Shown here one piece after another: positions 1-64,000 of a DNA stretch of 64,000 nucleotides. The stretch is from NCBI GenBank assembly GCA_950295325.1, contig OX485805.1, positions 9,362,501 through 9,426,500 on the forward strand, in the 5' to 3' direction. A program made the translations under genes and the position numbers. Positions within the stretch are counted from its first letter, which is position 1, and the number at the start of each line of letters is the position of its first letter. Under the pieces are notes generated by a model that did no database searches, was not told the DNA's origin, and saw nothing but the letters and a program-made list of their open reading frames with translations. The stretch comes from Polytrichum commune (Eukaryota > Streptophyta > Polytrichopsida > Polytrichales > Polytrichaceae).

Positions 1-1164
1 TTTGCTCGAGAGGCCGAACTCTTGGCGCCATAACTTCCTAAAAGTGTTGCCACCCAGGCTCTTTTGGAGGCGACGTCCTTTGGACTTCGGCCTCTAGTGT
101 GAAGGCCGAGAGGACGGACTTTGGGCATTTCAACATTTTCATTGGTCCAAATGTTGAACCTCTCAAAGTTTGGCCATATTGTGAACCGGCCCTTATATTT
201 GCAATACATGTCTTATTCTTTTTTTGGCACAAATTAAAAATTCAAATTGAAAATACAACCAACCCAGCCGAAACAGCGCAGCCTAAGTGGAAATCAAATT
301 TGTTAAGAATGTCATGGTAGGCCACGTCCGGGGCTTTTTCCAAGTCCCTAAGCATATGTTTCCATTAAATCCTCCCATAATCTGATTTGTAATACATGTC
401 ATAAAAGCTAATGCAATTATTGTTTTGAAGTCTACCATCAAATGATATGTAAGATCGTATATTCACATGTGGTTGGTTCTTTTTATGTACCAGTTTAAGC
501 CAATACTAAAATAAAATAAACCTTATTCTATAAAATCTAATGACACTACCATACAAGTTAGTAGAGATGTTGTATATTTTTTTAAATTATTCTATATATT
601 TACATAACTACAACTTATAATTTTGTGAAGAATATGTATACATAATACAACAAAGTTCAAATCAATACCTCTTTTGTGCAGTCACATATACTCATACGGA
701 TTTAGTATAGTGCACCCCCCCCAAATGATCACTAATGTGGGCCACATTAAATTTAAGCCCACACCAATTCCCTAGTTTAATACCAATGTGGACCAGATTA
801 ATTTGTTTTTCTAAAATGTTCTAATTTGTGTAAGATGTTGGTAAGATATCTTTATGAAGCCTATGGGAACTCGGGGGATGCACTCTACATTATGTTTGAG
901 AATCACGTGCGTTCATGACCCCTTCTAAAAACCCCAATGTATACCATAAGTTATATGTCTAAGTAGAGATTGTGCCAACTTGAAGTAGTCCTCGTAATTT
1001 ACGAACGTTTAACTTTTGCTGTAGGCATCGTAAAAAAAAGCGGGTGGGTTCGTTGGAAAGCTGGGAACCTAAACCCTCAAACCATGTATGGAAACACTTC
1101 TACATGAGTGTGAGAACAAAACAATGGCACATATGTGGTAGCAATTTGGAATGACGTAGACGTA

Positions 1165-1195
1165 GGATTTAGGATTTAGGGGTTTAGGGTTTATG
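1165..1195 (+). repeat. Short telomere-like TTTAGGG run (degenerate)
   Basis: A few degenerate TTTAGGG/TTTAGGA units sit just before the 82-bp minisatellite. The matching place in segment A copy 2 (33265-33307) has a cleaner run. TTTAGGG is the Arabidopsis-type telomere repeat found in most land plants. Here it is interstitial and part of a dispersed repeat, not a chromosome end. Confidence 0.6.
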
Positions 1196-1715
1196 AACCA
1201 CAAAGGTTGAAGCACAAATATGTGAATTGTCGAATGAAAGGGCAAGGGGATGCGTGTGGGTTGTGAAACCATACGAACCACTAAGGTTGAAGCACAAATA
1301 TGTGATTTGTTGAATGAAAATGGCATTCGGATGCCTGAAATGCGTTGTGAAACCATATGAAGCACAAAGGTTGAAGCACAAATATGTACTTTGTTGAATT
1401 AAAATGACATTCGAATGCGTGTAGGTTGTGAAACCATACGAACCACTAAGGTTGAAGCACACATATGTGATTTGTTGAATGAAAATGACATTCGGATGCC
1501 TGAAATACGTTGTGAAACCATATGAACCACAAAGGTTGAAATACAAATATGTACTTTGTTGAATTAAAATGACATTCGAATGCGTGTGGGTTGTGAAACC
1601 ATACGAACCACTAAGGTTGAAACACAAATATGTACTTTGTTGAATGAAAATGGCATTCGGATGCCTGAAATACGTTGTGAAACCATATGAACCACAAAGG
1701 TTGAAATACAAATAT
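1195..1715. repeat. 82-bp minisatellite with alternating unit types (first block)
   Basis: Units start at about 1195, 1276, 1359, 1440, 1524, 1605 and 1689 (spacing 81-84 bp), each beginning near GAACCAC(A/T)AAGGTTGAA. Two variants alternate (…CACAAAGG… and …CACTAAGG…), giving a ~165-bp higher-order period. The minus strand stays open across the block, but the period explains this and I do not call a gene. The block resumes at 2508 after the solo LTR. Confidence 0.85.
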
Positions 1716-2502
1716 TGTCGCAACCCTTGCTAGGTCCCTTAATAATCTTGCCAATTTTCAATTCTAGCAAAGGTTACGAGTCGCTAACCCTTCGCATTCC
1801 GCCATGCTAATGGATAGCTCCTCTTAACCCGGACCAATAGTTCATAGGAGGGAACCAACCCTCCTACTTTGCTTTCGGGAGTCACCCCTTAATCGGTAAC
1901 CCATTTCCCCAATGTGGACTTCCATCCATGGAAGTCCAATCCTATGTTGATCATCGCGTTGCTGGAGCAACACTACAACAACCCGAACCATACTAGGCAA
2001 CTATGGCCTCACAATGGGCCAATGCCCATGGAGGCCGTGCCGTTCGGCCTCGGGTGGGTGAGGCCACACCACCTCACCCATATAAGCCTCTAGGACTCTA
2101 CACGGAGCCCCTATCCCACCGCCAACCAACCTCTTGTCTCTCTACCAAGAGTTGGGGCCAAGTGGACATTTTCCCTTAGCTGCTGGGCCTAGAACCCCCC
2201 AAGCAGCTTCAGACCATCATAACTTCCTTGTATGATGTCTGATCATAACAACCAACCACTCCATCCTCATCTACGCTTCACGTAGATGCCGATGGACTCC
2301 TCGCTTGCCCCATTCGGGCAAGTCTTGAGGAAGTCTAGTCTTGTACTTGTGCGTGGGAAGCGTTCCCAACGCCCGGGGCCCTCACCCACACTAGGATCAC
2401 TTGGGCCCTCTCACCAACGGCGCCACAAGTCCCGGGTGTCACTCCGGGGTCCCCCTTGTGCCCATGGTGTTTCGGGCACTCCTCATGGAGAGGTGCGCGA
2501 CA
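1716..2502. mobile_element. Solo LTR of an LTR retrotransposon (787 bp)
   Basis: The insertion starts TGTCGC and ends GCGACA, the short TG..CA inverted ends of an LTR. It is flanked by a perfect 5-bp duplication AATAT (1711-1715 and 2503-2507). The neighbouring minisatellite units show the empty site: the same unit reads straight through ACAAATATGTAC. A TATA-like TATAAG lies at 2081-2086. No internal region or second LTR is present, so this is a solo LTR left by LTR-LTR recombination. It is absent at the equivalent position of copy 2. Confidence 0.88.
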
Positions 2503-2507
2503 AATAT

Positions 2508-2775
2508 GTACTTTGTTGAATTAAAATGACATTCGAATGCGTGTGGGTTGTGAAACCATACGAACCACTAAGGTTGAAGCACAAATATGTGATTTGTTGA
2601 ATGAAAATAACATTCGGATGCCTGAAATGCGTTGTGAAACCATATGAACCACAAAGGTTGAAACACAAATATGTACTTTGTTGAATTAAAATGACATTCG
2701 AATGCGTGTGGGTTGTGAAACCATACGAACCACTAAGGTTGAAGCACAAATATATGATTTGTTGAATGAAAGGAC
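2508..2775. repeat. 82-bp minisatellite (second block)
   Basis: Continuation of the alternating minisatellite after the solo LTR. The first unit is the one split by the LTR insertion. It ends where the sequence changes to the unique stretch leading to the TATA box at 2989. Confidence 0.8.
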
Positions 2776-3037
2776 AACCCATCAAATATAAAAGCTTCAA
2801 AGAGGTATCAAAGAGGTTTCCAATGCGGGTGTCGGGGGATTTTTTCAAAAAGTGCAACTAACTTTTTGACTTCACCAACTTTCTTTTTATTCTTATTGTG
2901 TTGTCTTTATCTTACCAACAAGAATTGGATCCTCTACATCTTGGATTACATCAAATATTGTAAATTTCATAAAGTCCTTTGAGCTCAATATATAAATAGA
3001 GCATTTAGACTCATACATATAACGAGGGTAGAGTATC

Positions 3038-3591
3038 ATGGATAGGATGGGAGAGAAGAGAGACATGTTTGAGGGTCTAGGATGTGATGAGGAGATAGCA
3101 AATTTAGGTGAATCCGATATTCCATTCAATCCATCACCCGAGCGTGAGAGAGATGAGAGAGGTGCTGAGATTGATTTCGTGATGACTATGTCATAACCCC
3201 CTTCTCATAATGTATACAAGCATGGAAGTTGAGGGCGGAGGAGGACCAACGACGATATGCGGCAAAATTTGAGATCAATGCAGTGGAGAAGGAGCTAACA
3301 AAAAGCGTGGGTGGAGATCCAAATGATGTGGTTGATTTGAGCGTGGATATTTGGGTGAAGCCCGGGGATGTGGATGACAATTCAATCGACATTGAAGATC
3401 TTAAGGTAGCGGGAGAATCTTCAAGGACTTTGCATTTTCGTAAGAAGAGGAGAGGATTATCGCCTCATCGGCTACCATTGAAGGAACGGATGAAAGACCG
3501 AACGATTAGCTATGTTGATTTCCTTCGACCGAATCCTCTCCAAAAAATGGACCCTCGACGGAAGCCACAAACATCTACGAGGTTGCCATGA
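3038..3591 (+). pseudogene. Broken copy of the segment-A small gene
   Basis: Homologous to the intact 186-residue ORF at 33857-34417. The TATA box (TATATAAAT, 2989-2997) and the ATG about 40 bp downstream are conserved. Around 3160-3200 this copy has substitutions and small indels that bring in stops, where copy 2 stays open. The 3' half is still open in frame from about 3229 to 3591 and ends with the same basic C-terminal stretch. Function of the family is unknown. Confidence 0.7.
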
Positions 3592-3599
3592 CGGAAGTC

Positions 3600-4070
3600 A
3601 AGTTGACGGAATGAAGTGGAATATTAAATCGTGCATGGTTTGTTCATGTATGTGATTTATAAAGGGCATTTGTACCGTCGTCGCAATAATAAAATTATTA
3701 TTTGTATAATATGTTGTACCACTTCTATGATATATGTATATTTTTAAATTTCAACCAACCGCTTATTAAGCATACTTCTATGCATGTTCATCGTTGTCTT
3801 ACAAATTTTGATATTTTAATATTATATATAGAATAGCAAATATATGTATTTTAGTGTATTTTTCCTTACGACAAATTGTTGTGGGAAAAGCTATTTTGCG
3901 AGCGGTGAGCAGTAAGTTTTCTAGAATATTGAAATTTTGTGTGGTGAAACATGCCCTATGACCGCTATGTAGAGCTAATTTTTGAAATATTTATTGACAA
4001 ATTTATTGACAAAAATAATCTATAACCGTGGTTGAGGAACCTATACTGCATTTGCTTGCACCTTTTCTTA
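3600..4070. other. A/T-rich non-coding stretch
   Basis: No ORF with coding character and no recognisable repeat or RNA gene seen. Follows the end of segment A copy 1. Confidence 0.5.
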
Positions 4071-4435
4071 TAAGGTTTGTAGGTTGGGAATGGGTCTCGG
4101 ATGGTTACAGGTTGTCATTTGAGGTGGACTAAGTCCCACTTAGAGAACGCCTCGGATCCGAGGCCTCATGGCTGCGGTATCATTTCAGATTGGGTATAAG
4201 GTTTGTAGATTGGGAATGGGTCTTGGATGGTTACATGTTGTCATTTGAGGTGGACTAAGTCCCACTGGGAGAAGGCCTCGGACCCGAGGCCTCATGGTTG
4301 CGGTATCATTTCAGATTGGGTTTAAGGTTTGTAGGTTGGGAATGGGTCTCGGATGGTTACAGGTTGTCATTTGAGGTGGATTAAGTCCCACTGGGAGAAG
4401 GCCTCGGACCCGAGGCCTCATGGCTTGAGCCCCTA
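4071..4435 (+). repeat. 126-bp tandem repeat, about 3 units
   Basis: Units start at 4071, 4197 and 4323 with TAAGGTTTGTAG(G/A)TTGGG, a constant 126-bp period. Each carries a palindromic CCTCGGAYCCGAGG core. A degenerate fourth unit may continue to about 4540, where the palindrome recurs. No coding potential. Confidence 0.85.
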
Positions 4436-4539
4436 AATTCTGATTGTGTTTAAAGTTGGTGGTTTCTGGGTGGGTATCGGCATTTCAAGTGGAGGGGTTA
4501 CTTTGCAGAAGGCCTCGGATCCGAGGTCTGTTGGCCTTG

Positions 4540-5265
4540 GTGTTTGCTATTTGATTTGAGGTCAAGTTTATGGTTTCAGATTGAATGTAGGCATGTCATG
4601 TTTGGGTTTCATGTTTAGCTACATTCAACCTGACTCCATAAATTTGACATCAAATCATTGGTTTCAGGTTGAGTCTCGGCATGCCAAGTGGTTCAGATTT
4701 CATGTGGGAGTGGCCACTTTGGATATGGCCTCGGATTTCTTGGGGTTTGATGTTTGATTTGAACAAAAAACATAGGATGATGTACATATTTTATGCACAA
4801 GCCTTTTTTGGGTTATTCCATTCTTCTTCCATTCTATCTTTTGATTTTTTTTATTCTTCCATTCTTCTTCCAATCTATCTTCTTATTTTTTGTAATTCTA
4901 AAAAACGTATTGATATTCTATACTTATCATCTTTAATTTTTTGGTTTAGTTTTTCGGTTTAGTTTTCCTTAGTCTTTGTTTCATGTTTTGATCTATATTT
5001 TTACAACTACATTTCTTTATTTTTTTGGGGTTTTGTTTTGAATTTTGTTACATGGATGATGCTATGGTGGATAATGAGGTAGTTTACCTCTATGTCTTAT
5101 TGAATAATAGAGTGCAAGGAGGGTTTAGGGTAAGAGTGTAAGAAGGCATTACAAAATATAATTCATTGTCTAAGGAAAACCATGAAGATTACCGCACTAA
5201 ACGGACAATTAACAATCAAATGCAAAAATATATTATTATGCAAGCAATAAGACACAAAATTTTAC
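4540..5265. other. Non-coding stretch
   Basis: T-rich sequence with no convincing coding frame. It lies downstream (3') of the minus-strand ParB/methyltransferase gene and may hold its 3' UTR. Confidence 0.4.
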
Positions 5266-5557
5266 CTAAGACATATAATCGAAATCACAATTATCAGATA
5301 ATGCTACAGAGACTTTAGAATCTGTACTATCTGCATCTGAAGAGCCTTCATCCTCAGACTCAATAGCTTCTAAATCAACATACTCTATACTGCTTAGCAT
5401 CAACCCCTTAGGTCTAAATGTACGATATGAACCTTCCGCTAATTCATTGGCAACGTCATTTGCGTATGAAGGGAGCCGCCATGACTTTGGAGGACTTGGA
5501 TAAAACGTAGGGTCACAGAAGAAAGGGCGGTGACTAGGATAGGTCATTGGTCCATAT
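5266..5557 (-). CDS. Last exon: Pro-rich then acidic tail, stop at 5266
   Basis: Acceptor ATTTGCAG before 5557 joins in phase (AA|A gives Lys). It encodes a Pro/Tyr-rich stretch and then an acidic Ser/Asp/Glu tail (SEDEGSSDAD), ending FDYMS and a stop. No recognised domain. Confidence 0.7.
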
Positions 5558-5654
5558 CTGCAAATTCCAAAAGTACCATGTTTAGGGCTCGATATTCGAT
5601 ACAATGACGCTCAAAAGTAAAAGCAATGTATGAGAAATTGTTCAACAAACTCAC

Positions 5655-5859
5655 TTATTGAATCGAGACTTCTTCACAATTCTCGGGACCACAAGTACAT
5701 CGCCCTCCGGGTCCTCACTAGTTGCCGTTGCTCCAGAAGTGACGTCAGGAGCAACACTCGAACGAATCAAGGGTTTAAGCAAGGCATGGAAAATGGCCTC
5801 ATCAGCCTCTAATGCCACGATGTGACGCTCGACGTTGCGGGACGCATGGATGGAAGATC
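5655..5859 (-). CDS. Exon 10: end of SAM-binding domain
   Basis: Acceptor TATTGTAG before 5859 restores the Gly of motif I (G|GA). It reads SSIHASRNVERHIVALEADE, matching the helix after motif I and the acidic motif II strand (R.(I/V)(A/G).E.DE) that contacts the SAM ribose. Donor AA|GTGAGT at 5655. Confidence 0.75.
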
Positions 5860-5954
5860 CTACAATAAAAAGAATGACAATAAAATTAGTGTGATTTCTC
5901 TGGAACTAAAAACAAATAGTTAAAGATGTGAGTTGGCAGATTGACTTAACATAC

Positions 5955-6228
5955 CCGTAGCAGCAGTGCAGTCTAAAACAACATCCCCAGGGGAGGTACA
6001 ACTCTGAATTAACATCTGCATTAAAAGAGCGGACTTCTCTCTTGGACCTCGCCACGGCGTGGGTCCATTCATGAGCTGATCCTCACGAGAGACGAGGTTC
6101 TGTAGAATATCATCTCTTTATACATCTACCCCGTGTCGGTCAAGAGCGGGGACAGGCTGAAATGAGAATTTGGAAGCAGGCTTGCCAGGCATGGTCCTCA
6201 CCACTAATGTAATCCCGAAACGCATAGT
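5955..6228 (-). CDS. Exon 9: methyltransferase motif X and motif I, with in-frame TAA
   Basis: Acceptor CATGGCAG before 6228, donor G|GTATGT at 5955, phase 0 in and phase 1 out. Near the end it reads REKSALLMQMLIQSCTSPGD and then VVLDCTAATG. This corresponds to the K/E-x-x-x-L-L…GDxVLDxFxGxG segment (motifs X and I, SAM binding). A TAA at 6120-6118 sits in frame in the middle of this single open exon, with coherent sequence on both sides. Confidence 0.75.
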
Positions 6229-6414
6229 CTGCCATGGTACAGGGTTATTCAATTCAATATGGACTGAGTTATACACCAGCCATTGCAAGCAGCACTTTCA
6301 ACTGAGAACAATGATCCAAAATTTCAAGGAAATCATTATGTAGCATTCGTGTCAAACAATGTTTAAAATTTGCACAAAAAATAAAGAGTAAATTAAATAA
6401 AAGAATTAACTTAC

Positions 6415-6762
6415 AGTGACACTCTGATTAATCGGGGACGTCAGATGGAGGCGGTTCATACCCCACCACTCCTTCCGAACTTGAAAACTGAAACACTCAC
6501 AATATCCAAGAATCATGGCTTTTGTAGTCATTCGAAAAGGGTGAAATAAAATGATGGCCCCGTCATCATGCAAATGGTTATCTGCAAAATCAAAGATTGG
6601 CTGAAGCCACTCGTGAGTTTCTTGATTCCAGGCAGGAATCGACGTTGGTGGGTTGGAGATCCCTGGAACGGGCAAGCCCTCTGGGATATCAGCAAGTATC
6701 AAGTCCAGACAAGGTTGGACACCGGTAGTACCCTTGAAAACTCGAACTTTGCTTTTGGAATG
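6415..6762 (-). CDS. Exon 8: methyltransferase-like domain, motif IV and V region
   Basis: Acceptor TTAGCAG before 6762, donor ACT|GTAAGT at 6415, phase 0 at both ends. It reads SKSKVRVFKG…LDLILADIPEG, where DNA methyltransferases have D-L-I-x-x-DPPY-G. The aromatic residue of DPPY is replaced (D-I-P-E). It then reads DDGAIILFHP and CECFSFQVRKEWWGMNRL, matching the strand after motif IV and the 'F.(V/L)R.E..W.+' block of N4/N6 methylases. The altered catalytic motif makes base methylation doubtful. Confidence 0.75.
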
Positions 6763-7261
6763 CTGCTAAGTAAACAAACACACCCAGAAATTAATACATC
6801 TCTACCAAATGACCCTACACCAAAACTGGCACCTAACAATAATTAAAGCCTGAATCAAATCTAGTACATTTGGAAGCTGAACAAATGATGACAAGAGTGA
6901 AGTTAAATAATATCGATGCTAAGCAATAGAGTGTCAACAGACATAGCCAAACATAAGCATCCATAAGGTATACATTGCCACCCATTCACCGATGGTGAAG
7001 TTGACAATTGGCTAATTCAGATTAAAGCACTACAAGAGTTTATATGACCTATTTGACAAAAATGTGACGAAATTCTGTTAATTTGGGTGTCATATAGGGC
7101 ACCTTGATTCGGTCATACAATTAACAGAGTTCTGTCAATTTCTTTATCATCTGGGACAATTATACACGTAGGATTCCATTTACTCCGGCCCCCTTGCCAT
7201 GTTGGATTCTCTTTACCTCGTCATTTACCCATGGTGATGTGGTTTAATGTCCAAGTTATAC

Positions 7262-7488
7262 TAGTAAAAAAATTCTAAATTAGTAATCCACCCTCGCATT
7301 CGGGGCCTACTCACATAGGTCTAAGGGCGAAGGGCCACCTCACCTAACCTAGGCGAATGGACAAAGCCACCTACCTACCCTAGGCGAAGCCAAGGGTGAG
7401 GGGTCAAGGGGATCGAACCTTGAACCTCTTGGCTATAGTGTGAAGGCCTTAGCCACTAAGCCACCGCTCATTACATGATATAGTCCAA
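7262..7488 (-). mobile_element. tRNA-derived SINE nested in the CACTA-like element
   Basis: On the minus strand a Pol III A-box-like TGGCTTAGTGG is followed at normal spacing by a B-box GGTTCGATCCCC, then a ~150-bp body ending in a T-rich tail near 7265. GTCCAAGT appears on both sides (about 7250 and 7482), as expected of a target duplication. It does not fold as a full tRNA, so I call a SINE rather than a tRNA gene. Confidence 0.7.
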
Positions 7489-7721
7489 GTATGTAAGAGT
7501 TTTGTATGAAGAAGCCATAAGACTTATAAACTTATGTATATATATTTTTTAATTAGTGAAAGTAAAAACAAGCATAGAATTAATGTATTTACTGTTTTTA
7601 ATTAGTACGTATTGTATTTGTATTAAAAAAAATTTACAAAAATACTCCTAAACATTATTACAGTAATTATTGTAATTATTTTAACTACATTAATTACAAT
7701 AATTTCAGTATTTTACTGAAA

Positions 7722-7985
7722 ATAGCAAATTTCAGTATTTACTTAAATTAGCAAATTTCAGTATTTACCTAAATTAGAAAATTTCAGTATTTACCTAAAT
7801 TAGCAAATTTCAATATTTACTTAAATTAGCAAATTTCAATATTTACTTAAATTAGCAAATTTCAGTATTTACTTAAATTGGTAATTTCCCCATTTACTTA
7901 AATTGGTAATTTCAGTAATTATTCAAAAGGGTAATTTCAGTATTTACTTAAATTGGTAATTTCAGTGTTTACATTAATTAATTAA
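7722..7985. repeat. 26-bp A/T-rich tandem repeat
   Basis: About ten degenerate units of AATTTCAGTATTTACTTAAA spaced ~26 bp apart, inside the CACTA-like element. No coding potential. Confidence 0.8.
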
Positions 7986-8290
7986 ATTAGTTATTACATT
8001 AATTATAGTAAATACATTATTTATATTAATTACTTATACTAGTAATTACAATACTTAAAAACCTTTTGTAACACCTTGTGTAACACCTTTTGTTGTTAAT
8101 AAATATGAGACACATGCTCAGGTGAAGGGAATAAGTTAAACGTGAAATATATAAATTTGATGACAGAAAATTGACACAAATTTTGAATAATGTCCGAATT
8201 GACAAAAACTCATAGCTTTGAGCTGATTTTGTCACTTCGGACATTTTAGTGTCACATTTTTGTCAATTATACACCCATTTCCTTGTAGTG

Positions 8291-9201
8291 AAGGGAACTG
8301 AAATGCGAGATTAAACGGACACGGCCAATAACTTAAACGAAAATATGTTGCTTACAGTAGCTGCAAATTGATTTAGGAAAACTACACTGCACTCTCAGTA
8401 ACCCTCACTTAAGCCTCACTGATCCACACTGAACCCTCACTAACCCCCACTGAACCTTCAGTAATCTCTCACTCAACCCTCACTAAGTGACCCTAATTGC
8501 TCCCTCCCTGAATCAGACATATGTTAGTCTCGGTGCCGAGATACTCGAATCCACAAGTCACAATCAAATTCAGGCCCTCTGTATTACCCAGCCTTTGATT
8601 AAAATGCTTAATTCAGGCATTAATTTGGTAAGCAAGCATATCGAATAAACTCACTGATCCTCACTCAGCCTCACTAAATGACTAGAAATGCTCACTCGCT
8701 GAATGAGCCATATGTTAGTCTGGAAGCCAAGATAATCAAATCCACAAGTCAAAATCAAATTCAGGCCCTCTATATTACCCTGCCTCTGATGAAAATGATT
8801 AATTCATGCATTAATTTTGTAAGCAAGCATAGCTAATAAACTCACTGATCCTCACTCAACCTCACTAAGTGACCAGAATTGCTCGCTGGATGAATCAGCC
8901 ATATGTTAGTCTCTGTGACGAGATACTCAAATCCACAAGTCACAATCAAATTCAGGCCTTCAGTATTACAGTACCTATGATCAAAATGCTTAATTCATGC
9001 ATTAATTTGGTAAATAAGTATAGCTAATAAACTCACTGACTCTCACTCAACCTCTCTAAGTGACTAGAATTGCTCCCTGATGAATCAGCCATATGTTAGT
9101 CTCGGGATAAAAGGGAACTGAAATGCGAGATTAAACGGACACGGCCAATAACTTAAACGAAAATATGTTGCTTATAGTTGCTGCAAATTGATTTAGGAAA
9201 A
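8291..9201. repeat. 91-bp direct repeats enclosing a short 192-bp-satellite array
   Basis: The ~91-bp sequence starting AAGGGAACTGAAATGCGAG occurs at 8291-8381 and again at 9111-9201 with few changes. Between them are CACTCAACCCTCACT-rich sequence and about four units (near 8529, 8719, 8911 and 9099) of the ~192-bp satellite that also lies upstream of the gene. All of this is inside the large intron. Confidence 0.8.
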
Positions 9202-9354
9202 TTAGGTATTGTAATCAGAAGAAGTGTATTGTCTATTAAAATTTGAGAATAAATAGCCACTGAATATGGCTATGAATATGTATAAATGTTCTCACTTTGT
9301 ATACTATGAAAATAAAAAACTTAGTGTTGGCATAACAGGTAAAAGCAAAAATAC

Positions 9355-10042
9355 CTTAATCATGAAGCTTTTTAAGTCCTTGTAATAAGACATGTAGTCA
9401 TCTGAGCTACCGCCAAGGACTTCCTTCATGGAGGCATTGAGAATGAGCTCGTCAATCTGGCTTTCGTTCTCCTCTCCCAAATTAAAAACAGGACTCAACT
9501 GTTCGTATGAGGAATCTCGTTTTGTACCTCTGGATAAAGTAGGAGCTTGAGATCCATAATCATAAGTCGGGCTGGGAGAAACAAGACTTTTACCTTGAGG
9601 CTCAGGATGGGGGTTCATTTTCTTTTTCCCCCTCCTGTTAGTCTTCTCCAATGACTTCTGTAGTTTTTCCAACTTTTTATGTGCCGCTTTCTCCTCTGCC
9701 TCCTTTACTCTAAGCGTCTTCTTCCTATCCTCTTCAAGACGTCGCGAGAGGGCCTTTGACCTCTCATGCTCGTCTTCTATGCCCTGTAAGTCAACCATCT
9801 CAACACCAGATTCTCCAACTGCCTCCCTTGACTTCCTAAGTTCAATTTGAAATGAAGGCATGAAACTAGGAGCACAGTCGAGGTACCATCCACCTCCGGT
9901 AAGATGTGTGGTTGACCAAGTCCGCTGTTGATTTGCTGAGAACATGCATGTTGAGTTCGACCTATCAAGCCATGCAGAGAGAAATATGGGGAGATCTTCT
10001 TTTGTTATTGCTCCTTTTGCAAGGAGCTCGTACTTGAAATAT
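9355..10042 (-). CDS. Exon 7: coiled-coil, highly charged linker
   Basis: Acceptor CCCGCAG before 10042, donor AAG|GTATTT at 9355, 688 bp. The first ~90 residues look globular (YFKYELLAKGAITKEDLP). They are followed by a ~70-residue Lys/Glu/Arg coiled coil, a basic cluster NRRGKKKM (possible nuclear signal) and a Ser/acidic tail. It probably links the ParB-like and methyltransferase-like halves. Confidence 0.75.
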
Positions 10043-10162
10043 CTGCGGGTAGGAAACATGTCATGGTTATATTCCTTGCAATCAAAATAACTGTGATGAG
10101 AAAAACCAAATAACTATGCCAAATATAATGAATGTAGTAGTTAAAGGAGAAAGAGTAGTCAC

Positions 10163-10388
10163 CAAAAGAGTACTCGACGAACAATCAAGTCAGTCCCGTT
10201 AAAGCTCAAAAATTCGAGAGTTTTGTTAAAAGCCTCCTGCCCACGGAAGAAGGTAGGGAACGCATTGTCCCATAATTTCATTCTACAGTCCTCGATGTAT
10301 GCAGCCAAACTCAAGGGCTCGCTGGGTATATCAAATCTGATAGCCAGTCTGTCTTGTCTTCAAATATAATGGAAGCCTGATCGGATAT
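10163..10388 (-). CDS. Exon 6 with in-frame TGA
   Basis: Acceptor CTACAG before 10388 continues exon 5 in phase (G|AT gives Asp). The frame reads DIRSGFHYI, then TGA, then RQDRLAIRFDIPSEPLSL through NGTDLIVRRVL with no other internal stop. The clean frame on both sides suggests a CGA (Arg) to TGA change. The exon ends TTTTG|GTGACT in phase 2. Joined to the next exon, TG|A makes another stop codon at the junction. Confidence 0.65.
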
Positions 10389-10591
10389 CTGTAGAAATAG
10401 AGTGAGTAAGGCAGAGAACAAGAAAGAGAACAAAACCAACATATGTATTGAAATCAGAGTGAGGAAGAACAAAAAAATGACCAAGAAGAAGACCATGAGG
10501 AAGACCGAGACAAAGACCGAATTAATGTAGGTACATAAAGTAGTAAAGAAGGATTCACAAAGAAGTAAAGGGTACATAGGGGATTATGTAC

Positions 10592-10814
10592 CCACACCGG
10601 CCCAAAAACATGCCTTGGCTAAGAATGCATGTAATTTCTCCTCGTTGGTGGGCTTGGTTGGCAGTTTGCGGGCCTCACGTGTTGATCCAGAGGAATTGAA
10701 ATATTCCAACCATTTGATTTTAGAAGCGGGCGATGCTTTGGTAGTAGCGATCAACTGCAATTTCTCCAAGTTGAGCTCCGGTGTAATTGAGTTAAGAGTA
10801 TAGTGACGCGCAAT
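10592..10814 (-). CDS. Exon 5 of ParB/methyltransferase gene
   Basis: Acceptor TTCACAG before 10814, phase 0 in. The donor is G|GTACAT at 10592, phase 1 out. It encodes IARHYTLNSITPELNLEKLQ and then a Lys-rich segment. Without splicing the frame stops eight bases further on. Confidence 0.7.
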
Positions 10815-10902
10815 CTGTGAACCATATAGCAATATATTAGAATCATGGAATTCATTGAAGTACTTGAAGAATGAAAAATGGGCCTTAAAGTAGGGGACAT
10901 AC

Positions 10903-11094
10903 CTCCCGAAGCCATCCATCTGTCAACTCTGGGTTTGCCACACAAACTAATTTTGACATTTTCTTATGAAGTGCCTCAGCTCTCTTTGAAGCAGCGACCT
11001 TCATAGCCGTTGTTTTTTCAGCAGCACAGACCTCTCCATCCGTTTGCTCAACAAGTTGACGAACACCCTCATCTGCAGCAAGGCCCAGTTCGTG
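10903..11094 (-). CDS. Exon 4 of ParB/methyltransferase gene
   Basis: Acceptor TTTGCAG before 11094 and donor GAG|GTATGT at 10903, phase 0 at both ends (64 codons). It encodes an Ala/Glu/Lys-rich helical segment starting HELGLAADEG, with no recognised motif. Confidence 0.75.
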
Positions 11095-11149
11095 CTGCAA
11101 AGCGATCACATGAGTTAGTTTGGCATGAAGATGATGACTTAGATCAATA

Positions 11150-11330
11150 GCAATATAATGTTAAACTACACCACGAGCAGGAAAGTCGCATAGAGGTGTG
11201 AATTGATAATTCATGATAATATGCAAGAGTATTTTGGAATACAAGGCAGAAACCGATAATATTGTCGAGGTTGATAACTTGTGTCTCAGTACTGAGAGGT
11301 GAACGATCTCTACAACTCCAGCCACTCAGT
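11150..11330 (-). CDS. Probable exon 3, boundaries unresolved
   Basis: An open frame containing TETQVINLDNIIGF lies between exon 2 and the next clear exon. It needs acceptor and donor sites that keep phase 0 on both sides. One option uses an acceptor after AGTACTGAG and a donor CTT|GTATTC, but neither is strong. I am sure only that coding-like sequence is present. Confidence 0.35.
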
Positions 11331-11407
11331 CTGCTATATGTGAATCAAATTTCAAAATAAAAAACAAATGAAGAAGTCATTAAGAGTGAGTATTAAAGAG
11401 ATAATAC

Positions 11408-11603
11408 CTGAAACATAAAGTTCGTAAAAACATGTAGATTTAATGAATACCACGTCTTCTTTGCATTTTGAGATTTCTTGCATCTTTTAATGTCCGCTGG
11501 AGTCAATATGTCTTGGTACTGTTCGAGCGGCATAAGTCCATACTTCTGCACCCTAAATAGAGTGTGAACTATGTTGGTCTTGACGTGAGAGTCTTCAGTA
11601 TGT
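11408..11603 (-). CDS. Exon 2 of ParB/methyltransferase gene
   Basis: Acceptor ATTGTAG before 11603 and donor CAG|GTATTA at 11408. It joins exon 1 in phase (AA|A gives Lys) and ends in phase 0. It encodes a helical stretch beginning HTEDSHVKTN, probably the helical region that follows the ParB fold. Confidence 0.75.
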
Positions 11604-11701
11604 CTACAATTGACAATCATAGAGCAAAGATAAACACATCAGAATATATGTAGATTTAAAGTACTTAACATAGACAAAAACATTACATAATGAAAACTTA
11701 C

Positions 11702-12327
11702 TTGTTGATGTTATGCATAACTTGCATAACAACACCAATTTTTCCCTTCGTGTCAAGGAGGATGCTATCCACCAAACAATGCCAGGCCTCTTCTGTTTTG
11801 TGAAGTCTTTGAATATGATTCAACCAAGCCTGCTGCCTATGGTTGCCGTCACAAACAAAGAACATCAAATTTGTAAAATTGGCTAACTCCGGAACGGACA
11901 GAAGAAAGGAGTTGAATTCTTCATTTTTGGCACTCCAAATGGGACCCCACGAAGCCTTATCTGCTTCAGTAACCTCATGTGTATTGCCTTCTTCATCTGT
12001 TATAGTGACATAAAATACTGAGGCACCCTCTCTATACCCATGGACAAACTCCTGCTCCAATTTAGCAAGATCACTTGAGAGAGTTGGCCTGACCATAGGC
12101 ATGGCCAACATTCTGCATAACGGAATATTGAACCTTGAGGAATTCAGGGATTGAAATCTCAGTCTAGAAATCGTGGCAACGGAATTAAGTTTCTGTTGGG
12201 TCCTGATATCATCTTCATCCCCTTCATATGGATCTCTATCTCCAAGCCTTTCTTCATCTTCATCCTGAGCCTCTTCAGAATTGTCTAGAGAACCCTGAGA
12301 AGCAGCAAGAACATCCTCCTTTGCCAT
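11702..12327 (-). CDS. Exon 1: ParB-like N-terminal domain
   Basis: Starts at the ATG 12327-12325 (M-A-K-E-D) and ends at a GTAAGT donor, phase 2. The first ~40 residues are acidic (EDEDEERLGDRD). Residues ~85-200 fit a ParB/sulfiredoxin-like fold: a VRPTLSSDLAKLEQEF helix, a YVTI strand, then FVCDGNHRQQAWLNH, the diagnostic DGNHRxxA motif that in ParB-type proteins binds nucleotide. Whether it binds or hydrolyses CTP/ATP is unknown. The exon is fully open. Confidence 0.8.
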
Positions 12328-12364
12328 GTTCTCTACCTGCAGGAGATAACTCTGATCAAATAAT

Positions 12365-14990
12365 CAATAGGTTAGTCTCGGTGCCGAGATAGTCAAATCC
12401 ACAAGTCACAATCAAATTCAGGCTCTCTATATTACACTACCTGTGCCCTAAATGCTTAATACAGGCATTGATTTGGTAAGTAAGTATAGTTAATAAACTC
12501 ACTGATCCTCACTCAACCTCACTAAGTAACCAAAATTGCTCCCTCGCTCAAACAACCATATGTTAGTCTCGGTGCCGAGATACTCGAATCCACAAGTCAC
12601 AATCAAATTCAGGCCCTCTATTTTACACTACCTGTGATCAAAATAGGTTAATACAAGCATTGATTTGGTAAGTAAGCATAGCTAATACACTCACTGATCC
12701 TCACGCAACATCACTAAGTGACCAGAATTGCTCTCCGGATAAATCAGCCATATGTTAGTCTCGGTGCCGAGATAGTCAAATCCATCAGTCACAATCAAAT
12801 TCAGGCCCTCTGTATTACAATACCTGGGATCAACATTCTTAATTCAGGCATTGATTTGGTAAGTAAGGATACCTAATAAACTCACACAAAACTCACTCAA
12901 CCTCCCTAAGTCACCAAAATTGCTCCCTAGATGAATCAGCCATATGTTAGTCTCGGTGCCGAGATAGTCAAATCCATAAGTCACAAATCAAAATCAGGCC
13001 CTCTGGATTACCCTGCCTCCGATCAAAACGCTTAATTCATACATTAATTAGGTAAGCAAGCATATCTAATAAACTCACATAACCCTCACTTAACCCACAT
13101 TCTACCCTCACTAATCCCTCACCGCACTCTCACTAACCCTCACTCAACCCTCACTGGTCCACACTGAACCCTCACTAACCCAAACTGAACCCTCATTAAT
13201 CCCTCATTGAACCCTCACTAAGTGGCCAGAATTGCTCCTTCCCTGAATCAACGATATGTTAGTCTCGGTGCCGAGATAGTCAAATCCACAAGTCACAAAT
13301 CAAATTCAGGCCCTCTATTTTACACTACCTGGGATCAACATTCTTAATTCAGGCATTGATTTTGTTAGTTAGCATACCTACTAAACTCACACAAAACTCA
13401 CTCAACCTCCCTAAGTCACCAAAATTGCTCCCTAGATGTATCAGCCATATGTTAGTCTCGGTGCCGAGATAGTCAAATCCACAAGTCACAATCATATTCA
13501 GGCCCTCTATTTTACACTACCTGTGATCAAAATGGTTAATACAAGCATTAAATAGGTAAGCAAGCATATCTAATGAACTCACATAACCCTCACTTAACCC
13601 ACATTCTACCCTCACTAATCCCTCACCGCACTCTCACTAACCCTCACTCAACCCTCACTGGTCCACACTGAACCCTCACTAACCCAAACTGAACCCTCAC
13701 TAATCCCTCACTGAACCCTCACTAAGTGGCCAGAATTGCTCCTTCCCTGAATCAACGATATGTTAATCTCGGTGCCGAGATAGTCTAATTCACAAGTCAC
13801 AAATCAAATTGAGGCCCTCTGTATTACACTACCTGTGATCAAGATGCTTAATACATGCATTGATTTGGTAAGTAAGCATACCTAATAAACTCAATGATCA
13901 TAAGTCAACCTCACTAAATGACCAGAATTGCTCCCTCGCTGAAATAACCATATGTTAGTCTCGGTGCCGAGATAGTGAAATCCTCAAGTCCAAATCAAAT
14001 TCTGGCCCGCTGTATTTCCCTGCCTCAGATTAAACTGCTTAGTTCACGCATTAATTTGGTGACCAATCCTATCTAAGAGACTCACATAACCCTCACTTTA
14101 CCCCTAACTCAACCATAACTCAACCCTCACTTAAACCTCACTTAACCCACAATGAACCCTCACTAATCCCTCACTGCACTCTCACTAACCCTCACTCAAC
14201 CCTCACTGGTCCACACTGAACTCTCACTAACCCAAACTGAACCCTCACTAATCCCTCAATGAACCCTCATTGATCCACAGTACTGAACCCTTACTGATCC
14301 ACACTGAACCCTCACTAACCCCCCCTGAACATTCAGTAATCTCTCACTCAACTTCACTAAGTGACCAGAATTGATCCCTGGATGAATAAGCCATATGTTA
14401 GTCTCGGTGCCGAGATAGTCAAATCCACAAGTTACAATCAAAATCAAGCCGTTTGTATTACACTACCTGTGATCAAAATGCTTAATTCAGGCATTGATTT
14501 GTTAAGTAAGCATAGCTAATAAACTCACACAACCCTCACTAAACCTCGCTAAGTGACCAGAATTGCTCCCTGCATGAATCAGCCATATGTTAGTCTCGGT
14601 GCCGAGATAGTGAAATCCTCAAGTCAAAATCAAATTTTGCCCCCCTGTATTACCCTGCCTCGTATTAATTTGCTTATTTCAGGATTAATTTGGTGAGCAA
14701 GCATATCTAATAAACTCACAGATCCCTCACTTTACCCTAACTCAACCATAACTCAACCCTCACTTAACCCACAATGTACCCTCACTAATCCCTCACGGCA
14801 CTCTCACTAACCCTCACTCAACACTCACTTGTCCACACTGAACCCTCACTACCCCAACCTAAACCCTCACTAATCCCTCACTGATCCACACTGAACCTTC
14901 AGTAATCTCTCACTCAACACTCACTAAGTGAGCCTAATTGCTCCCTCCCTGAATCAGCCATAGGTTTGTGACCGAGATAGTGAATCCAGA
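12365..14990. repeat. 192-bp satellite array upstream of the ParB/methyltransferase gene
   Basis: The palindromic core CTCGGTGCCGAG recurs near 12377, 12568, 12760, 12952, 13264, 13457, 13768, 13960, 14402 and 14594. Spacings are ~192 bp, with longer units of ~312 and ~442 bp where CCCTCACTAA-type short repeats have expanded. A shorter array of the same family lies in the gene's intron. The array begins just upstream of the gene's ATG (12327). No gene seen inside. Confidence 0.88.
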
Positions 14991-15114
14991 GTTTACAATC
15001 ACAAATGCCCTAACCTGAGCATATTAAGATGCTCTAGAGGCCCGCCTGCTCGTTGAGCACTAAGATTGGAAGCTGTATATTCAAAATGTAGATTTGCAAT
15101 AAGTCAGTCTCGGT

Positions 15115-15359
15115 CAGGGTTGTCTATTGTGTTGTGACGGAGGGTAATCCCGGCATAATGTCGTGCCGTCACGACACGTATCCGTCACGACATTATGCCG
15201 GATGCTGTCTTTATCTTGACGGACTTGAATTTTACCGATTTTTTTGTGTAATTACATTAACCCAATTCGGACACGTAGGATTTACAATGTCCACGTGTGA
15301 TGACATGTCAGCAAAGTAAAGGTAAAGTGGGGAAAAATTTACTAGAGCCCGTCCGCCCC
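15115..15359 (+). repeat. Left terminal inverted repeat
   Basis: Begins CAGGGTTGTCTATTGTG and matches the reverse complement of 42470-42713. Inside it, CCGGCATAATGTCGTG pairs with CGACATTATGCCGG about 17 bp on, giving a strong hairpin. CGTCACGAC motifs recur in both orientations and could be transposase-binding sites. It ends at the start of the pyrimidine-rich tract. Confidence 0.9.
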
Positions 15360-16013
15360 CCCGTCCGCCCCTGTTCCCGACCCCGTCCGCTCCGTTCCCA
15401 ACCTCGTACGCCCCGTTCCCCCCCGTCCGCCCCAGTTTTTTTTTTTTTTTTTTTCCCCCCCCCCTTCCCCGTCCGCCCCCGTTCCCGACCCCGTCCGCCT
15501 CCGTTCCCGACCCCGTCCGCCTCCGTTCCCGACCCCGTCCGCTCCGTTCCCAACCCCGTACGCCCCGTTCCCCCCCGTCCGCCCCAGTTTTTTTTTTTTT
15601 TTTTTCCCCCCCCCCCTTCCCCGTCCGCCCCCGTTCCCGACCCCGTCCGCCTCCGTTCCCGACCCCGTCCGCTCCGTTCCCAACCCCGTACGCCCCGTTC
15701 CCCCCCGTCCGCCCCTCCGTCCGCTCCCCCGTCCGCCCCAGTTTTTTTTTAAAAAAATAAAAAAATCCCCCCCCCCCCCCCGTCCGCTCCGTTCCCAACC
15801 CCGTACGCCCCGTTCCCCCCCGTCCGCCCCTCCGTCCGCTCCCCCGTCCGCCCCAGTTTTTTCCCCCCCCCCCCTTCCCCGGCCGCCCCATTTAAAAAAA
15901 AATAAAAAAATTCCCCCCCCTCCGTCCGCCCCCGTTCCCGTTCCCGACCCCGTCCACTCCGTTCCCCCCCCACCCCCGTCCGCCCCACCCTCGTCCCCCG
16001 TCCGCCCCACACC
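15345..16013. repeat. Pyrimidine-rich array (GTCCGCC..CGTTCCC units)
   Basis: Imperfect ~21-bp repeats of the type GTCCGCCTCCGTTCCCGAC, broken by poly-T and poly-C runs. The long ORFs on both strands are by-products of this low complexity. The same motif family forms the tracts at 27785-28675, 34880-35350 and 42251-42482. Confidence 0.85.
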
Positions 16014-16204
16014 CTCCTTAGTCGTTTTTTACTACTTTGATTTTAACAAAATGGTAAACAAAATGGCAAAATGATTTACCTGGCGCTAGGCATATCCATG
16101 ACCACGTCGGCGTTTTTTGCCACATAGGACGCCACCTTGGCAAGAAGGTAAGTATTTTACCCACCCTAGTCCGTTCCCCCTATGTTGACCCTACGTCAGG
16201 GTTG
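16005..16204 (+). repeat. Internal inverted-repeat arm, left
   Basis: From CCTCCTTAGTCG to CCCTACGT this matches, inverted, 27599-27795, including TGACCCTACGT and a ~60-bp near-perfect block. Before the gypsy insertion the two arms were separated by only ~90 bp, forming a large palindrome. The centre also contains CAGGGTTGTCTAT, the terminal motif of the outer repeats. Confidence 0.85.
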
Positions 16205-16249
16205 TCTATCGCGACGTCATGACGGTGTCGTGCCGTCATGTCAGGTCGT

Positions 16250-18304
16250 TGTGAGCCCAAAAGGGTGCCCACATTTAGTCTTAGACCCTTGAAACGTTAG
16301 TTGATGCACTTTGAAGTAGCATGTTACTTCACAAAAATATAAAAAGAGTGAAATGTTAGTCTTAGAAGTACCATGTTGTAAGAGGCTAGGATGTGAGTTG
16401 TTATTGTGTTTTTACCTTCGGAAGGATTTGAGTGAATGAGGATAGGTAAGGAGAACTTGGATTGAGTAGTTAGTGAGTAGGCTAGTACAAATGGATGGAG
16501 ACAACCAAAGTGACTCAAGAGGCAAGTGCATTCGAATTGGGATGAATGGGGGATCACATGGAGCGCACAAGTGGACCACCTCATCATGGCCACTTAATGG
16601 GGAAGGCCCAAGGAAGAATGCAAGGTGGAGGATAAGCAAATTCTCAAAGCACCAATCAAATCACGAGTTAAGCATCGTGGTTTGAATTAAGTGGTGAGCG
16701 ACGATTTGGGAAAGTAAGGGGAGAAAGTTATGGCGGCGGAAAGCGAAGGAGGCTAAGTTTGGGTTGAAGCATCCCAAGTTTGGTAAAGTGTGGTAGGTAG
16801 AAAGCCAAGGCTAGTTAAATGTTCGAATTAGGATCCTTGTTGATCATTTGAAGGAGGAAGGCTTAGAAGATAGGATTGGCGCCTACTAAGTAGGAGGAAA
16901 TCTCAAGGGCTTATCGTGAGCCTTGAGGGTGCTCACCCCCTCAAGCTTACTATATAATCCCTCATTCTTCCCTCACTCATCCTCTCTTTCCTTTGTGCTC
17001 CAAGGCACCCCACGAGTTATAAGTGTGGGTGTGGGAAGCCATATTGGAGCACATGTGTGTGCTTAGTTTTTAGTTTGAGAGCCAAGGCTTGTTAGCCTTG
17101 AAGAGGGCTTGACCTCTTGGTAGAATTAGTGTTGACGTGAAGGATTTTAAAGTTAATTCATGATTCCAAATTGTGGTACTTAAAGTTCATGTTTTGAATA
17201 CACGTGGTTGCAAGTTCCATGTTTAAGAGTTGAGCACTTGATGTTGTGATGAGTGCAAAAATATACTTGTGTGGATTAGTTAGTCTTAGTGAAGTTAGGA
17301 AATTCTTTCTCCCCCTCTCCTCTCTAGGATTTTAGGATTTTAGGATTAGAGAAGAATTGTGTGATTAGAAAGGGGTTGTTAGTAGAATTAGGGAAATTAG
17401 GTAGGAAGATTAGTTAAGGGCTTGAATAATTAGTGAGGTAGTTGGGAATTACAACTACAAAGTTGTGGGTTCATGAAGGAGCTGGGTTTATGAAGGAGCT
17501 GGGTTTGTTTAGTTAGAAGCTAAGAAGCTGGGTTTATGAAGGAGCTGGGTTTATGAAGGAGCTAGGTTTATGTAATTAGAAAGTAAAGAGATGGGTTCAT
17601 GAAGGAGCTTAGTAGATAGCCTACCTAATTAGCTCATAGACAAGTAGTTAGTTACATTATGCTAGTTAGTGTTATGTGTGGCTTTCACAAGTAAATGTAT
17701 TTGAGATTGACTATAGAGAATAGTGTTTTTTTAACACTTGCATCCTCTCTTTAAAAATAAACCACGTGCACAACTTAATGGAGAATGTGGAGCACTCTCG
17801 CGATGGCAAGACAAAGGAAGCAAAGACCAAAGGTGCGAGGGAGAGATTGACATAAGTCACATAAGTATTTCTTAATACTTAAAGGCTTATGTACGGTATG
17901 GAGACACCAAGTGAGACCTCTTATAGTAGCGATACGGAATACACAAGTGATAGTTCAAGTGGTAGTATAGAGTCAACGGCACGGACTCCATTTAGGAGAG
18001 GGATATCCTTAAGGGCTTGTGTAGCTAAAGCAGCCGGATGGACGTTAGAAGCAAACAAGGACAAAATAGCACCCGAGCATAAGGAGGTTAAAATAACATA
18101 GTTAACTTGTGCATTCTCCACATACGTATTGAAATCGTACATTGAGTTGTTAAAAGTGAAATTCCAGTTAAATCCAAGACCACTTGAAGGGTGAACCTTG
18201 TACTATGGACTCATCCAAGTCCAAATCCAATACCGCGGAGGAATGTGAGCCCAAACCCACTACTCGGACTACGGACGCTTAAGGGTGGGGGGTTTGGCCT
18301 CACA
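16250..18304 (+). repeat. 5' LTR
   Basis: TGTGAG…CTCACA, 2,055 bp. A TATA box (TATATAA, 16951-16957) followed by pyrimidine-rich CCCTCATTCTTCCC marks the probable transcription start near 16980. Short tandem GAAGGAGCTGGGTTTAT repeats lie at about 17475-17610. A 70-codon ORF (17889-18101), identical in both LTRs, has no recognisable domain and is not called. Confidence 0.95.
16951..16957 (+). promoter_or_regulatory. Retrotransposon TATA box in 5' LTR
   Basis: TATATAA followed by a C/T-rich initiator-like stretch. The same box is at 26208-26214 in the 3' LTR. Confidence 0.6.
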
Positions 18305-18307
18305 TAA

Positions 18308-18325
18308 TTGGTGCGTCCGCCGGGA
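18308..18325 (+). promoter_or_regulatory. Primer binding site
   Basis: TTGGTGCGTCCGCCGGGA starts about four bases after the LTR. TGG at the start matches the CCA 3' end of a tRNA, and the rest resembles the TGGCGCCG… sites of Athila/Tat-type gypsy elements. I cannot assign the tRNA. Confidence 0.6.
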
Positions 18326-19213
18326 GCGAAGCGGAAGGTAGTTACAAGACTTGGAGGCGACTAGGAGACTTGGAGGCAACTAGGAAAAATTGGAGACACA
18401 AACTTGAGAGAAGGGAAGGAGCACCCGAAACTCGGTAAGTATTCTCTCTTTGGGTTACATTTGAATTCATTGTATTTCAACTATTCCTTGGAATGAATTG
18501 CATTGTCAATTACGCAAATTCATTTTTGAGGAAGGAGCGCGGCGAAGGTACGTCCTCAACCTTTTTGGGGATTTGCTAAGAACTTAAAAGGAACCTATAA
18601 CCGAGTAGCTCATTAAAACATTAGAGGGTAAATTCACCTTAGGACATTGAACTTTGACACTCACCTCGGGGTGAGTCTCAAAGTTTTGGGAGTTGTCATT
18701 TCATGCTCTAGATTAAATTAATATTTCACAAAGTTTATGGTGTTGTTACATTGAGTCACGATTGAGGGGAGTGCTAACTCACAGGGGGATGCGATTGCTC
18801 AAGGTATGTTTATTTCTTCAAAGTGAACTCATTAACTAATTAAGGAATGCCTTTTGTACTCGTGATTGTTGTTATCCGTTGTAGAGGGTAATTCCCGAAT
18901 TGTGGATGGTGTGAGAAGTTGAAGGGTGAAGCCTCGACTTTTAACATAATCTACTCGGAAGGTCACCCCCTCACAATCGGTATTGTGGTGAGTGTTAATT
19001 TGCGGGAAGATGCGGAGGTGATGCTCCGACTTAACCAAAAAATTAACATGAACATGCCTATCCCCTATTGGGATTCTTTCACCTAAGTGGGCTTGCAGGT
19101 TCTTTTCCTCACCTCCTAAAAAAATTATAACCACACCAAGACAAGTGAAAATATTAAGAGGGGAATTGCTAGGATTATGTGTGGTCAAGTGAGGGTCGAT
19201 CGATTCTTATGGA
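18326..19213 (+). other. Retrotransposon leader, no gene
   Basis: Untranslated leader between primer site and gag. A 118-codon antisense ORF here has no domain and is treated as chance. Confidence 0.6.
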
Positions 19214-22200
19214 ATGCAAGGTAGGACTCGCTCACAAAAACCAAGTTTGATAGTAGGACTAGAGAAATCTACTCGAAAGAGGCGGTCCTCTAAAATCAGT
19301 GATAGATTAGAACAAGATAATGTTAGAATAGAGAGTTGTTTGAACGTCGAACCTAGGACTAGGTCAATTCTAGACACCTTAGAACTTGGAGCTCAACTTG
19401 AAGAGGAGATCACTCCCTCCAAATTGAGTGGTGAAACTTCTTCGGAAAATTACACACTTAGAGAAGAATTCCCGGTAGAAGTTGATAGGGGATTGTTGAA
19501 TAGTTCACCGGTCACCATGGCCGAGGAACGGGGGATGGATCCACCACCCATACCCCCAATTCCGCCCATACCTCCTATACCTCCAATAGACCCATTGGTT
19601 AGGCCAAGAGGCCTACCAATTGTGGTTCCACAAAATTTAGCGGCGATGGATATGCCATCTCATCTCCCTAAATTTTATGGGACCAAGGATGAGGACCCCT
19701 CTCGGCACATGGAACGGTATATCGAACGGTTGGCTAGCTTCCTCATAACCGACCCGGGTTATTGGTTAGTGTGGTTTCCTACCACTCTAGAGGGGGAAGC
19801 CTATGAATGGTATCGGGATCATGCCGAGGGACATTTTAGGGGATGGGAACAATTACAAAGGGAGTTTTTTTAACGAATTTAGGCCGGAAGTGGGTCAAAG
19901 TACCGCATTAAGGGCATTGTCGTCATTGAAGCAAGGAAGGGAGGAAGAAATTTCGGCTTACATTAGGAGGTTTGATTTAGTGTGCACTAGATTTGTGGGT
20001 ACCATGCTCAACGACGACACGCTAAAGCAATTTTTCATTCAAGGGTTTTTTAAGTCCGGAACTATTAGGGGTGTTCTAGAAAGGAATCCCTTGACCTTGG
20101 CGGATGCCAAGCGTGCGGCTAGAGATATTGAAAACTTGGATAAAGATCACGAAAGGCTATGGAGAAGGGAGGATGAATTGATCCCACAATTCATCCCCAT
20201 ACGCCCTAGGGTGGTAGCGGTAGAACCCGCTAAGTATGAGAACCAAATTCCATATGCCATTGTGGACACCGGTCCCCGACCTTTAGCGGTTAGGGAACCG
20301 GCACCTCTTTTGGCACTACCGGCCCCTAGAACGGATCCACACTTGGAGGAGGTTGAGAGAAGACTAGGTGCTAGCCAACTAGGATTCCAAGAGGCTATGA
20401 TAAAACAAATGCAAAGCCTCACGGATCAAATGTCATTAATGATCCGGAGTCAACAACCGGGGCCTCCACCCCCGGTTGAGTCGGGTAGGCATTCTTCCGG
20501 ATTATGGTGTGTCCAATGTGGCCAACCGGGCCACACGCGTCAATTTTGTAGAAGTGGACAAAACCGTGACCAAAGAGGAAACGGTAACCCACCTCAACAA
20601 AATCAACGAGGTCAAGCGCCACCTCACTATGGAAATGGAAGCAATAGAGGACCACAACCTAGAGGGCAAGGTGGCCAAAATTTAGAGAAGAAGGAATTTC
20701 ATCCCTTTTGTGGAAGGTGGCACGCTCAAGGACAATGTTGGTCCGAAGGTCAAGAGTTTAATTGTAGCAATTGTGGAGGAAGTCATCCCTCGGATACGTG
20801 TCGCCAACCGGACAAAATAATTAATGTCCCTTACCCGGTGGCTAATCCACAACAACAAGCAAGGGATAATATGCGAGGTGCTAGGCCACAAGGAGTACCG
20901 GCCAATGAACTTAGGCCACCTAACTTATACTATGACCATAGTAATGCTAGGCAAACTTTTCATCCACCGGCGGGCTTGCAAACTACAACCGGTTACATTC
21001 CAATACAAAATAGACAAGGAGTTCCACCTAATGGTAGTAACGGGAGACAAGCGCCTCCAACGGATCCGGGACCATCTAACTCCCAAGATGTTAGGTTCAT
21101 GGATGGAGTGTTGGAGGCCACATGTGATGACATGCTTCCTCTCCCAACGAGAATTGGAGAGGAGCAAAGTCAATGGCCTCCTCACACCAATGCTATTACA
21201 TATGAGTTAGTGAAGGGTAAGGGTGTGGTTGAAGAAGCACATGCACTAGCGGTAACTACTAGGGCTAGGAGAGGGGATGCCCCGTTGGAGGTAGGAATAG
21301 GAGAGCAAGGAAATTACTCTTCGGATGAAGAGATTAATCTCTCCGAGTTGGATAGGGTAGCTAGAAGAGCTACTAAGGATGTGGAGAGGGAAAATATAAT
21401 TTTACAAGATAGGGAGAGGACTAATGCGGTACATGACTTGGATAATAGCGATGTGGGTGAATGGGAAGGACCGGGGGTTCCCGTAGACGAATTCGACGTA
21501 GTGGGTAATTCTAAGGTGGAAAGATCTACCGGGTACGACTTGTGGGCGGACCTTAGTACACTCAAGGCGGATATTACTTTCGGCCAACTATTGGAAATTT
21601 CACCCACGGCAAGGAAAACATTAAAGGAGGGAATGCCGGTACACAAGAGGATGAGGAAGGTGAAAGCTAAAATAGCCGCTAGGATCCAATCACAAGGTGG
21701 AAGAGACGTGAAAGCTATAGAAATAGAAGTTGTTATAGTAGATAAGGTGGTTCCTAATGTGCTAGTCGACGGAGGGAGTAGTCTAAATATACTACCGGAG
21801 GATACTATGAAAAAATTGGGACTTGGACTCACGGGGCCTTCACCTTTGGTCATAAATATGGCAAATCAAAGTTCGACTACGCCTTTGGGGATGATCAAGG
21901 ATTGTAGAATGACTACGGGAGGTGAGGAGTACTTGGTCACCTTCCATGTCATTAAAATGCACTCCAACAAGGACACCTTCCCCATTTTGCTAGGTAGGCC
22001 TTGGTTGCGGATGGCGAATGCTATGGTCAATTGGGGTGGACCTAAACCATCCATCACTTATGGTCCGGAGGGTAATAGGGTCATAGTGTCCATTGGTTCA
22101 TTAGAAGGATGGATGAAGAAGGAGATGTATTTGCCATTGGAGAAGGAAATTGATGACTTAAACGAGAATGAGATTGGCAAGGCATTGGTGGGAGTCGTCC

Positions 22201-25200
22201 ATCCCGAAGGTCAAAGGGTTGTTATAGATTCGGGCTCGGGAAGTCTAGGTCCTAATTTTTACAATTATGGGGATAATGGGGATTATGCCCAATGGCTAAG
22301 GGAGTACCCCGAGTCCGAGGTTGATGTAATGGTTACATTTCACCAAGTAGGCTTAGGGAGTGAATTTCCTAGTGTTAGTTTAGGAGAGGGCTCATTGTTG
22401 GAGCCATGTGAGGTGCTCACCGAGGAAAAGTGGGTTAGCGGTGGGTTAACACCTTGGGTAGATGACGTGGAAGAGGGTGAGGTTAGTTTAATTCATGTAG
22501 ATGGGACTCAAGAGGAGGATGTGATTATTGAGTCATCGAAATTGGAGGAGCCTTTACATTTCAAGACCACGTCTACGGGGATAGTTGTAGGTCAAGATGT
22601 GAAAGATTACCCCAATGTGCCTTCCGATTGGTATCGGAACAAAGAGGAGCAAGCACATGTGTCGGAAGCGGATTGGCGGTACGTGGATGTGAAATTAAAG
22701 AATGGAAAAACCCGACAAATGAAGATGGGCTCCAAATTGGGGGAGAAAGAGGTTAGGGAGTATAGCAATTTGGTGGATGAGTTTAGTGATACTTTTGCAT
22801 GGTCCTACGATGAGCTTAAGGGAATTCCTAGGGAAATGGTAGAGCACCGGATTCCTTTAATTCCGGGGGCGAGGCCAAAGGAGAGGAGGATGAATCCTCA
22901 ATTGCAATTGTTGGTGAAAGCGGAATTGGAAAGGTTATTGAAGGCCGGGTTTATCAAGCCGGTGGAAATCACGGATTGGGTTTCTCCTATGGTCTTAGTA
23001 AAGAAAAAAAATGGGAAATTAAGGGTTTGTGTCGACTATAGGAAATTGAATTCGTGCACACAAAAGGATCACTTCCCCTTACCTTTTATCACCTTGTTGC
23101 TTGAGGAGGTTGGAGGTCATTCGCGATATACCTTTATGGATGGGTATGCGGGTTATAATCAAATTTCCATAGCCCTCCAAGATATCCATAAAACGGCTTT
23201 TACTACACCTTGGGGTACTTTTGTGTGGGTAGTGATGCCATTTGGGTTATGTAATGCCCCGGCTACTTTCCAACGATTAGTAATGTATATCTTCACCGAC
23301 TTGTTGTTCAAATCCATGACCGTCTTTGTGGACGATTTTAGCACACAAAGTAATGTGGATGATCACCTACATTGTGTTAGGGAGGCATTGGTTAGGTGTA
23401 GGAAGATGAGGTTAGCATTGAACCCGGATAAGACATTTTTGGGAGTGAATAAGGGAGTGTTGTTGGGTTATGTTGTTAGTGAGAAAGGTAGAGAACCCGA
23501 TCCGGATAAGATTGCGGCCATAAGCGACTTGGCAACTCCAACCAATTCCAAGGGGATCTCTAAGTTGTTAGGACATGTGGGATGGTACCGGGAACTTATT
23601 CCTAATTTTTCAAAGATAGCGGTGCCCATTACCCATTTGCTCAAAAAGGATGTCAAATTCGAGTGGACGGATGCTTGTCAAAAAGCCTTTGAGGAATTGC
23701 GGGATAGGTTGAGCACCTATCCGGTGTTGATACCACCCAATTGGGGTAAACCTTTTCACGTCTATTGTGATGCTAGTAATGTGGCAATAGGGAGTGCACT
23801 TTGTCAAGCAACGGGAGAAAAAGAGAAGGATCAACCTATAGCTTATGCGAGTAAGCAATTGACCCCCGCCGAAAGAAACTACTCTACAACGGAGAGGGAG
23901 TGCCTAGCCATGGTGTTTTCCGTTAAAAAGTTTAGGCATTACCTCATGTGCAACCCGGTTGTATTTTTTGTTGACCACATGGCTATCAAGTATCTAATTA
24001 ACAAGGCTGAGTTAAGTGGTAGGTTAGCTAGGTGGGTTTTGTTATTAGAAGAATTCGACTACACGGTGGAATATAAACCGGGTCGTATGCATTTACAAGC
24101 GGACCACTTGTCTAGGTTGTCGGAGGAGATAGGAAAAAATCCGGTAAATGATATGTTAGTAGATGATAGCCTCTTTGTGGTCACTTCTACACCGGAGTGG
24201 TATGCGGGCATAGTGGAATTTCTAACAACCCACAAGTTGCCCAAAGAGTGGACAAAAGAAGAGAGAAGGAAGGTGAGGGTAAATAGTAGGCAATTTGTTG
24301 TAGTGGGCCATAGGTTGTTTAGAAGGGGGTCCGATGGTATTTTACGACGATGCGTGTCAAAAACGGAGGTTGAAGCGATTTTAATCGCTTGCCACGATAG
24401 CGCTTGCGGCGGTCACTTCTCGGGTCAACTCACCGGGCAAAAAATACTTAGAGCGGGCTACTTTTGGCCTACACTATTTAAGGACGCCCATGACTATGTA
24501 AGGAAATGCGACGCTTGCCAACGGTATGCCCGAAACGACCTTAGAATGGAGATGCCTTTACATGTATCATTACCCTTAATTCCTTTCGAAAAATGGGGCA
24601 TCGACTATGTGGGTGAGGTCCATCCCCAATCTTCAAAAGGAATGAAATATATTGTGGTGGCAACCGAGTACCTCACCAAGTGGGCGGAAGCCAAAGCGGT
24701 GAAGACCGACACGGCGGAACACGCGGCAACATTTATGTACGAAAACATAATTTCGCGGTTCGGGGTGCCGAAGATCCTAGTAAGCGATAGGGGTACTCAC
24801 TTTTTGAATGACTTGATTCGAGAGATGACAGAGAAATTTAAAATTGATCACCGGAAGACTACTCCCTACCACCCACAAACCAATGGACAAACGGAAAGGG
24901 TTAACGGAATTTTGGTGAGTATACTACGCAAGACGGTTATAGACTCGAAGCGGGATTGGGATACGAAACTAACGGCGGCACTTTGGGCATACCGTACAAC
25001 CTATAAGGTAACTACGCGTGCTACACCATTTTCCTTAGTCTATGGTCTTGAAGCGACACTACCAATCGAATATGAAGTCGAGTCACTTAGGGTGGCCGTG
25101 AGTACGAGACTTACCGAAAGTCAATCCTTACGAAATCGACTAACCGATTTGGAAGCACTTGACGAAGGGAGGAGAATGGCGGCTCAACATATTGAGGCAA

Positions 25201-25445
25201 TCCAAAGAAGGAGAAAGATTACTTTCGACAAACGACATAAGAGAAGGGCCCTAACACCGGGAATGATGGTCATGATTCAAGACGCACGAAAGCTTGAATT
25301 TCCGGCGAAATTCAATGCGGTATGGTTAGGACCTTACCTTGTCTATGAGGTCTTTCCTAATAATTCAATTCAATTGGAAACGTTGAATGGTGAGCTCTTT
25401 CCTACCCGTACATCGGGAAGTAGATGTAAGGAGTACCGAGCTTGA
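19214..25445 (+). CDS. Gypsy gag-pol polyprotein, with a frame change in gag
   Basis: Gag starts at ATG 19214: a Pro/Ile repeat, then the retrotransposon gag domain (HLPKFYGTKDEDPSRHMERY). At a run of seven T (19865-19871) the gag frame meets TAA (19871-19873), and coding goes on in the +1 frame to 25445. Downstream are a CCHC zinc knuckle (20506-20550) and a second Cys-rich motif (20763-20802), an aspartic protease (VLVDGGSSLNIL, ~21758), reverse transcriptase with FVDDF (~23326), RNase H (VYCDAS, ~23762), an integrase HHCC finger (~24390-24520) and a DDE core (GIDYVGEV, VSDRGTHF, NGQTERVNG). The shift lies inside the gag domain, so a one-base indel in the T run is more likely than programmed frameshifting. 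Confidence 0.92.
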
Positions 25446-25506
25446 CTAGGCAACTTACCCTTGGAGCAAGAGATGTTTGGATTCATCCCCCGATGGTCGC
25501 CAATTA
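25446..25506 (+). other. Gap before 3' LTR; no clear polypurine tract
   Basis: Ends CGCCAATTA directly before the LTR. That is close to the reverse complement of TAATTGGTG, which directly follows the 5' LTR. A purine-rich GGAGCAAGAGATG lies ~45 bp upstream, but nothing purine-rich touches the LTR. Confidence 0.5.
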
Positions 25507-27561
25507 TGTGAGCCCAAAAGGGTGCCCACATTTAGTCTTAGACCCTTGAAACGTTAGTTGATGCACTTTGAAGTAGCATGTTACTTCACAAAAATATAAA
25601 AAGAGTGAAATGTTAGTCTTAGAAGTACCATGTTGTAAGAGGCTAGGATGTGAGTTGTTATTGTGTTTTTACCTTCGGAAGGATTTGAGTGAATGAGGAT
25701 AGGTAAGGAGAACTTGGATTGAGTAGTTAGTGAGTAGGCTAGTACAAATGGATGGAGACAACCAAAGTGACTCAAGAGGCAAGTGCATTCGAATTGGGAT
25801 GAATGGGGGATCACATGGAGCGCACAAGTGGACCACCTCATCATGGCCACTTAATGGGGAAGGCCCAAGGAAGAATGCAAGGTGGAGGATAAGCAAATTC
25901 TCAAAGCACCAATCAAATCACGAGTTAAGCATCGTGGTTTGAATTAAGTGGTGAGCGACGATTTGGGAAAGTAAGGGGAGAAAGTTATGGCGGCGGAAAG
26001 CGAAGGAGGCTAAGTTTGGGTTGAAGCATCCCAAGTTTGGTAAAGTGTGGTAGGTAGAAAGCCAAGGCTAGTTAAATGTTCGAATTAGGATCCTTGTTGA
26101 TCATTTGAAGGAGGAAGGCTTAGAAGATAGGATTGGCGCCTACTAAGTAGGAGGAAATCTCAAGGGCTTATCGTGAGCCTTGAGGGTGCTCACCCCCTCA
26201 AGCTTACTATATAATCCCTCATTCTTCCCTCACTCATCCTCTCTTTCCTTTGTGCTCCAAGGCACCCCACGAGTTATAAGTGTGGGTGTGGGAAGCCATA
26301 TTGGAGCACATGTGTGTGCTTAGTTTTTAGTTTGAGAGCCAAGGCTTGTTAGCCTTGAAGAGGGCTTGACCTCTTGGTAGAATTAGTGTTGACGTGAAGG
26401 ATTTTAAAGTTAATTCATGATTCCAAATTGTGGTACTTAAAGTTCATGTTTTGAATACACGTGGTTGCAAGTTCCATGTTTAAGAGTTGAGCACTTGATG
26501 TTGTGATGAGTGCAAAAATATACTTGTGTGGATTAGTTAGTCTTAGTGAAGTTAGGAAATTCTTTCTCCCCCTCTCCTCTCTAGGATTTTAGGATTTTAG
26601 GATTAGAGAAGAATTGTGTGATTAGAAAGGGGTTGTTAGTAGAATTAGGGAAATTAGGTAGGAAGATTAGTTAAGGGCTTGAATAATTAGTGAGGTAGTT
26701 GGGAATTACAACTACAAAGTTGTGGGTTCATGAAGGAGCTGGGTTTATGAAGGAGCTGGGTTTGTTTAGTTAGAAGCTAAGAAGCTGGGTTTATGAAGGA
26801 GCTGGGTTTATGAAGGAGCTAGGTTTATGTAATTAGAAAGTAAAGAGATGGGTTCATGAAGGAGCTTAGTAGATAGCCTACCTAATTAGCTCATAGACAA
26901 GTAGTTAGTTACATTATGCTAGTTAGTGTTATGTGTGGCTTTCACAAGTAAATGTATTTGAGATTGACTATAGAGAATAGTGTTTTTTTAACACTTGCAT
27001 CCTCTCTTTAAAAATAAACCACGTGCACAACTTAATGGAGAATGTGGAGCACTCTCGCGATGGCAAGACAAAGGAAGCAAAGACCAAAGGTGCGAGGGAG
27101 AGATTGACATAAGTCACATAAGTATTTCTTAATACTTAAAGGCTTATGTACGGTATGGAGACACCAAGTGAGACCTCTTATAGTAGCGATACGGAATACA
27201 CAAGTGATAGTTCAAGTGGTAGTATAGAGTCAACGGCACGGACTCCATTTAGGAGAGGGATATCCTTAAGGGCTTGTGTAGCTAAAGCAGCCGGATGGAC
27301 GTTAGAAGCAAACAAGGACAAAATAGCACCCGAGCATAAGGAGGTTAAAATAACATAGTTAACTTGTGCATTCTCCACATACGTATTGAAATCGTACATT
27401 GAGTTGTTAAAAGTGAAATTCCAGTTAAATCCAAGACCACTTGAAGGGTGAACCTTGTACTATGGACTCATCCAAGTCCAAATCCAATACCGCGGAGGAA
27501 TGTGAGCCCAAACCCACTACTCGGACTACGGACGCTTAAGGGTGGGGGGTTTGGCCTCACA
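25507..27561 (+). repeat. 3' LTR
   Basis: Same length and, as far as I can see, same sequence as the 5' LTR. Followed by the target duplication GTCGT. Confidence 0.95.
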
Positions 27562-27598
27562 GTCGTGTCGTGACGGACCCCTCCGTCACGACACAATA

Positions 27599-27795
27599 GG
27601 GTCCACGTAGGGTCAACATAGGGGGAATGGACTAGGGTGGGTAAAATACTTACCTTCTTGCCAAGGTGGCGTCCTATGTGGCAGAAAACGCCGATGTGGA
27701 TGTGCATATTTTCCTTGCCAAGTAAACCATTTTGCCATTTTGTTTAGGGTTCTGTTAAAATCAAAGTAGAAAAATATGACTAAGGAGGGTGTGGG
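27599..27795 (-). repeat. Internal inverted-repeat arm, right
   Basis: Inverted partner of 16005-16204, ending in GACTAAGGAGGGTGTGG where the left arm begins CACACCCTCCTTAGTC. It leads into the next G/C-rich tract. Confidence 0.85.
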
Positions 27796-28675
27796 GCGGA
27801 CGGTGGGGCGGACGGGAGAGGGGGGTCGTGCGGACGGCGGAGGGGGGTGGTGCGGACGGACGGGGGGTGGTGCGGACGGGGGAGGGGGGTGGTGCGGACG
27901 GACGGGGGGTGGAGCGGACGGGGGAGGGGGGTGGAGCGGACGGGGGAGGGGGTGGAGCGGACGGAGGGGGGTGGAGGGGGGTGGAGCGGACGGTGGAGGG
28001 GGTGGAGCGGACGGGGGTGGGGGTTGAGCGGACGGGGGTGGGGCGGAAGGGGGTTGGGAACGGGGGGGAGAACGCTGGAGCGGACGGGGGAACGCGGGGG
28101 CGGACGGGGGGAACGCGGAGGGCTCCGTCCGCCCCAAGTTCCCTCACGTCCGCCCCACGTTCCCCCGCCGTGCGTTCATGTTCCCACACGTTTCCTAATG
28201 TCCGCACCCGTTCCCTACCGCGTTCCCTCCCGTCCGCGCCCGTTCCCCCCCAGTCCGCACCCGTTCCCTTCCCGTCCGCCCCGCGTTCCCATCCCGTCCG
28301 CCCCGCGTTCCCATCCCGTCCGCCCCGCGTTCCCATCCCGTCCGCCCCGCGTTCCCTTCCCGTCCGCCCACGTTCCCTCCCGTCCGCCCCACGTTCCCTC
28401 CCGTCCGCCCCATGTTCCCTCCCGTCCGCGCTACGTTCCCCTCCCGTCCGCCCACGTTCCCTCCCGTCCGCCCCATGTTCCCTCCCGTCCGCGCTACGTT
28501 CCCCTCCCGTCCGCCCGCGTTCCCCTCCAGTCCGCCCCACGTTCCCCTCCCGTCCGCCCCATGTTCCCGTACGTTCCCTCCCGTCCGCGCTCCGTTCCCT
28601 TCCGTCCGCCCGAGTTCCCCTACGTCCGCCCCCTCGTTCCCTCCGTCCGCCCCCGCGTTCCCACGTTCCCCATAC
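27785..28675. repeat. G/C-rich array upstream of the kinase gene (strand bias flips inside)
   Basis: 27785 to ~28120 is purine-rich (GGGGTGGAGCGGACGG units). From ~28120 to 28675 it is pyrimidine-rich (GTCCGCCCCACGTTCCCTCC units). The overlapping 170-340-codon ORFs on both strands are repeat artefacts of Pro/Arg/Gly composition. The array ends ~65 bp before the TATA box. Confidence 0.85.
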
Positions 28676-28738
28676 GTCCTTTTCGTGCCCCATGTCAAAT
28701 CCGACCGGGATCCCATAATGATTGTGCTCCCCTTTGCC

Positions 28739-28746
28739 TATATAAA
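28739..28746 (+). promoter_or_regulatory. TATA box of the kinase gene
   Basis: TATATAAA, 233 bp upstream of the first in-frame ATG (28972). It lies just after the G/C-rich array, as in the other two cargo genes. Confidence 0.65.
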
Positions 28747-28971
28747 GCCGTGGGGTTTTAGTTCCCCTCACTTTCCTCTCCTCCCACCACAAAGGGACCC
28801 GAGACCTTGTTGCCGTCCCAAGGACAGCGGCACCGCGCGGGTCTCAGGGGGTTTGGGAGGGCAGGGCAAATTGTGGGGGAACCCTCGCAATTTTTTTTCC
28901 AGATTCACGCACTCATTTCTACATTCACTCACTCCTTTTTACATTCACTCACTCACGCGGTTTTTTTCACG

Positions 28972-30888
28972 ATGGAGGGGGAGGACATTGCTCCTTACGA
29001 AGACGAGGATACGAGGCTGCACCGTGCTTGGCTCCAAAGCACTCCACTTGCGCATACTGGAGAGGGTACGGGAAGCGAGGCCGGAAGTGGAAGCACTGCA
29101 GCACATCCCCCACGTCCAGATCCTTTTCGGTTTGACGAAGAGTTCTTTGCAGTTGGCCATTCAGGAGGCAACCAAACACGTGGAAGCCGTGGAACACGTG
29201 GGAGTCGGGGAAACAGTGGACATAGAGGGAGAACAGGAAGGGGACCAAGCTCAGGCAGTTCCACCGATATAAATGCAGCCACTCATGGAGAGTCCGTGCC
29301 ACCACGATCTCCGACACGGCGGACATCAAGACCGGAGAGCCCTGCACGTGATGTACCTCAGGGTTCAGAGCATGGTGAAAGACGGGGACAAAAACGCCCA
29401 GCAATTTCGGAAGGGACGGAGGAGGGGTCCGGGGTTTCAGGTTCGCAATCGAGGAAAAGGAAAAATAGAGGCAAACGCGACCCGCGGATCGATGAGGCTC
29501 GAAACCATTGTAGGGTCGTGCTGTTGGAGTGGTTTAGAAATAACAGCATGGTTTATTTGGAAAAAAAATACCTCAATGATGGTACAAAGGGGTTGGATTT
29601 GGTGAGGAACGATTTGATTCTTATTCTCACGGAAGCCACGGCTGGAGCAGAGTTTGAAGAAGCTAGGGGCATGAGCGATTGGGGCACCTGGATTGAACAA
29701 CAAGCCGTGGAAGCAATCTACAATCCAACAATGGCATATGATGTTGTGCATCCTAGCGAGGGAAGTAGTAGTGGCAGGAAGTCCGAGCTGTACATGAAGC
29801 TAGAGAATTGGAAAAGAGGCGTAATAGCAGCAAAAGGAACATCCGCCCGCAACCTTCCCATTTTTATTGACAGGCAGATGGCAGACAACATTGCCACTCA
29901 GGGCCGGCAGGGTGTCATATGGTTGCCTAGGAATGCGGAGATCAAAGCCTTGGATAAGGAAATCTTCCAAGGGACCTTCGGAGTGGTGCGGAGAGTCGCA
30001 ATTCATGGAGCATCATTCATCCCTAGCTGGATAGAGTGGGCTGGGAAGACCATGAAGGCCACGAATAGTTTGGAGAATCGAAAGGACCGTTCAGTTGAAG
30101 CATTGGCGTGTCCAGTAGATCATCCTGGGGTAATCAAGCTACAATACCTCAATATGAAAACATACGAATCCTATTCGATGTGGTGGAATGGAGGCTCCTT
30201 GAAAAACATGAGGATCTATGACTTCAGCGTTCCGGAAACCCACGAGCGCACAATCCTTCACATGCCTGGGGCAGACTTTGAAGCACGGAAACGGTTGGTT
30301 GTATATCGAAGGCATCGAGCTTATTTGGCATGGGCTCTAATGTGCATTGTGGATGTAGTGCACAAGCATGACGTGTTGCACAATGACCTTAATCCCAACA
30401 ATGTCATGCTGCATTTCCCACAAGACCGTGAGAACACGGTTTACATTGGTGTGTGTGATTGGGGCATGGCATCCTGGGGAGATGAAGACGCACCCTCCAA
30501 CTATGGAAAAGATTCAGTGGATGAGATGAACAAGCACAAAGCAAAATACAACTGTGCTGGTCCAGAATTATTCCATGTACGAGGGCAGCGTGGAACATCC
30601 ACCTCTCCGGTGAGGATGGCTCGGAAACATAGGCACACGTTTCTATCGGAGTCCTTCTCAGTGGGTGCTTTGGCAAAGAAGATTTATGCCAGGGATGCGA
30701 CTTCCCCCTTGTTTCAGCTAAACAGTGATCCACATGGCTTGAATATGCGGTTTGAGTTAGCATTGGATTCATTGACGAAGACCAATCCAGCGGAAAGGTC
30801 AACCATCACACACGTAGTGAACATGTTGAAGTCCCCTCCATACAACATGGTTAACCCGACAATGTGCTTCCGTGACACTGCAAAATAG
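28972..30888 (+). CDS. Protein kinase-like protein (638 aa), transposon cargo
   Basis: ATG 28972 is the first ATG after the TATA box. The frame is also open upstream to ~28807, but without an ATG. Residues 1-180 are low complexity (Gly/Ser/Arg) with a basic cluster SRKRKNRGKR, a possible nuclear signal. The kinase domain covers about 325-620. It shows a Gly-rich loop GTFGVVRR (~333), a lysine in WAGKTMKA, a catalytic loop HNDLNPNNVMLH (HRD become HND, with Asp and Asn kept) and CDWGMAS (DFG become DWG, metal Asp kept). The catalytic residues look intact, so activity is plausible. Single exon. I cannot place it in a named kinase family. Confidence 0.85.
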   Translation: MEGEDIAPYEDEDTRLHRAWLQSTPLAHTGEGTGSEAGSGSTAAHPPRPDPFRFDEEFFAVGHSGGNQTRGSRGTRGSRGNSGHRGRTGRGPSSGSSTDINAATHGESVPPRSPTRRTSRPESPARDVPQGSEHGERRGQKRPAISEGTEEGSGVSGSQSRKRKNRGKRDPRIDEARNHCRVVLLEWFRNNSMVYLEKKYLNDGTKGLDLVRNDLILILTEATAGAEFEEARGMSDWGTWIEQQAVEAIYNPTMAYDVVHPSEGSSSGRKSELYMKLENWKRGVIAAKGTSARNLPIFIDRQMADNIATQGRQGVIWLPRNAEIKALDKEIFQGTFGVVRRVAIHGASFIPSWIEWAGKTMKATNSLENRKDRSVEALACPVDHPGVIKLQYLNMKTYESYSMWWNGGSLKNMRIYDFSVPETHERTILHMPGADFEARKRLVVYRRHRAYLAWALMCIVDVVHKHDVLHNDLNPNNVMLHFPQDRENTVYIGVCDWGMASWGDEDAPSNYGKDSVDEMNKHKAKYNCAGPELFHVRGQRGTSTSPVRMARKHRHTFLSESFSVGALAKKIYARDATSPLFQLNSDPHGLNMRFELALDSLTKTNPAERSTITHVVNMLKSPPYNMVNPTMCFRDTAK

Positions 30889-31640
30889 ATTTTTTTTGTT
30901 TTTTTTGCAACAATTTTGAATCATACCAATTTTGTAACCGTTGGAGATGTAAATAAAGCCATCATTTTTTCATACAAAACTTCTATATTGTATGAGGTTT
31001 ATGGATCTTAGTGCAATGCTCATACTACTCCATGAGGCCTTTGCTCCATAATCGAGAAGAAGTCTATGGGAGGCTAACCAAGGTTCTCGCCTCTCGTGAG
31101 GCCACATCCTTCTTTCACATCGTTGTTATCACATCCATGTGCTAAGTTCAAGTTAACTATAGTTGTTTGTGATATGTCTTGAAAAAATGCAGTTACCTAT
31201 ATTTATTCTAATTTTGGTATGCCACAAAATGTAGTCAACTATAGTTATATCTAGTTAACTAAAGTTGAGCACAATATTGCAATAGTTATATCGGTTGTAC
31301 ACGTGATCCAAAACATCTCTAAATGTTATCTTTCTTCTACTCCCCACATATTGCACACTATAAATGTTAAACGTGTTAACAGTTAACAAAATGGTACTCC
31401 CTTCTTTGTAAATCTGACTCTATAAACGTTAACGGATGAAATACAACCATAATATGGATGATAAAAACTATACATCCAGTTACATTGATTCATATTCACT
31501 CGTGATTTGTAAACTTGATATTGAATAAAGTTTTGATTGGGTGTGCAATTTTATGAATGGTATTATCTCACAAGGAATCTTCACAATTGCTTATATTTAT
31601 ATTTATATAATTCAGAATCACTTTTTTTTGGAAGTTTGGA
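30889..31640. other. 3' flank of the kinase gene, no gene
   Basis: Starts with a T-rich run and AATAAAG (30951), a plausible polyadenylation signal. The rest is A/T-rich with no coding frame. Confidence 0.45.
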
Positions 31641-33264
31641 CATATTCTTGGCCGTCCAAGTTGAGAGGCCGTGCGATTGAGTGGCCCAACTTTGTTGATA
31701 GTCCAAAGAAATGAACTGAAAATAGCCAAGAAAATATAGTAAGGGTAGCCTTAGTTGGGCATAGTGTGAAGCCTCCAAAGGCCAAGCGCAAAGTCCAAAC
31801 CTTTGGCCATGAACTCCCACGGCCTCTCGGCTTGGATGGCCAAAGTGTGAAGCCTCCAAAGGCCAATCCCAAAGTCCAAACTCAAAGGAGCATGCCACTT
31901 TATTCCTTGCTCAAAATAACCCCTCCAATCTAACGGCCAAGATCTTGTCAATGATTGATTATTTTAATGAAAAAAAAGTTCGGCCTCTCGACGGAAGTTT
32001 GGGTTGAGCATTTTGCTATACCCAATCTTTGCTCGAGAGGCCGAACTCTTGGCGCCATAACTTCCTAAAAGTGTTGCCACCTAGGCTCTTTTGGAGGCCA
32101 CGTCCTTTGGACTTCGGCCTCTAGTGTGAAGGCCGAGAAGACGGACTTTGGGCATTTCAGCATTTTCATTGGTCCAAATGTTGAACCTCTTAAAGTTTGG
32201 CCATATTGTGAACCGGCCCTTATATTTGCAATACATGTCTTATTCTTTTTTTGGCACAAATTAAAAATTCAAATTGAAAATACAACCAACCCAGCCGAAA
32301 CAGCGCAGCCTAAGTGGAAATCTAGAAATAATGCTCATTTAAGGCCTATCCTTCCAAGTAGGGACTAAGTTGCTACGGGTCACAATAAGACCTTTGACCC
32401 CCCAAATCAAATCAAATTTGTTAAGAATGTCATGGTAGGCCACGTCCGGGGCTTTTTCCAAGTCCCTAAGCATATGTTTCCATTCAATCCTCCCATACTC
32501 TGATTTGTAATACATGTCATAAAAGCTAATGCAATTATTGTTTTGAAGTCTACCATCAAATGATATGTAAGATCGTATGTTCACTTGTGGTTGGTTCTTT
32601 TTATGTACCAGTTTAAGCCAATACTAAAATAAAATAAACCTTATTCTATAAAATCTAATGACACTACCATACAAGTTAGTAGAGATGTTGTATATTTTTT
32701 AAAATTATTCTATATATTTACATAACTACAACTTATAATTTTGTGAAGAATAATACATAATACAACAAAGTTCAAATCAATACCTCTTTTGTGCAGTCAC
32801 ATATACTCATACGGATTTAGTATAGTGCACCCCCCCCCAAATGATCACTAATGTGGGCCACATTAAAGTTAAGCCCACACCAAATCCCTAGTTTAATATC
32901 AATGTGGACCATATTAATTTGCTTTTCTAGAATGTTCTAATTTGTGTAAGGTGTTGGTAAGATATCTTTATGAAGCCTATAGGAACTCGGGGGATGCACT
33001 CTACATTATGTTTGAGAATCACGTGCGTTCATGACCCCTTCTAAAAACCCCAATGTATACCATAAGTTATATGTCTAAGTAGAGATTGTGCCAACTTGAA
33101 GTAGTCCTCACGATTTGCGAACGTTTAACATTCGTTGTAGGCATCGTAAAAAAAAGCGGGTGGGTTCGTTGGAAAGCTGGGAACCTAAACCCTCAAACCA
33201 TGTATGGAAACACTTCTACATGAGTGAGAGAACAAAACAACGGCACATATGTGGTAGCAATTTG

Positions 33265-33307
33265 GAATGACGTAGGGTTTAGGGTTTAGGGGTTTAGGGT
33301 TTAGGAT
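33265..33307 (+). repeat. Interstitial TTTAGGG repeats
   Basis: Four near-perfect TTTAGGG units (GGGTTTAGGGTTTAGGGG…), the plant telomere motif, inside segment A. Cleaner than in copy 1. Confidence 0.75.
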
Positions 33308-33602
33308 TTATGAACCACAAAGGTTGAAGCACAAATATGTGAATTGTCGAATGAAAGGGCAAGGGGATGCGTGTGGGTTGTGAAACCATACGAACCACTA
33401 CGGTTGAAGCTCAAATATGTGAATTGTTGAATGAAGATGGCATTCGGATGCCTAATATGCGTTGTGAAACCATATGGACCACAAAGGTTGAAGCACAAAT
33501 ATGTACTTTGTTGAATTAATATGACATTCGAATGCGTGTGGGTTGTAAAACTATACAAACCACTAAGGTCGAAGCTCAAATATGTGAATTGTTGAATGAA
33601 AG
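33308..33602. repeat. 82-bp minisatellite in segment A copy 2
   Basis: About four units of the alternating minisatellite described for copy 1. The antisense ORF across it is a product of the period. Confidence 0.8.
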
Positions 33603-33807
33603 GACAACCCATCAAATATAGAAGCTTCAAAGAGGTTTCCAATGCGGGTGTCGGGGGACTTTTTCAAAAAGTGCAACTAACTTTTTGACTTCACCAACTT
33701 TTTTTTTATTCCTATTGTGTTGTCTTTATCCTACCAACGAGAATTGGATCCTCTACATCTTGGATTACATCAAATATTGTATATTTCATAAAGTCCTTTG
33801 AGCTCAA

Positions 33808-33816
33808 TATATAAAT
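33808..33816 (+). promoter_or_regulatory. TATA box of the segment-A gene
   Basis: TATATAAAT, 41 bp before the ATG at 33857. Conserved at 2989-2997 in copy 1. Confidence 0.5.
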
Positions 33817-33856
33817 AGAGCATTTAGACTCATACATATAACGAGGGTAGAGTATC

Positions 33857-34417
33857 ATGGATAGGATGGGAGAGAAGAGAGACATGTTTGAGGGTCTAGG
33901 ATGTGATGAGGAGATAGAAAATTTAGGTGAACCCGATATTCCATTCAATCCATCAACCGAGCGTGAGAGAGATGAGAGATGTGCTAGGAATCGATTTCGT
34001 GATGAGTATGTCATGACTCCCTTCTCACAATCTACACAAGCTTGGAGGATGAGGGCGGAGGAGGACCAACGACGATATGCGAACAACTTTGAGATCGATG
34101 CGGTGGAGAATGACAACACACAATGCGTGGGTGGAGATATAAATGATCTGATTGATTTGTGTGCGGATATTTTGGAGAAGCCCGGGGATGTGGATATGGA
34201 GGAGACTTCAATCGACATTGAAGATGTCAAGGTAGCGGAAGAATCTTCAAGGACTTTGCCTTTTCGTAAGAAGAGGAGAGGATTATCGCCTCATCGGCTA
34301 CCATTGAAGGAACGGATGAAAGACCGAACGATTAGCTATGTTGATTTACTTCGACCGAATCCTCTCCCAAAAATGGACCCTCGACGGAAGCCACAAACAT
34401 CTACGAGGTTGCCATGA
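33857..34417 (+). CDS. Hypothetical 186-aa protein of segment A
   Basis: Open from ATG 33857 to the stop ending at 34417. The N-terminal half is acidic (CDEEIENLGEPDIPFN) with an Arg-rich patch (RERDERCARNRFRDEY). The C-terminal part is basic (FRKKRRGLSPHRLPLKERM), a likely nuclear signal. No domain recognised. The broken copy at 3038-3591 keeps the basic tail best. It may be a transposon accessory protein or the last exon of a larger gene, but no donor or acceptor evidence supports more exons. Confidence 0.55.
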   Translation: MDRMGEKRDMFEGLGCDEEIENLGEPDIPFNPSTERERDERCARNRFRDEYVMTPFSQSTQAWRMRAEEDQRRYANNFEIDAVENDNTQCVGGDINDLIDLCADILEKPGDVDMEETSIDIEDVKVAEESSRTLPFRKKRRGLSPHRLPLKERMKDRTISYVDLLRPNPLPKMDPRRKPQTSTRLP

Positions 34418-34518
34418 CGGAAGTCAAGTTGACGGAATGAAGTGGAATATTAAATCGTGCATGGTTTGTTCATGTATGTGATTTATAAAGGGCATTTATA
34501 CCGTCGTCGCAATAATAA

Positions 34519-34880
34519 AGTCATTACTTGTACATCGTTGTCTCCATAGGGGTGATAATTTGTTGGTCATCATACTACATTGGTTACTTTGTTGCTTGAG
34601 GGATCCTTCATTAGTTTTGTGTGGATAAGTACACCGGTAATGATATTTAGTGTCACATATATTATTTGCAAAGGGCCTAAGTTAGATGGGGTGCGGATGG
34701 GGGGACGCGGGAATGTGCAGTAGAAATATTATTGCATATTCATGTAGAGGACTTCATTACCTATCCATGGATACCAAGAAATCATTTTTTGGACTTCATA
34801 TGAATTTTTGAGAGCCAAAAAACCGAGACTATGTCCAAACTTCCAAAAAAAATTAAAAAGTGCAGATTCAAAGGAACTCG
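34519..34880. other. Non-coding stretch after segment A copy 2
   Basis: No gene or repeat recognised before the purine-rich array begins near 34880. Confidence 0.45.
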
Positions 34881-35350
34881 GGAGCGGACGTATGGGAACG
34901 CTAGAGCGGACGCAGGGGAACTCTAAAGCGGACATAGGGGAACATGGGGCGGACTTATAGGAACGTTGGAGCGGACGTAGGGAACGAGGGGGCGGACGTA
35001 GGGAACGAGGGGGCGGACGTACGGAACGAGGGGGCGAACGTAGGGAACGAGGGGGCGGACGTTTGGGAACGGGTGCGGACGGGGGCGGGAACGGGTGCGG
35101 ACTGGGGGGAACGGGCGCGGACGGGAGGGAACGGGTGCGGACTGGAGGGGAACGCGGGGGGCGGACGTAGGGGAACGAGTGCGGACGGGGGCGGGAACGG
35201 GTGCGGACTGGGAGGGGAACGGGTGCGGACTGGGAGGGGAACGGGCGCGGACTGGGAGGGAACGGGTGCGGACTGGAGGGGAACGCGGGGGGCGGACGTA
35301 GGGGAACGGGCGCGGACTGGGAGGGGAACGGGCGCGGACGGGGAGCGGAT
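34880..35350. repeat. G/C-rich array upstream of the RING-like gene
   Basis: About 20 imperfect units of the type GGGAACGAGGGGGCGGACGTA (~21 bp), the reverse complement of the motif in the other tracts. The ORFs across it are artefacts. It ends 8 bp before a TATA box. Confidence 0.88.
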
Positions 35351-35357
35351 GGAGGGG

Positions 35358-35365
35358 TATATAAG
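35358..35365 (+). promoter_or_regulatory. TATA box of the coiled-coil/RING-like gene
   Basis: TATATAAG directly after the purine-rich array. The first in-frame ATG is 475 bp downstream, leaving room for a 5' UTR intron that I cannot define. Confidence 0.6.
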
Positions 35366-35832
35366 TGGAGGGGACCACTTACATACCCCACTCCACTCCT
35401 TGTGGGCGCCCGGACGACCCTCCTCTACTACAGAGTGCGGGGTTTAGCGGGGTGCTTGGAGGAGTTAAGGATCCCTTTTTTGGGATCCTTTTATACTTTT
35501 TTTACTGACCTGTTTGTGGGTGTGATCCACGTGGACCCGTTCCCTTGTGACGTGGCATATTGCCTTTTTGGCATATTCCTTGTGACGCGCCCAGTCAACT
35601 GGGCTCTGCGTGAGCGCTGGTAGCGGGGTGCTCGAAGGGTGTGCTGAATTTTTGTACTTTAATTTTTAACGACATTTTTGAACTAATTCCACAGCAACAC
35701 TATTTTGAAGTGTATGCTTGGATGTTTTGTAGCACTATTATGAAGTGCAATTAGTAATTTAAAAATTAGAGTTCTAGATTAGAATTAGAAACTACAATTT
35801 GGGTGGATCCGGCAAGTGAAGGATTTCCAGAC

Positions 35833-38079
35833 ATGGCAAGTGGAGGATCTGGAGACATGGCAAGTGGGGGATCAGGTTGTCACAGATCACATGTACGCAA
35901 GGCCGCTGGGTTGGAGTGGGATGTTTATGATGACAACACCCAAAAAGCCAGGGCAGGTTGGGAGAATGTACCACAACCGTGGTCAGTGAAGACTGCAATG
36001 CAGTACGTGGGCTTCCCTCACTTTGATCGGTTGTGGCCAAGACCTTGTCACGAGCGACACTGCAAGGCCATCAGTGCGAGTTATATGCAGCTTGATGACG
36101 TGGAGGCAAAATGGAGATTCCTAACGATACTTAGAAGTATCTCCAATTTGGATAGATGGCCCAAGAGTGCAATTCCAAAGTCGGTGGCGTGTATGATGTA
36201 TGCGGAGTACGTGTTGCGAGTTAGGGTGGATTGGTCAAGTTTGGCTACCCTGCATGGTCAAAAATTTGGGGGTATTGGAATTGCATTCACTAAATGCACA
36301 GTTCCAGATATTCTATACACTCCCGTTCCGGAGTGGTTCAGGAGGAATCCTCGACTAGTGGATGAGCCTGGGGCCCCAATTCCAGAGGATCGGGAACCAA
36401 AAAAACCACGTAATCGTAAACGACCAGCCAATGACGTGGAGATGGCCATCGAGGAGGCGTTTGAACATATGGATGAGGGCATGGAGGCAAATGTCGAGGT
36501 CAACAACCTGATCAACGACGTGGTTAACGAGGTCCTAGACGAGGTAAACCTTGGTGAACATGGAGCGGACCCGACGGAGAGCAGAATGGAGGAATTGCGT
36601 AAGCAACATGCGTTGGAAATTCGTGACTATAAAACGATGATTTTCGAGTTGGAAAATCGAGTTGCAACACTTACGATGGGGGAGGCTAGCAGTTCAAGTA
36701 GTACACCAATTAACCTTCAGTCTTTGGAAGCAGAGAGGGACGCAGCTTTACAGGAGGCCAAGATTGCAAAGTCACAAGCTCTGGAAGTATGTATGAAAAA
36801 TGAAGTAATGCGAGGAAAGATGGAGGCTTTGCAAAAGGAGGTGGTGGACATGCAACAACAACTTCAAGTGGTCAATGAAGTGGTTGTTGATCACGAAGCC
36901 AAGATTGGCGGACTGGAAGAGCAGAATGCAAGGTTGAAGAAATTTCTGTTGGATGCGATTGTGGAGCGCAAGAATATGAGGACAAGCACATTGCTTGCTA
37001 TGGCCAAGGCTCATCAATTTGAAGCTGAGTTTGAGAGCATCCAGAAATAATGGAACCGCAATCAGAGAATGCGGAATATGATGCTCACGTCATGGCCAGA
37101 AGATGAGCATATGTACCCTAGTAGGTGGGATAGGGATAATGAGTGGACATTGCCAAGCGGGAGCATCGATTGGCGTCAAGTAACCGACCCAGATCACCAT
37201 TGGGATGTGACCCAAGTGCATGAATATCCATTCCGCATGAGGGGTGAGTTGTTATGGCCAAATCCACATACAATGGTCTTCGACGGAACCGCATGTGCGA
37301 TTTGCCAATGTCCATTTGGCCCAGAGGGATGCTATCAAGTTGGATCATGTGGGGCCCAATTCCATCCACAATATCTAATAGGGAATATGATCAAGAAACG
37401 CCAATGTCCTCATTGCAGATCACCCTTCCACCCTCGTTTGTACCTCCAATTTGGCCTTCGGGATTACATGCCTAACGACTAGATATTAAAGCCATGGGAC
37501 TTTCCCTTCGATCTTCAAGAGTTTGATGGGGAGAATGTTGAGTGGAGTTGGTTATACAATTGTGCCAAGGTTGAGCTATGGCACGAGAACAGAGATGGCG
37601 ACTGGACACGGAATGCACGTCAAATTTTGTATGTTGCAGACGAGTTGTATCCCAACAAGCCCCCCGATCAGGGCTTGAAAAGATTTTTGTACCAAACTCT
37701 TGAATGGCATTGGAATACAACCAGCAGACAATTAAAGAGAGGCATTCATCCTCCTTGGTACAATGCAGCAGGTCTCGAATCAGTATCGGAGCATGATTTG
37801 GAAGAAGATGCAGATGACATGTCTACGGAACGGGATCCGAGATATGAATTGCAGTTAGAGGTGGGGTACCACAAGAATAGGCTGCAGTTGGCTGCAATTG
37901 ATGCACTCTTGCATAGAGTTGCGGATGATGTGGTATTGAGATGGCTAAATGGTGGGCCTAGACCACGTAATGTCGTTCCATTGTCTCCTGGTAGTCGTCC
38001 ATACCTCACCCGTGGAACAACGCGAAGCATGGAAGCGGGGGAATCATCACGAGCACGACGAGGATATACTTCAGCTTGA
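35833..38079 (+). pseudogene. Coiled-coil protein with degenerate RING finger; two in-frame stops
   Basis: One frame of 749 codons runs from ATG 35833 to 38079, broken only by TAA (37048-37050) and TAG (37480-37482). All three blocks are in the same frame and read coherently. Block 1 has a globular part, a basic cluster KKPRNRKRP (~residue 195, possible nuclear signal) and a coiled coil (~250-405). Block 2 has CAIC…SCGAQFHPQYL…CPHC (~488-532), a RING-like pattern in which two usual metal ligands are Ala and Tyr. Block 3 (37483-38079) is acidic then Ser/Arg-rich. Both stops are one C-to-T change from Gln codons. It could be a recent pseudogene, a gene with readthrough, or (less likely) three short genes. 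Confidence 0.7.
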
Positions 38080-38805
38080 ATAGACCTCGATTCAGATTCG
38101 GATTAGGCATTTTTGTACCATGTTTAGGAAGTTGTATAGGAACGGATGAAGACTTTGGACACAATGAACATATTTCATGTTCAAAGTATATGTAATATAA
38201 AGAGGATTTACCGACAAGTTGTCATTTCTAAGATCGTGTAAAAGATAACATATGGATGCCACATGTTTTAATGTTATTTGAAACTTTTAAAAACTTACTT
38301 GAATATTAGTAATTCATATGATAGTCTAACCAAAAGTACTATTGACTACATAGTCAATATTGAATACCACATAAAGATATAATTATATAAAACGGATAGA
38401 AAGGTCCTCAAAAAGAGGATGTCACCAACGAAGCATGTACAATCGAGCAATAGGGGATTGCAATATTTATAAAAGCATATTCTTTAAGAAGCTGAATAAA
38501 TAAACATAAAACTCCATTCACAGTAAGAATTATACAAAATAGTAATTAATAAAGGCATAACATGTTATTGAAAATTAATTGCAATGCTAAGTTGACAACC
38601 ATATTGTATTTTCAAAATTTTAAAAAACATGCAATAAATAATTTTATTACCATAATAAAATGTTACAACTTCGAAGGTAACATTCGCTTTGTGGTCTAAA
38701 TGTCTTACCGAAGGCCCTAAGGTTGTAACTTGTATCAATTTTGACGTAAGTAATAAATTATGAGAGTACGTGGGAGCACCGAAATACCACATTTGTGCAA
38801 AACCA
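38080..38805. other. Intergenic A/T-rich stretch between convergent genes
   Basis: Lies between the 3' ends of the RING-like gene (+) and the hAT transposase (-). No coding frame or repeat recognised. Confidence 0.5.
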
Positions 38806-41800
38806 TTACGTTCGAATCCGTACTGTGGGATCCTTTGCTTCGACACATCTTGGGTTCTCTTCAGACTCGTCTGTGCTGCAATCATCATCCGTTTGGGGAG
38901 TCGCGCTCCGAAGATGCAACTCTCGGTCACGTTGTGAGAAAATTATCTTCTTGGTCGGCCGGGAGCCCTCTGCATCTTGTATGCCATTTTCATTTAGATG
39001 TGGTCTACCCTCATCTTCATTGTAGTCTTCAGCAGTAAACGGAAGCGATTTTCCCTGATACCTCTTCCTAGTACGTTTGACACCTCTCGTAGTTCTCTGA
39101 CGCCCTCCACCCGTACCACGACTTGAGTGCACTTCATCTCTACTTCCATCTATAAAAACATCCCCCGTTGTACTTCCGCCTCCAACTCCAAGGCCACATG
39201 TTCCATTGGATTGGCTGTGTGGAAGTGAAACTGATGCGGATGGAATTGCAATTGGTATGTTCTCAACAACATGTCGACGAACAGATTGACGACGTGGCGC
39301 CTCTGTAGTAACATTTCTTGAAACATTGTGTATAGCAACCAAAGTAGCACCCACCGCAGTTGCACGTGAAACACCCAATCTAGAAGTATTGGCAATACTT
39401 CGAGTGAGAGGACGACGTTGACCTTGTGCATGCACTTGCACCGTAGAGGTGGATGCAGTTCTTTGAAGAGCACGGAATCGAGTTGTAGGTATTTCAGGAA
39501 CATTGGGCGTTTGATCTTCTATACGATGGTTGGATATGAAGGAGGCGTCTATGGATTCAGAATGTACTCGGGCTGGAAGTGGATCCTGTTGAACGTGCGT
39601 TGGCTCATTTGCGGGTAGTACATTGTCACCTTCACCAAAAGAAAGAGAATCGCTCCGAGGTTGCAAGGAATCTACTTCAATTCCTACATTCTCACTTGCC
39701 CCCATAGCAACATTATGGTCAGGGCGAAACCCTTGTCCAGTGTGGAGAGTTTTAAAAGGCGGTCCTCCAATAGACCCCTCATGATCGTCATGCATTCCGT
39801 CGTTATGTTGGGGGACATCCGGTTCATCAAAATCAAACATCCCAAGGTTTCCATCACCACCATTGCCATCCTCATCTTCTGAATCATGATTCTCGGAATC
39901 GAGGTCATCCAAATCAAAGTCGATGTCATCAACATTGTTGTCATCATCATTTCCGGCCCTATCATTTGGATCCACGTCATCTTTGTTGTCATCTTCTTCG
40001 TCAATCTCATCGTCAGAATGGACCTCATTCAATTCGTACCATTGCGCAGGTCTTGGGCCCCTCCGATGTCGAATGAGCCTACTATTGGTATATATGTAGA
40101 CGAGGTCCTCGGCACGACTATGCTTCAAGCGATTGCGACTCTTGTTGTGAACATATGAGTACATGCTCCAATTGCGTTCACATGCGGATGCGGAACATAC
40201 TTGTGCAAGGATACGTCTTGCTATTGTTTGGAGGGCTTTAGCTCCACCTCCCATTGCATCCCACCATTCATGGAGAGGTGCGGCATGCACGCTCGGGTCA
40301 GTAGAATCAACAAAAGGCCCTTGATTTTCAAGGAAATCTTGGTACTGGTGGAGGATTTGGACATAGGTGTCCTCATCTTGAGCAAGCCTGCGAAGAACTC
40401 GATTTAGGATTGTCCTCGAATTCTCATCCTCATGGAGTGGGGCCCAACCACGTAGAAGCGGATTTAACATCGCTCCAGCCCAATGTAGATCATTCAACAT
40501 CAACCTCCATCTATTTTGAAACGTTAGCATAGCATTTGCAGCAAGCTCAGGGCTTAAGCGAAATGGAGGTTTACTGAATCCACGAATATGGGTTTGTAAA
40601 TCATGCATGACCCTCCAAGCCATTCCCATTGCAGGCGCCTTGCCATCAAATACACGAAGAGCTTTAACAACCGGGATCACCATATACAAGAAATTTTCGC
40701 ACGTGTTCCAGAATCCATCAGAACATATAAAGCTTCGCACAGCAGAACCCTTCATGTAAGAGGTGCGAGATCTCCTCCTCATATCACGCATTAGAGTAGG
40801 CCAATCCTCATCAACCACCATTCTTTCCAAAGCATTGCATACTTGAAGAAGACGATCTATCATGATGAAGTTCGTTGCAAAACGGGTCTCTACAGGTAGG
40901 CGGAGTGAGATATTTGGTGACAACCTCCGGAATATAGCTTGAGAAGCATGATGGTTTTTGATAAAAACACAAATATGGCGCGCCTTTTTTACCAACTTTT
41001 TCACCCATTCCTCCTTCCCCCAATCTTCTAAGAGGAGATCTAGGCAATGCGCAGCACATCCTTGAAAATATAGATCGGGATTTGCTTGAATCAAGTCGCG
41101 AGCAGCGGAGGCCATAACTGGGGCATTGTCGGTGCAAATCTGGACCACATTATGTCGACCAACCTTTTCCACAAATGGTTGAATTTGAGCAGCAACGTAT
41201 ACATGATCCTTGTGATTTCCCGTGGTATCAATGGTACCCAAGAAAACATCTCCCTTTGTGCCGCATTGGAGAACGTTTAGGAGAGGTCGGTTTTGCACGT
41301 TGTCCCATCCATCACAACATATTGTAACACCGTATTTTTCAACGGAATTCCCCATCTTCTCCTTCACTTGCCTATCTAGGTCAACCTTTTTATCAGTTAA
41401 CAACTTCGTACGGATGGCATTGTACGATGGTGGTGTGTAGGCTGGCATTCGATGACGGGCAGTTTCACGCACAGCATGAACAAATGCAGGATGTCTCACA
41501 ATGTTGAAAGGAATGTTAGCTTCATAAAAAGCCGTTGCCCATGCTCTATCAAGGAGTTGTTTTGTTGACACATTGAACCCCTCCGTTATGTTGAGTTGAC
41601 GTAGTTCACGAGGAGGTGTGCCATATATCACAACATCAGAATGTTGAGTGGATTGGGACATAAGCAAAGGCTCTGTTTCACTAATTACGGAGTCCGCTAT
41701 AATAGGCTCCAGAGGTACAATATCTGGCACCGGAGAGTCCTCATTTACAATGCCTACATGTAAGGGCACAATGCCTCCGCAATGTTCAAACAAGACCCTA

Positions 41801-42003
41801 ATATGCGGGGGAACCATCCTACATGTGGAAACATCACAAGCACCCCCTACAGGAGGTCTATAACCAAGGTGGGCCAACATTCTATTTCCTCGGTAAGATA
41901 TGACGAACGGGCAAAACCTACATTTAACCTGCCTTTGTGATTTACCGGGAACCATCCCCTTATCCTCGTACCAATGATCCCATGCATCATTTCGGCGTGG
42001 CAT
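38806..42003 (-). CDS. hAT-family transposase with BED zinc finger and long acidic C-terminal tail (1065 aa)
   Basis: The ATG is 42003-42001. The frame is open a little upstream, but that part looks like an intron acceptor (TTTGCAG at ~42018), suggesting a 5' UTR intron. Order of parts: BED-type finger (VKCRFCPF, ~28), DUF659/RNase H-like core with CCDGWDN (~229) and CTDNAPVM (~290), and the hAT dimerisation region with ACERNWSMYSYVHNKSRNRL (~607). These carry the Asp, Asp and Glu expected for catalysis. A ~70-residue acidic tract and a ~330-residue Ser/Arg/Thr-rich tail follow, far longer than in usual hAT proteins. It lies next to the right TIR and points away from it. Confidence 0.9.
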   Translation of the reverse strand: MPRRNDAWDHWYEDKGMVPGKSQRQVKCRFCPFVISYRGNRMLAHLGYRPPVGGACDVSTCRMVPPHIRVLFEHCGGIVPLHVGIVNEDSPVPDIVPLEPIIADSVISETEPLLMSQSTQHSDVVIYGTPPRELRQLNITEGFNVSTKQLLDRAWATAFYEANIPFNIVRHPAFVHAVRETARHRMPAYTPPSYNAIRTKLLTDKKVDLDRQVKEKMGNSVEKYGVTICCDGWDNVQNRPLLNVLQCGTKGDVFLGTIDTTGNHKDHVYVAAQIQPFVEKVGRHNVVQICTDNAPVMASAARDLIQANPDLYFQGCAAHCLDLLLEDWGKEEWVKKLVKKARHICVFIKNHHASQAIFRRLSPNISLRLPVETRFATNFIMIDRLLQVCNALERMVVDEDWPTLMRDMRRRSRTSYMKGSAVRSFICSDGFWNTCENFLYMVIPVVKALRVFDGKAPAMGMAWRVMHDLQTHIRGFSKPPFRLSPELAANAMLTFQNRWRLMLNDLHWAGAMLNPLLRGWAPLHEDENSRTILNRVLRRLAQDEDTYVQILHQYQDFLENQGPFVDSTDPSVHAAPLHEWWDAMGGGAKALQTIARRILAQVCSASACERNWSMYSYVHNKSRNRLKHSRAEDLVYIYTNSRLIRHRRGPRPAQWYELNEVHSDDEIDEEDDNKDDVDPNDRAGNDDDNNVDDIDFDLDDLDSENHDSEDEDGNGGDGNLGMFDFDEPDVPQHNDGMHDDHEGSIGGPPFKTLHTGQGFRPDHNVAMGASENVGIEVDSLQPRSDSLSFGEGDNVLPANEPTHVQQDPLPARVHSESIDASFISNHRIEDQTPNVPEIPTTRFRALQRTASTSTVQVHAQGQRRPLTRSIANTSRLGVSRATAVGATLVAIHNVSRNVTTEAPRRQSVRRHVVENIPIAIPSASVSLPHSQSNGTCGLGVGGGSTTGDVFIDGSRDEVHSSRGTGGGRQRTTRGVKRTRKRYQGKSLPFTAEDYNEDEGRPHLNENGIQDAEGSRPTKKIIFSQRDRELHLRSATPQTDDDCSTDESEENPRCVEAKDPTVRIRT

Positions 42004-42232
42004 GACTTCAACAAAACCTGCAAATACAAACAAGTTAGAGCAAGTAACTTTGATCGCATACTAGGTCTTGTTCAAGAGTGCCACAAGGGCAACCCTAATT
42101 CACAGTCACTAGATTGGACAAAGTATCCTCTGCATTCGGGTCTCACGCATTCAATCCTCACTCCTCAAAGGAGAATCAAAAGACTTGACACACACTATGT
42201 CAGTGGAGGCAAAAATGGCACCTTGAACCCTC

Positions 42233-42240
42233 AATTTATA
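42233..42240 (-). promoter_or_regulatory. TATA box of the hAT transposase gene
   Basis: On the minus strand TATAAATTG lies ~11 bp downstream of the G/C-rich array and ~230 bp before the ATG. The arrangement matches that of the two other cargo genes. Confidence 0.65.
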
Positions 42241-42250
42241 GTATTCGAAT

Positions 42251-42482
42251 CGGACGGGGAGCGGACGGAGGGGGGGGAGCGGACGGGGGGGCGGACGGAG
42301 GGGGGGGGGGGGGAGCGGACGAGGGAGCGGACGGACGGGGGGGGGGGAGCGGACGGGGGAGCGGACGGAGGGGGGGGAGCGGACGGAGGGGCGGACGGGA
42401 GAGGGTGAGGAGCGGACGGGGGGGGGGGCGGACGGGGAAGCGGACGGAGGGGGGGGGGAGCGGACGGGGGGGCGGACGGGCT
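42251..42482. repeat. Purine-rich array between right TIR and transposase promoter
   Basis: GGAGCGGACGGGGG units with long G runs on the plus strand, so C-rich on the transposase coding strand. It mirrors the tract inside the left TIR and has clear G-quadruplex potential. Confidence 0.85.
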
Positions 42483-42713
42483 CTAGTAAATTTTTCCCCA
42501 CTTTACCTTTACTTTGCTGACATGTCATCACACGTGGACATTGTAAATCCTACGTGTCCAAATTGGGTTAATGTAATTACACAAAAAAATCGGTAAAATT
42601 CAAGTCCGTCAGGATAAAAACAGCATCCGGCATAATGTCGTGACGGATACGTGTCGTGACGGCACGACATTATGCCGGGATTACCCTCCGTCACGACACA
42701 ATAGACAACCCTG
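42470..42713 (-). repeat. Right terminal inverted repeat
   Basis: Reverse complement of 15115-15359 with about four mismatches, ending …ATAGACAACCCTG at 42713. Gypsy-like coding sequence starts at the very next bases. Confidence 0.9.
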
Positions 42714-45700
42714 ATTACGAGAGATTATGGAGGAAGGAGGACGAATCCATTCGTCAATTCATCCCCATTCGCCCGAGGATGGCAAAGGGAGAGTCATGTA
42801 GGCATGGGAGTCAACCTCCACACGCTCTTACGGATTCAGGTCCCCGTCCTTTAGCAATGAGAGAGCCGACTCCATTGTTAGCATTGCTAGCTCCTCGACC
42901 AAATCCTCACCTAGAAGATGTAGAGAAGGTTAGGAGCTAGCCAGTTGGGATTTCAAGAGGCTATGATGAAACATATGCAGAGTTTGACCGATCAAATGTC
43001 ATTGATGATTCGGAGTCAACAGCCGGGTCCTCCTCCACCAGTTGAATCGGGTAGACATACTTCAGGATTGTGGTGTGTTCAGTGTGGCCAACTGGGACAC
43101 ACTAAGCAAATTTGTAGAGCGGGCCAAAATCGCGATCAAAGAATGATCGGAGCTCCACCTCCACAAAACCAAAGGGGTAAAGGACAGAATCAGTATGGTC
43201 AGGGTAATTATAGGGGACCTCCTCCTAGAGGACATGTTAGTCAGAATGCGGAGAGAAATGAATTTCATTTTTTTTGTGGAAGATGGCACGCACAAGGCCA
43301 ATGTTGGTCTGAAGGTCAGAATTATGGGTGTAGTAATTGTGGAGGAAATCATTCTTCAAATGAGTGTCGTCAACCTGACAAGGTCATTAGAATGCCTCAA
43401 CCGGTGGCCAATCCATACCAACAAGCTAGAGACAACATGAGAGGTGTCAGGCCACAGGGTGGACCTACTAATGAGCTGAGGCCGCCAAATCTTTATTATG
43501 ACCATGGGAATGCTAGGCAGACATTTCATCCTCCAGCGGATTTGCAGACGGCTAATGGATACATTCCTATTCAGAATAGGCCAGTGGGTCCACACCCTCA
43601 CGACAATAGGAGGCATGTTCCACCTAATCACCCGGGTCCATCGAACTCTCAGGATGTTAGGTTTATGGATGGCACTGTGGATGACCATCCGGATGAGTCT
43701 TTTCTTCTCCAAGTGCCACCTGGAGAAGAACACAACCAATGGCCTCCAAATGTTAATGTAATCACTTATGAGTTGAGAAGTTTGGATGAGGGGACCACAC
43801 ACGAGGCTCCGGCATTAGCAGTCACCACTAGAGCAATGCGAGGTAATATCCAACCTGACAAGGAAATGGAAGAGCAAGAGGAACATTCCTTGGATGAGGC
43901 CCCTCACCTGTCAGATTTAGAAAGGGTAGCTAGGACAGCTAGGAGAGCCACTAAGGCATTAGAGGTGGAGAATAAGATTCTTCAGGATAGGGAGAGGCCG
44001 AATATCATTCATGACCTAGAGGGTAGTGAGATGGGAGAATGGGAAGGACCTAGCATTCCGTTGGACGAGTTTGACGGGGTGAGAAGGACAAGGGAGGACA
44101 AGCCAAATGGATATGACCTATGGGCCGACCTTAGCTCGCTTAAAGCCGATATCACCTTTGGACAATTGTTGGAAATTTCACCCATGGCTCGGAAGACTCT
44201 CAAGGAAGGGATGCATGTGACTAGGAGAACGAGGAAGGTGAAGACTAGAGTGGCTGTTAGAGTTCAATTGCAAGGAAGAGGTCGTGACGTCAAGGCAGTA
44301 GAGATAGAAGTCATGGTCATGGACAAGGTTGTGCCCAATGTGTTGGTCGATGGAGGTAGTGGGCTAAACATTTTACCAGAGCACACTATGAAGAGACTGG
44401 GCCTTAGCCTAACGGGTCCATCACCTTTCATCATCAACATGGCCAACCAAAGTCCGGCAGTGCCTTGGGAGATGATTTAGGACTGTAGAATTAGTACAGG
44501 AGGAGAAGAGTATGTGGTCACTTTTCATGTCATCAAAATGCATTCCAACAAGGATACATTTCCCATTCCGTTGGGCCGACCTTGGTTGAAAATGACGGAT
44601 GCCATAGTAGATTGGGGAGGAGCTAAGCCATCCATAACTTATGGTCCTAAAGATAATAGAGTCAAGATGTCTATAGGGTCGATAGGTGGTTGGGTAAGGA
44701 AAGACATTGTTACATCTTCGGATGAAGAGGAGGGAGACAAGGAGGATGATAGGAAGAGCGAGACATTGGTGGGAGTGGTCCAGTCAAGTAGTCAAAAAAC
44801 CAAGCTAGACGTAGGGTTGGGCCATCTAGGTCCTAGTTTTTATCATTGGAGTGACAATGTTGAGTATGCTCAGTGGTTGAAAGATTATCCAGAGTCGGTG
44901 TGCGATGTGTTGGTGACCTCTCACCATCAATATTTAAGGAACGATATGGACAGCTCAATGACAGAATAGTACAAATTGTTGGAGCCATGTGAAGTGCTCA
45001 CGGAGGAAGAATGATTACAAGGAGGACTGACTTCATGGGTAGATGGGATAGAGGAACACTCTGTCAGTTTAGTGCACGTAGATGGGATTCAGGATGAGGA
45101 GGTATTGCTCGAGGCTGCAAAGTTAGAGGAGCCCTTGCACTTCAAGACCACATCGACAGGCATTCTAGTGGATCAGGACGTCAAGGATTATCCCAAGGTT
45201 CCCCCAGATTGGTATAGAAACACGACAGAACAAACCCATATGTCTAAGGCGGATTGGAAGTATGTGGATGTGAAAACTAGGAATGGGAAGGTTAGGCAGA
45301 TGAAGATGGGATCTAAGTTGGAGGAAAATGAAATCAAAGAGTATAGCGAGTTAGTGGGTGAGTTCAGTGACACATTTGCATGGTCATATGACGAACTTAA
45401 GGGCATACCTCGAGAGATGGTGGAGCACCGCATACCTTTGATTCCAGGTGCTAGACCAATTAGACAAAAGGAGAGAAGGATGAACCCCCAGTTGTAGTTA
45501 TTAGTAAGGGCAAAGTTGGAGAGGTTGTTGAGGGCTGGGTTTATAAAGCCTGTGGAGATCACGGATTGGGTGTCTCCGATGGTGTTGGTCAAGAAGAAGA
45601 ACGGGAAGTTGAGGGTATGTGTAGATTATAGGAAGCTGAATGCTTGCACACAGAAAGACCATTTTCCCTTACCATTTATCACTCTACTTTTAGAGGAGGT

Positions 45701-46500
45701 AGGAGGGCATGCTCGTTATACCTTTATGGATGGTTATGCGGGTTATAACCAAATTTCCATAGCATTACAAGATGTTCATAAAACGGCCTTCACCACTCCT
45801 TGGGGCACGTTTGTGTGGGTGGTCATGCCATTTGGATTGTGTAATGCTCCAGCCACGTTTCAGAGGCTGGTCATGTACATCTTCACCGACTTGTTGTACA
45901 AATCCATGACAGTCTTCGTGGATGATTTTAGCACTCAATCATAATCTAATCAACATTTAGGATGTGTGAAAGAGACTTTGATTAAATGCCGGAAGATGCA
46001 ATTGGCCTTGAATCCAGACAAGACTTTTTTAGGAGTTCAAAGAGGAGTGTTGTTAAGCTATGTGGTGAGTGAGAAAAGGAGAGAGCCGGACCCGGAAAAG
46101 ATAGCAGTCATAGATGAGTTGGCTACTCCAACAAATGCAAAAGGCATAGCCAAGTTGTTGGGACATGTAGGATGATATAGAGAGTTGATCCCGGATTATG
46201 CAAAGATTGCGGTACCTATCACGCAATTGGTTAAGGATTGTAAGTCTAAGTGGACAGAGGCATGTCAACGGACATTTGAAGAGTTGAGGTCAAAGCTTAG
46301 CACCTACCTGGTGCTGAGGCCACCAGATTGGGGAAAACCATTTCATGTGTTTTGTGATGCTAGTGCGGTAGCTGTAGATAGTGCATTATGTCAGTCAACG
46401 GGAGACAAAGGGAAGGATCAACCTATGGCTTATGCGAGCCGACAGTTAAACCCTGCAGAGAGAAATTATTCTACCACTGAAAGAGAATGCTTGGCCATGG
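42714..46500 (+). pseudogene. Decayed internal part of a second Ty3/gypsy element
   Basis: Aligns with the gag-pol of the intact element from its residues NLDKDHERLW onward to RNase H. A zinc knuckle (WCVQCGQLGHTKQIC, ~43069), protease (VLVDGGSGLNIL, ~44340) and reverse transcriptase (FVDDFST, ~45919) are visible. It has many in-frame stops (near 44478, 44967, 45012, 45495, 45942 and 46174), several being TGG to TGA or CAG to TAG. It begins exactly at the composite element's right end and breaks off in RNase H at a TTTA microsatellite. No LTRs or integrase remain. It is an older relative of the 16250-27561 element, not a recent copy. Confidence 0.9.
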
Positions 46501-46501
46501 T

Positions 46502-46527
46502 ATTTATTTATTTATTTATTTATTCGG
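46502..46527 (+). repeat. (TTTA)n microsatellite
   Basis: About six TTTA units where the gypsy reading frame breaks off. It marks the junction with the next, unrelated sequence. Confidence 0.8.
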
Positions 46528-46539
46528 GTTGGGCATGCT

Positions 46540-47341
46540 CGGCGTATGTATTTGATGGCAAATTTTCAAACTATACTCTGAGGATGTGAAAGGAAATTCT
46601 GGATCACATGAGTACAAGGCTCTTTGAAAGTGGAATGACATTTGCTTATACTCCTGAGCAGGTGAAATCCAAAATAGGTACACTGAAGAAATGGTATCGG
46701 AAGGAGAAGGAGAAGAATGCCAAACAAGGATAGGTATGTCAATGACCTGGCAGTTTTATAGTGCATGTGATAGAACACGAGCACATGCTCCCAAAACAAC
46801 AAGGATTCTTGGAGGTGTGGATGATGGGGAACTCTCTAATGTGCAAGGTCCAACACACACCCCGATTACTGTTGATTTGATCTATGCATCAAGTTTTGAT
46901 GAAGAGATGGAGGAATTGGAAGAATCATAGATGTTGGGATTCATGTTCCTCTGTCAAGTGCTTCTCCAAGTATGGGTGGACGGATCCACAATTGTAGTGC
47001 CAGATGAACATGTTAGTTGATTACGAATAGGAGAAAAATAAAATAAAATAAAATTGTTGTTGAATCTTAGTACATGGCAGAGGAACCCACATCCTTTAGG
47101 TAGATATATGGAGCAAAAAAAGATGCGAAACTGGAAGCTCATGCACAATTGAATCTTAAAATTATTGAAACGAACATTCTCACTTAGGAGAGGGTTGTAC
47201 AATCACGAATTGAGGCTGAAGAGAGGCTTCACAAAGTGCACATGAAAGTTGATGAGAGGATTCACCAAGCACATGTCAAAGTTGAAGAGACGATGGCAAA
47301 AAGGACTAAGGAATGGACATTAATAATAGAAAAGTTTTAGA
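46540..47341 (+). pseudogene. Broken Myb/SANT (trihelix)-like gene
   Basis: The frame FDGKFSNYTLRM, a TGA, then KEILDHMSTRLFESGMTFAY and TPEQVKSKIGTLKKWYRKEK resembles the helical Myb/SANT-like DNA-binding domains of plant trihelix proteins and of Harbinger-type accessory proteins. The TGA would be the usual Trp. A one-base shift near 46730 moves the frame to SMTWQFYSACDR. After 47100 a charged helical tail (IEAEERLHKVHMKVDERI) has one TAG. Damage is spread throughout, so it is a pseudogene or transposon remnant. Confidence 0.55.
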
Positions 47342-48108
47342 GAGGTGATCCAATGTAGTGTGGGATGAGTTTGGTATTTTTTTTGTATAGATTAGTTACA
47401 ATAATGAGGATGTTCAGGTTGTACTTTGTTTTTAATGGCTTAATAAAATATTTTATACAATAATTTTATTAAAAAAACACTTACTTTCAATATCTAATCT
47501 CCGTATCTCCCCATCTCTCTCCATATAGTGTTTACTAGTGAACGATTACTTTGTGTACAATTATACATTCATGTCATTGTTATTACCAATTATGAGAAAG
47601 AAACTTCAGTTTTCCATGTATTTAGTGTCACCAATTGTATTTGGCTTGCTCAATTCTAATTGTGAACGGCCGATGTAATGTCACCAACTCTTTATCTGAA
47701 TCTAACATTATTCAGTAAGTAACTCAAGAATGTACTAAAAGTAAGTTGAGATAACAATACTTGCAAACTTATTCGTTAAAAGTTACCCGGCTAGGGCGTC
47801 ATGTTATGTTTGTAGCTAGCCCAACCTGTTTGGCTCTGGCCTATGCACCCACACTGGCCACCGCCGGATGCAAGGGGCCCTAAACCGGGCGGATTGGTTG
47901 GTTAGGTGCCTAGCCAACTCGGTGTGGCCCTACTATGAGTGGTTGGCACACCAATGGCGGAGGCTTGGAATTTTTGGAAATTGTAATCTCAATAACTTTA
48001 GATTGGCGGCAAGCATGTAAGGCCACTTGTCCATCAAATTCTAGTGTGAATAAGGACAAACCCACCCAAATGTAGAGAGAACCTAGTTGGAGTATGATTC
48101 GTAGTGCC
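47342..48108. other. Non-coding stretch
   Basis: No gene, RNA or repeat recognised. One G/C-richer patch near 47800-47930. Confidence 0.5.
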
Positions 48109-48475
48109 AACTACACTAAATATGGTATTTAATGTCACTATGGTAACTTTTCGAATGACAATTCTTATGAATAAGTGCACAAATATTGTCATGGATGATG
48201 GATGAGTTCATCCAGTGGCCAAAACCCTAGCTTCTCTTCTCAGCAACTTGTGATGAAATATTGTCATGGATGATTGAAATTTGGATGAAAACTCACTTGG
48301 TAAGTGACATTAATTGCAACACTGTAAATCTATAATCCCCCCCCCCCAAATTACAAGGAATGACAAATAATGTTGGGTTAACATTTAGTGTTGGTGACAC
48401 TATACCGCAGTTTACAATTAGTATTGAGAAATACAATTAGAATTAGTGACACTAAATATCATATTTAGTGTAGTT
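48109..48475. mobile_element. MITE (AACTACACTAAAT ends), copy 1
   Basis: 367 bp with ~30-bp inverted ends (AACTACACTAAATATGG… and …CATATTTAGTGTAGTT). About 80% like 53845-54218. Flanking triplets GCC and GTC are only partly alike. No coding capacity. Confidence 0.75.
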
Positions 48476-48885
48476 GTCGGTTCTTCCCGTCCATTGCTTT
48501 TTAACTCCTAAAACCTAAAGCAAAATCACCCCAAAATCGTCTAATTTTTTTGGTCCAATTTGGAAGTTCATTATTGATAATCAAAACTTCTTAGGATATA
48601 TCTAACCATATGGATGGAAGCTTTGTAGAGTTGAGATTATTTTTCAATCATCTACATGTCAAAGATTAGAAGATTATAATGTAAATGTGTATGTTGGTAT
48701 TGTCAGGTTGTGGTGACTGCCTGGGGGGGGGGGAGGGGGAACACGTCCACCTCGGCTTTAGGTTAAGGCAAGATTTTATGCTTAGTATTTAGAGGGTGTT
48801 TCATCACATCTTCATTAGTATCAATATTTTGTTGTCAATGCAATTCAAGTGTGTCTCAACCAAGTTAAAGCGATATATAGGTGAA

Positions 48886-49040
48886 TGCATGGGTATCAAA
48901 AATCAACATCAAATAATGGTATCAAAGGGACCTACCCATGGGTATTAAAAATCAACATCAAATAATGATATCAAAGGGACCTACCCATGGGTATCAAAAA
49001 TCAACATCAAATAATGGTATTAAAGGGACCTACTCTTGGG
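48886..49040 (+). repeat. 49-bp tandem repeat, about 3 units
   Basis: Units contain CCCATGGGTATCAAAAATCA, starting near 48886, 48935 and 48984. Further diverged GGTATCAAA words continue to ~49290. Confidence 0.8.
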
Positions 49041-50296
49041 TATCACAATTGTGACACCAGTCAAATATTGGTATTTTTGGGTGTGTCAAGGTGAGAGAAT
49101 CTTTGTGTACTTGAGTTACTATATGGGTCAATACCAACCAAGACAATATTCATAATGGGACAATTCTACCTAGGTATGGAGGTTCTTGCATGGTATATAT
49201 ACATGATACGCCATCAAATATCCATACCATACTAGTATCAACAAATATGAAATCCTCATTATAGATGCCCAAATGGTATCAAAAAACATACATTACCAAT
49301 TCAACAATGGTCTCCACCAGTTGAGAAATGACATGTGCCAAGGTTTGAGGATGAATTCCATTTGTCACAAAAGTGAACCCTCTACAATATATCCAAAAAT
49401 GTTCTAAAACATGGAATATCCCATGAATCTGCGCATTACTTCATAGCCCCCCCCCCTCTCAGCCCTCTTAAAACACCCCTAAGTTATTACATGTGATTCA
49501 TGTCTCTACAAGAGGGAGTTATCCCCCATGCTTGAAAAGCTTGAAGTGCTATGGTAGAGGTCTATTTGCAGTTCCATGAGTTGGGATGCCCTAATGACAT
49601 AGTTCCATGCACCAACCAGTTCCAACGAACGAAATGTAAGTTTATTAATAGACTCGGATTCAAAGAAGCTAACTATTTGAGTTGCTTGTGCATGTGATCA
49701 CGCATCTTGGTGTGTTGCGAAGCTAGAGTGTGTGGTCGCCATGTGATCACGTTATACAAACAAAGGATGAAAATGGTTTCTAACATATACGTACATATTC
49801 AAATATGCAAACCACCTACTTGGAAGAAAACCATGTAAAAAAATTCACAAGGCGGCACATTGACGAACAACAACTACATAATACTCAACAACATATTATG
49901 GTAGCAAATTATGATAAACTTTGAGGATTTTTATTGTGTGCAATTTAGTTACTTTCACATCACTTCCTTTTATTGGGTCTGCAACACTCCAATATTACCA
50001 GGTCAGGACCACTCATTATTCCAAGCAAGACTACATTCTTTTTTCAGATGCATTAGCTGTAAATCACATAATGGTAAGTACACGATGTATACAAATTGCC
50101 ACTAGCCTTTGAACTGGCTTTATTTAATGCATGCAATGCTTTCCGAATCTTCATGATATTAGTAGCTAAGTGAATAATGTTGGAACTACTAATGTTGTGC
50201 ACTCATTGTTAAAAGCATGGATCTAAGTGGGTGCACACAAGGGGTATTGATTGTGCCTAGGGGTTACAAAATATACATAAGATATGGGTGTTATTT
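49041..50296. other. Non-coding stretch
   Basis: A/T-rich with scattered poly-C runs. A short open frame near 49910-50075 ending at a GTAAGT could be an exon fragment, but nothing supports it. Confidence 0.4.
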
Positions 50297-50304
50297 ATTC
50301 TAGG

Positions 50305-50854
50305 CCCGGGTACGCAACTCCCGTATTATATGGTACTGATTATAATCACTTATAATGCGTTTTAGTCCAATATTGAGTGATACAATTTGTTTTAATGTAG
50401 GAAACCCTTGTAGCCCTTCTAACAAGGAATCCAAAAATATAATTATATATAGGAAATGAATATATTTTGAAGCATATAATTGCATTAAAAACCTAATTAT
50501 ATGATTTTTTTTAATACAGGTACCATAGGTCAAACTACCCAACTTTTTGGACTTTTTAATAAAATTTTAACATTGTGAATGAATTATAATTTTAATGGGA
50601 GGCAACTATTCGTGGCTTATAATTTTAATGGGAGACTTAATAAATATGCAACCCAACTTTTTTTTTTCATCTCATTTATTTAATTTGGTCTTCACCCAAC
50701 TTTTTTTTCATCTCATTTTATTTAATTTGGTCTTCACCCAAATTTTTGATCATTTTAATTTGATATAATTTGATATAATTTTTACAAAAGCCGTCCTCTA
50801 AGCCGTTTTAAGTATGATGCCCCCTGTGTATAATATGGGAGTTGCGTACCCAAG
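50305..50854 (+). mobile_element. hAT-type MITE, copy 1 (550 bp)
   Basis: Inverted ends GGGTACGCAACTCCC…GGGAGTTGCGTACCC, flanked by a perfect 8-bp duplication ATTCTAGG (50297-50304 and 50855-50862). An 8-bp duplication fits the hAT superfamily. The inside is A/T-rich and non-coding. The copy at 58830-59335 lies in the opposite orientation. Confidence 0.88.
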
Positions 50855-50862
50855 ATTCTAGG

Positions 50863-51926
50863 GTTGTAAATATATTAGATCTATTATTCAAATAATCCTA
50901 GTTGTATTTCTACCTTTAGGCTCATAATCAATTATAATGAAGTGGGTAATCTACAAGAGTTCCAAATGAATATTTCATCCAACATGTTAATCACATGCAC
51001 CCATGAAATTTAAGGTTTAGGATGAGAGGGGAAAGACCATTTTTTGGGAAACCCTAAAGGTTTCTCATTGTGGAGCTTGTAGGTGGAGTGAGGATGGAGC
51101 TCGTAGGTGGTTTTATTTTTCTCTTTTGGTTGCTTCTTGTTCCAAGAAAGAGGTTGTTGCTGCAAACTGTGGTGTTTTGGGGGCCGTTGTAGCGTCAACA
51201 TTTGGATGTCGGTTTGATGGATCGTTTAATGATAGGGTTAGAAACCATCATTGCATTATCTACATTGATTTATATTGTACAAACAAATTTATATGAGTTA
51301 CATCCAATGAATGAATGAGTGTTTAATGATTTCATCAATAATAAATAGATATGTCTTGCTAAGAGTATTTTAGCCATATCTTGAAGAGCATGACAAACAA
51401 GTGGGAGATAACCTAATTGCATTTCAAGCACCAAGAGGAGGACCAACAAACAAAGGGTGTTTGTCAACACCTCCGCTCCAAAATAATTCCAATGAGAGAA
51501 TGCAACCAAGATTTGGTGTTGATGGAGAGGGGCAACCTTTACAGGAGCAATGACACCTCACAAGGGTGCGCCGGGTGTTTGGAGAATGGTGGAAGAACTA
51601 CATAATGCACCAACATGATGTAGAAATGGCAAGTGATGCATATTTGAATGATTATTTGATTTCTCTTAAACTATGTCATTTGAGAACATGGTACTTACGA
51701 ATGATAGGAAACAATCACTATCAAGGCAAATGAAATCGCATCCCTCTGATTATTCGCAAAGTGAGAGTGTTGAAGGTAGAGCATTAGGTTGCTCGTAGTC
51801 ATAGGATAGTGTTTTTTAGAGGATTGAGAATGAATAAGGTTTGAATAAACACATATGGTTTGTAGGATAGCACTTGAGAGTTGAGATATCCCATATTCAT
51901 TATATGAACCAAGAAAGAAAAGCGTA
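50863..51926. other. Non-coding stretch
   Basis: No coding frame of note; short ORFs only. Ends at the TIR element. Confidence 0.4.
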
Positions 51927-52867
51927 CCGTAGGTTCATAGCTGGTTCGACACATGTTAGCCGAATAATTAATTAAAGTTCAAAAAGTAGGTTCGGCATCT
52001 AAAAATAGTATATTCATATTTTCGGCAATTTTCTCTTTTAATTTAAAAAATTCGGCTTAAATTCATTTTCTATTTTCTATTTAAGCTTATATCTTGTACA
52101 TCTCTCTTGCATTGAATGACAAGTAAGATGTGAGTGAAAAATTGAGAATGCTCTGTGCTTTATGCAAGTAGAGTGGAGTTGTGTTCAACAATGCATATGG
52201 GATATGTAAACTTTGAGGTGAAGCACCGAGTTAGACTTCATTTTTATAACACGCATAACTTTTGCATAGAGTCTTCAAATGACATAAAATTTGTTGGAGG
52301 TGAAAGATTACTTGATTTCTAAACTTTTCTTAGACAAACAAAATTCCAAAAAAGGTGATCTTCTATGCACAAATGAGCTCCGAAAAACTGTTATGAACGC
52401 ATTTTAATTTTTTGATCTTTACACGGCTGCAATGTTTTGTCCATATCTTTTGCATAAAGACTTATTTTGACACAAAACTTGTTGGAGGTGGAAGAAGGAT
52501 TGATTTCTCAAATTTTGTTAGTTGGACAAAATTCTATAAAACTTCATCTTCTATGCTCAATTGGACTCCAAAAATTTGTGTACAACACATTTGAAAAGCC
52601 TCACCTAGAGTCTTGCTACTTCTTAACCCATATTCTTTGTGGACTAATGTAAGTGAGCTTGATTACAAAAGGAGCACCTTCTCTCTTTCAAAATTCACAT
52701 ATGCTTCCACTGTAAGTAAAACTCTAGTGAGAAGTAAAAATTTCTTACTTTTTGGCAATTTTGACAAATAATTAATTTTATATTCGGCAAAAATGCCAAT
52801 AATATTCCAAAATTTTCGGCATCTATTTTTATAATTATTTTCTGTCGAACCAGCTATGAACCTACGG
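51927..52867. mobile_element. TIR element, 941 bp, TA-flanked
   Basis: The ends CCGTAGGTTCATAGCTGG… and its reverse complement (…CAGCTATGAACCTACGG) match for ~25 bp, with TA on each side (51925-51926 and 52868-52869). This fits a Tc1/mariner-like non-autonomous element, though a dinucleotide duplication is weak evidence. The inside has two degenerate ~200-bp direct repeats around TTTTGCATA…GTTGGAGGTG. Confidence 0.75.
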
Positions 52868-53844
52868 TAGTAAAGGGCAAGGCATGGGATGAAGGTGACC
52901 ATCTCACTCCAAACATTATTCATATGCCTTTGTGTATGTGTATTTGCTTATACAATCTAATCTCTAGTTCTATTATGCTTCAATAAACTGTGTCTGCACC
53001 CATTGAAGTAAATATCGCCCACACTCAAAGGGTCGATCATAACCATGTATGCATCTTAAACCCGAAACCTTTGAGAATTTCAAATCCATAGTATGCACAA
53101 TCCTTGTAATGGATGCAACTTCTCGCATTTAGAGAGCAGACTTAACTAGCAACCAAAGATCCTACAGTTTGCGATCAAAGACCTCATTTTTTTCCCGACC
53201 CAGACCTTCAAGGCACTCAAAGTCGAAGTTCCCTCCAGAACACCAACCTAGAGCATCACAGAACTATAACAGAATTGTGAAGATTTCGAAGCTAACACAC
53301 ACAACCTGAATTTGAGGCCTCATTCTTGGAGTTTACGATTGCAATAACCCTCGGAATGCTCTCTTATAAATGTTCACATCATGTGTATCCAAAATCTCAC
53401 AACTAGGAGGGTGCTCAATTTAAATGAAACATGGCAATTTGAAATTCGCAGATCTTCAAGTTACTTATCTTAACCGGACAACTATATTTGATTGGTGCGT
53501 GGTTAGCCAAGACTCCAAGAACAAATACCAAAAAGAGATTGAACTACGTACTCAAAATATAATAACTATTCCAAAGGCAGTATCAACATGACTGGGGAGA
53601 CTTGTATGACATATTTAATGAACACGAGAATCTTCACTTTGGTAATGAATAAGATGTTCAAATAAGCTCTAAAAATTATGAGGAAAGTGGCTATTGCCGC
53701 AATATGGATTTGCTAACCATCTCTTACTTATCAAGTTACCCATTCACGCCGGTTTAAAACTACAAGCACCCGGTGTGTTTTTTCTTTTTCTTTTTTCTTG
53801 TTTGTTTTATTACAACTGCGAGCAATGAACGGGGAGAACCAACA
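52868..53844. other. Non-coding stretch
   Basis: No gene, RNA or repeat recognised. Confidence 0.4.
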
Positions 53845-54218
53845 GCTACACTGAATATCACATGGTATTTAGTGTCACTAGCGTAGCTTTTTGGATGACA
53901 CTTCTTATGAATAAGCGAACAAATACTCTCACGGATGATGGATGAGTTCATCCATTGGCCAAAAACCCTACCTTCTCTTGTCAGCAACTTGTTATGAAAT
54001 ATTGTCATGGATGATTGAAATTTGGATGAAAAATCACTTGGTAAGTGACAGTTTTTGCAACACTGTAAATTTGTTATCCCCCAAAAAATTTACAAGGAAT
54101 GACAAATAATGTTGGGTTAACATTTAGTGTTGGTGACACTACACGTGAGTCAGTTTACAATTAGTATTGAGCAAGATAATTAGAATTGGTGACACTAAAT
54201 ATCATATTTAGTGTAGTT
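53845..54218. mobile_element. MITE (AACTACACTAAAT ends), copy 2
   Basis: 374 bp, same family and orientation as 48109-48475, with a perfect 3-bp flank ACA (53842-53844 and 54219-54221). A 3-bp duplication suits CACTA- or Harbinger-type MITEs. The ends contain CACTA a few bases in. Confidence 0.75.
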
Positions 54219-54417
54219 ACAAATGAACCGGTTGAGTTTGAGAAACAAACAGTTGAAGTTCAAGACCTCAAGAAAATTACCGATCATTTTAGAGAAAGCT
54301 ATGGAATATATCTCAACTTATTAAAGAAAAACCAGAAGAACATAACATGTAACAGGTTGGAGTTGGACACACTAGGGTTTGACCGATTATGCCCAAAAAT
54401 CTTCTTGGACACTAACC
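54219..54417 (+). CDS. Possible exon fragment, unknown protein
   Basis: Directly after the MITE an open frame reads NEPVEFEKQTVEVQDLKKIT through NITCNRLELDTLGFDRLC and ends near a possible donor (ACC|GTGAGT, 54417). Its composition is protein-like, unlike the flanks. I see no partner exons. The MITE may have cut an older gene here. Confidence 0.3.
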
Positions 54418-54517
54418 GTGAGTCCCTTTCACTACCTTGTTCATGTTATTATATACAAAAAATTATTAATGTGAAAGGAAGCTCCCATTGAACTTATCTA
54501 TAGTGACTAAGGGCCGG

Positions 54518-54800
54518 TGTCGGGTAGAGAGGGTTCCGCCTTGGGAAAGCACTGGGCTTTTGGCTGCAACTGAACTTGTTTACCAGACCGTCGAATCTTC
54601 TAGTCTTCAAGAGTCTTGGTCTTCAGTTTCTTCAAGTCTTCAAACTCTTTCCCGTTGTCGGGTAGAGAGGGTTCCGCCTTGGAAAAGCACTGGGCTTCTG
54701 GCTGCAACTAGATTTTATCGGACCCGTCGAATCTTCTGGTCTTCAATCGAGTCTTCTAGTCTTCTAGTCTTCAATTTCTTCAATTTCTTCTAATCTTCAA
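54518..54800 (+). repeat. 138-bp tandem duplication
   Basis: TGTCGGGTAGAGAGGGTTCC starts at 54518 and again (one base changed at most) at 54656. TCTTCAAGTCTTC-type short repeats lie between. Confidence 0.8.
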
Positions 54801-54810
54801 CCTCTTTCCC

Positions 54811-56922
54811 GTCGACCTATCCTGTTGCGGCTCTATATGGGTAAAGGGTAAGGGTAGTGTGATAAGAAACCACGGGCTTCGGACGGGTAAAACGGGACGT
54901 CAGAACACGAGCTGACGTCCGAAAGATTGGCTCCTAAACTTTCAAACCCACGGTGACCAACAATTTTCCCTCACCAGTGGGAACGACAGAAAACAACCTT
55001 GTGGGTGATCAATCCCACTTCGTTGTCACAAACAACCTTGTGGGTCATTAATCCCACTTCGTTGTCACACAGGAAACAAATTACGATGCAGAAATGAAAT
55101 GTAACTAGCCTCCAAAACCGGCTTGGAATCACACACACAAGAAAAAGACAACGTGTCACAAGCAACCACACATTCGAGTCTTGAAGCCTTCAATTCTTCA
55201 ATCTGTCTGTCTTCTATGGTCGGTCGAAGTCTCAGCTCTTCTTTTAAGAACCAACAGACTTCCCTCCACTCAAACAAGCACAAATCTTGATTGCTAGCTT
55301 TCAAAACAACAAGTGAGATCTCCCATGAATCACAAATCCCTCGTATTTTATTTCATATTCTTCTCAAAACCACTCACACCGTGAGCTTCGAATCCACTTC
55401 TCTCTCTCAACAACTTCTCTCCCACAATAATCACATAACATCTTTCCTTCACCACCTCTCTCTATCCATGCGAGAGACAAAGTTCTATCTTATCCTCATT
55501 ACATGGCTTCTAATCACCCATTGGTCCAAAAAGTAACTCAAGATAAACTAAGTAAGACTAAAAAAGGTAAAGTAAAGGCAACACTAAGAGTAAATTGTGA
55601 GTAAACAAAAGAATAAAGGTAACTATCCACTTCTATCCACTTTTATCCTTTGGTAAAGGTAACTAAGAGTAACTATGAATAAATAAAAAGGTAAGCAACT
55701 TCTATCCACTTCTATCCTTAGGTAATGATAACTAAAATAAACTATAAATAAATAAAAAGGTAATCTACTTCTATTCTTTATTATTTTTCTCTAAGACCAA
55801 GAATCACAATGCAATATTAAATACGTACACATCTATATAGTATACGTATTTACATTACGTCACCGTCGACCTATCATGTTGTGGCTCTATATAGGTCAAG
55901 GGTAAGGGTAGGGTGATACGATACCACAGGCCTCGGACGGGTAAAATGGGACGTCAGAACACGAGCTGACGTCCGAAAGATTGGCTTCTAAACTTTCAAA
56001 CCCACGGTGACCAGCAATCGCGCCTCACCAATGGGAACGACAAAAAACAACCTTGTGGGTCATTAATCCCACTTCGTTGTCACAAACATGAAACAACCTT
56101 GTGGGTCATCAATCCCACTTCGTTGTCACAAACATGAAACGGGGGTTTGTGGTTTCCCACATAACCCGCAACAAATTTACGATGAAAAATACAAATGCAA
56201 CTAGCCTCCAAAATCGGCTTGGAATCACAAAAAAAACACAACGAACAACGCTCTTGAGTCTTGTGAAGTTCTCAAATCTTCAAATCTGTCCGTCTTCTAT
56301 GGTCGGTCGAAGCCTCGGCTCTTCTTTTTTAAGAACCAACAAACCTCCCTCCACTCAAACTAGCACAGATTTCGATTGCTAACTTCAAAACAAACAAGTG
56401 ATATCACTCTTAAAGAAACAACTTTTTGAATCACAACTCCTCAGTATTTTATTTCAAAATTCCTCTCAACACAACACACACCATGCTTCAAATCAAGTCC
56501 CTTCCTCTCTACAACCTCCTCAATACCATAATAACACCACAACTCTCCTCTTCACAATGTCTCTCTCTCCTCAATGCCCGAGACAAAGTTCCATCTAATC
56601 CCCATCACATGGCTTCTAATCACCTATTGGTCCAAAGTAAGTCAAGATAACTAAAAGGCAAGAGTAAACTATGAGTAAACAAAAAGGTAATCTATTTCTA
56701 TCCTTTAGTAAAGGTAACTAAGAGTAAACTATGAGTAGACAAAAAGGTAATCTATTTCTATCCTTTAGTAAAGGTAACTAAGAGTAACTATGAGTAAACA
56801 TAAAGGTAATCTATTTCTATTCTTTAGCAAAGGTAACTAAGAGTAACCTATGGGTACTAAAATCACAATGCAATTCTAAATACGTACACATCTATACAGT
56901 GTACGTATTTACATTACGACAC
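54811..56922 (+). repeat. Tandem duplication of a ~1,053-bp unit
   Basis: Unit 1 (54811-55863) and unit 2 (55864-56922) both start GTCGACCTATC, contain CTCTATAT(G/A)GGT, the near-palindromic ACGTCAGAACACGAGCTGACGT and AACCTTGTGGGT words, and end near ACGTATTTACATTACG. The copies differ at many sites, so this is an old duplication. No coding frame is kept between them. Class unknown; a tandem LTR-like or satellite origin is possible. Confidence 0.8.
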
Positions 56923-57585
56923 CGGTTTACACCATGGACCATGAAGTCGGACCATGGAAGATGGCCTTTTTTTTATGGTCCGACTTGATGGTCCAACTTC
57001 CATGGTCCGATTTCTTAAGAAATCATTTTACAAAGCCTTTGGGCTCCTCACTAGGCGTAAACCAAATGTGAACCAAGAGGAATGACCATGCACCAAAAAA
57101 TGAATGTGTTGAATTTTATTTTTAATATATGCCCAAAAAGGAAGACTTTGGAAAGAAAAGAAAAAAGATTGAAGTTTGACCATTCTCTTGGCTTCTCTTG
57201 TCTTGATCTTCTCTTCCACAATAAAAATTTCATAAAATTTCTATTATAACAACATTTCTCTACCATGGGCCCCTGTTTTATTTTATTTTATTACCATAGC
57301 ACCTCTTTTGCCTCTCCTACCGTAAAACGTGTTGGACCGTGTCAGTAAATAATGTAGGCCTTAAAATATGTCATTTGAAGACCTCAAACTCCATGATCAC
57401 TCTGACATTTTTTCCTTGGTGTAAACCGAAGTGGTTCTGGGACAAGTTCAACAGCCAATCACAGATTTTACAGCGCCCTGGTCCGAGTTCCTGGTCCATG
57501 GCGTAAACAGCCCCTAAGTTTGCAGAGTGAAGTTGGTGGAAGCAGCCGCTTCGAAGATCCTCTAAGCTTACTTGAGTTACAGTCA
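56923..57585. other. Non-coding stretch
   Basis: Contains a small imperfect inverted repeat of GGACCATGGAAG/ATGGTCC words near 56935-57010. Otherwise nothing recognised. Confidence 0.4.
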
Positions 57586-58333
57586 AGTGGATCCCGAATC
57601 AGAGGCAGGAATCAGGAGGAGTCTGTGTGGATCGCCTTTTCTCCGCTCAAAATACCTGGACCTAGAAGCATTTTTTGCATTGTCAAGAACTTAATTCGGA
57701 CCTACAGTAGTCCTCCTTCACAGGGGTTTGGGTTTCTGCTGTCTGTACCGACACCACCATGCTAGGCATCGGCGTTGCCATGATTCTGGAGGTTTCTTGA
57801 CTTCCATCGCTCTGCGTCGGGTTGAGAGTGAGGTCTAAGGCACACAGGCTTCCTGTTTTGGTGACCTCTTTGAACTCGGGAGCACCATCTGCTCTAAGTT
57901 ATTCATCTGGCCGGGGTTTAATTTGTTGCCATCCCGTTGCAAGTGCCATCCACAGTTCGGAGTGGATCCGGAATCAGAGGCAGGACTCAGGAGGAGTCTG
58001 TGTTGATGGCCTTTTCTCCGCTCAAAATACCTGGACCTGGAAGCAATTTTTGCATTGTCAAGGACCTAATTCGGACCTACAGTAGTCCTCCTTCACAGGG
58101 GTTTGGGTTTCTGCTGTCTGTACCGACACCGCTGCTAGGCATCAGCGTTGCCATGATTCTGGAGGTTTCTTGACTTCTATCGCTCTGCGTCGGGTTGAGA
58201 GTGAGGTCTAAGGCACACAGGCTTCCTGTTTTGGTGACCTCTTTGAACTCGGGAGCTCCATCTGCTCTAAGTTATTCATCTGGCCGGGGTTTGATTTGTT
58301 GCCAGCCCGTTGCAAGTGCCATCCACAGTTCGT
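57586..58333 (+). repeat. Tandem duplication of a ~375-bp unit
   Basis: AGTGGATCC(C/G)GAATCAGAGG begins at 57586 and 57961. The second unit ends at …CCATCCACAGTTCG (58333) and is ~97% like the first. Both frames show stops, so I do not call a gene. Confidence 0.85.
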
Positions 58334-58339
58334 CGCGGA

Positions 58340-58620
58340 TCGAGAGACTTTCAGGTGCAGGTGGGAGGTTTTATGAACTTTTTCGGTCCTCATCTGCACT
58401 TCTCAAGTGCAGTGTGTTCGAGGACAAGTTACTTACCATTCTCGAACTGAATCTGACATTTGTGAGCAATGCACTGGATTTGTTGACAATCGCTTGTTCA
58501 ACCATAGATATTAGAGAGTTTCAGGTGAAAGACTCTGTTGAATTCACTGAACAAAGTCAAGTTGGAGGTTCAAAATATGTTGAAAATGTGTCTCTGAAAT
58601 ATATCTTGCTTTTGTTGGTA
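58340..58620 (+). CDS. Possible exon, unknown protein
   Basis: An open frame after the 375-bp repeats reads RFYELFRSSSALLKCSVFED through LLTIACSTIDIREFQV and beyond. It is helical in character. Upstream the frame is only repeat sequence. No recognised domain or partner exon. Confidence 0.3.
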
Positions 58621-58829
58621 CGTATTCGTATAAATGTGTTGTGTGTTGTTATGTCCACCATTTGAATTGAAGGAATGGTCTTACAAGCAATAATGACAGG
58701 TGGGTGCTACACAGTCTATTTGGCAAGGTTGACTTGACTATGCCAAAATTGCTTGGGGAAAAGTCTTGAAAGATGAGGACGAGGCCTCCGTCTATGAGGA
58801 CATCCTCATCAAATTTGACATGATTTAGG

Positions 58830-59335
58830 CCCGCGTACGCAACTCCCATATTATACGCAGGGGGCATCGTACTTAAAACGGCTTAAAGGACGGCTTTTGT
58901 AAAAATTATATCAAATTATATCAAATTAAAATGATCAAAAAGTTGGGTGAAGACCAAATTAAATAAAATGAGATGAAAAAAAAGTTGGGTTGTATATTTA
59001 TTAAGCCTCTCATTAAAATTATAAGCCACGAATAGTTGCCTCCCATTAAAATTATAATTCATTCACAATGTTAAAATTTTATCAAAAAGTCCAAAAAGTT
59101 GGGTAGTTTGACCTATGGTACATGTATTAAAAAAATCATATAATTAGGTTTTTAATGCAATTATATGCTTCAAAATATATTAATTTCCTATATATAATTA
59201 CATTTTTGGATTCCTTGTTAGAAGGGCTACAAGGGTTTCCTACATTAAAACAAATTGTGTCACTCAATATTGGACTAAAACGCATTATAAGTGATTATAA
59301 TCAAGACCATATAATACGGGAGTTGCATACCCGGG
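58830..59335 (-). mobile_element. hAT-type MITE, copy 2 (506 bp)
   Basis: Same family as 50305-50854 but inverted. Ends CCCGCGTACGCAACTCCC and GGGAGTTGCATACCCGGG, with a perfect 8-bp duplication GATTTAGG (58822-58829 and 59336-59343). Confidence 0.88.
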
Positions 59336-59591
59336 GATTTAGGGGGATAACTACCTCCTCTATCATAGATCAAATACAAAGAAGGTGACTTGGAATACTA
59401 ATGTTAGCATTGTTAATCATGCACATGTTACTCATTTTCATTGGAATTTGTGGAATTAAAACATGTTTCATTTATTTAGAATAAAATAACATAAAGTTTA
59501 GTGTGGTTTGTGTAGGAGGAGGAAGACCATATTCAAACTATCTTGCCAATTGATTCTTGCAACATATTTCAGAGTCAAAGTCACTTTGAAG

Positions 59592-59626
59592 ATGGATGCA
59601 AATCAACTCTCCAAAAGAATGAAGCG
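59592..59626 (+). CDS. TIR-NB gene, exon 1
   Basis: ATG 59592 (MDANQLSKRMK), donor GCG|GTAAAT, phase 2. It continues in frame as R|FKYDENGK. The start is chosen because it is the in-frame ATG that joins exon 2 in phase. Confidence 0.6.
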
Positions 59627-62600
59627 GTAAATCCATCATCTTTGTTGGAGTGAGAAGTAGTTTTCACATATTGCCTATCTCTCAATATAATGTCATGTAT
59701 ATCTCCCATGTGGTTGCAATAAATTTTTACACCTTCTGAATTTTGTAATCTTTGTGCTTGCCAACACAGGTTCAAATATGATGAAAATGGCAAGATCATG
59801 TGTTTGTCCTCAAAATACAACATATTTGTTAGCTCTAATAGAGCTCAAGACGAATTTGTAGAGCAATTGTGCATGGACCTAAAGAGACGCAATCGTTTTC
59901 CTTTTGGTAGCACACAAAGACTGCACAAGTTGGGATTTATTTATTTTGATTATCTTGAGATAGCAAAATATGAAATGGTGGTGGTGGTGGTTTCTGAGGA
60001 GTACTTTACATCAATATGGTCACTGATGGAACTCCATGCTATTATGAAAGCAAGTCTTAGTGTGAAAAATGAAAATTTTAAGATTCTTCCTCTTTTTTGG
60101 GGGCTGAATGTCGATGAGTTTTGTAATAGGCAAAAAGGATGGTTCAAGGTGTGGGAGGAGATGGCCACGTTCAATGTCTCAATGGAAACCACTTTGGATG
60201 ATTGGAAACAATCTCTAAACTTGATACTTGATTCTAATGGCTTGGTATATAATCAAGATTCAAAATTAGAAGGACTCGTCGCTTATCGGAATGAGATCAT
60301 ATCGTACATATGCAAGGTTGTACCACCGGCCATGAACTACTTGGATAAATTACACTTTCAAAGGCGCTCAAAACTATGTCAGGTAATATTATTTGATGGT
60401 GTTTCCCAAGGTTGCCATGTTAGTCATTCTTAGATTTGCTTCAAGAGTTTAATATGGGATTTTTAGGTTGTCATTATTGGTCCCAAATTGAAAAGTGCGT
60501 CCTTAAATAGTCTCAAAATCATCAAAAAGTCTCCAATTACTGAATATAGTGTTTTATGTGCATGTCAATATTAGAATTGAACTATAATCAACACAGGTTT
60601 TGAATGAGATCGAGTTGACTTAGATACATGTACTGCATTAGTTTTTTTTTTAATTGTTACAAATACTCAATGTTGTTAATGTACTTCTAGTTTAAGCCCT
60701 TTAAAATAACACAGTAGTCTAATTTGACGGTCATTCTCATGTGGTGACTTCACTAGGTTGTACGCCAACATTTTGAAAAAATTCCATATTCTACTGAGAT
60801 TCCCGGTGTTCGTGTGATGGGTTTGTATGGTATGAGGCATAATTGGCGGAAGACTTTGCTATGCAAAGATATGTGTCATGAATTGGATGGTGAATTCGAT
60901 GGGAGGGTGTGCCATCTGCAATTGGACAACCAAAGTGAACATTTGTTATTGAGAAGAGTGTTGACTACATTGACAAATCCATTGACAAATGCATTGACAA
61001 ATCCATTGACAAATCCAAATATACCAGAGATTGTTCAAGAAATTGGGAAGGAAGAGGTATGGGTCTTTTCACCTACAATGATATTTTGGACAAATTAGAC
61101 TTTAAGCCCTTCATTTCATGAGTTAGTAAGAAAATAATAGCTTGCATCCATATATGTGTATTGAAGGCAACTTAGGATGTGAAACATGATGTCAAGAGGA
61201 CTACGTAAAATGATTCACATGATGTTTCTTCATTATATATATATATATATATATTTTTAATTCACATCCTTTTTTTTTTGGTAGAATACGTACAAGTTGC
61301 ACCCAAGAGCATTTATTTGTCTCCCACTTATGTTTTGGGTGTATGTGCAGTGTCGAAACATCCTTTTCAAGGATATGATTTGGAAGCAAAAGACCTTCCT
61401 AACAATTGACAATGTTCAGGATGATCCTCATTCTTTAATGCAAGCGAACATGTTTCTCCAAGCACCTTTTGTTGAGGGAAGTTGGGTGATTGTAACATCC
61501 CGCTCCAAAGAAACTCTTAGAAGTCTTAACATAGATGAAAATGCATGTTTTGAATTGCTAGAAATTTGCAACGTTGGTGGCAGTTTGGCAAAAAGGGAAT
61601 GGAAATTATCAGAAGTAAATTCCCTCTCTAAATTAAAACAACCTGAATGCAGCCCCCACATTCAAAGTCACTTTCAATCGTCGCCGCAAACTCAGCAGGG
61701 ATTCACCTTCAAGCCAGACAAGAACAAGAAAGCCTCTTTGTCTCTTCAGGTTCAAACTGAAAGTGTAGAACCTTTATCAGAGGGTATGACCTCAGATGTC
61801 ACAATGTCTGTTGAAGAACTGGAATCAATGCCACAGATGATCCAGCCCATGGATATAGTCCATGACCCCACTTCATGCAATGAGGGCTCGAAAGAATCAT
61901 CCTCTCCGGTTCTTTCATCATTTTGTGAAGAGTTGCACAGATTGACAAGATCTTTGTCATTAAGAAAAGTTCCCACACCGAGGGAGCAAAGTGCCAACCT
62001 CACTCTAGACCACTTCTTGGACAACCATCACTTGCACAACCCTGAGGCTATGTTAATTGCAGGAAGGGTGCAAGTAAGTAATCGTCAATCAGTGCAATTT
62101 GTGTTCAAAGATGGCGAAGAGCTGGCCCAAGTAGTTGGGGTGGGTTGTTTTGGTCAGCATGCAGTTGTCAACATCATCAAATCACTCAAAGTGCAAGTTG
62201 TGCACGATGAAGACGCCTGGCATCAGATTTGGAACGAAGCAATAATAGGAGGAAGTTCATCCCAATTGATGACCTTCTTGAAAAACTCTAGATCTCAATC
62301 GACAGTTGATGATGTCACCACACTTGACAATTTATCGAGCCAAAGGTTAGCGAAGCAATTTGGCGTCGGCTTAGAATGTGATTCACATCTCCAATCTTCT
62401 GTTAAAGTGCACAACCAAGAAAAAGGGAGACGAGAATTCTTGATACTGATGTTTGCCAGGTACCTACTGCTTGACGAGATTCTTGAGACAAAGTGTCATG
62501 ATGACTATCCCGAAGCTTTTGAGCAGAATTTTCCATTTTGTGAAGAATCTTTTGCACTGAGAAAATCTGCAAACCTCCCCGATGGAGTAAATAGTGGAGA

Positions 62601-63762
62601 ATGGATATGGACATCAACATTGTGGGCGAACTTGTGGAACTATTTGCCAGGTTTGGTTAAAAATGTTGGCAACACGCAACTTGGTACTGGAAGAGGAGGA
62701 ATCGGTGACGGTGGACATGGGCATGACGGTGATGGTGGTGATGGTGGACGAGATCGCGACGAAAGCTCTGGAGGAGATGGAGTGCTGCCTCTTCCTCCCC
62801 CAGATTTAGACCTTGAGAACGACGGGTTCGCAATAGTTGAGGTCCATCCTGGCTATGGAGGTCGATGGGACAACAAAGACTTGGTGGACAAGGATTTGCA
62901 AGTCTCCACCATCACCCCAATCTTGACGTTTCGTTTTGAGAAGAGCAAGCAAAGGCGAGAACTCAACGTGGTCCTTTGTGTGACATTTGATCTTGGTGAG
63001 GTCGTTGGGCCTAAACCCAGGGATGAAGAAGAACTTCGGTTTGGGTGGTTCCATGATAACCTGAGGATGTCTTTACAAAGCTCGGACGATGATGCAGCAT
63101 TCTTGAAATCAGACCGTCAAGTTGTGGATGAGCGAGACATCTCAACAACAACGTCAAGTACAAGTTCTTCAATCACCTCCAATCCATTCCATGTATCATT
63201 TGAAGCACCCGGATGTTCGAGATCGTCGCCCAGCTCATTTATTGGCTTGATGGGGACCCTGGGGATCTCAAAAGATTTCAAGTCTCGAAACACCCAAGTG
63301 ATGGAAATGGCAAGCCAGATGATCAACAAGCAAGTTCTGGGGGGATTCCACTACCAAGACAGGAGCACCGCGAACAAAAATTCTAAACTTGCCTTCAGGT
63401 ATGTGTTTCCAAGTATCCCAAAGGACAGGGTGATTCACGATGACACAACACGCAACATTTACATGGTAAGCGGCCTAGGCAGCACCATTTCTCCAACTGT
63501 AAGAGGGACATGGCATCAACTAAACATGAGTGAAGCTTCTCCTTATACTTTCCACTCTAGTCGTAGATTTTATGAGATCTTAGCATCCAAAAGAAAAGGA
63601 TTACTCAAAGATTGTAAGAGTTTTGAGCAGACATACGACTTAAAACTGTACATTAACCATGCTATGACACATATCTATGAGTATATTGGAAAACGCAACA
63701 TCTTGGAAGGACTCGATAAAAGCTGTCACTTGCTTGACGTCGGTAGTGTTCAAGAAGAATGA
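59592..63762 (+). CDS. TIR / degenerate NB-ARC gene with novel C-terminal region (1119 aa, four exons)
   Basis: Exons 59592-59626, 59770-60382, 60757-61056 and 61351-63762 join in phase with no stop. Residues ~20-175 are a TIR domain: YNIFVSSNRAQDEF takes the place of the usual YDVFLSFRG, and the putative NADase Glu is kept in SIWSLMELHAI. Exon 3 has the NB-ARC start GLYGMRHNWRKTL, a P-loop with the Gly residues mostly lost but KT kept. Exon 4 has a Walker-B-like FLTIDNV and RNBS-B GSWVIVTSR, then leaves the NB-ARC pattern. GLPL, MHD and LRRs are absent. The last ~730 residues match nothing I know. This looks like a plant immune-receptor relative with an unusual architecture. More 5' exons are possible. 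Confidence 0.8.
59770..60382 (+). CDS. TIR-NB gene, exon 2 (TIR domain)
   Basis: Acceptor AACACAG before 59770 and donor CAG|GTAATA at 60382. Holds the whole TIR domain and its C-terminal extension (VVPPAMNYLDKLHFQRR). Confidence 0.8.
60757..61056 (+). CDS. TIR-NB gene, exon 3 (start of NB-ARC)
   Basis: Acceptor TTCACTAG before 60757, donor GAG|GTATGG at 61056, phase 0 at both ends. Degenerate P-loop near its start. Near its end a 12/15-bp microsatellite encodes LTNPLTNALTNPLTNP. Confidence 0.75.
61351..63762 (+). CDS. TIR-NB gene, exon 4 (NB-ARC remnant plus unknown region)
   Basis: Acceptor TATGTGCAG before 61351 continues in phase. The frame is open 54 bp further up, but that part looks like the intron's pyrimidine-rich end. 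After the RNBS-B block come a low-complexity stretch, a helical region (LTLDHFLDNHHLHN), a Gly/Asp-rich linker (GIGDGGHGHDGDGGDGG, ~62697-62750) and a final globular-looking part ending LLDVGSVQEE. Confidence 0.8.
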   Translation, partial: CRNILFKDMIWKQKTFLTIDNVQDDPHSLMQANMFLQAPFVEGSWVIVTSRSKETLRSLNIDENACFELLEICNVGGSLAKREWKLSEVNSLSKLKQPECSPHIQSHFQSSPQTQQGFTFKPDKNKKASLSLQVQTESVEPLSEGMTSDVTMSVEELESMPQMIQPMDIVHDPTSCNEGSKESSSPVLSSFCEELHRLTRSLSLRKVPTPREQSANLTLDHFLDNHHLHNPEAMLIAGRVQVSNRQSVQFVFKDGEELAQVVGVGCFGQHAVVNIIKSLKVQVVHDEDAWHQIWNEAIIGGSSSQLMTFLKNSRSQSTVDDVTTLDNLSSQRLAKQFGVGLECDSHLQSSVKVHNQEKGRREFLILMFARYLLLDEILETKCHDDYPEAFEQNFPFCEESFALRKSANLPDGVNSGEWIWTSTLWANLWNYLPGLVKNVGNTQLGTGRGGIGDGGHGHDGDGGDGGRDRDESSGGDGVLPLPPPDLDLENDGFAIVEVHPGYGGRWDNKDLVDKDLQVSTITPILTFRFEKSKQRRELNVVLCVTFDLGEVVGPKPRDEEELRFGWFHDNLRMSLQSSDDDAAFLKSDRQVVDERDISTTTSSTSSSITSNPFHVSFEAPGCSRSSPSSFIGLMGTLGISKDFKSRNTQVMEMASQMINKQVLGGFHYQDRSTANKNSKLAFRYVFPSIPKDRVIHDDTTRNIYMVSGLGSTISPTVRGTWHQLNMSEASPYTFHSSRRFYEILASKRKGLLKDCKSFEQTYDLKLYINHAMTHIYEYIGKRNILEGLDKSCHLLDVGSVQEE

Positions 63763-64000
63763 TGCTTCTTTGTGTGTCAACATTATATACACAAGAGATG
63801 TCGGCTCCATTGGTACCAGCCCTATTTATAGAAGGCCAGGAAACTAGGCAGTGTTCAGCTGTCAACATGCTCAATATTCAAAGGGCACAATTGTATATTG
63901 ATCTAAGAATATAAGTTGAGAAATGTTTTGTTGGATCTACACCTTTGTGTGACCAGTGTCTTCAAGTTTTCAAAGCTTAAATTTTTTTTTGCTGCACCAC
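63763..64000 (+). other. 3' flank of the TIR-NB gene
   Basis: No coding frame or repeat. Probably the 3' UTR. Confidence 0.5.

Follow-up and report, generated by a model that had tools for sequence, protein, structure and literature searches.

The locus described here raises the question of what a spliced gene, combining a ParB-like motif with an N4/N6 DNA methyltransferase-like domain, is doing in what is probably a land-plant genome. Our data show that the gene belongs to a large, abundant DNA transposon, in which it is an accessory gene and not a host gene, and the locus itself is best explained as a decayed copy of a large DNA transposon of Mutator-like type, probably from a land plant. 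What is new here is the occurrence of arrays of the palindrome TCTCGG-NN-CCGAGA in a transposon carrying a ParB-like/methyltransferase-like protein.

A spliced accessory gene and its dispersed copies

Features of the window (the whole 64-kb stretch of DNA analysed) are listed in Table 1. The gene at 12327-5266 is real, as the original prediction had it, with several exons on the minus strand and GT-AG introns, but the model comprises ten exons and nine introns where ten introns had been counted, and the methyltransferase region falls in exons 7-9 and not 8-10. No exon is required near 11330, because exon 2 joins the exon at 11094-10903 in frame. The window copy is damaged twice, by an in-frame TAA stop at 6118-6120 in exon 8 and by a reading-frame break in exon 5 near 10350; both places are open in a second copy (copy B, L042), where the counterpart of exon 5 spans L042 8032-8319. 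When the joined exons were compared with a protein database, none of 7996 scored candidates reached E ≤ 0.001, and our guess is that the database may store such genes exon by exon. With exon 1 alone as query, 260 predicted proteins came up at E ≤ 10, of which 120 were listed, and a profile search with it returned 575 proteins at E ≤ 1, an informative name appearing in none of the 120 listed.

Table 1. Coordinates of the gene, its exons, the left end and the repeat arrays within the window
Feature	Position	Strand	Remarks
Accessory gene, ParB-like motif and N4/N6 methyltransferase-like domain	5266..12327	-	ten exons in model, broken copy
Exon 1	11702..12327	-	208 codons + 2 bases; DGNHR motif
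Exon 2	11408..11603	-	
Exon 3 (E4 in scripts)	10903..11094	-	
Exon 4 (E5 in scripts)	10590..10814	-	3' border approximate
Exon 5 (E6 in scripts)	10163..10388	-	frame change inside, near 10350
Exon 6 (E7 in scripts)	9355..10042	-	charged linker
Exon 7 (E8 in scripts)	6415..6762	-	methyltransferase motif IV, D-I-P-E replacing DPPY
Exon 8 (E9 in scripts)	5955..6294	-	motif X-like PWRGPREKSALL, motif I-like VVLDCTAATG; in-frame TAA
Exon 9 (E10 in scripts)	5655..5859	-	motif II-like region
Exon 10 (E11 in scripts)	5266..5557	-	acidic C-terminus
Left terminal inverted repeat (GGGAAAAGCTATTTTGCGAGCGGTGAGC...)	3883..3913	+	homology to copy B begins here
126-bp tandem repeat near left end	4069..4425	.	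CTCGG-NN-CCGAG at 4151, 4277, 4403
191-bp tandem array, large intron	8468..9105	.	exact palindrome 8528-8541, degenerate 8910-8923
Upstream arrays, 192-bp units and others	12367..14607	.	ten exact TCTCGG-TG-CCGAGA at 12376-14607

The earlier emphasis on a plant gene does not hold, because exon 1 and exon 7, which carries motif IV, each match many places in the 408 Mb genome. At least 150 matches were scored for each (from 1219 candidates for exon 1 and 1092 for exon 7, counts that include the window's own copy and a few copies that appear as two matches), and these are spread over all seven large contigs, which make up 406.1 of the assembly's 407.8 Mb. Within a young group of copies, located on different chromosomes, identity is ~98% across a 1.5 kb part of the gene. 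The more complete copies are DNA transposons of 16 kb whose short inverted ends are accompanied by a target duplication of 10 bp, and they include a divergent gene resembling that of a transposase. The accessory protein they encode has about 1,100 residues; DGNHR lies in its N-terminal domain, and its C-terminal domain resembles N4/N6 methyltransferases.

Taking a target duplication of 8-11 bp together with terminal inverted repeats as the mark of a Mutator-like element, we found both in copy A and a duplication in copy C, these being the only copies in which both ends were read. The right end of copy A is the inverted partner of the left terminal repeat, the two being alike in 28 of 31 bases, with an exact 10-bp target duplication (GCGAGAGGCC); the duplication of copy C matches at 7 of 10 bases. 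No right end was found for copy B, nor for the window copy when searched with up to 3 mismatches. A right end at L037 6061 was rejected, this being only the point where copy B departs; the end carrying the inverted repeat and duplication lies at about L037 7328. A second gene lies head to head with the accessory gene in copies A, B, C and L038/L039. Its transposase-like frame is broken in those copies that were read and has no Pfam match, and DDE-like, zinc-finger-like and SWIM-like CxC...CxH motifs were recognised in it by eye. No transposase sequence was detected by tblastn in the window.

These ends and duplications are those of a DNA transposon, in keeping with the suggestion that the gene had spread with one, and its supposed long residence in a eukaryote is judged right. 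The viral link that had also been raised fares otherwise: ParB-methyltransferase fusions do occur in viral contigs, but an insertion of a giant virus or other virus is scarcely credible given the inverted ends, the target duplication and the transposase-like gene, and no viral gene was noticed among the ORFs read.

The two halves of the accessory protein

The N-terminal part is presumed to bind DNA. Its ParB assignment derives from one motif, VCDGNHRQQAW, which is located in exon 1 as foreseen (DNA 11837-11853) and belongs to a DGNHR type that we take to be a ParB/Srx-like signature; G, N and H are invariant in 27 aligned sequences, and D and R are present in at least 90%. The ParB domain or fold originally expected around this motif was not confirmed. 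A Pfam search with the window protein and 59 relatives gave no ParB match, the best Pfam match among the relatives being Phage_tube_C (E 0.0035, 2 members), which is probably due to chance, while the commonest weak match was phrog_1033 'ParB-like partition protein' (19 of 59 relatives, best E 0.082). Comparison of exon 1 by hhalign with ParB or ParB-methyltransferase proteins, those of phages included, yielded no match either to a single protein or to a set of twelve, an alignment of exon 1 searched against PDB sequences returned just two weak matches (E 0.75 and 8.3), neither to ParB, and the AlphaFold model of exon 1 has a mean pLDDT of 44.

The C-terminal half matches Pfam N6_N4_Mtase (PF01555; E 9.4e-9, 36 bits against a cut-off of 26.7), in agreement with the predicted beta-class N4/N6 methyltransferase, and the diverged copy L005 gives a full-length match to the same family (E 1.1e-7). 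The anticipated block of motifs is present in the order IV-like, X-like and I-like across exons 7-9, but the supposed DPPY-like motif reads LILADIPEGLP, so that the catalytic DPPY is absent. The catalytic motif IV of N4/N6 DNA methyltransferases has the consensus [DNS]PP[YFW]. None of the 16 selected copies that were aligned carries it, and all 16 have D[ILQ]PE instead; L004 has DIPD. Published variants of motif IV include SPPY, DPPY and NPPY, according to the part of the source available (PMC8885841). Exon 7 has a median dN/dS of 0.129 (63 usable of 105 pairs), which indicates purifying selection, and an unusual catalytic motif is kept under selection.

Could the protein be an active methyltransferase that places 6mA or 4mC in the DNA of its own element? 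The family match spans motifs X and I, L005 is near canonical (motif IV DIPY, motif I DLSVGTG), and the same activity is proposed for an Ectocarpus protein in the available portion of its description (PMC12477816). On the other hand D-x-P-E is universal among the aligned copies, motif I is CTAATG in the window copy and copy B, and replacement of the Ser and Tyr of SPPY in the rotifer enzyme N4CMT abolished its activity, as stated in the accessible text (PMC8885841), so that we consider this unlikely. Given the D-x-P-E motif, we favour a domain whose catalysis would be altered or lost and whose structural role would be retained, in preference to a methylase of the usual kind acting on adenine or cytosine.

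Palindrome arrays within the element

The palindrome TCTCGG-NN-CCGAGA is arrayed in tandem with two variable central bases. Such arrays occupy the space separating the two genes, and the window copy has them in addition inside an intron and close to its left end, where a further CTCGG-NN-CCGAG occurs at 4514, just beyond the 126-bp repeat. In a scan of all palindromes with 6-base arms it ranked first, being present in 30 of the 30 top-scoring copies as against 16 for the next unrelated palindrome, and the genome holds 4,639 sites versus 11 for a control pattern. The base pair just outside the core, which was not selected for, is complementary in 144 of 144 sites. In a blind check, an array found by the palindrome alone (C1:50.7-53.2 kb) proved to be flanked on one side by an exon 1 of 41% identity and on the other by a divergent gene resembling that of a transposase, the DDE-like part of which is 66% identical. 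Twenty-two of 57 listed genome sites are 15-52 kb from any copy among the matches listed; 17 of these fall in one cluster and are accounted for, and five are at C1:20-21 kb.

Any motif inside a tandem array is amplified with it, and the palindrome might be no more than a neutral by-product of duplication, or else a captured host regulatory or insulator site. Such an origin is highly unlikely in view of the 14 flank types of under 70% similarity across which the 144 sites keep the palindrome, the confinement of all 15 window sites to 4151-14606, on the right-hand side of the left end (probability by chance 0.01), and the exact arms and two varying central bases within one array of a diverged subfamily. 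This subfamily has its own palindrome in place of TCTCGG-NN-CCGAGA, with 10-base arms exact in 8/9 and 6/8 units and a varying spacer; it counts as a single case, L073 and L074 being close relatives. L072 has four imperfect palindromes, and L075 has no palindrome array within 3 kb. The site and the exon 1 domain do not change in step with each other: at C1:49.7 kb a copy whose exon 1 shares only 41% identity with that of the window keeps the same palindrome, and L057, the closest to it of the relatives tested (55%), lacks an exact TCTCGG-NN-CCGAGA upstream.

We regard the palindromes GTGTCTCGGNNCCGAGACAC and GTTTGGGTCGNNCGACCCAAAC as candidate targets of the N-terminal domain. Subterminal transposase-binding motifs are common in plant transposons, and with arrays separating the two genes and others close to the left end the sites might instead bind the element's own transposase, the methyltransferase-like protein acting elsewhere. 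This reading is possible but doubtful, since palindromes also lie inside the large intron of the accessory gene in the window copy, which retains gene and arrays in 64 kb devoid of a tblastn-detectable transposase.

A putative self-recognition system and its relatives

The accessory gene likely forms part of a self-recognition system resembling VANC of the VANDAL elements, by analogy with VANDAL21 of Arabidopsis. As the available part of that study describes, VANC targets are repeated in tandem, in introns as well as upstream, and are not the same from one related element to another (PMC5735166); here too an accessory gene of a Mutator-like element is accompanied by short motifs repeated in introns and upstream, in the element's non-coding DNA, and varying among related elements. 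The two are likened by layout alone, and unlike VANC/VANDAL21 our family has a long palindrome as the site and a methyltransferase-like half in the protein. The N-terminal domain may bind the palindromes as a dimer, which would position the protein along the copies that belong to its family; the methyltransferase-like domain might then mark or read element DNA so that host silencing is evaded, as VANC does for VANDAL, and subfamilies could separate once array and binding domain change. Taken as a whole, a Mutator-like element whose accessory protein acts on its own palindromes in anti-silencing is our best explanation, and we hold it to be about evenly balanced. More tentatively, the system could be parS-like and serve self-identity, a ParB-like protein with a repurposed D-x-P-E methyltransferase binding family-specific arrays, spreading, and blocking or rewriting host silencing, with subfamilies diverging by a change of palindrome.

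The original prediction held the domain pair to be familiar from phages and bacteria and not from plants, but a ParB-like and N4/N6 methyltransferase pair is already in print on algal transposons, in proteins described in the available part of the report as possibly binding and modifying their own DNA (PMC12477816). Our protein matches those of Ectocarpus and of red and green algae by size (about 1,110 residues in the joined model versus 1104 aa), domain order and gene layout, the shared traits being the domain pair, a strand opposite the transposase and a giant element. It differs in its probable land-plant host, the 10 bp target duplication, the short Mutator-like inverted ends and the palindrome arrays, of which the accessible text on the algal system makes no mention (PMC12477816). 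The protein class is thereby extended, probably, to a land plant and to an element with Mutator-type ends. The same text names no target for the algal proteins; the present family offers a concrete candidate in thousands of copies, and a different candidate palindrome in one subfamily, which makes self-targeting testable.

Bdelloid rotifer N4CMT and a Marchantia 4mC methyltransferase are likewise N4-type, of bacterial origin and resident in eukaryotes; the former has an SPPY motif and a chromodomain fusion, the latter lacks extra domains, and the available portion of the source does not describe either as a transposon gene (PMC8885841). A phage/bacterial ParB_N-methyltransferase fusion in the same assembly (L002, a 443-aa ORF on contig C12) has the same domain order and, unlike our family with its D-x-P-E, a canonical DPPY. 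The N-terminal domains fail to align by profile, whereas methyltransferase motifs X and I do align (hhalign probability 96.3 over 66 columns, with the query led by L005).

A family of two-gene transposons

The earlier suggestion that the gene might be spread by a transposon was borne out: the element is a transposon, with at least 150 matches per exon, inverted ends and, in copy A, a flanking duplication. The same 408 Mb genome holds at least 150 matches to exon 1 (150 scored of 1219 candidates) and to exon 7, the motif IV exon (150 scored of 1092). They fall on every one of the seven large contigs; the window copy is counted among them, and a few copies count as two pieces. A young group on different chromosomes shares ~98% identity across the 1.5 kb of gene that follows exon 1, its upstream repeats being mostly 85-96% alike. 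In copy A, which is fuller than the window copy, the terminal inverted repeats match at 28 of 31 bases and GCGAGAGGCC flanks both ends; at copy C the first 7 of 10 flanking bases are identical. For MULEs, target duplications of 8-11 bp are given in PMC6446971. The right end was not found for the window copy in the window, nor for copy B in the DNA searched, and the first of two Gypsy-like regions (19193-25445), situated beyond the element on its right side, may have taken the place of the window copy's right end or pushed it away. One apparent single copy (C7:23003424 / C7:23011397) is 97% identical to the window in exon 7 but falls to 85% in exon 1, a difference suggestive of subfamilies having exchanged sequence or of constraint being uneven.

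In copies A, B and C and at L038/L039, further copies of the family, a second gene lies head to head with the accessory gene, and its product appears transposase-like by eye (zinc-finger-like, DDE-like and SWIM-like motifs). A Pfam search of this protein gave zero matches, its reading frame is broken in A, B and C if no introns are assumed, and tblastn across the window did not detect its sequence.

Locations of features in the window and related loci
Feature	Location	Strand
Left end, window copy	3883	
Accessory gene	12327-5266	-
In-frame TAA, exon 8	6118-6120	
Frame change, exon 5	near 10350	
All CTCGG-NN-CCGAG sites	4151-14606	
Gypsy-like LTR retrotransposon coding regions (ORF reading)	19193-25445; 42924-46589	
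708-aa open frame, protein kinase-like (by eye)	28762-30888	
1084-aa open frame, hAT-type transposase look (by eye)	38806-42060	-
Open frames like TIR-domain immune-receptor-like protein (by eye)	59723-63762	
Copy A	C1:45749686 to about 45765790	
Diverged exon 1	C1:49663-50175	-
Outlying main array	C1:50.7-53.2 kb	
Transposase-like gene	C1:57633-60829	
CCTGTGCGTTAACGCACAGG units	L073 361-1703; L074 363-1897	
ParB_N + N6_N4_Mtase fusion (L002)	C12:820-2151	

The accessory protein

The accessory gene has GT-AG introns and is modelled as ten exons, and the window copy is broken by a stop and a frame change. The methyltransferase half of the predicted domain pair held, the C-terminal part matching the PF01555 DNA methylase family above cut-off (E 9.4e-9). 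A tblastn search of phage genomes with copy B's methyltransferase region returned 299 records, all below 60% identity, 18 of them reaching at least 80% query coverage. The other half fared less well. Exon 1 carries VCDGNHRQQAW, the Pfam search of the gene and its relatives gave no ParB profile match, and the commonest PHROG match, phrog_1033 "ParB-like partition protein" (19 of 59 relatives), is weak (best E 0.082). Neither hhalign nor AlphaFold supported the expected ParB fold, and we therefore call this part ParB-like by motif only. A canonical ParB_N and N6_N4_Mtase fusion of 443 aa occurs on C12, a small contig of this assembly (61,220 bases) that has the look of DNA from a bacterium or phage included when the plant was assembled.

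At the predicted DPPY-like site, motif IV instead reads D-I/L/Q-P-E in all 16 aligned copies, chosen to span the identity range. In both the window and copy B, motif I is LDCTAATG; two diverged copies carry DIPY with DLSVGTG (L005) and DIPD with DLFVGTG (L004). Exon 7 dN/dS has a median of 0.129 (range 0.077-0.40; 63 of 105 pairs usable among 15 sequences), and comparisons between subfamilies come close to saturating the synonymous sites. Low dN/dS together with the altered motif IV points to a domain kept while its catalytic motif changed, and lost or changed catalysis appears likelier than ordinary methyltransferase activity.

Palindrome arrays

The window contains 15 CTCGG-NN-CCGAG sites (0.01 expected): four close to the left end, one within the large intron and ten upstream of exon 1. 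A scan for palindromes of every 6-base arm with a spacer of 0-8 covered 1500 bp upstream of exon 1 in each of the 30 top-scoring copies, the window among them. TCTCGG with spacer 2 came out on top (30/30), the next unrelated palindrome reaching 16/30. The 144 sites in 30 copies (window and L007-L035, with L006 left out as the window itself) can be sorted into 14 types whose flanks are under 70% alike. Their core is constant because it was the search pattern; the pairs beyond the core were not searched for and are complementary, moving outward, in 144, 100, 117 and 88 of 144, then in at most 53. Genome-wide, TCTCGG-NN-CCGAGA (the main palindrome) occurs 4,639 times versus 11 for the pattern read backwards. 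Among 57 distinct sites listed, 35 have a listed exon 1 or exon 7 no more than about 6 kb away, and the remaining 22, at C1:20-56 kb, do not. One cluster holds 17 of the 22; its main array is flanked on one side by a 41%-identical exon 1 and on the other by a transposase-like gene transcribed divergently from it, whose DDE-like part is 66% identical; this is the arrangement predicted for the family.

Two diverged copies, L073 and L074 (exon 1 about 42% identical), instead carry upstream arrays of GTTTGGGTCG-NN-CGACCCAAAC at 32-bp spacing, with 8 of 9 and 6 of 8 units exact and six and four different central dinucleotides among the exact ones, respectively. Being closely related, they represent one case, not two. 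Both also contain units of CCTGTGCGTTAACGCACAGG, an unspaced 20-bp palindrome that stands beside the spaced one, partly in 64-bp arrays. The main palindrome was not found within 3 kb upstream at any of the four diverged loci (0/4), nor the second in L006-L043 (0/38 loci, some being pieces of one copy) or the window. Strict pairing of palindrome and subfamily is argued against by the C1:49.7 kb copy, equally diverged yet retaining the main palindrome, which was not found at its 55%-identical relative L057. Two further diverged loci also count against it: L075, where no palindrome array was found within 3 kb, and L072, with four imperfect palindromes of two-base spacer.

Proposed role and parallels

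The domain pair on transposons is not new, having a published account in algae (PMC12477816). The excerpts covered by a limited literature search mention no palindromic target, land-plant member or D-x-P-E motif for these proteins. In this two-gene element, with its arrays, constrained palindrome arms and methyltransferase family match with a changed motif, the exon 1 domain would act as a dimer that binds the palindrome, specificity would come from the density of the arrays, and the bound protein would counter host silencing or mark the element. VANC21 of VANDAL21 elements serves as the working parallel: according to PMC5735166, tandem repeats of its motif occur in introns and upstream regions, and the motif differs among related elements, both likenesses to the present family. 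Elsewhere in the window, the kinase-like frame adjoins long G+C-rich simple repeats.
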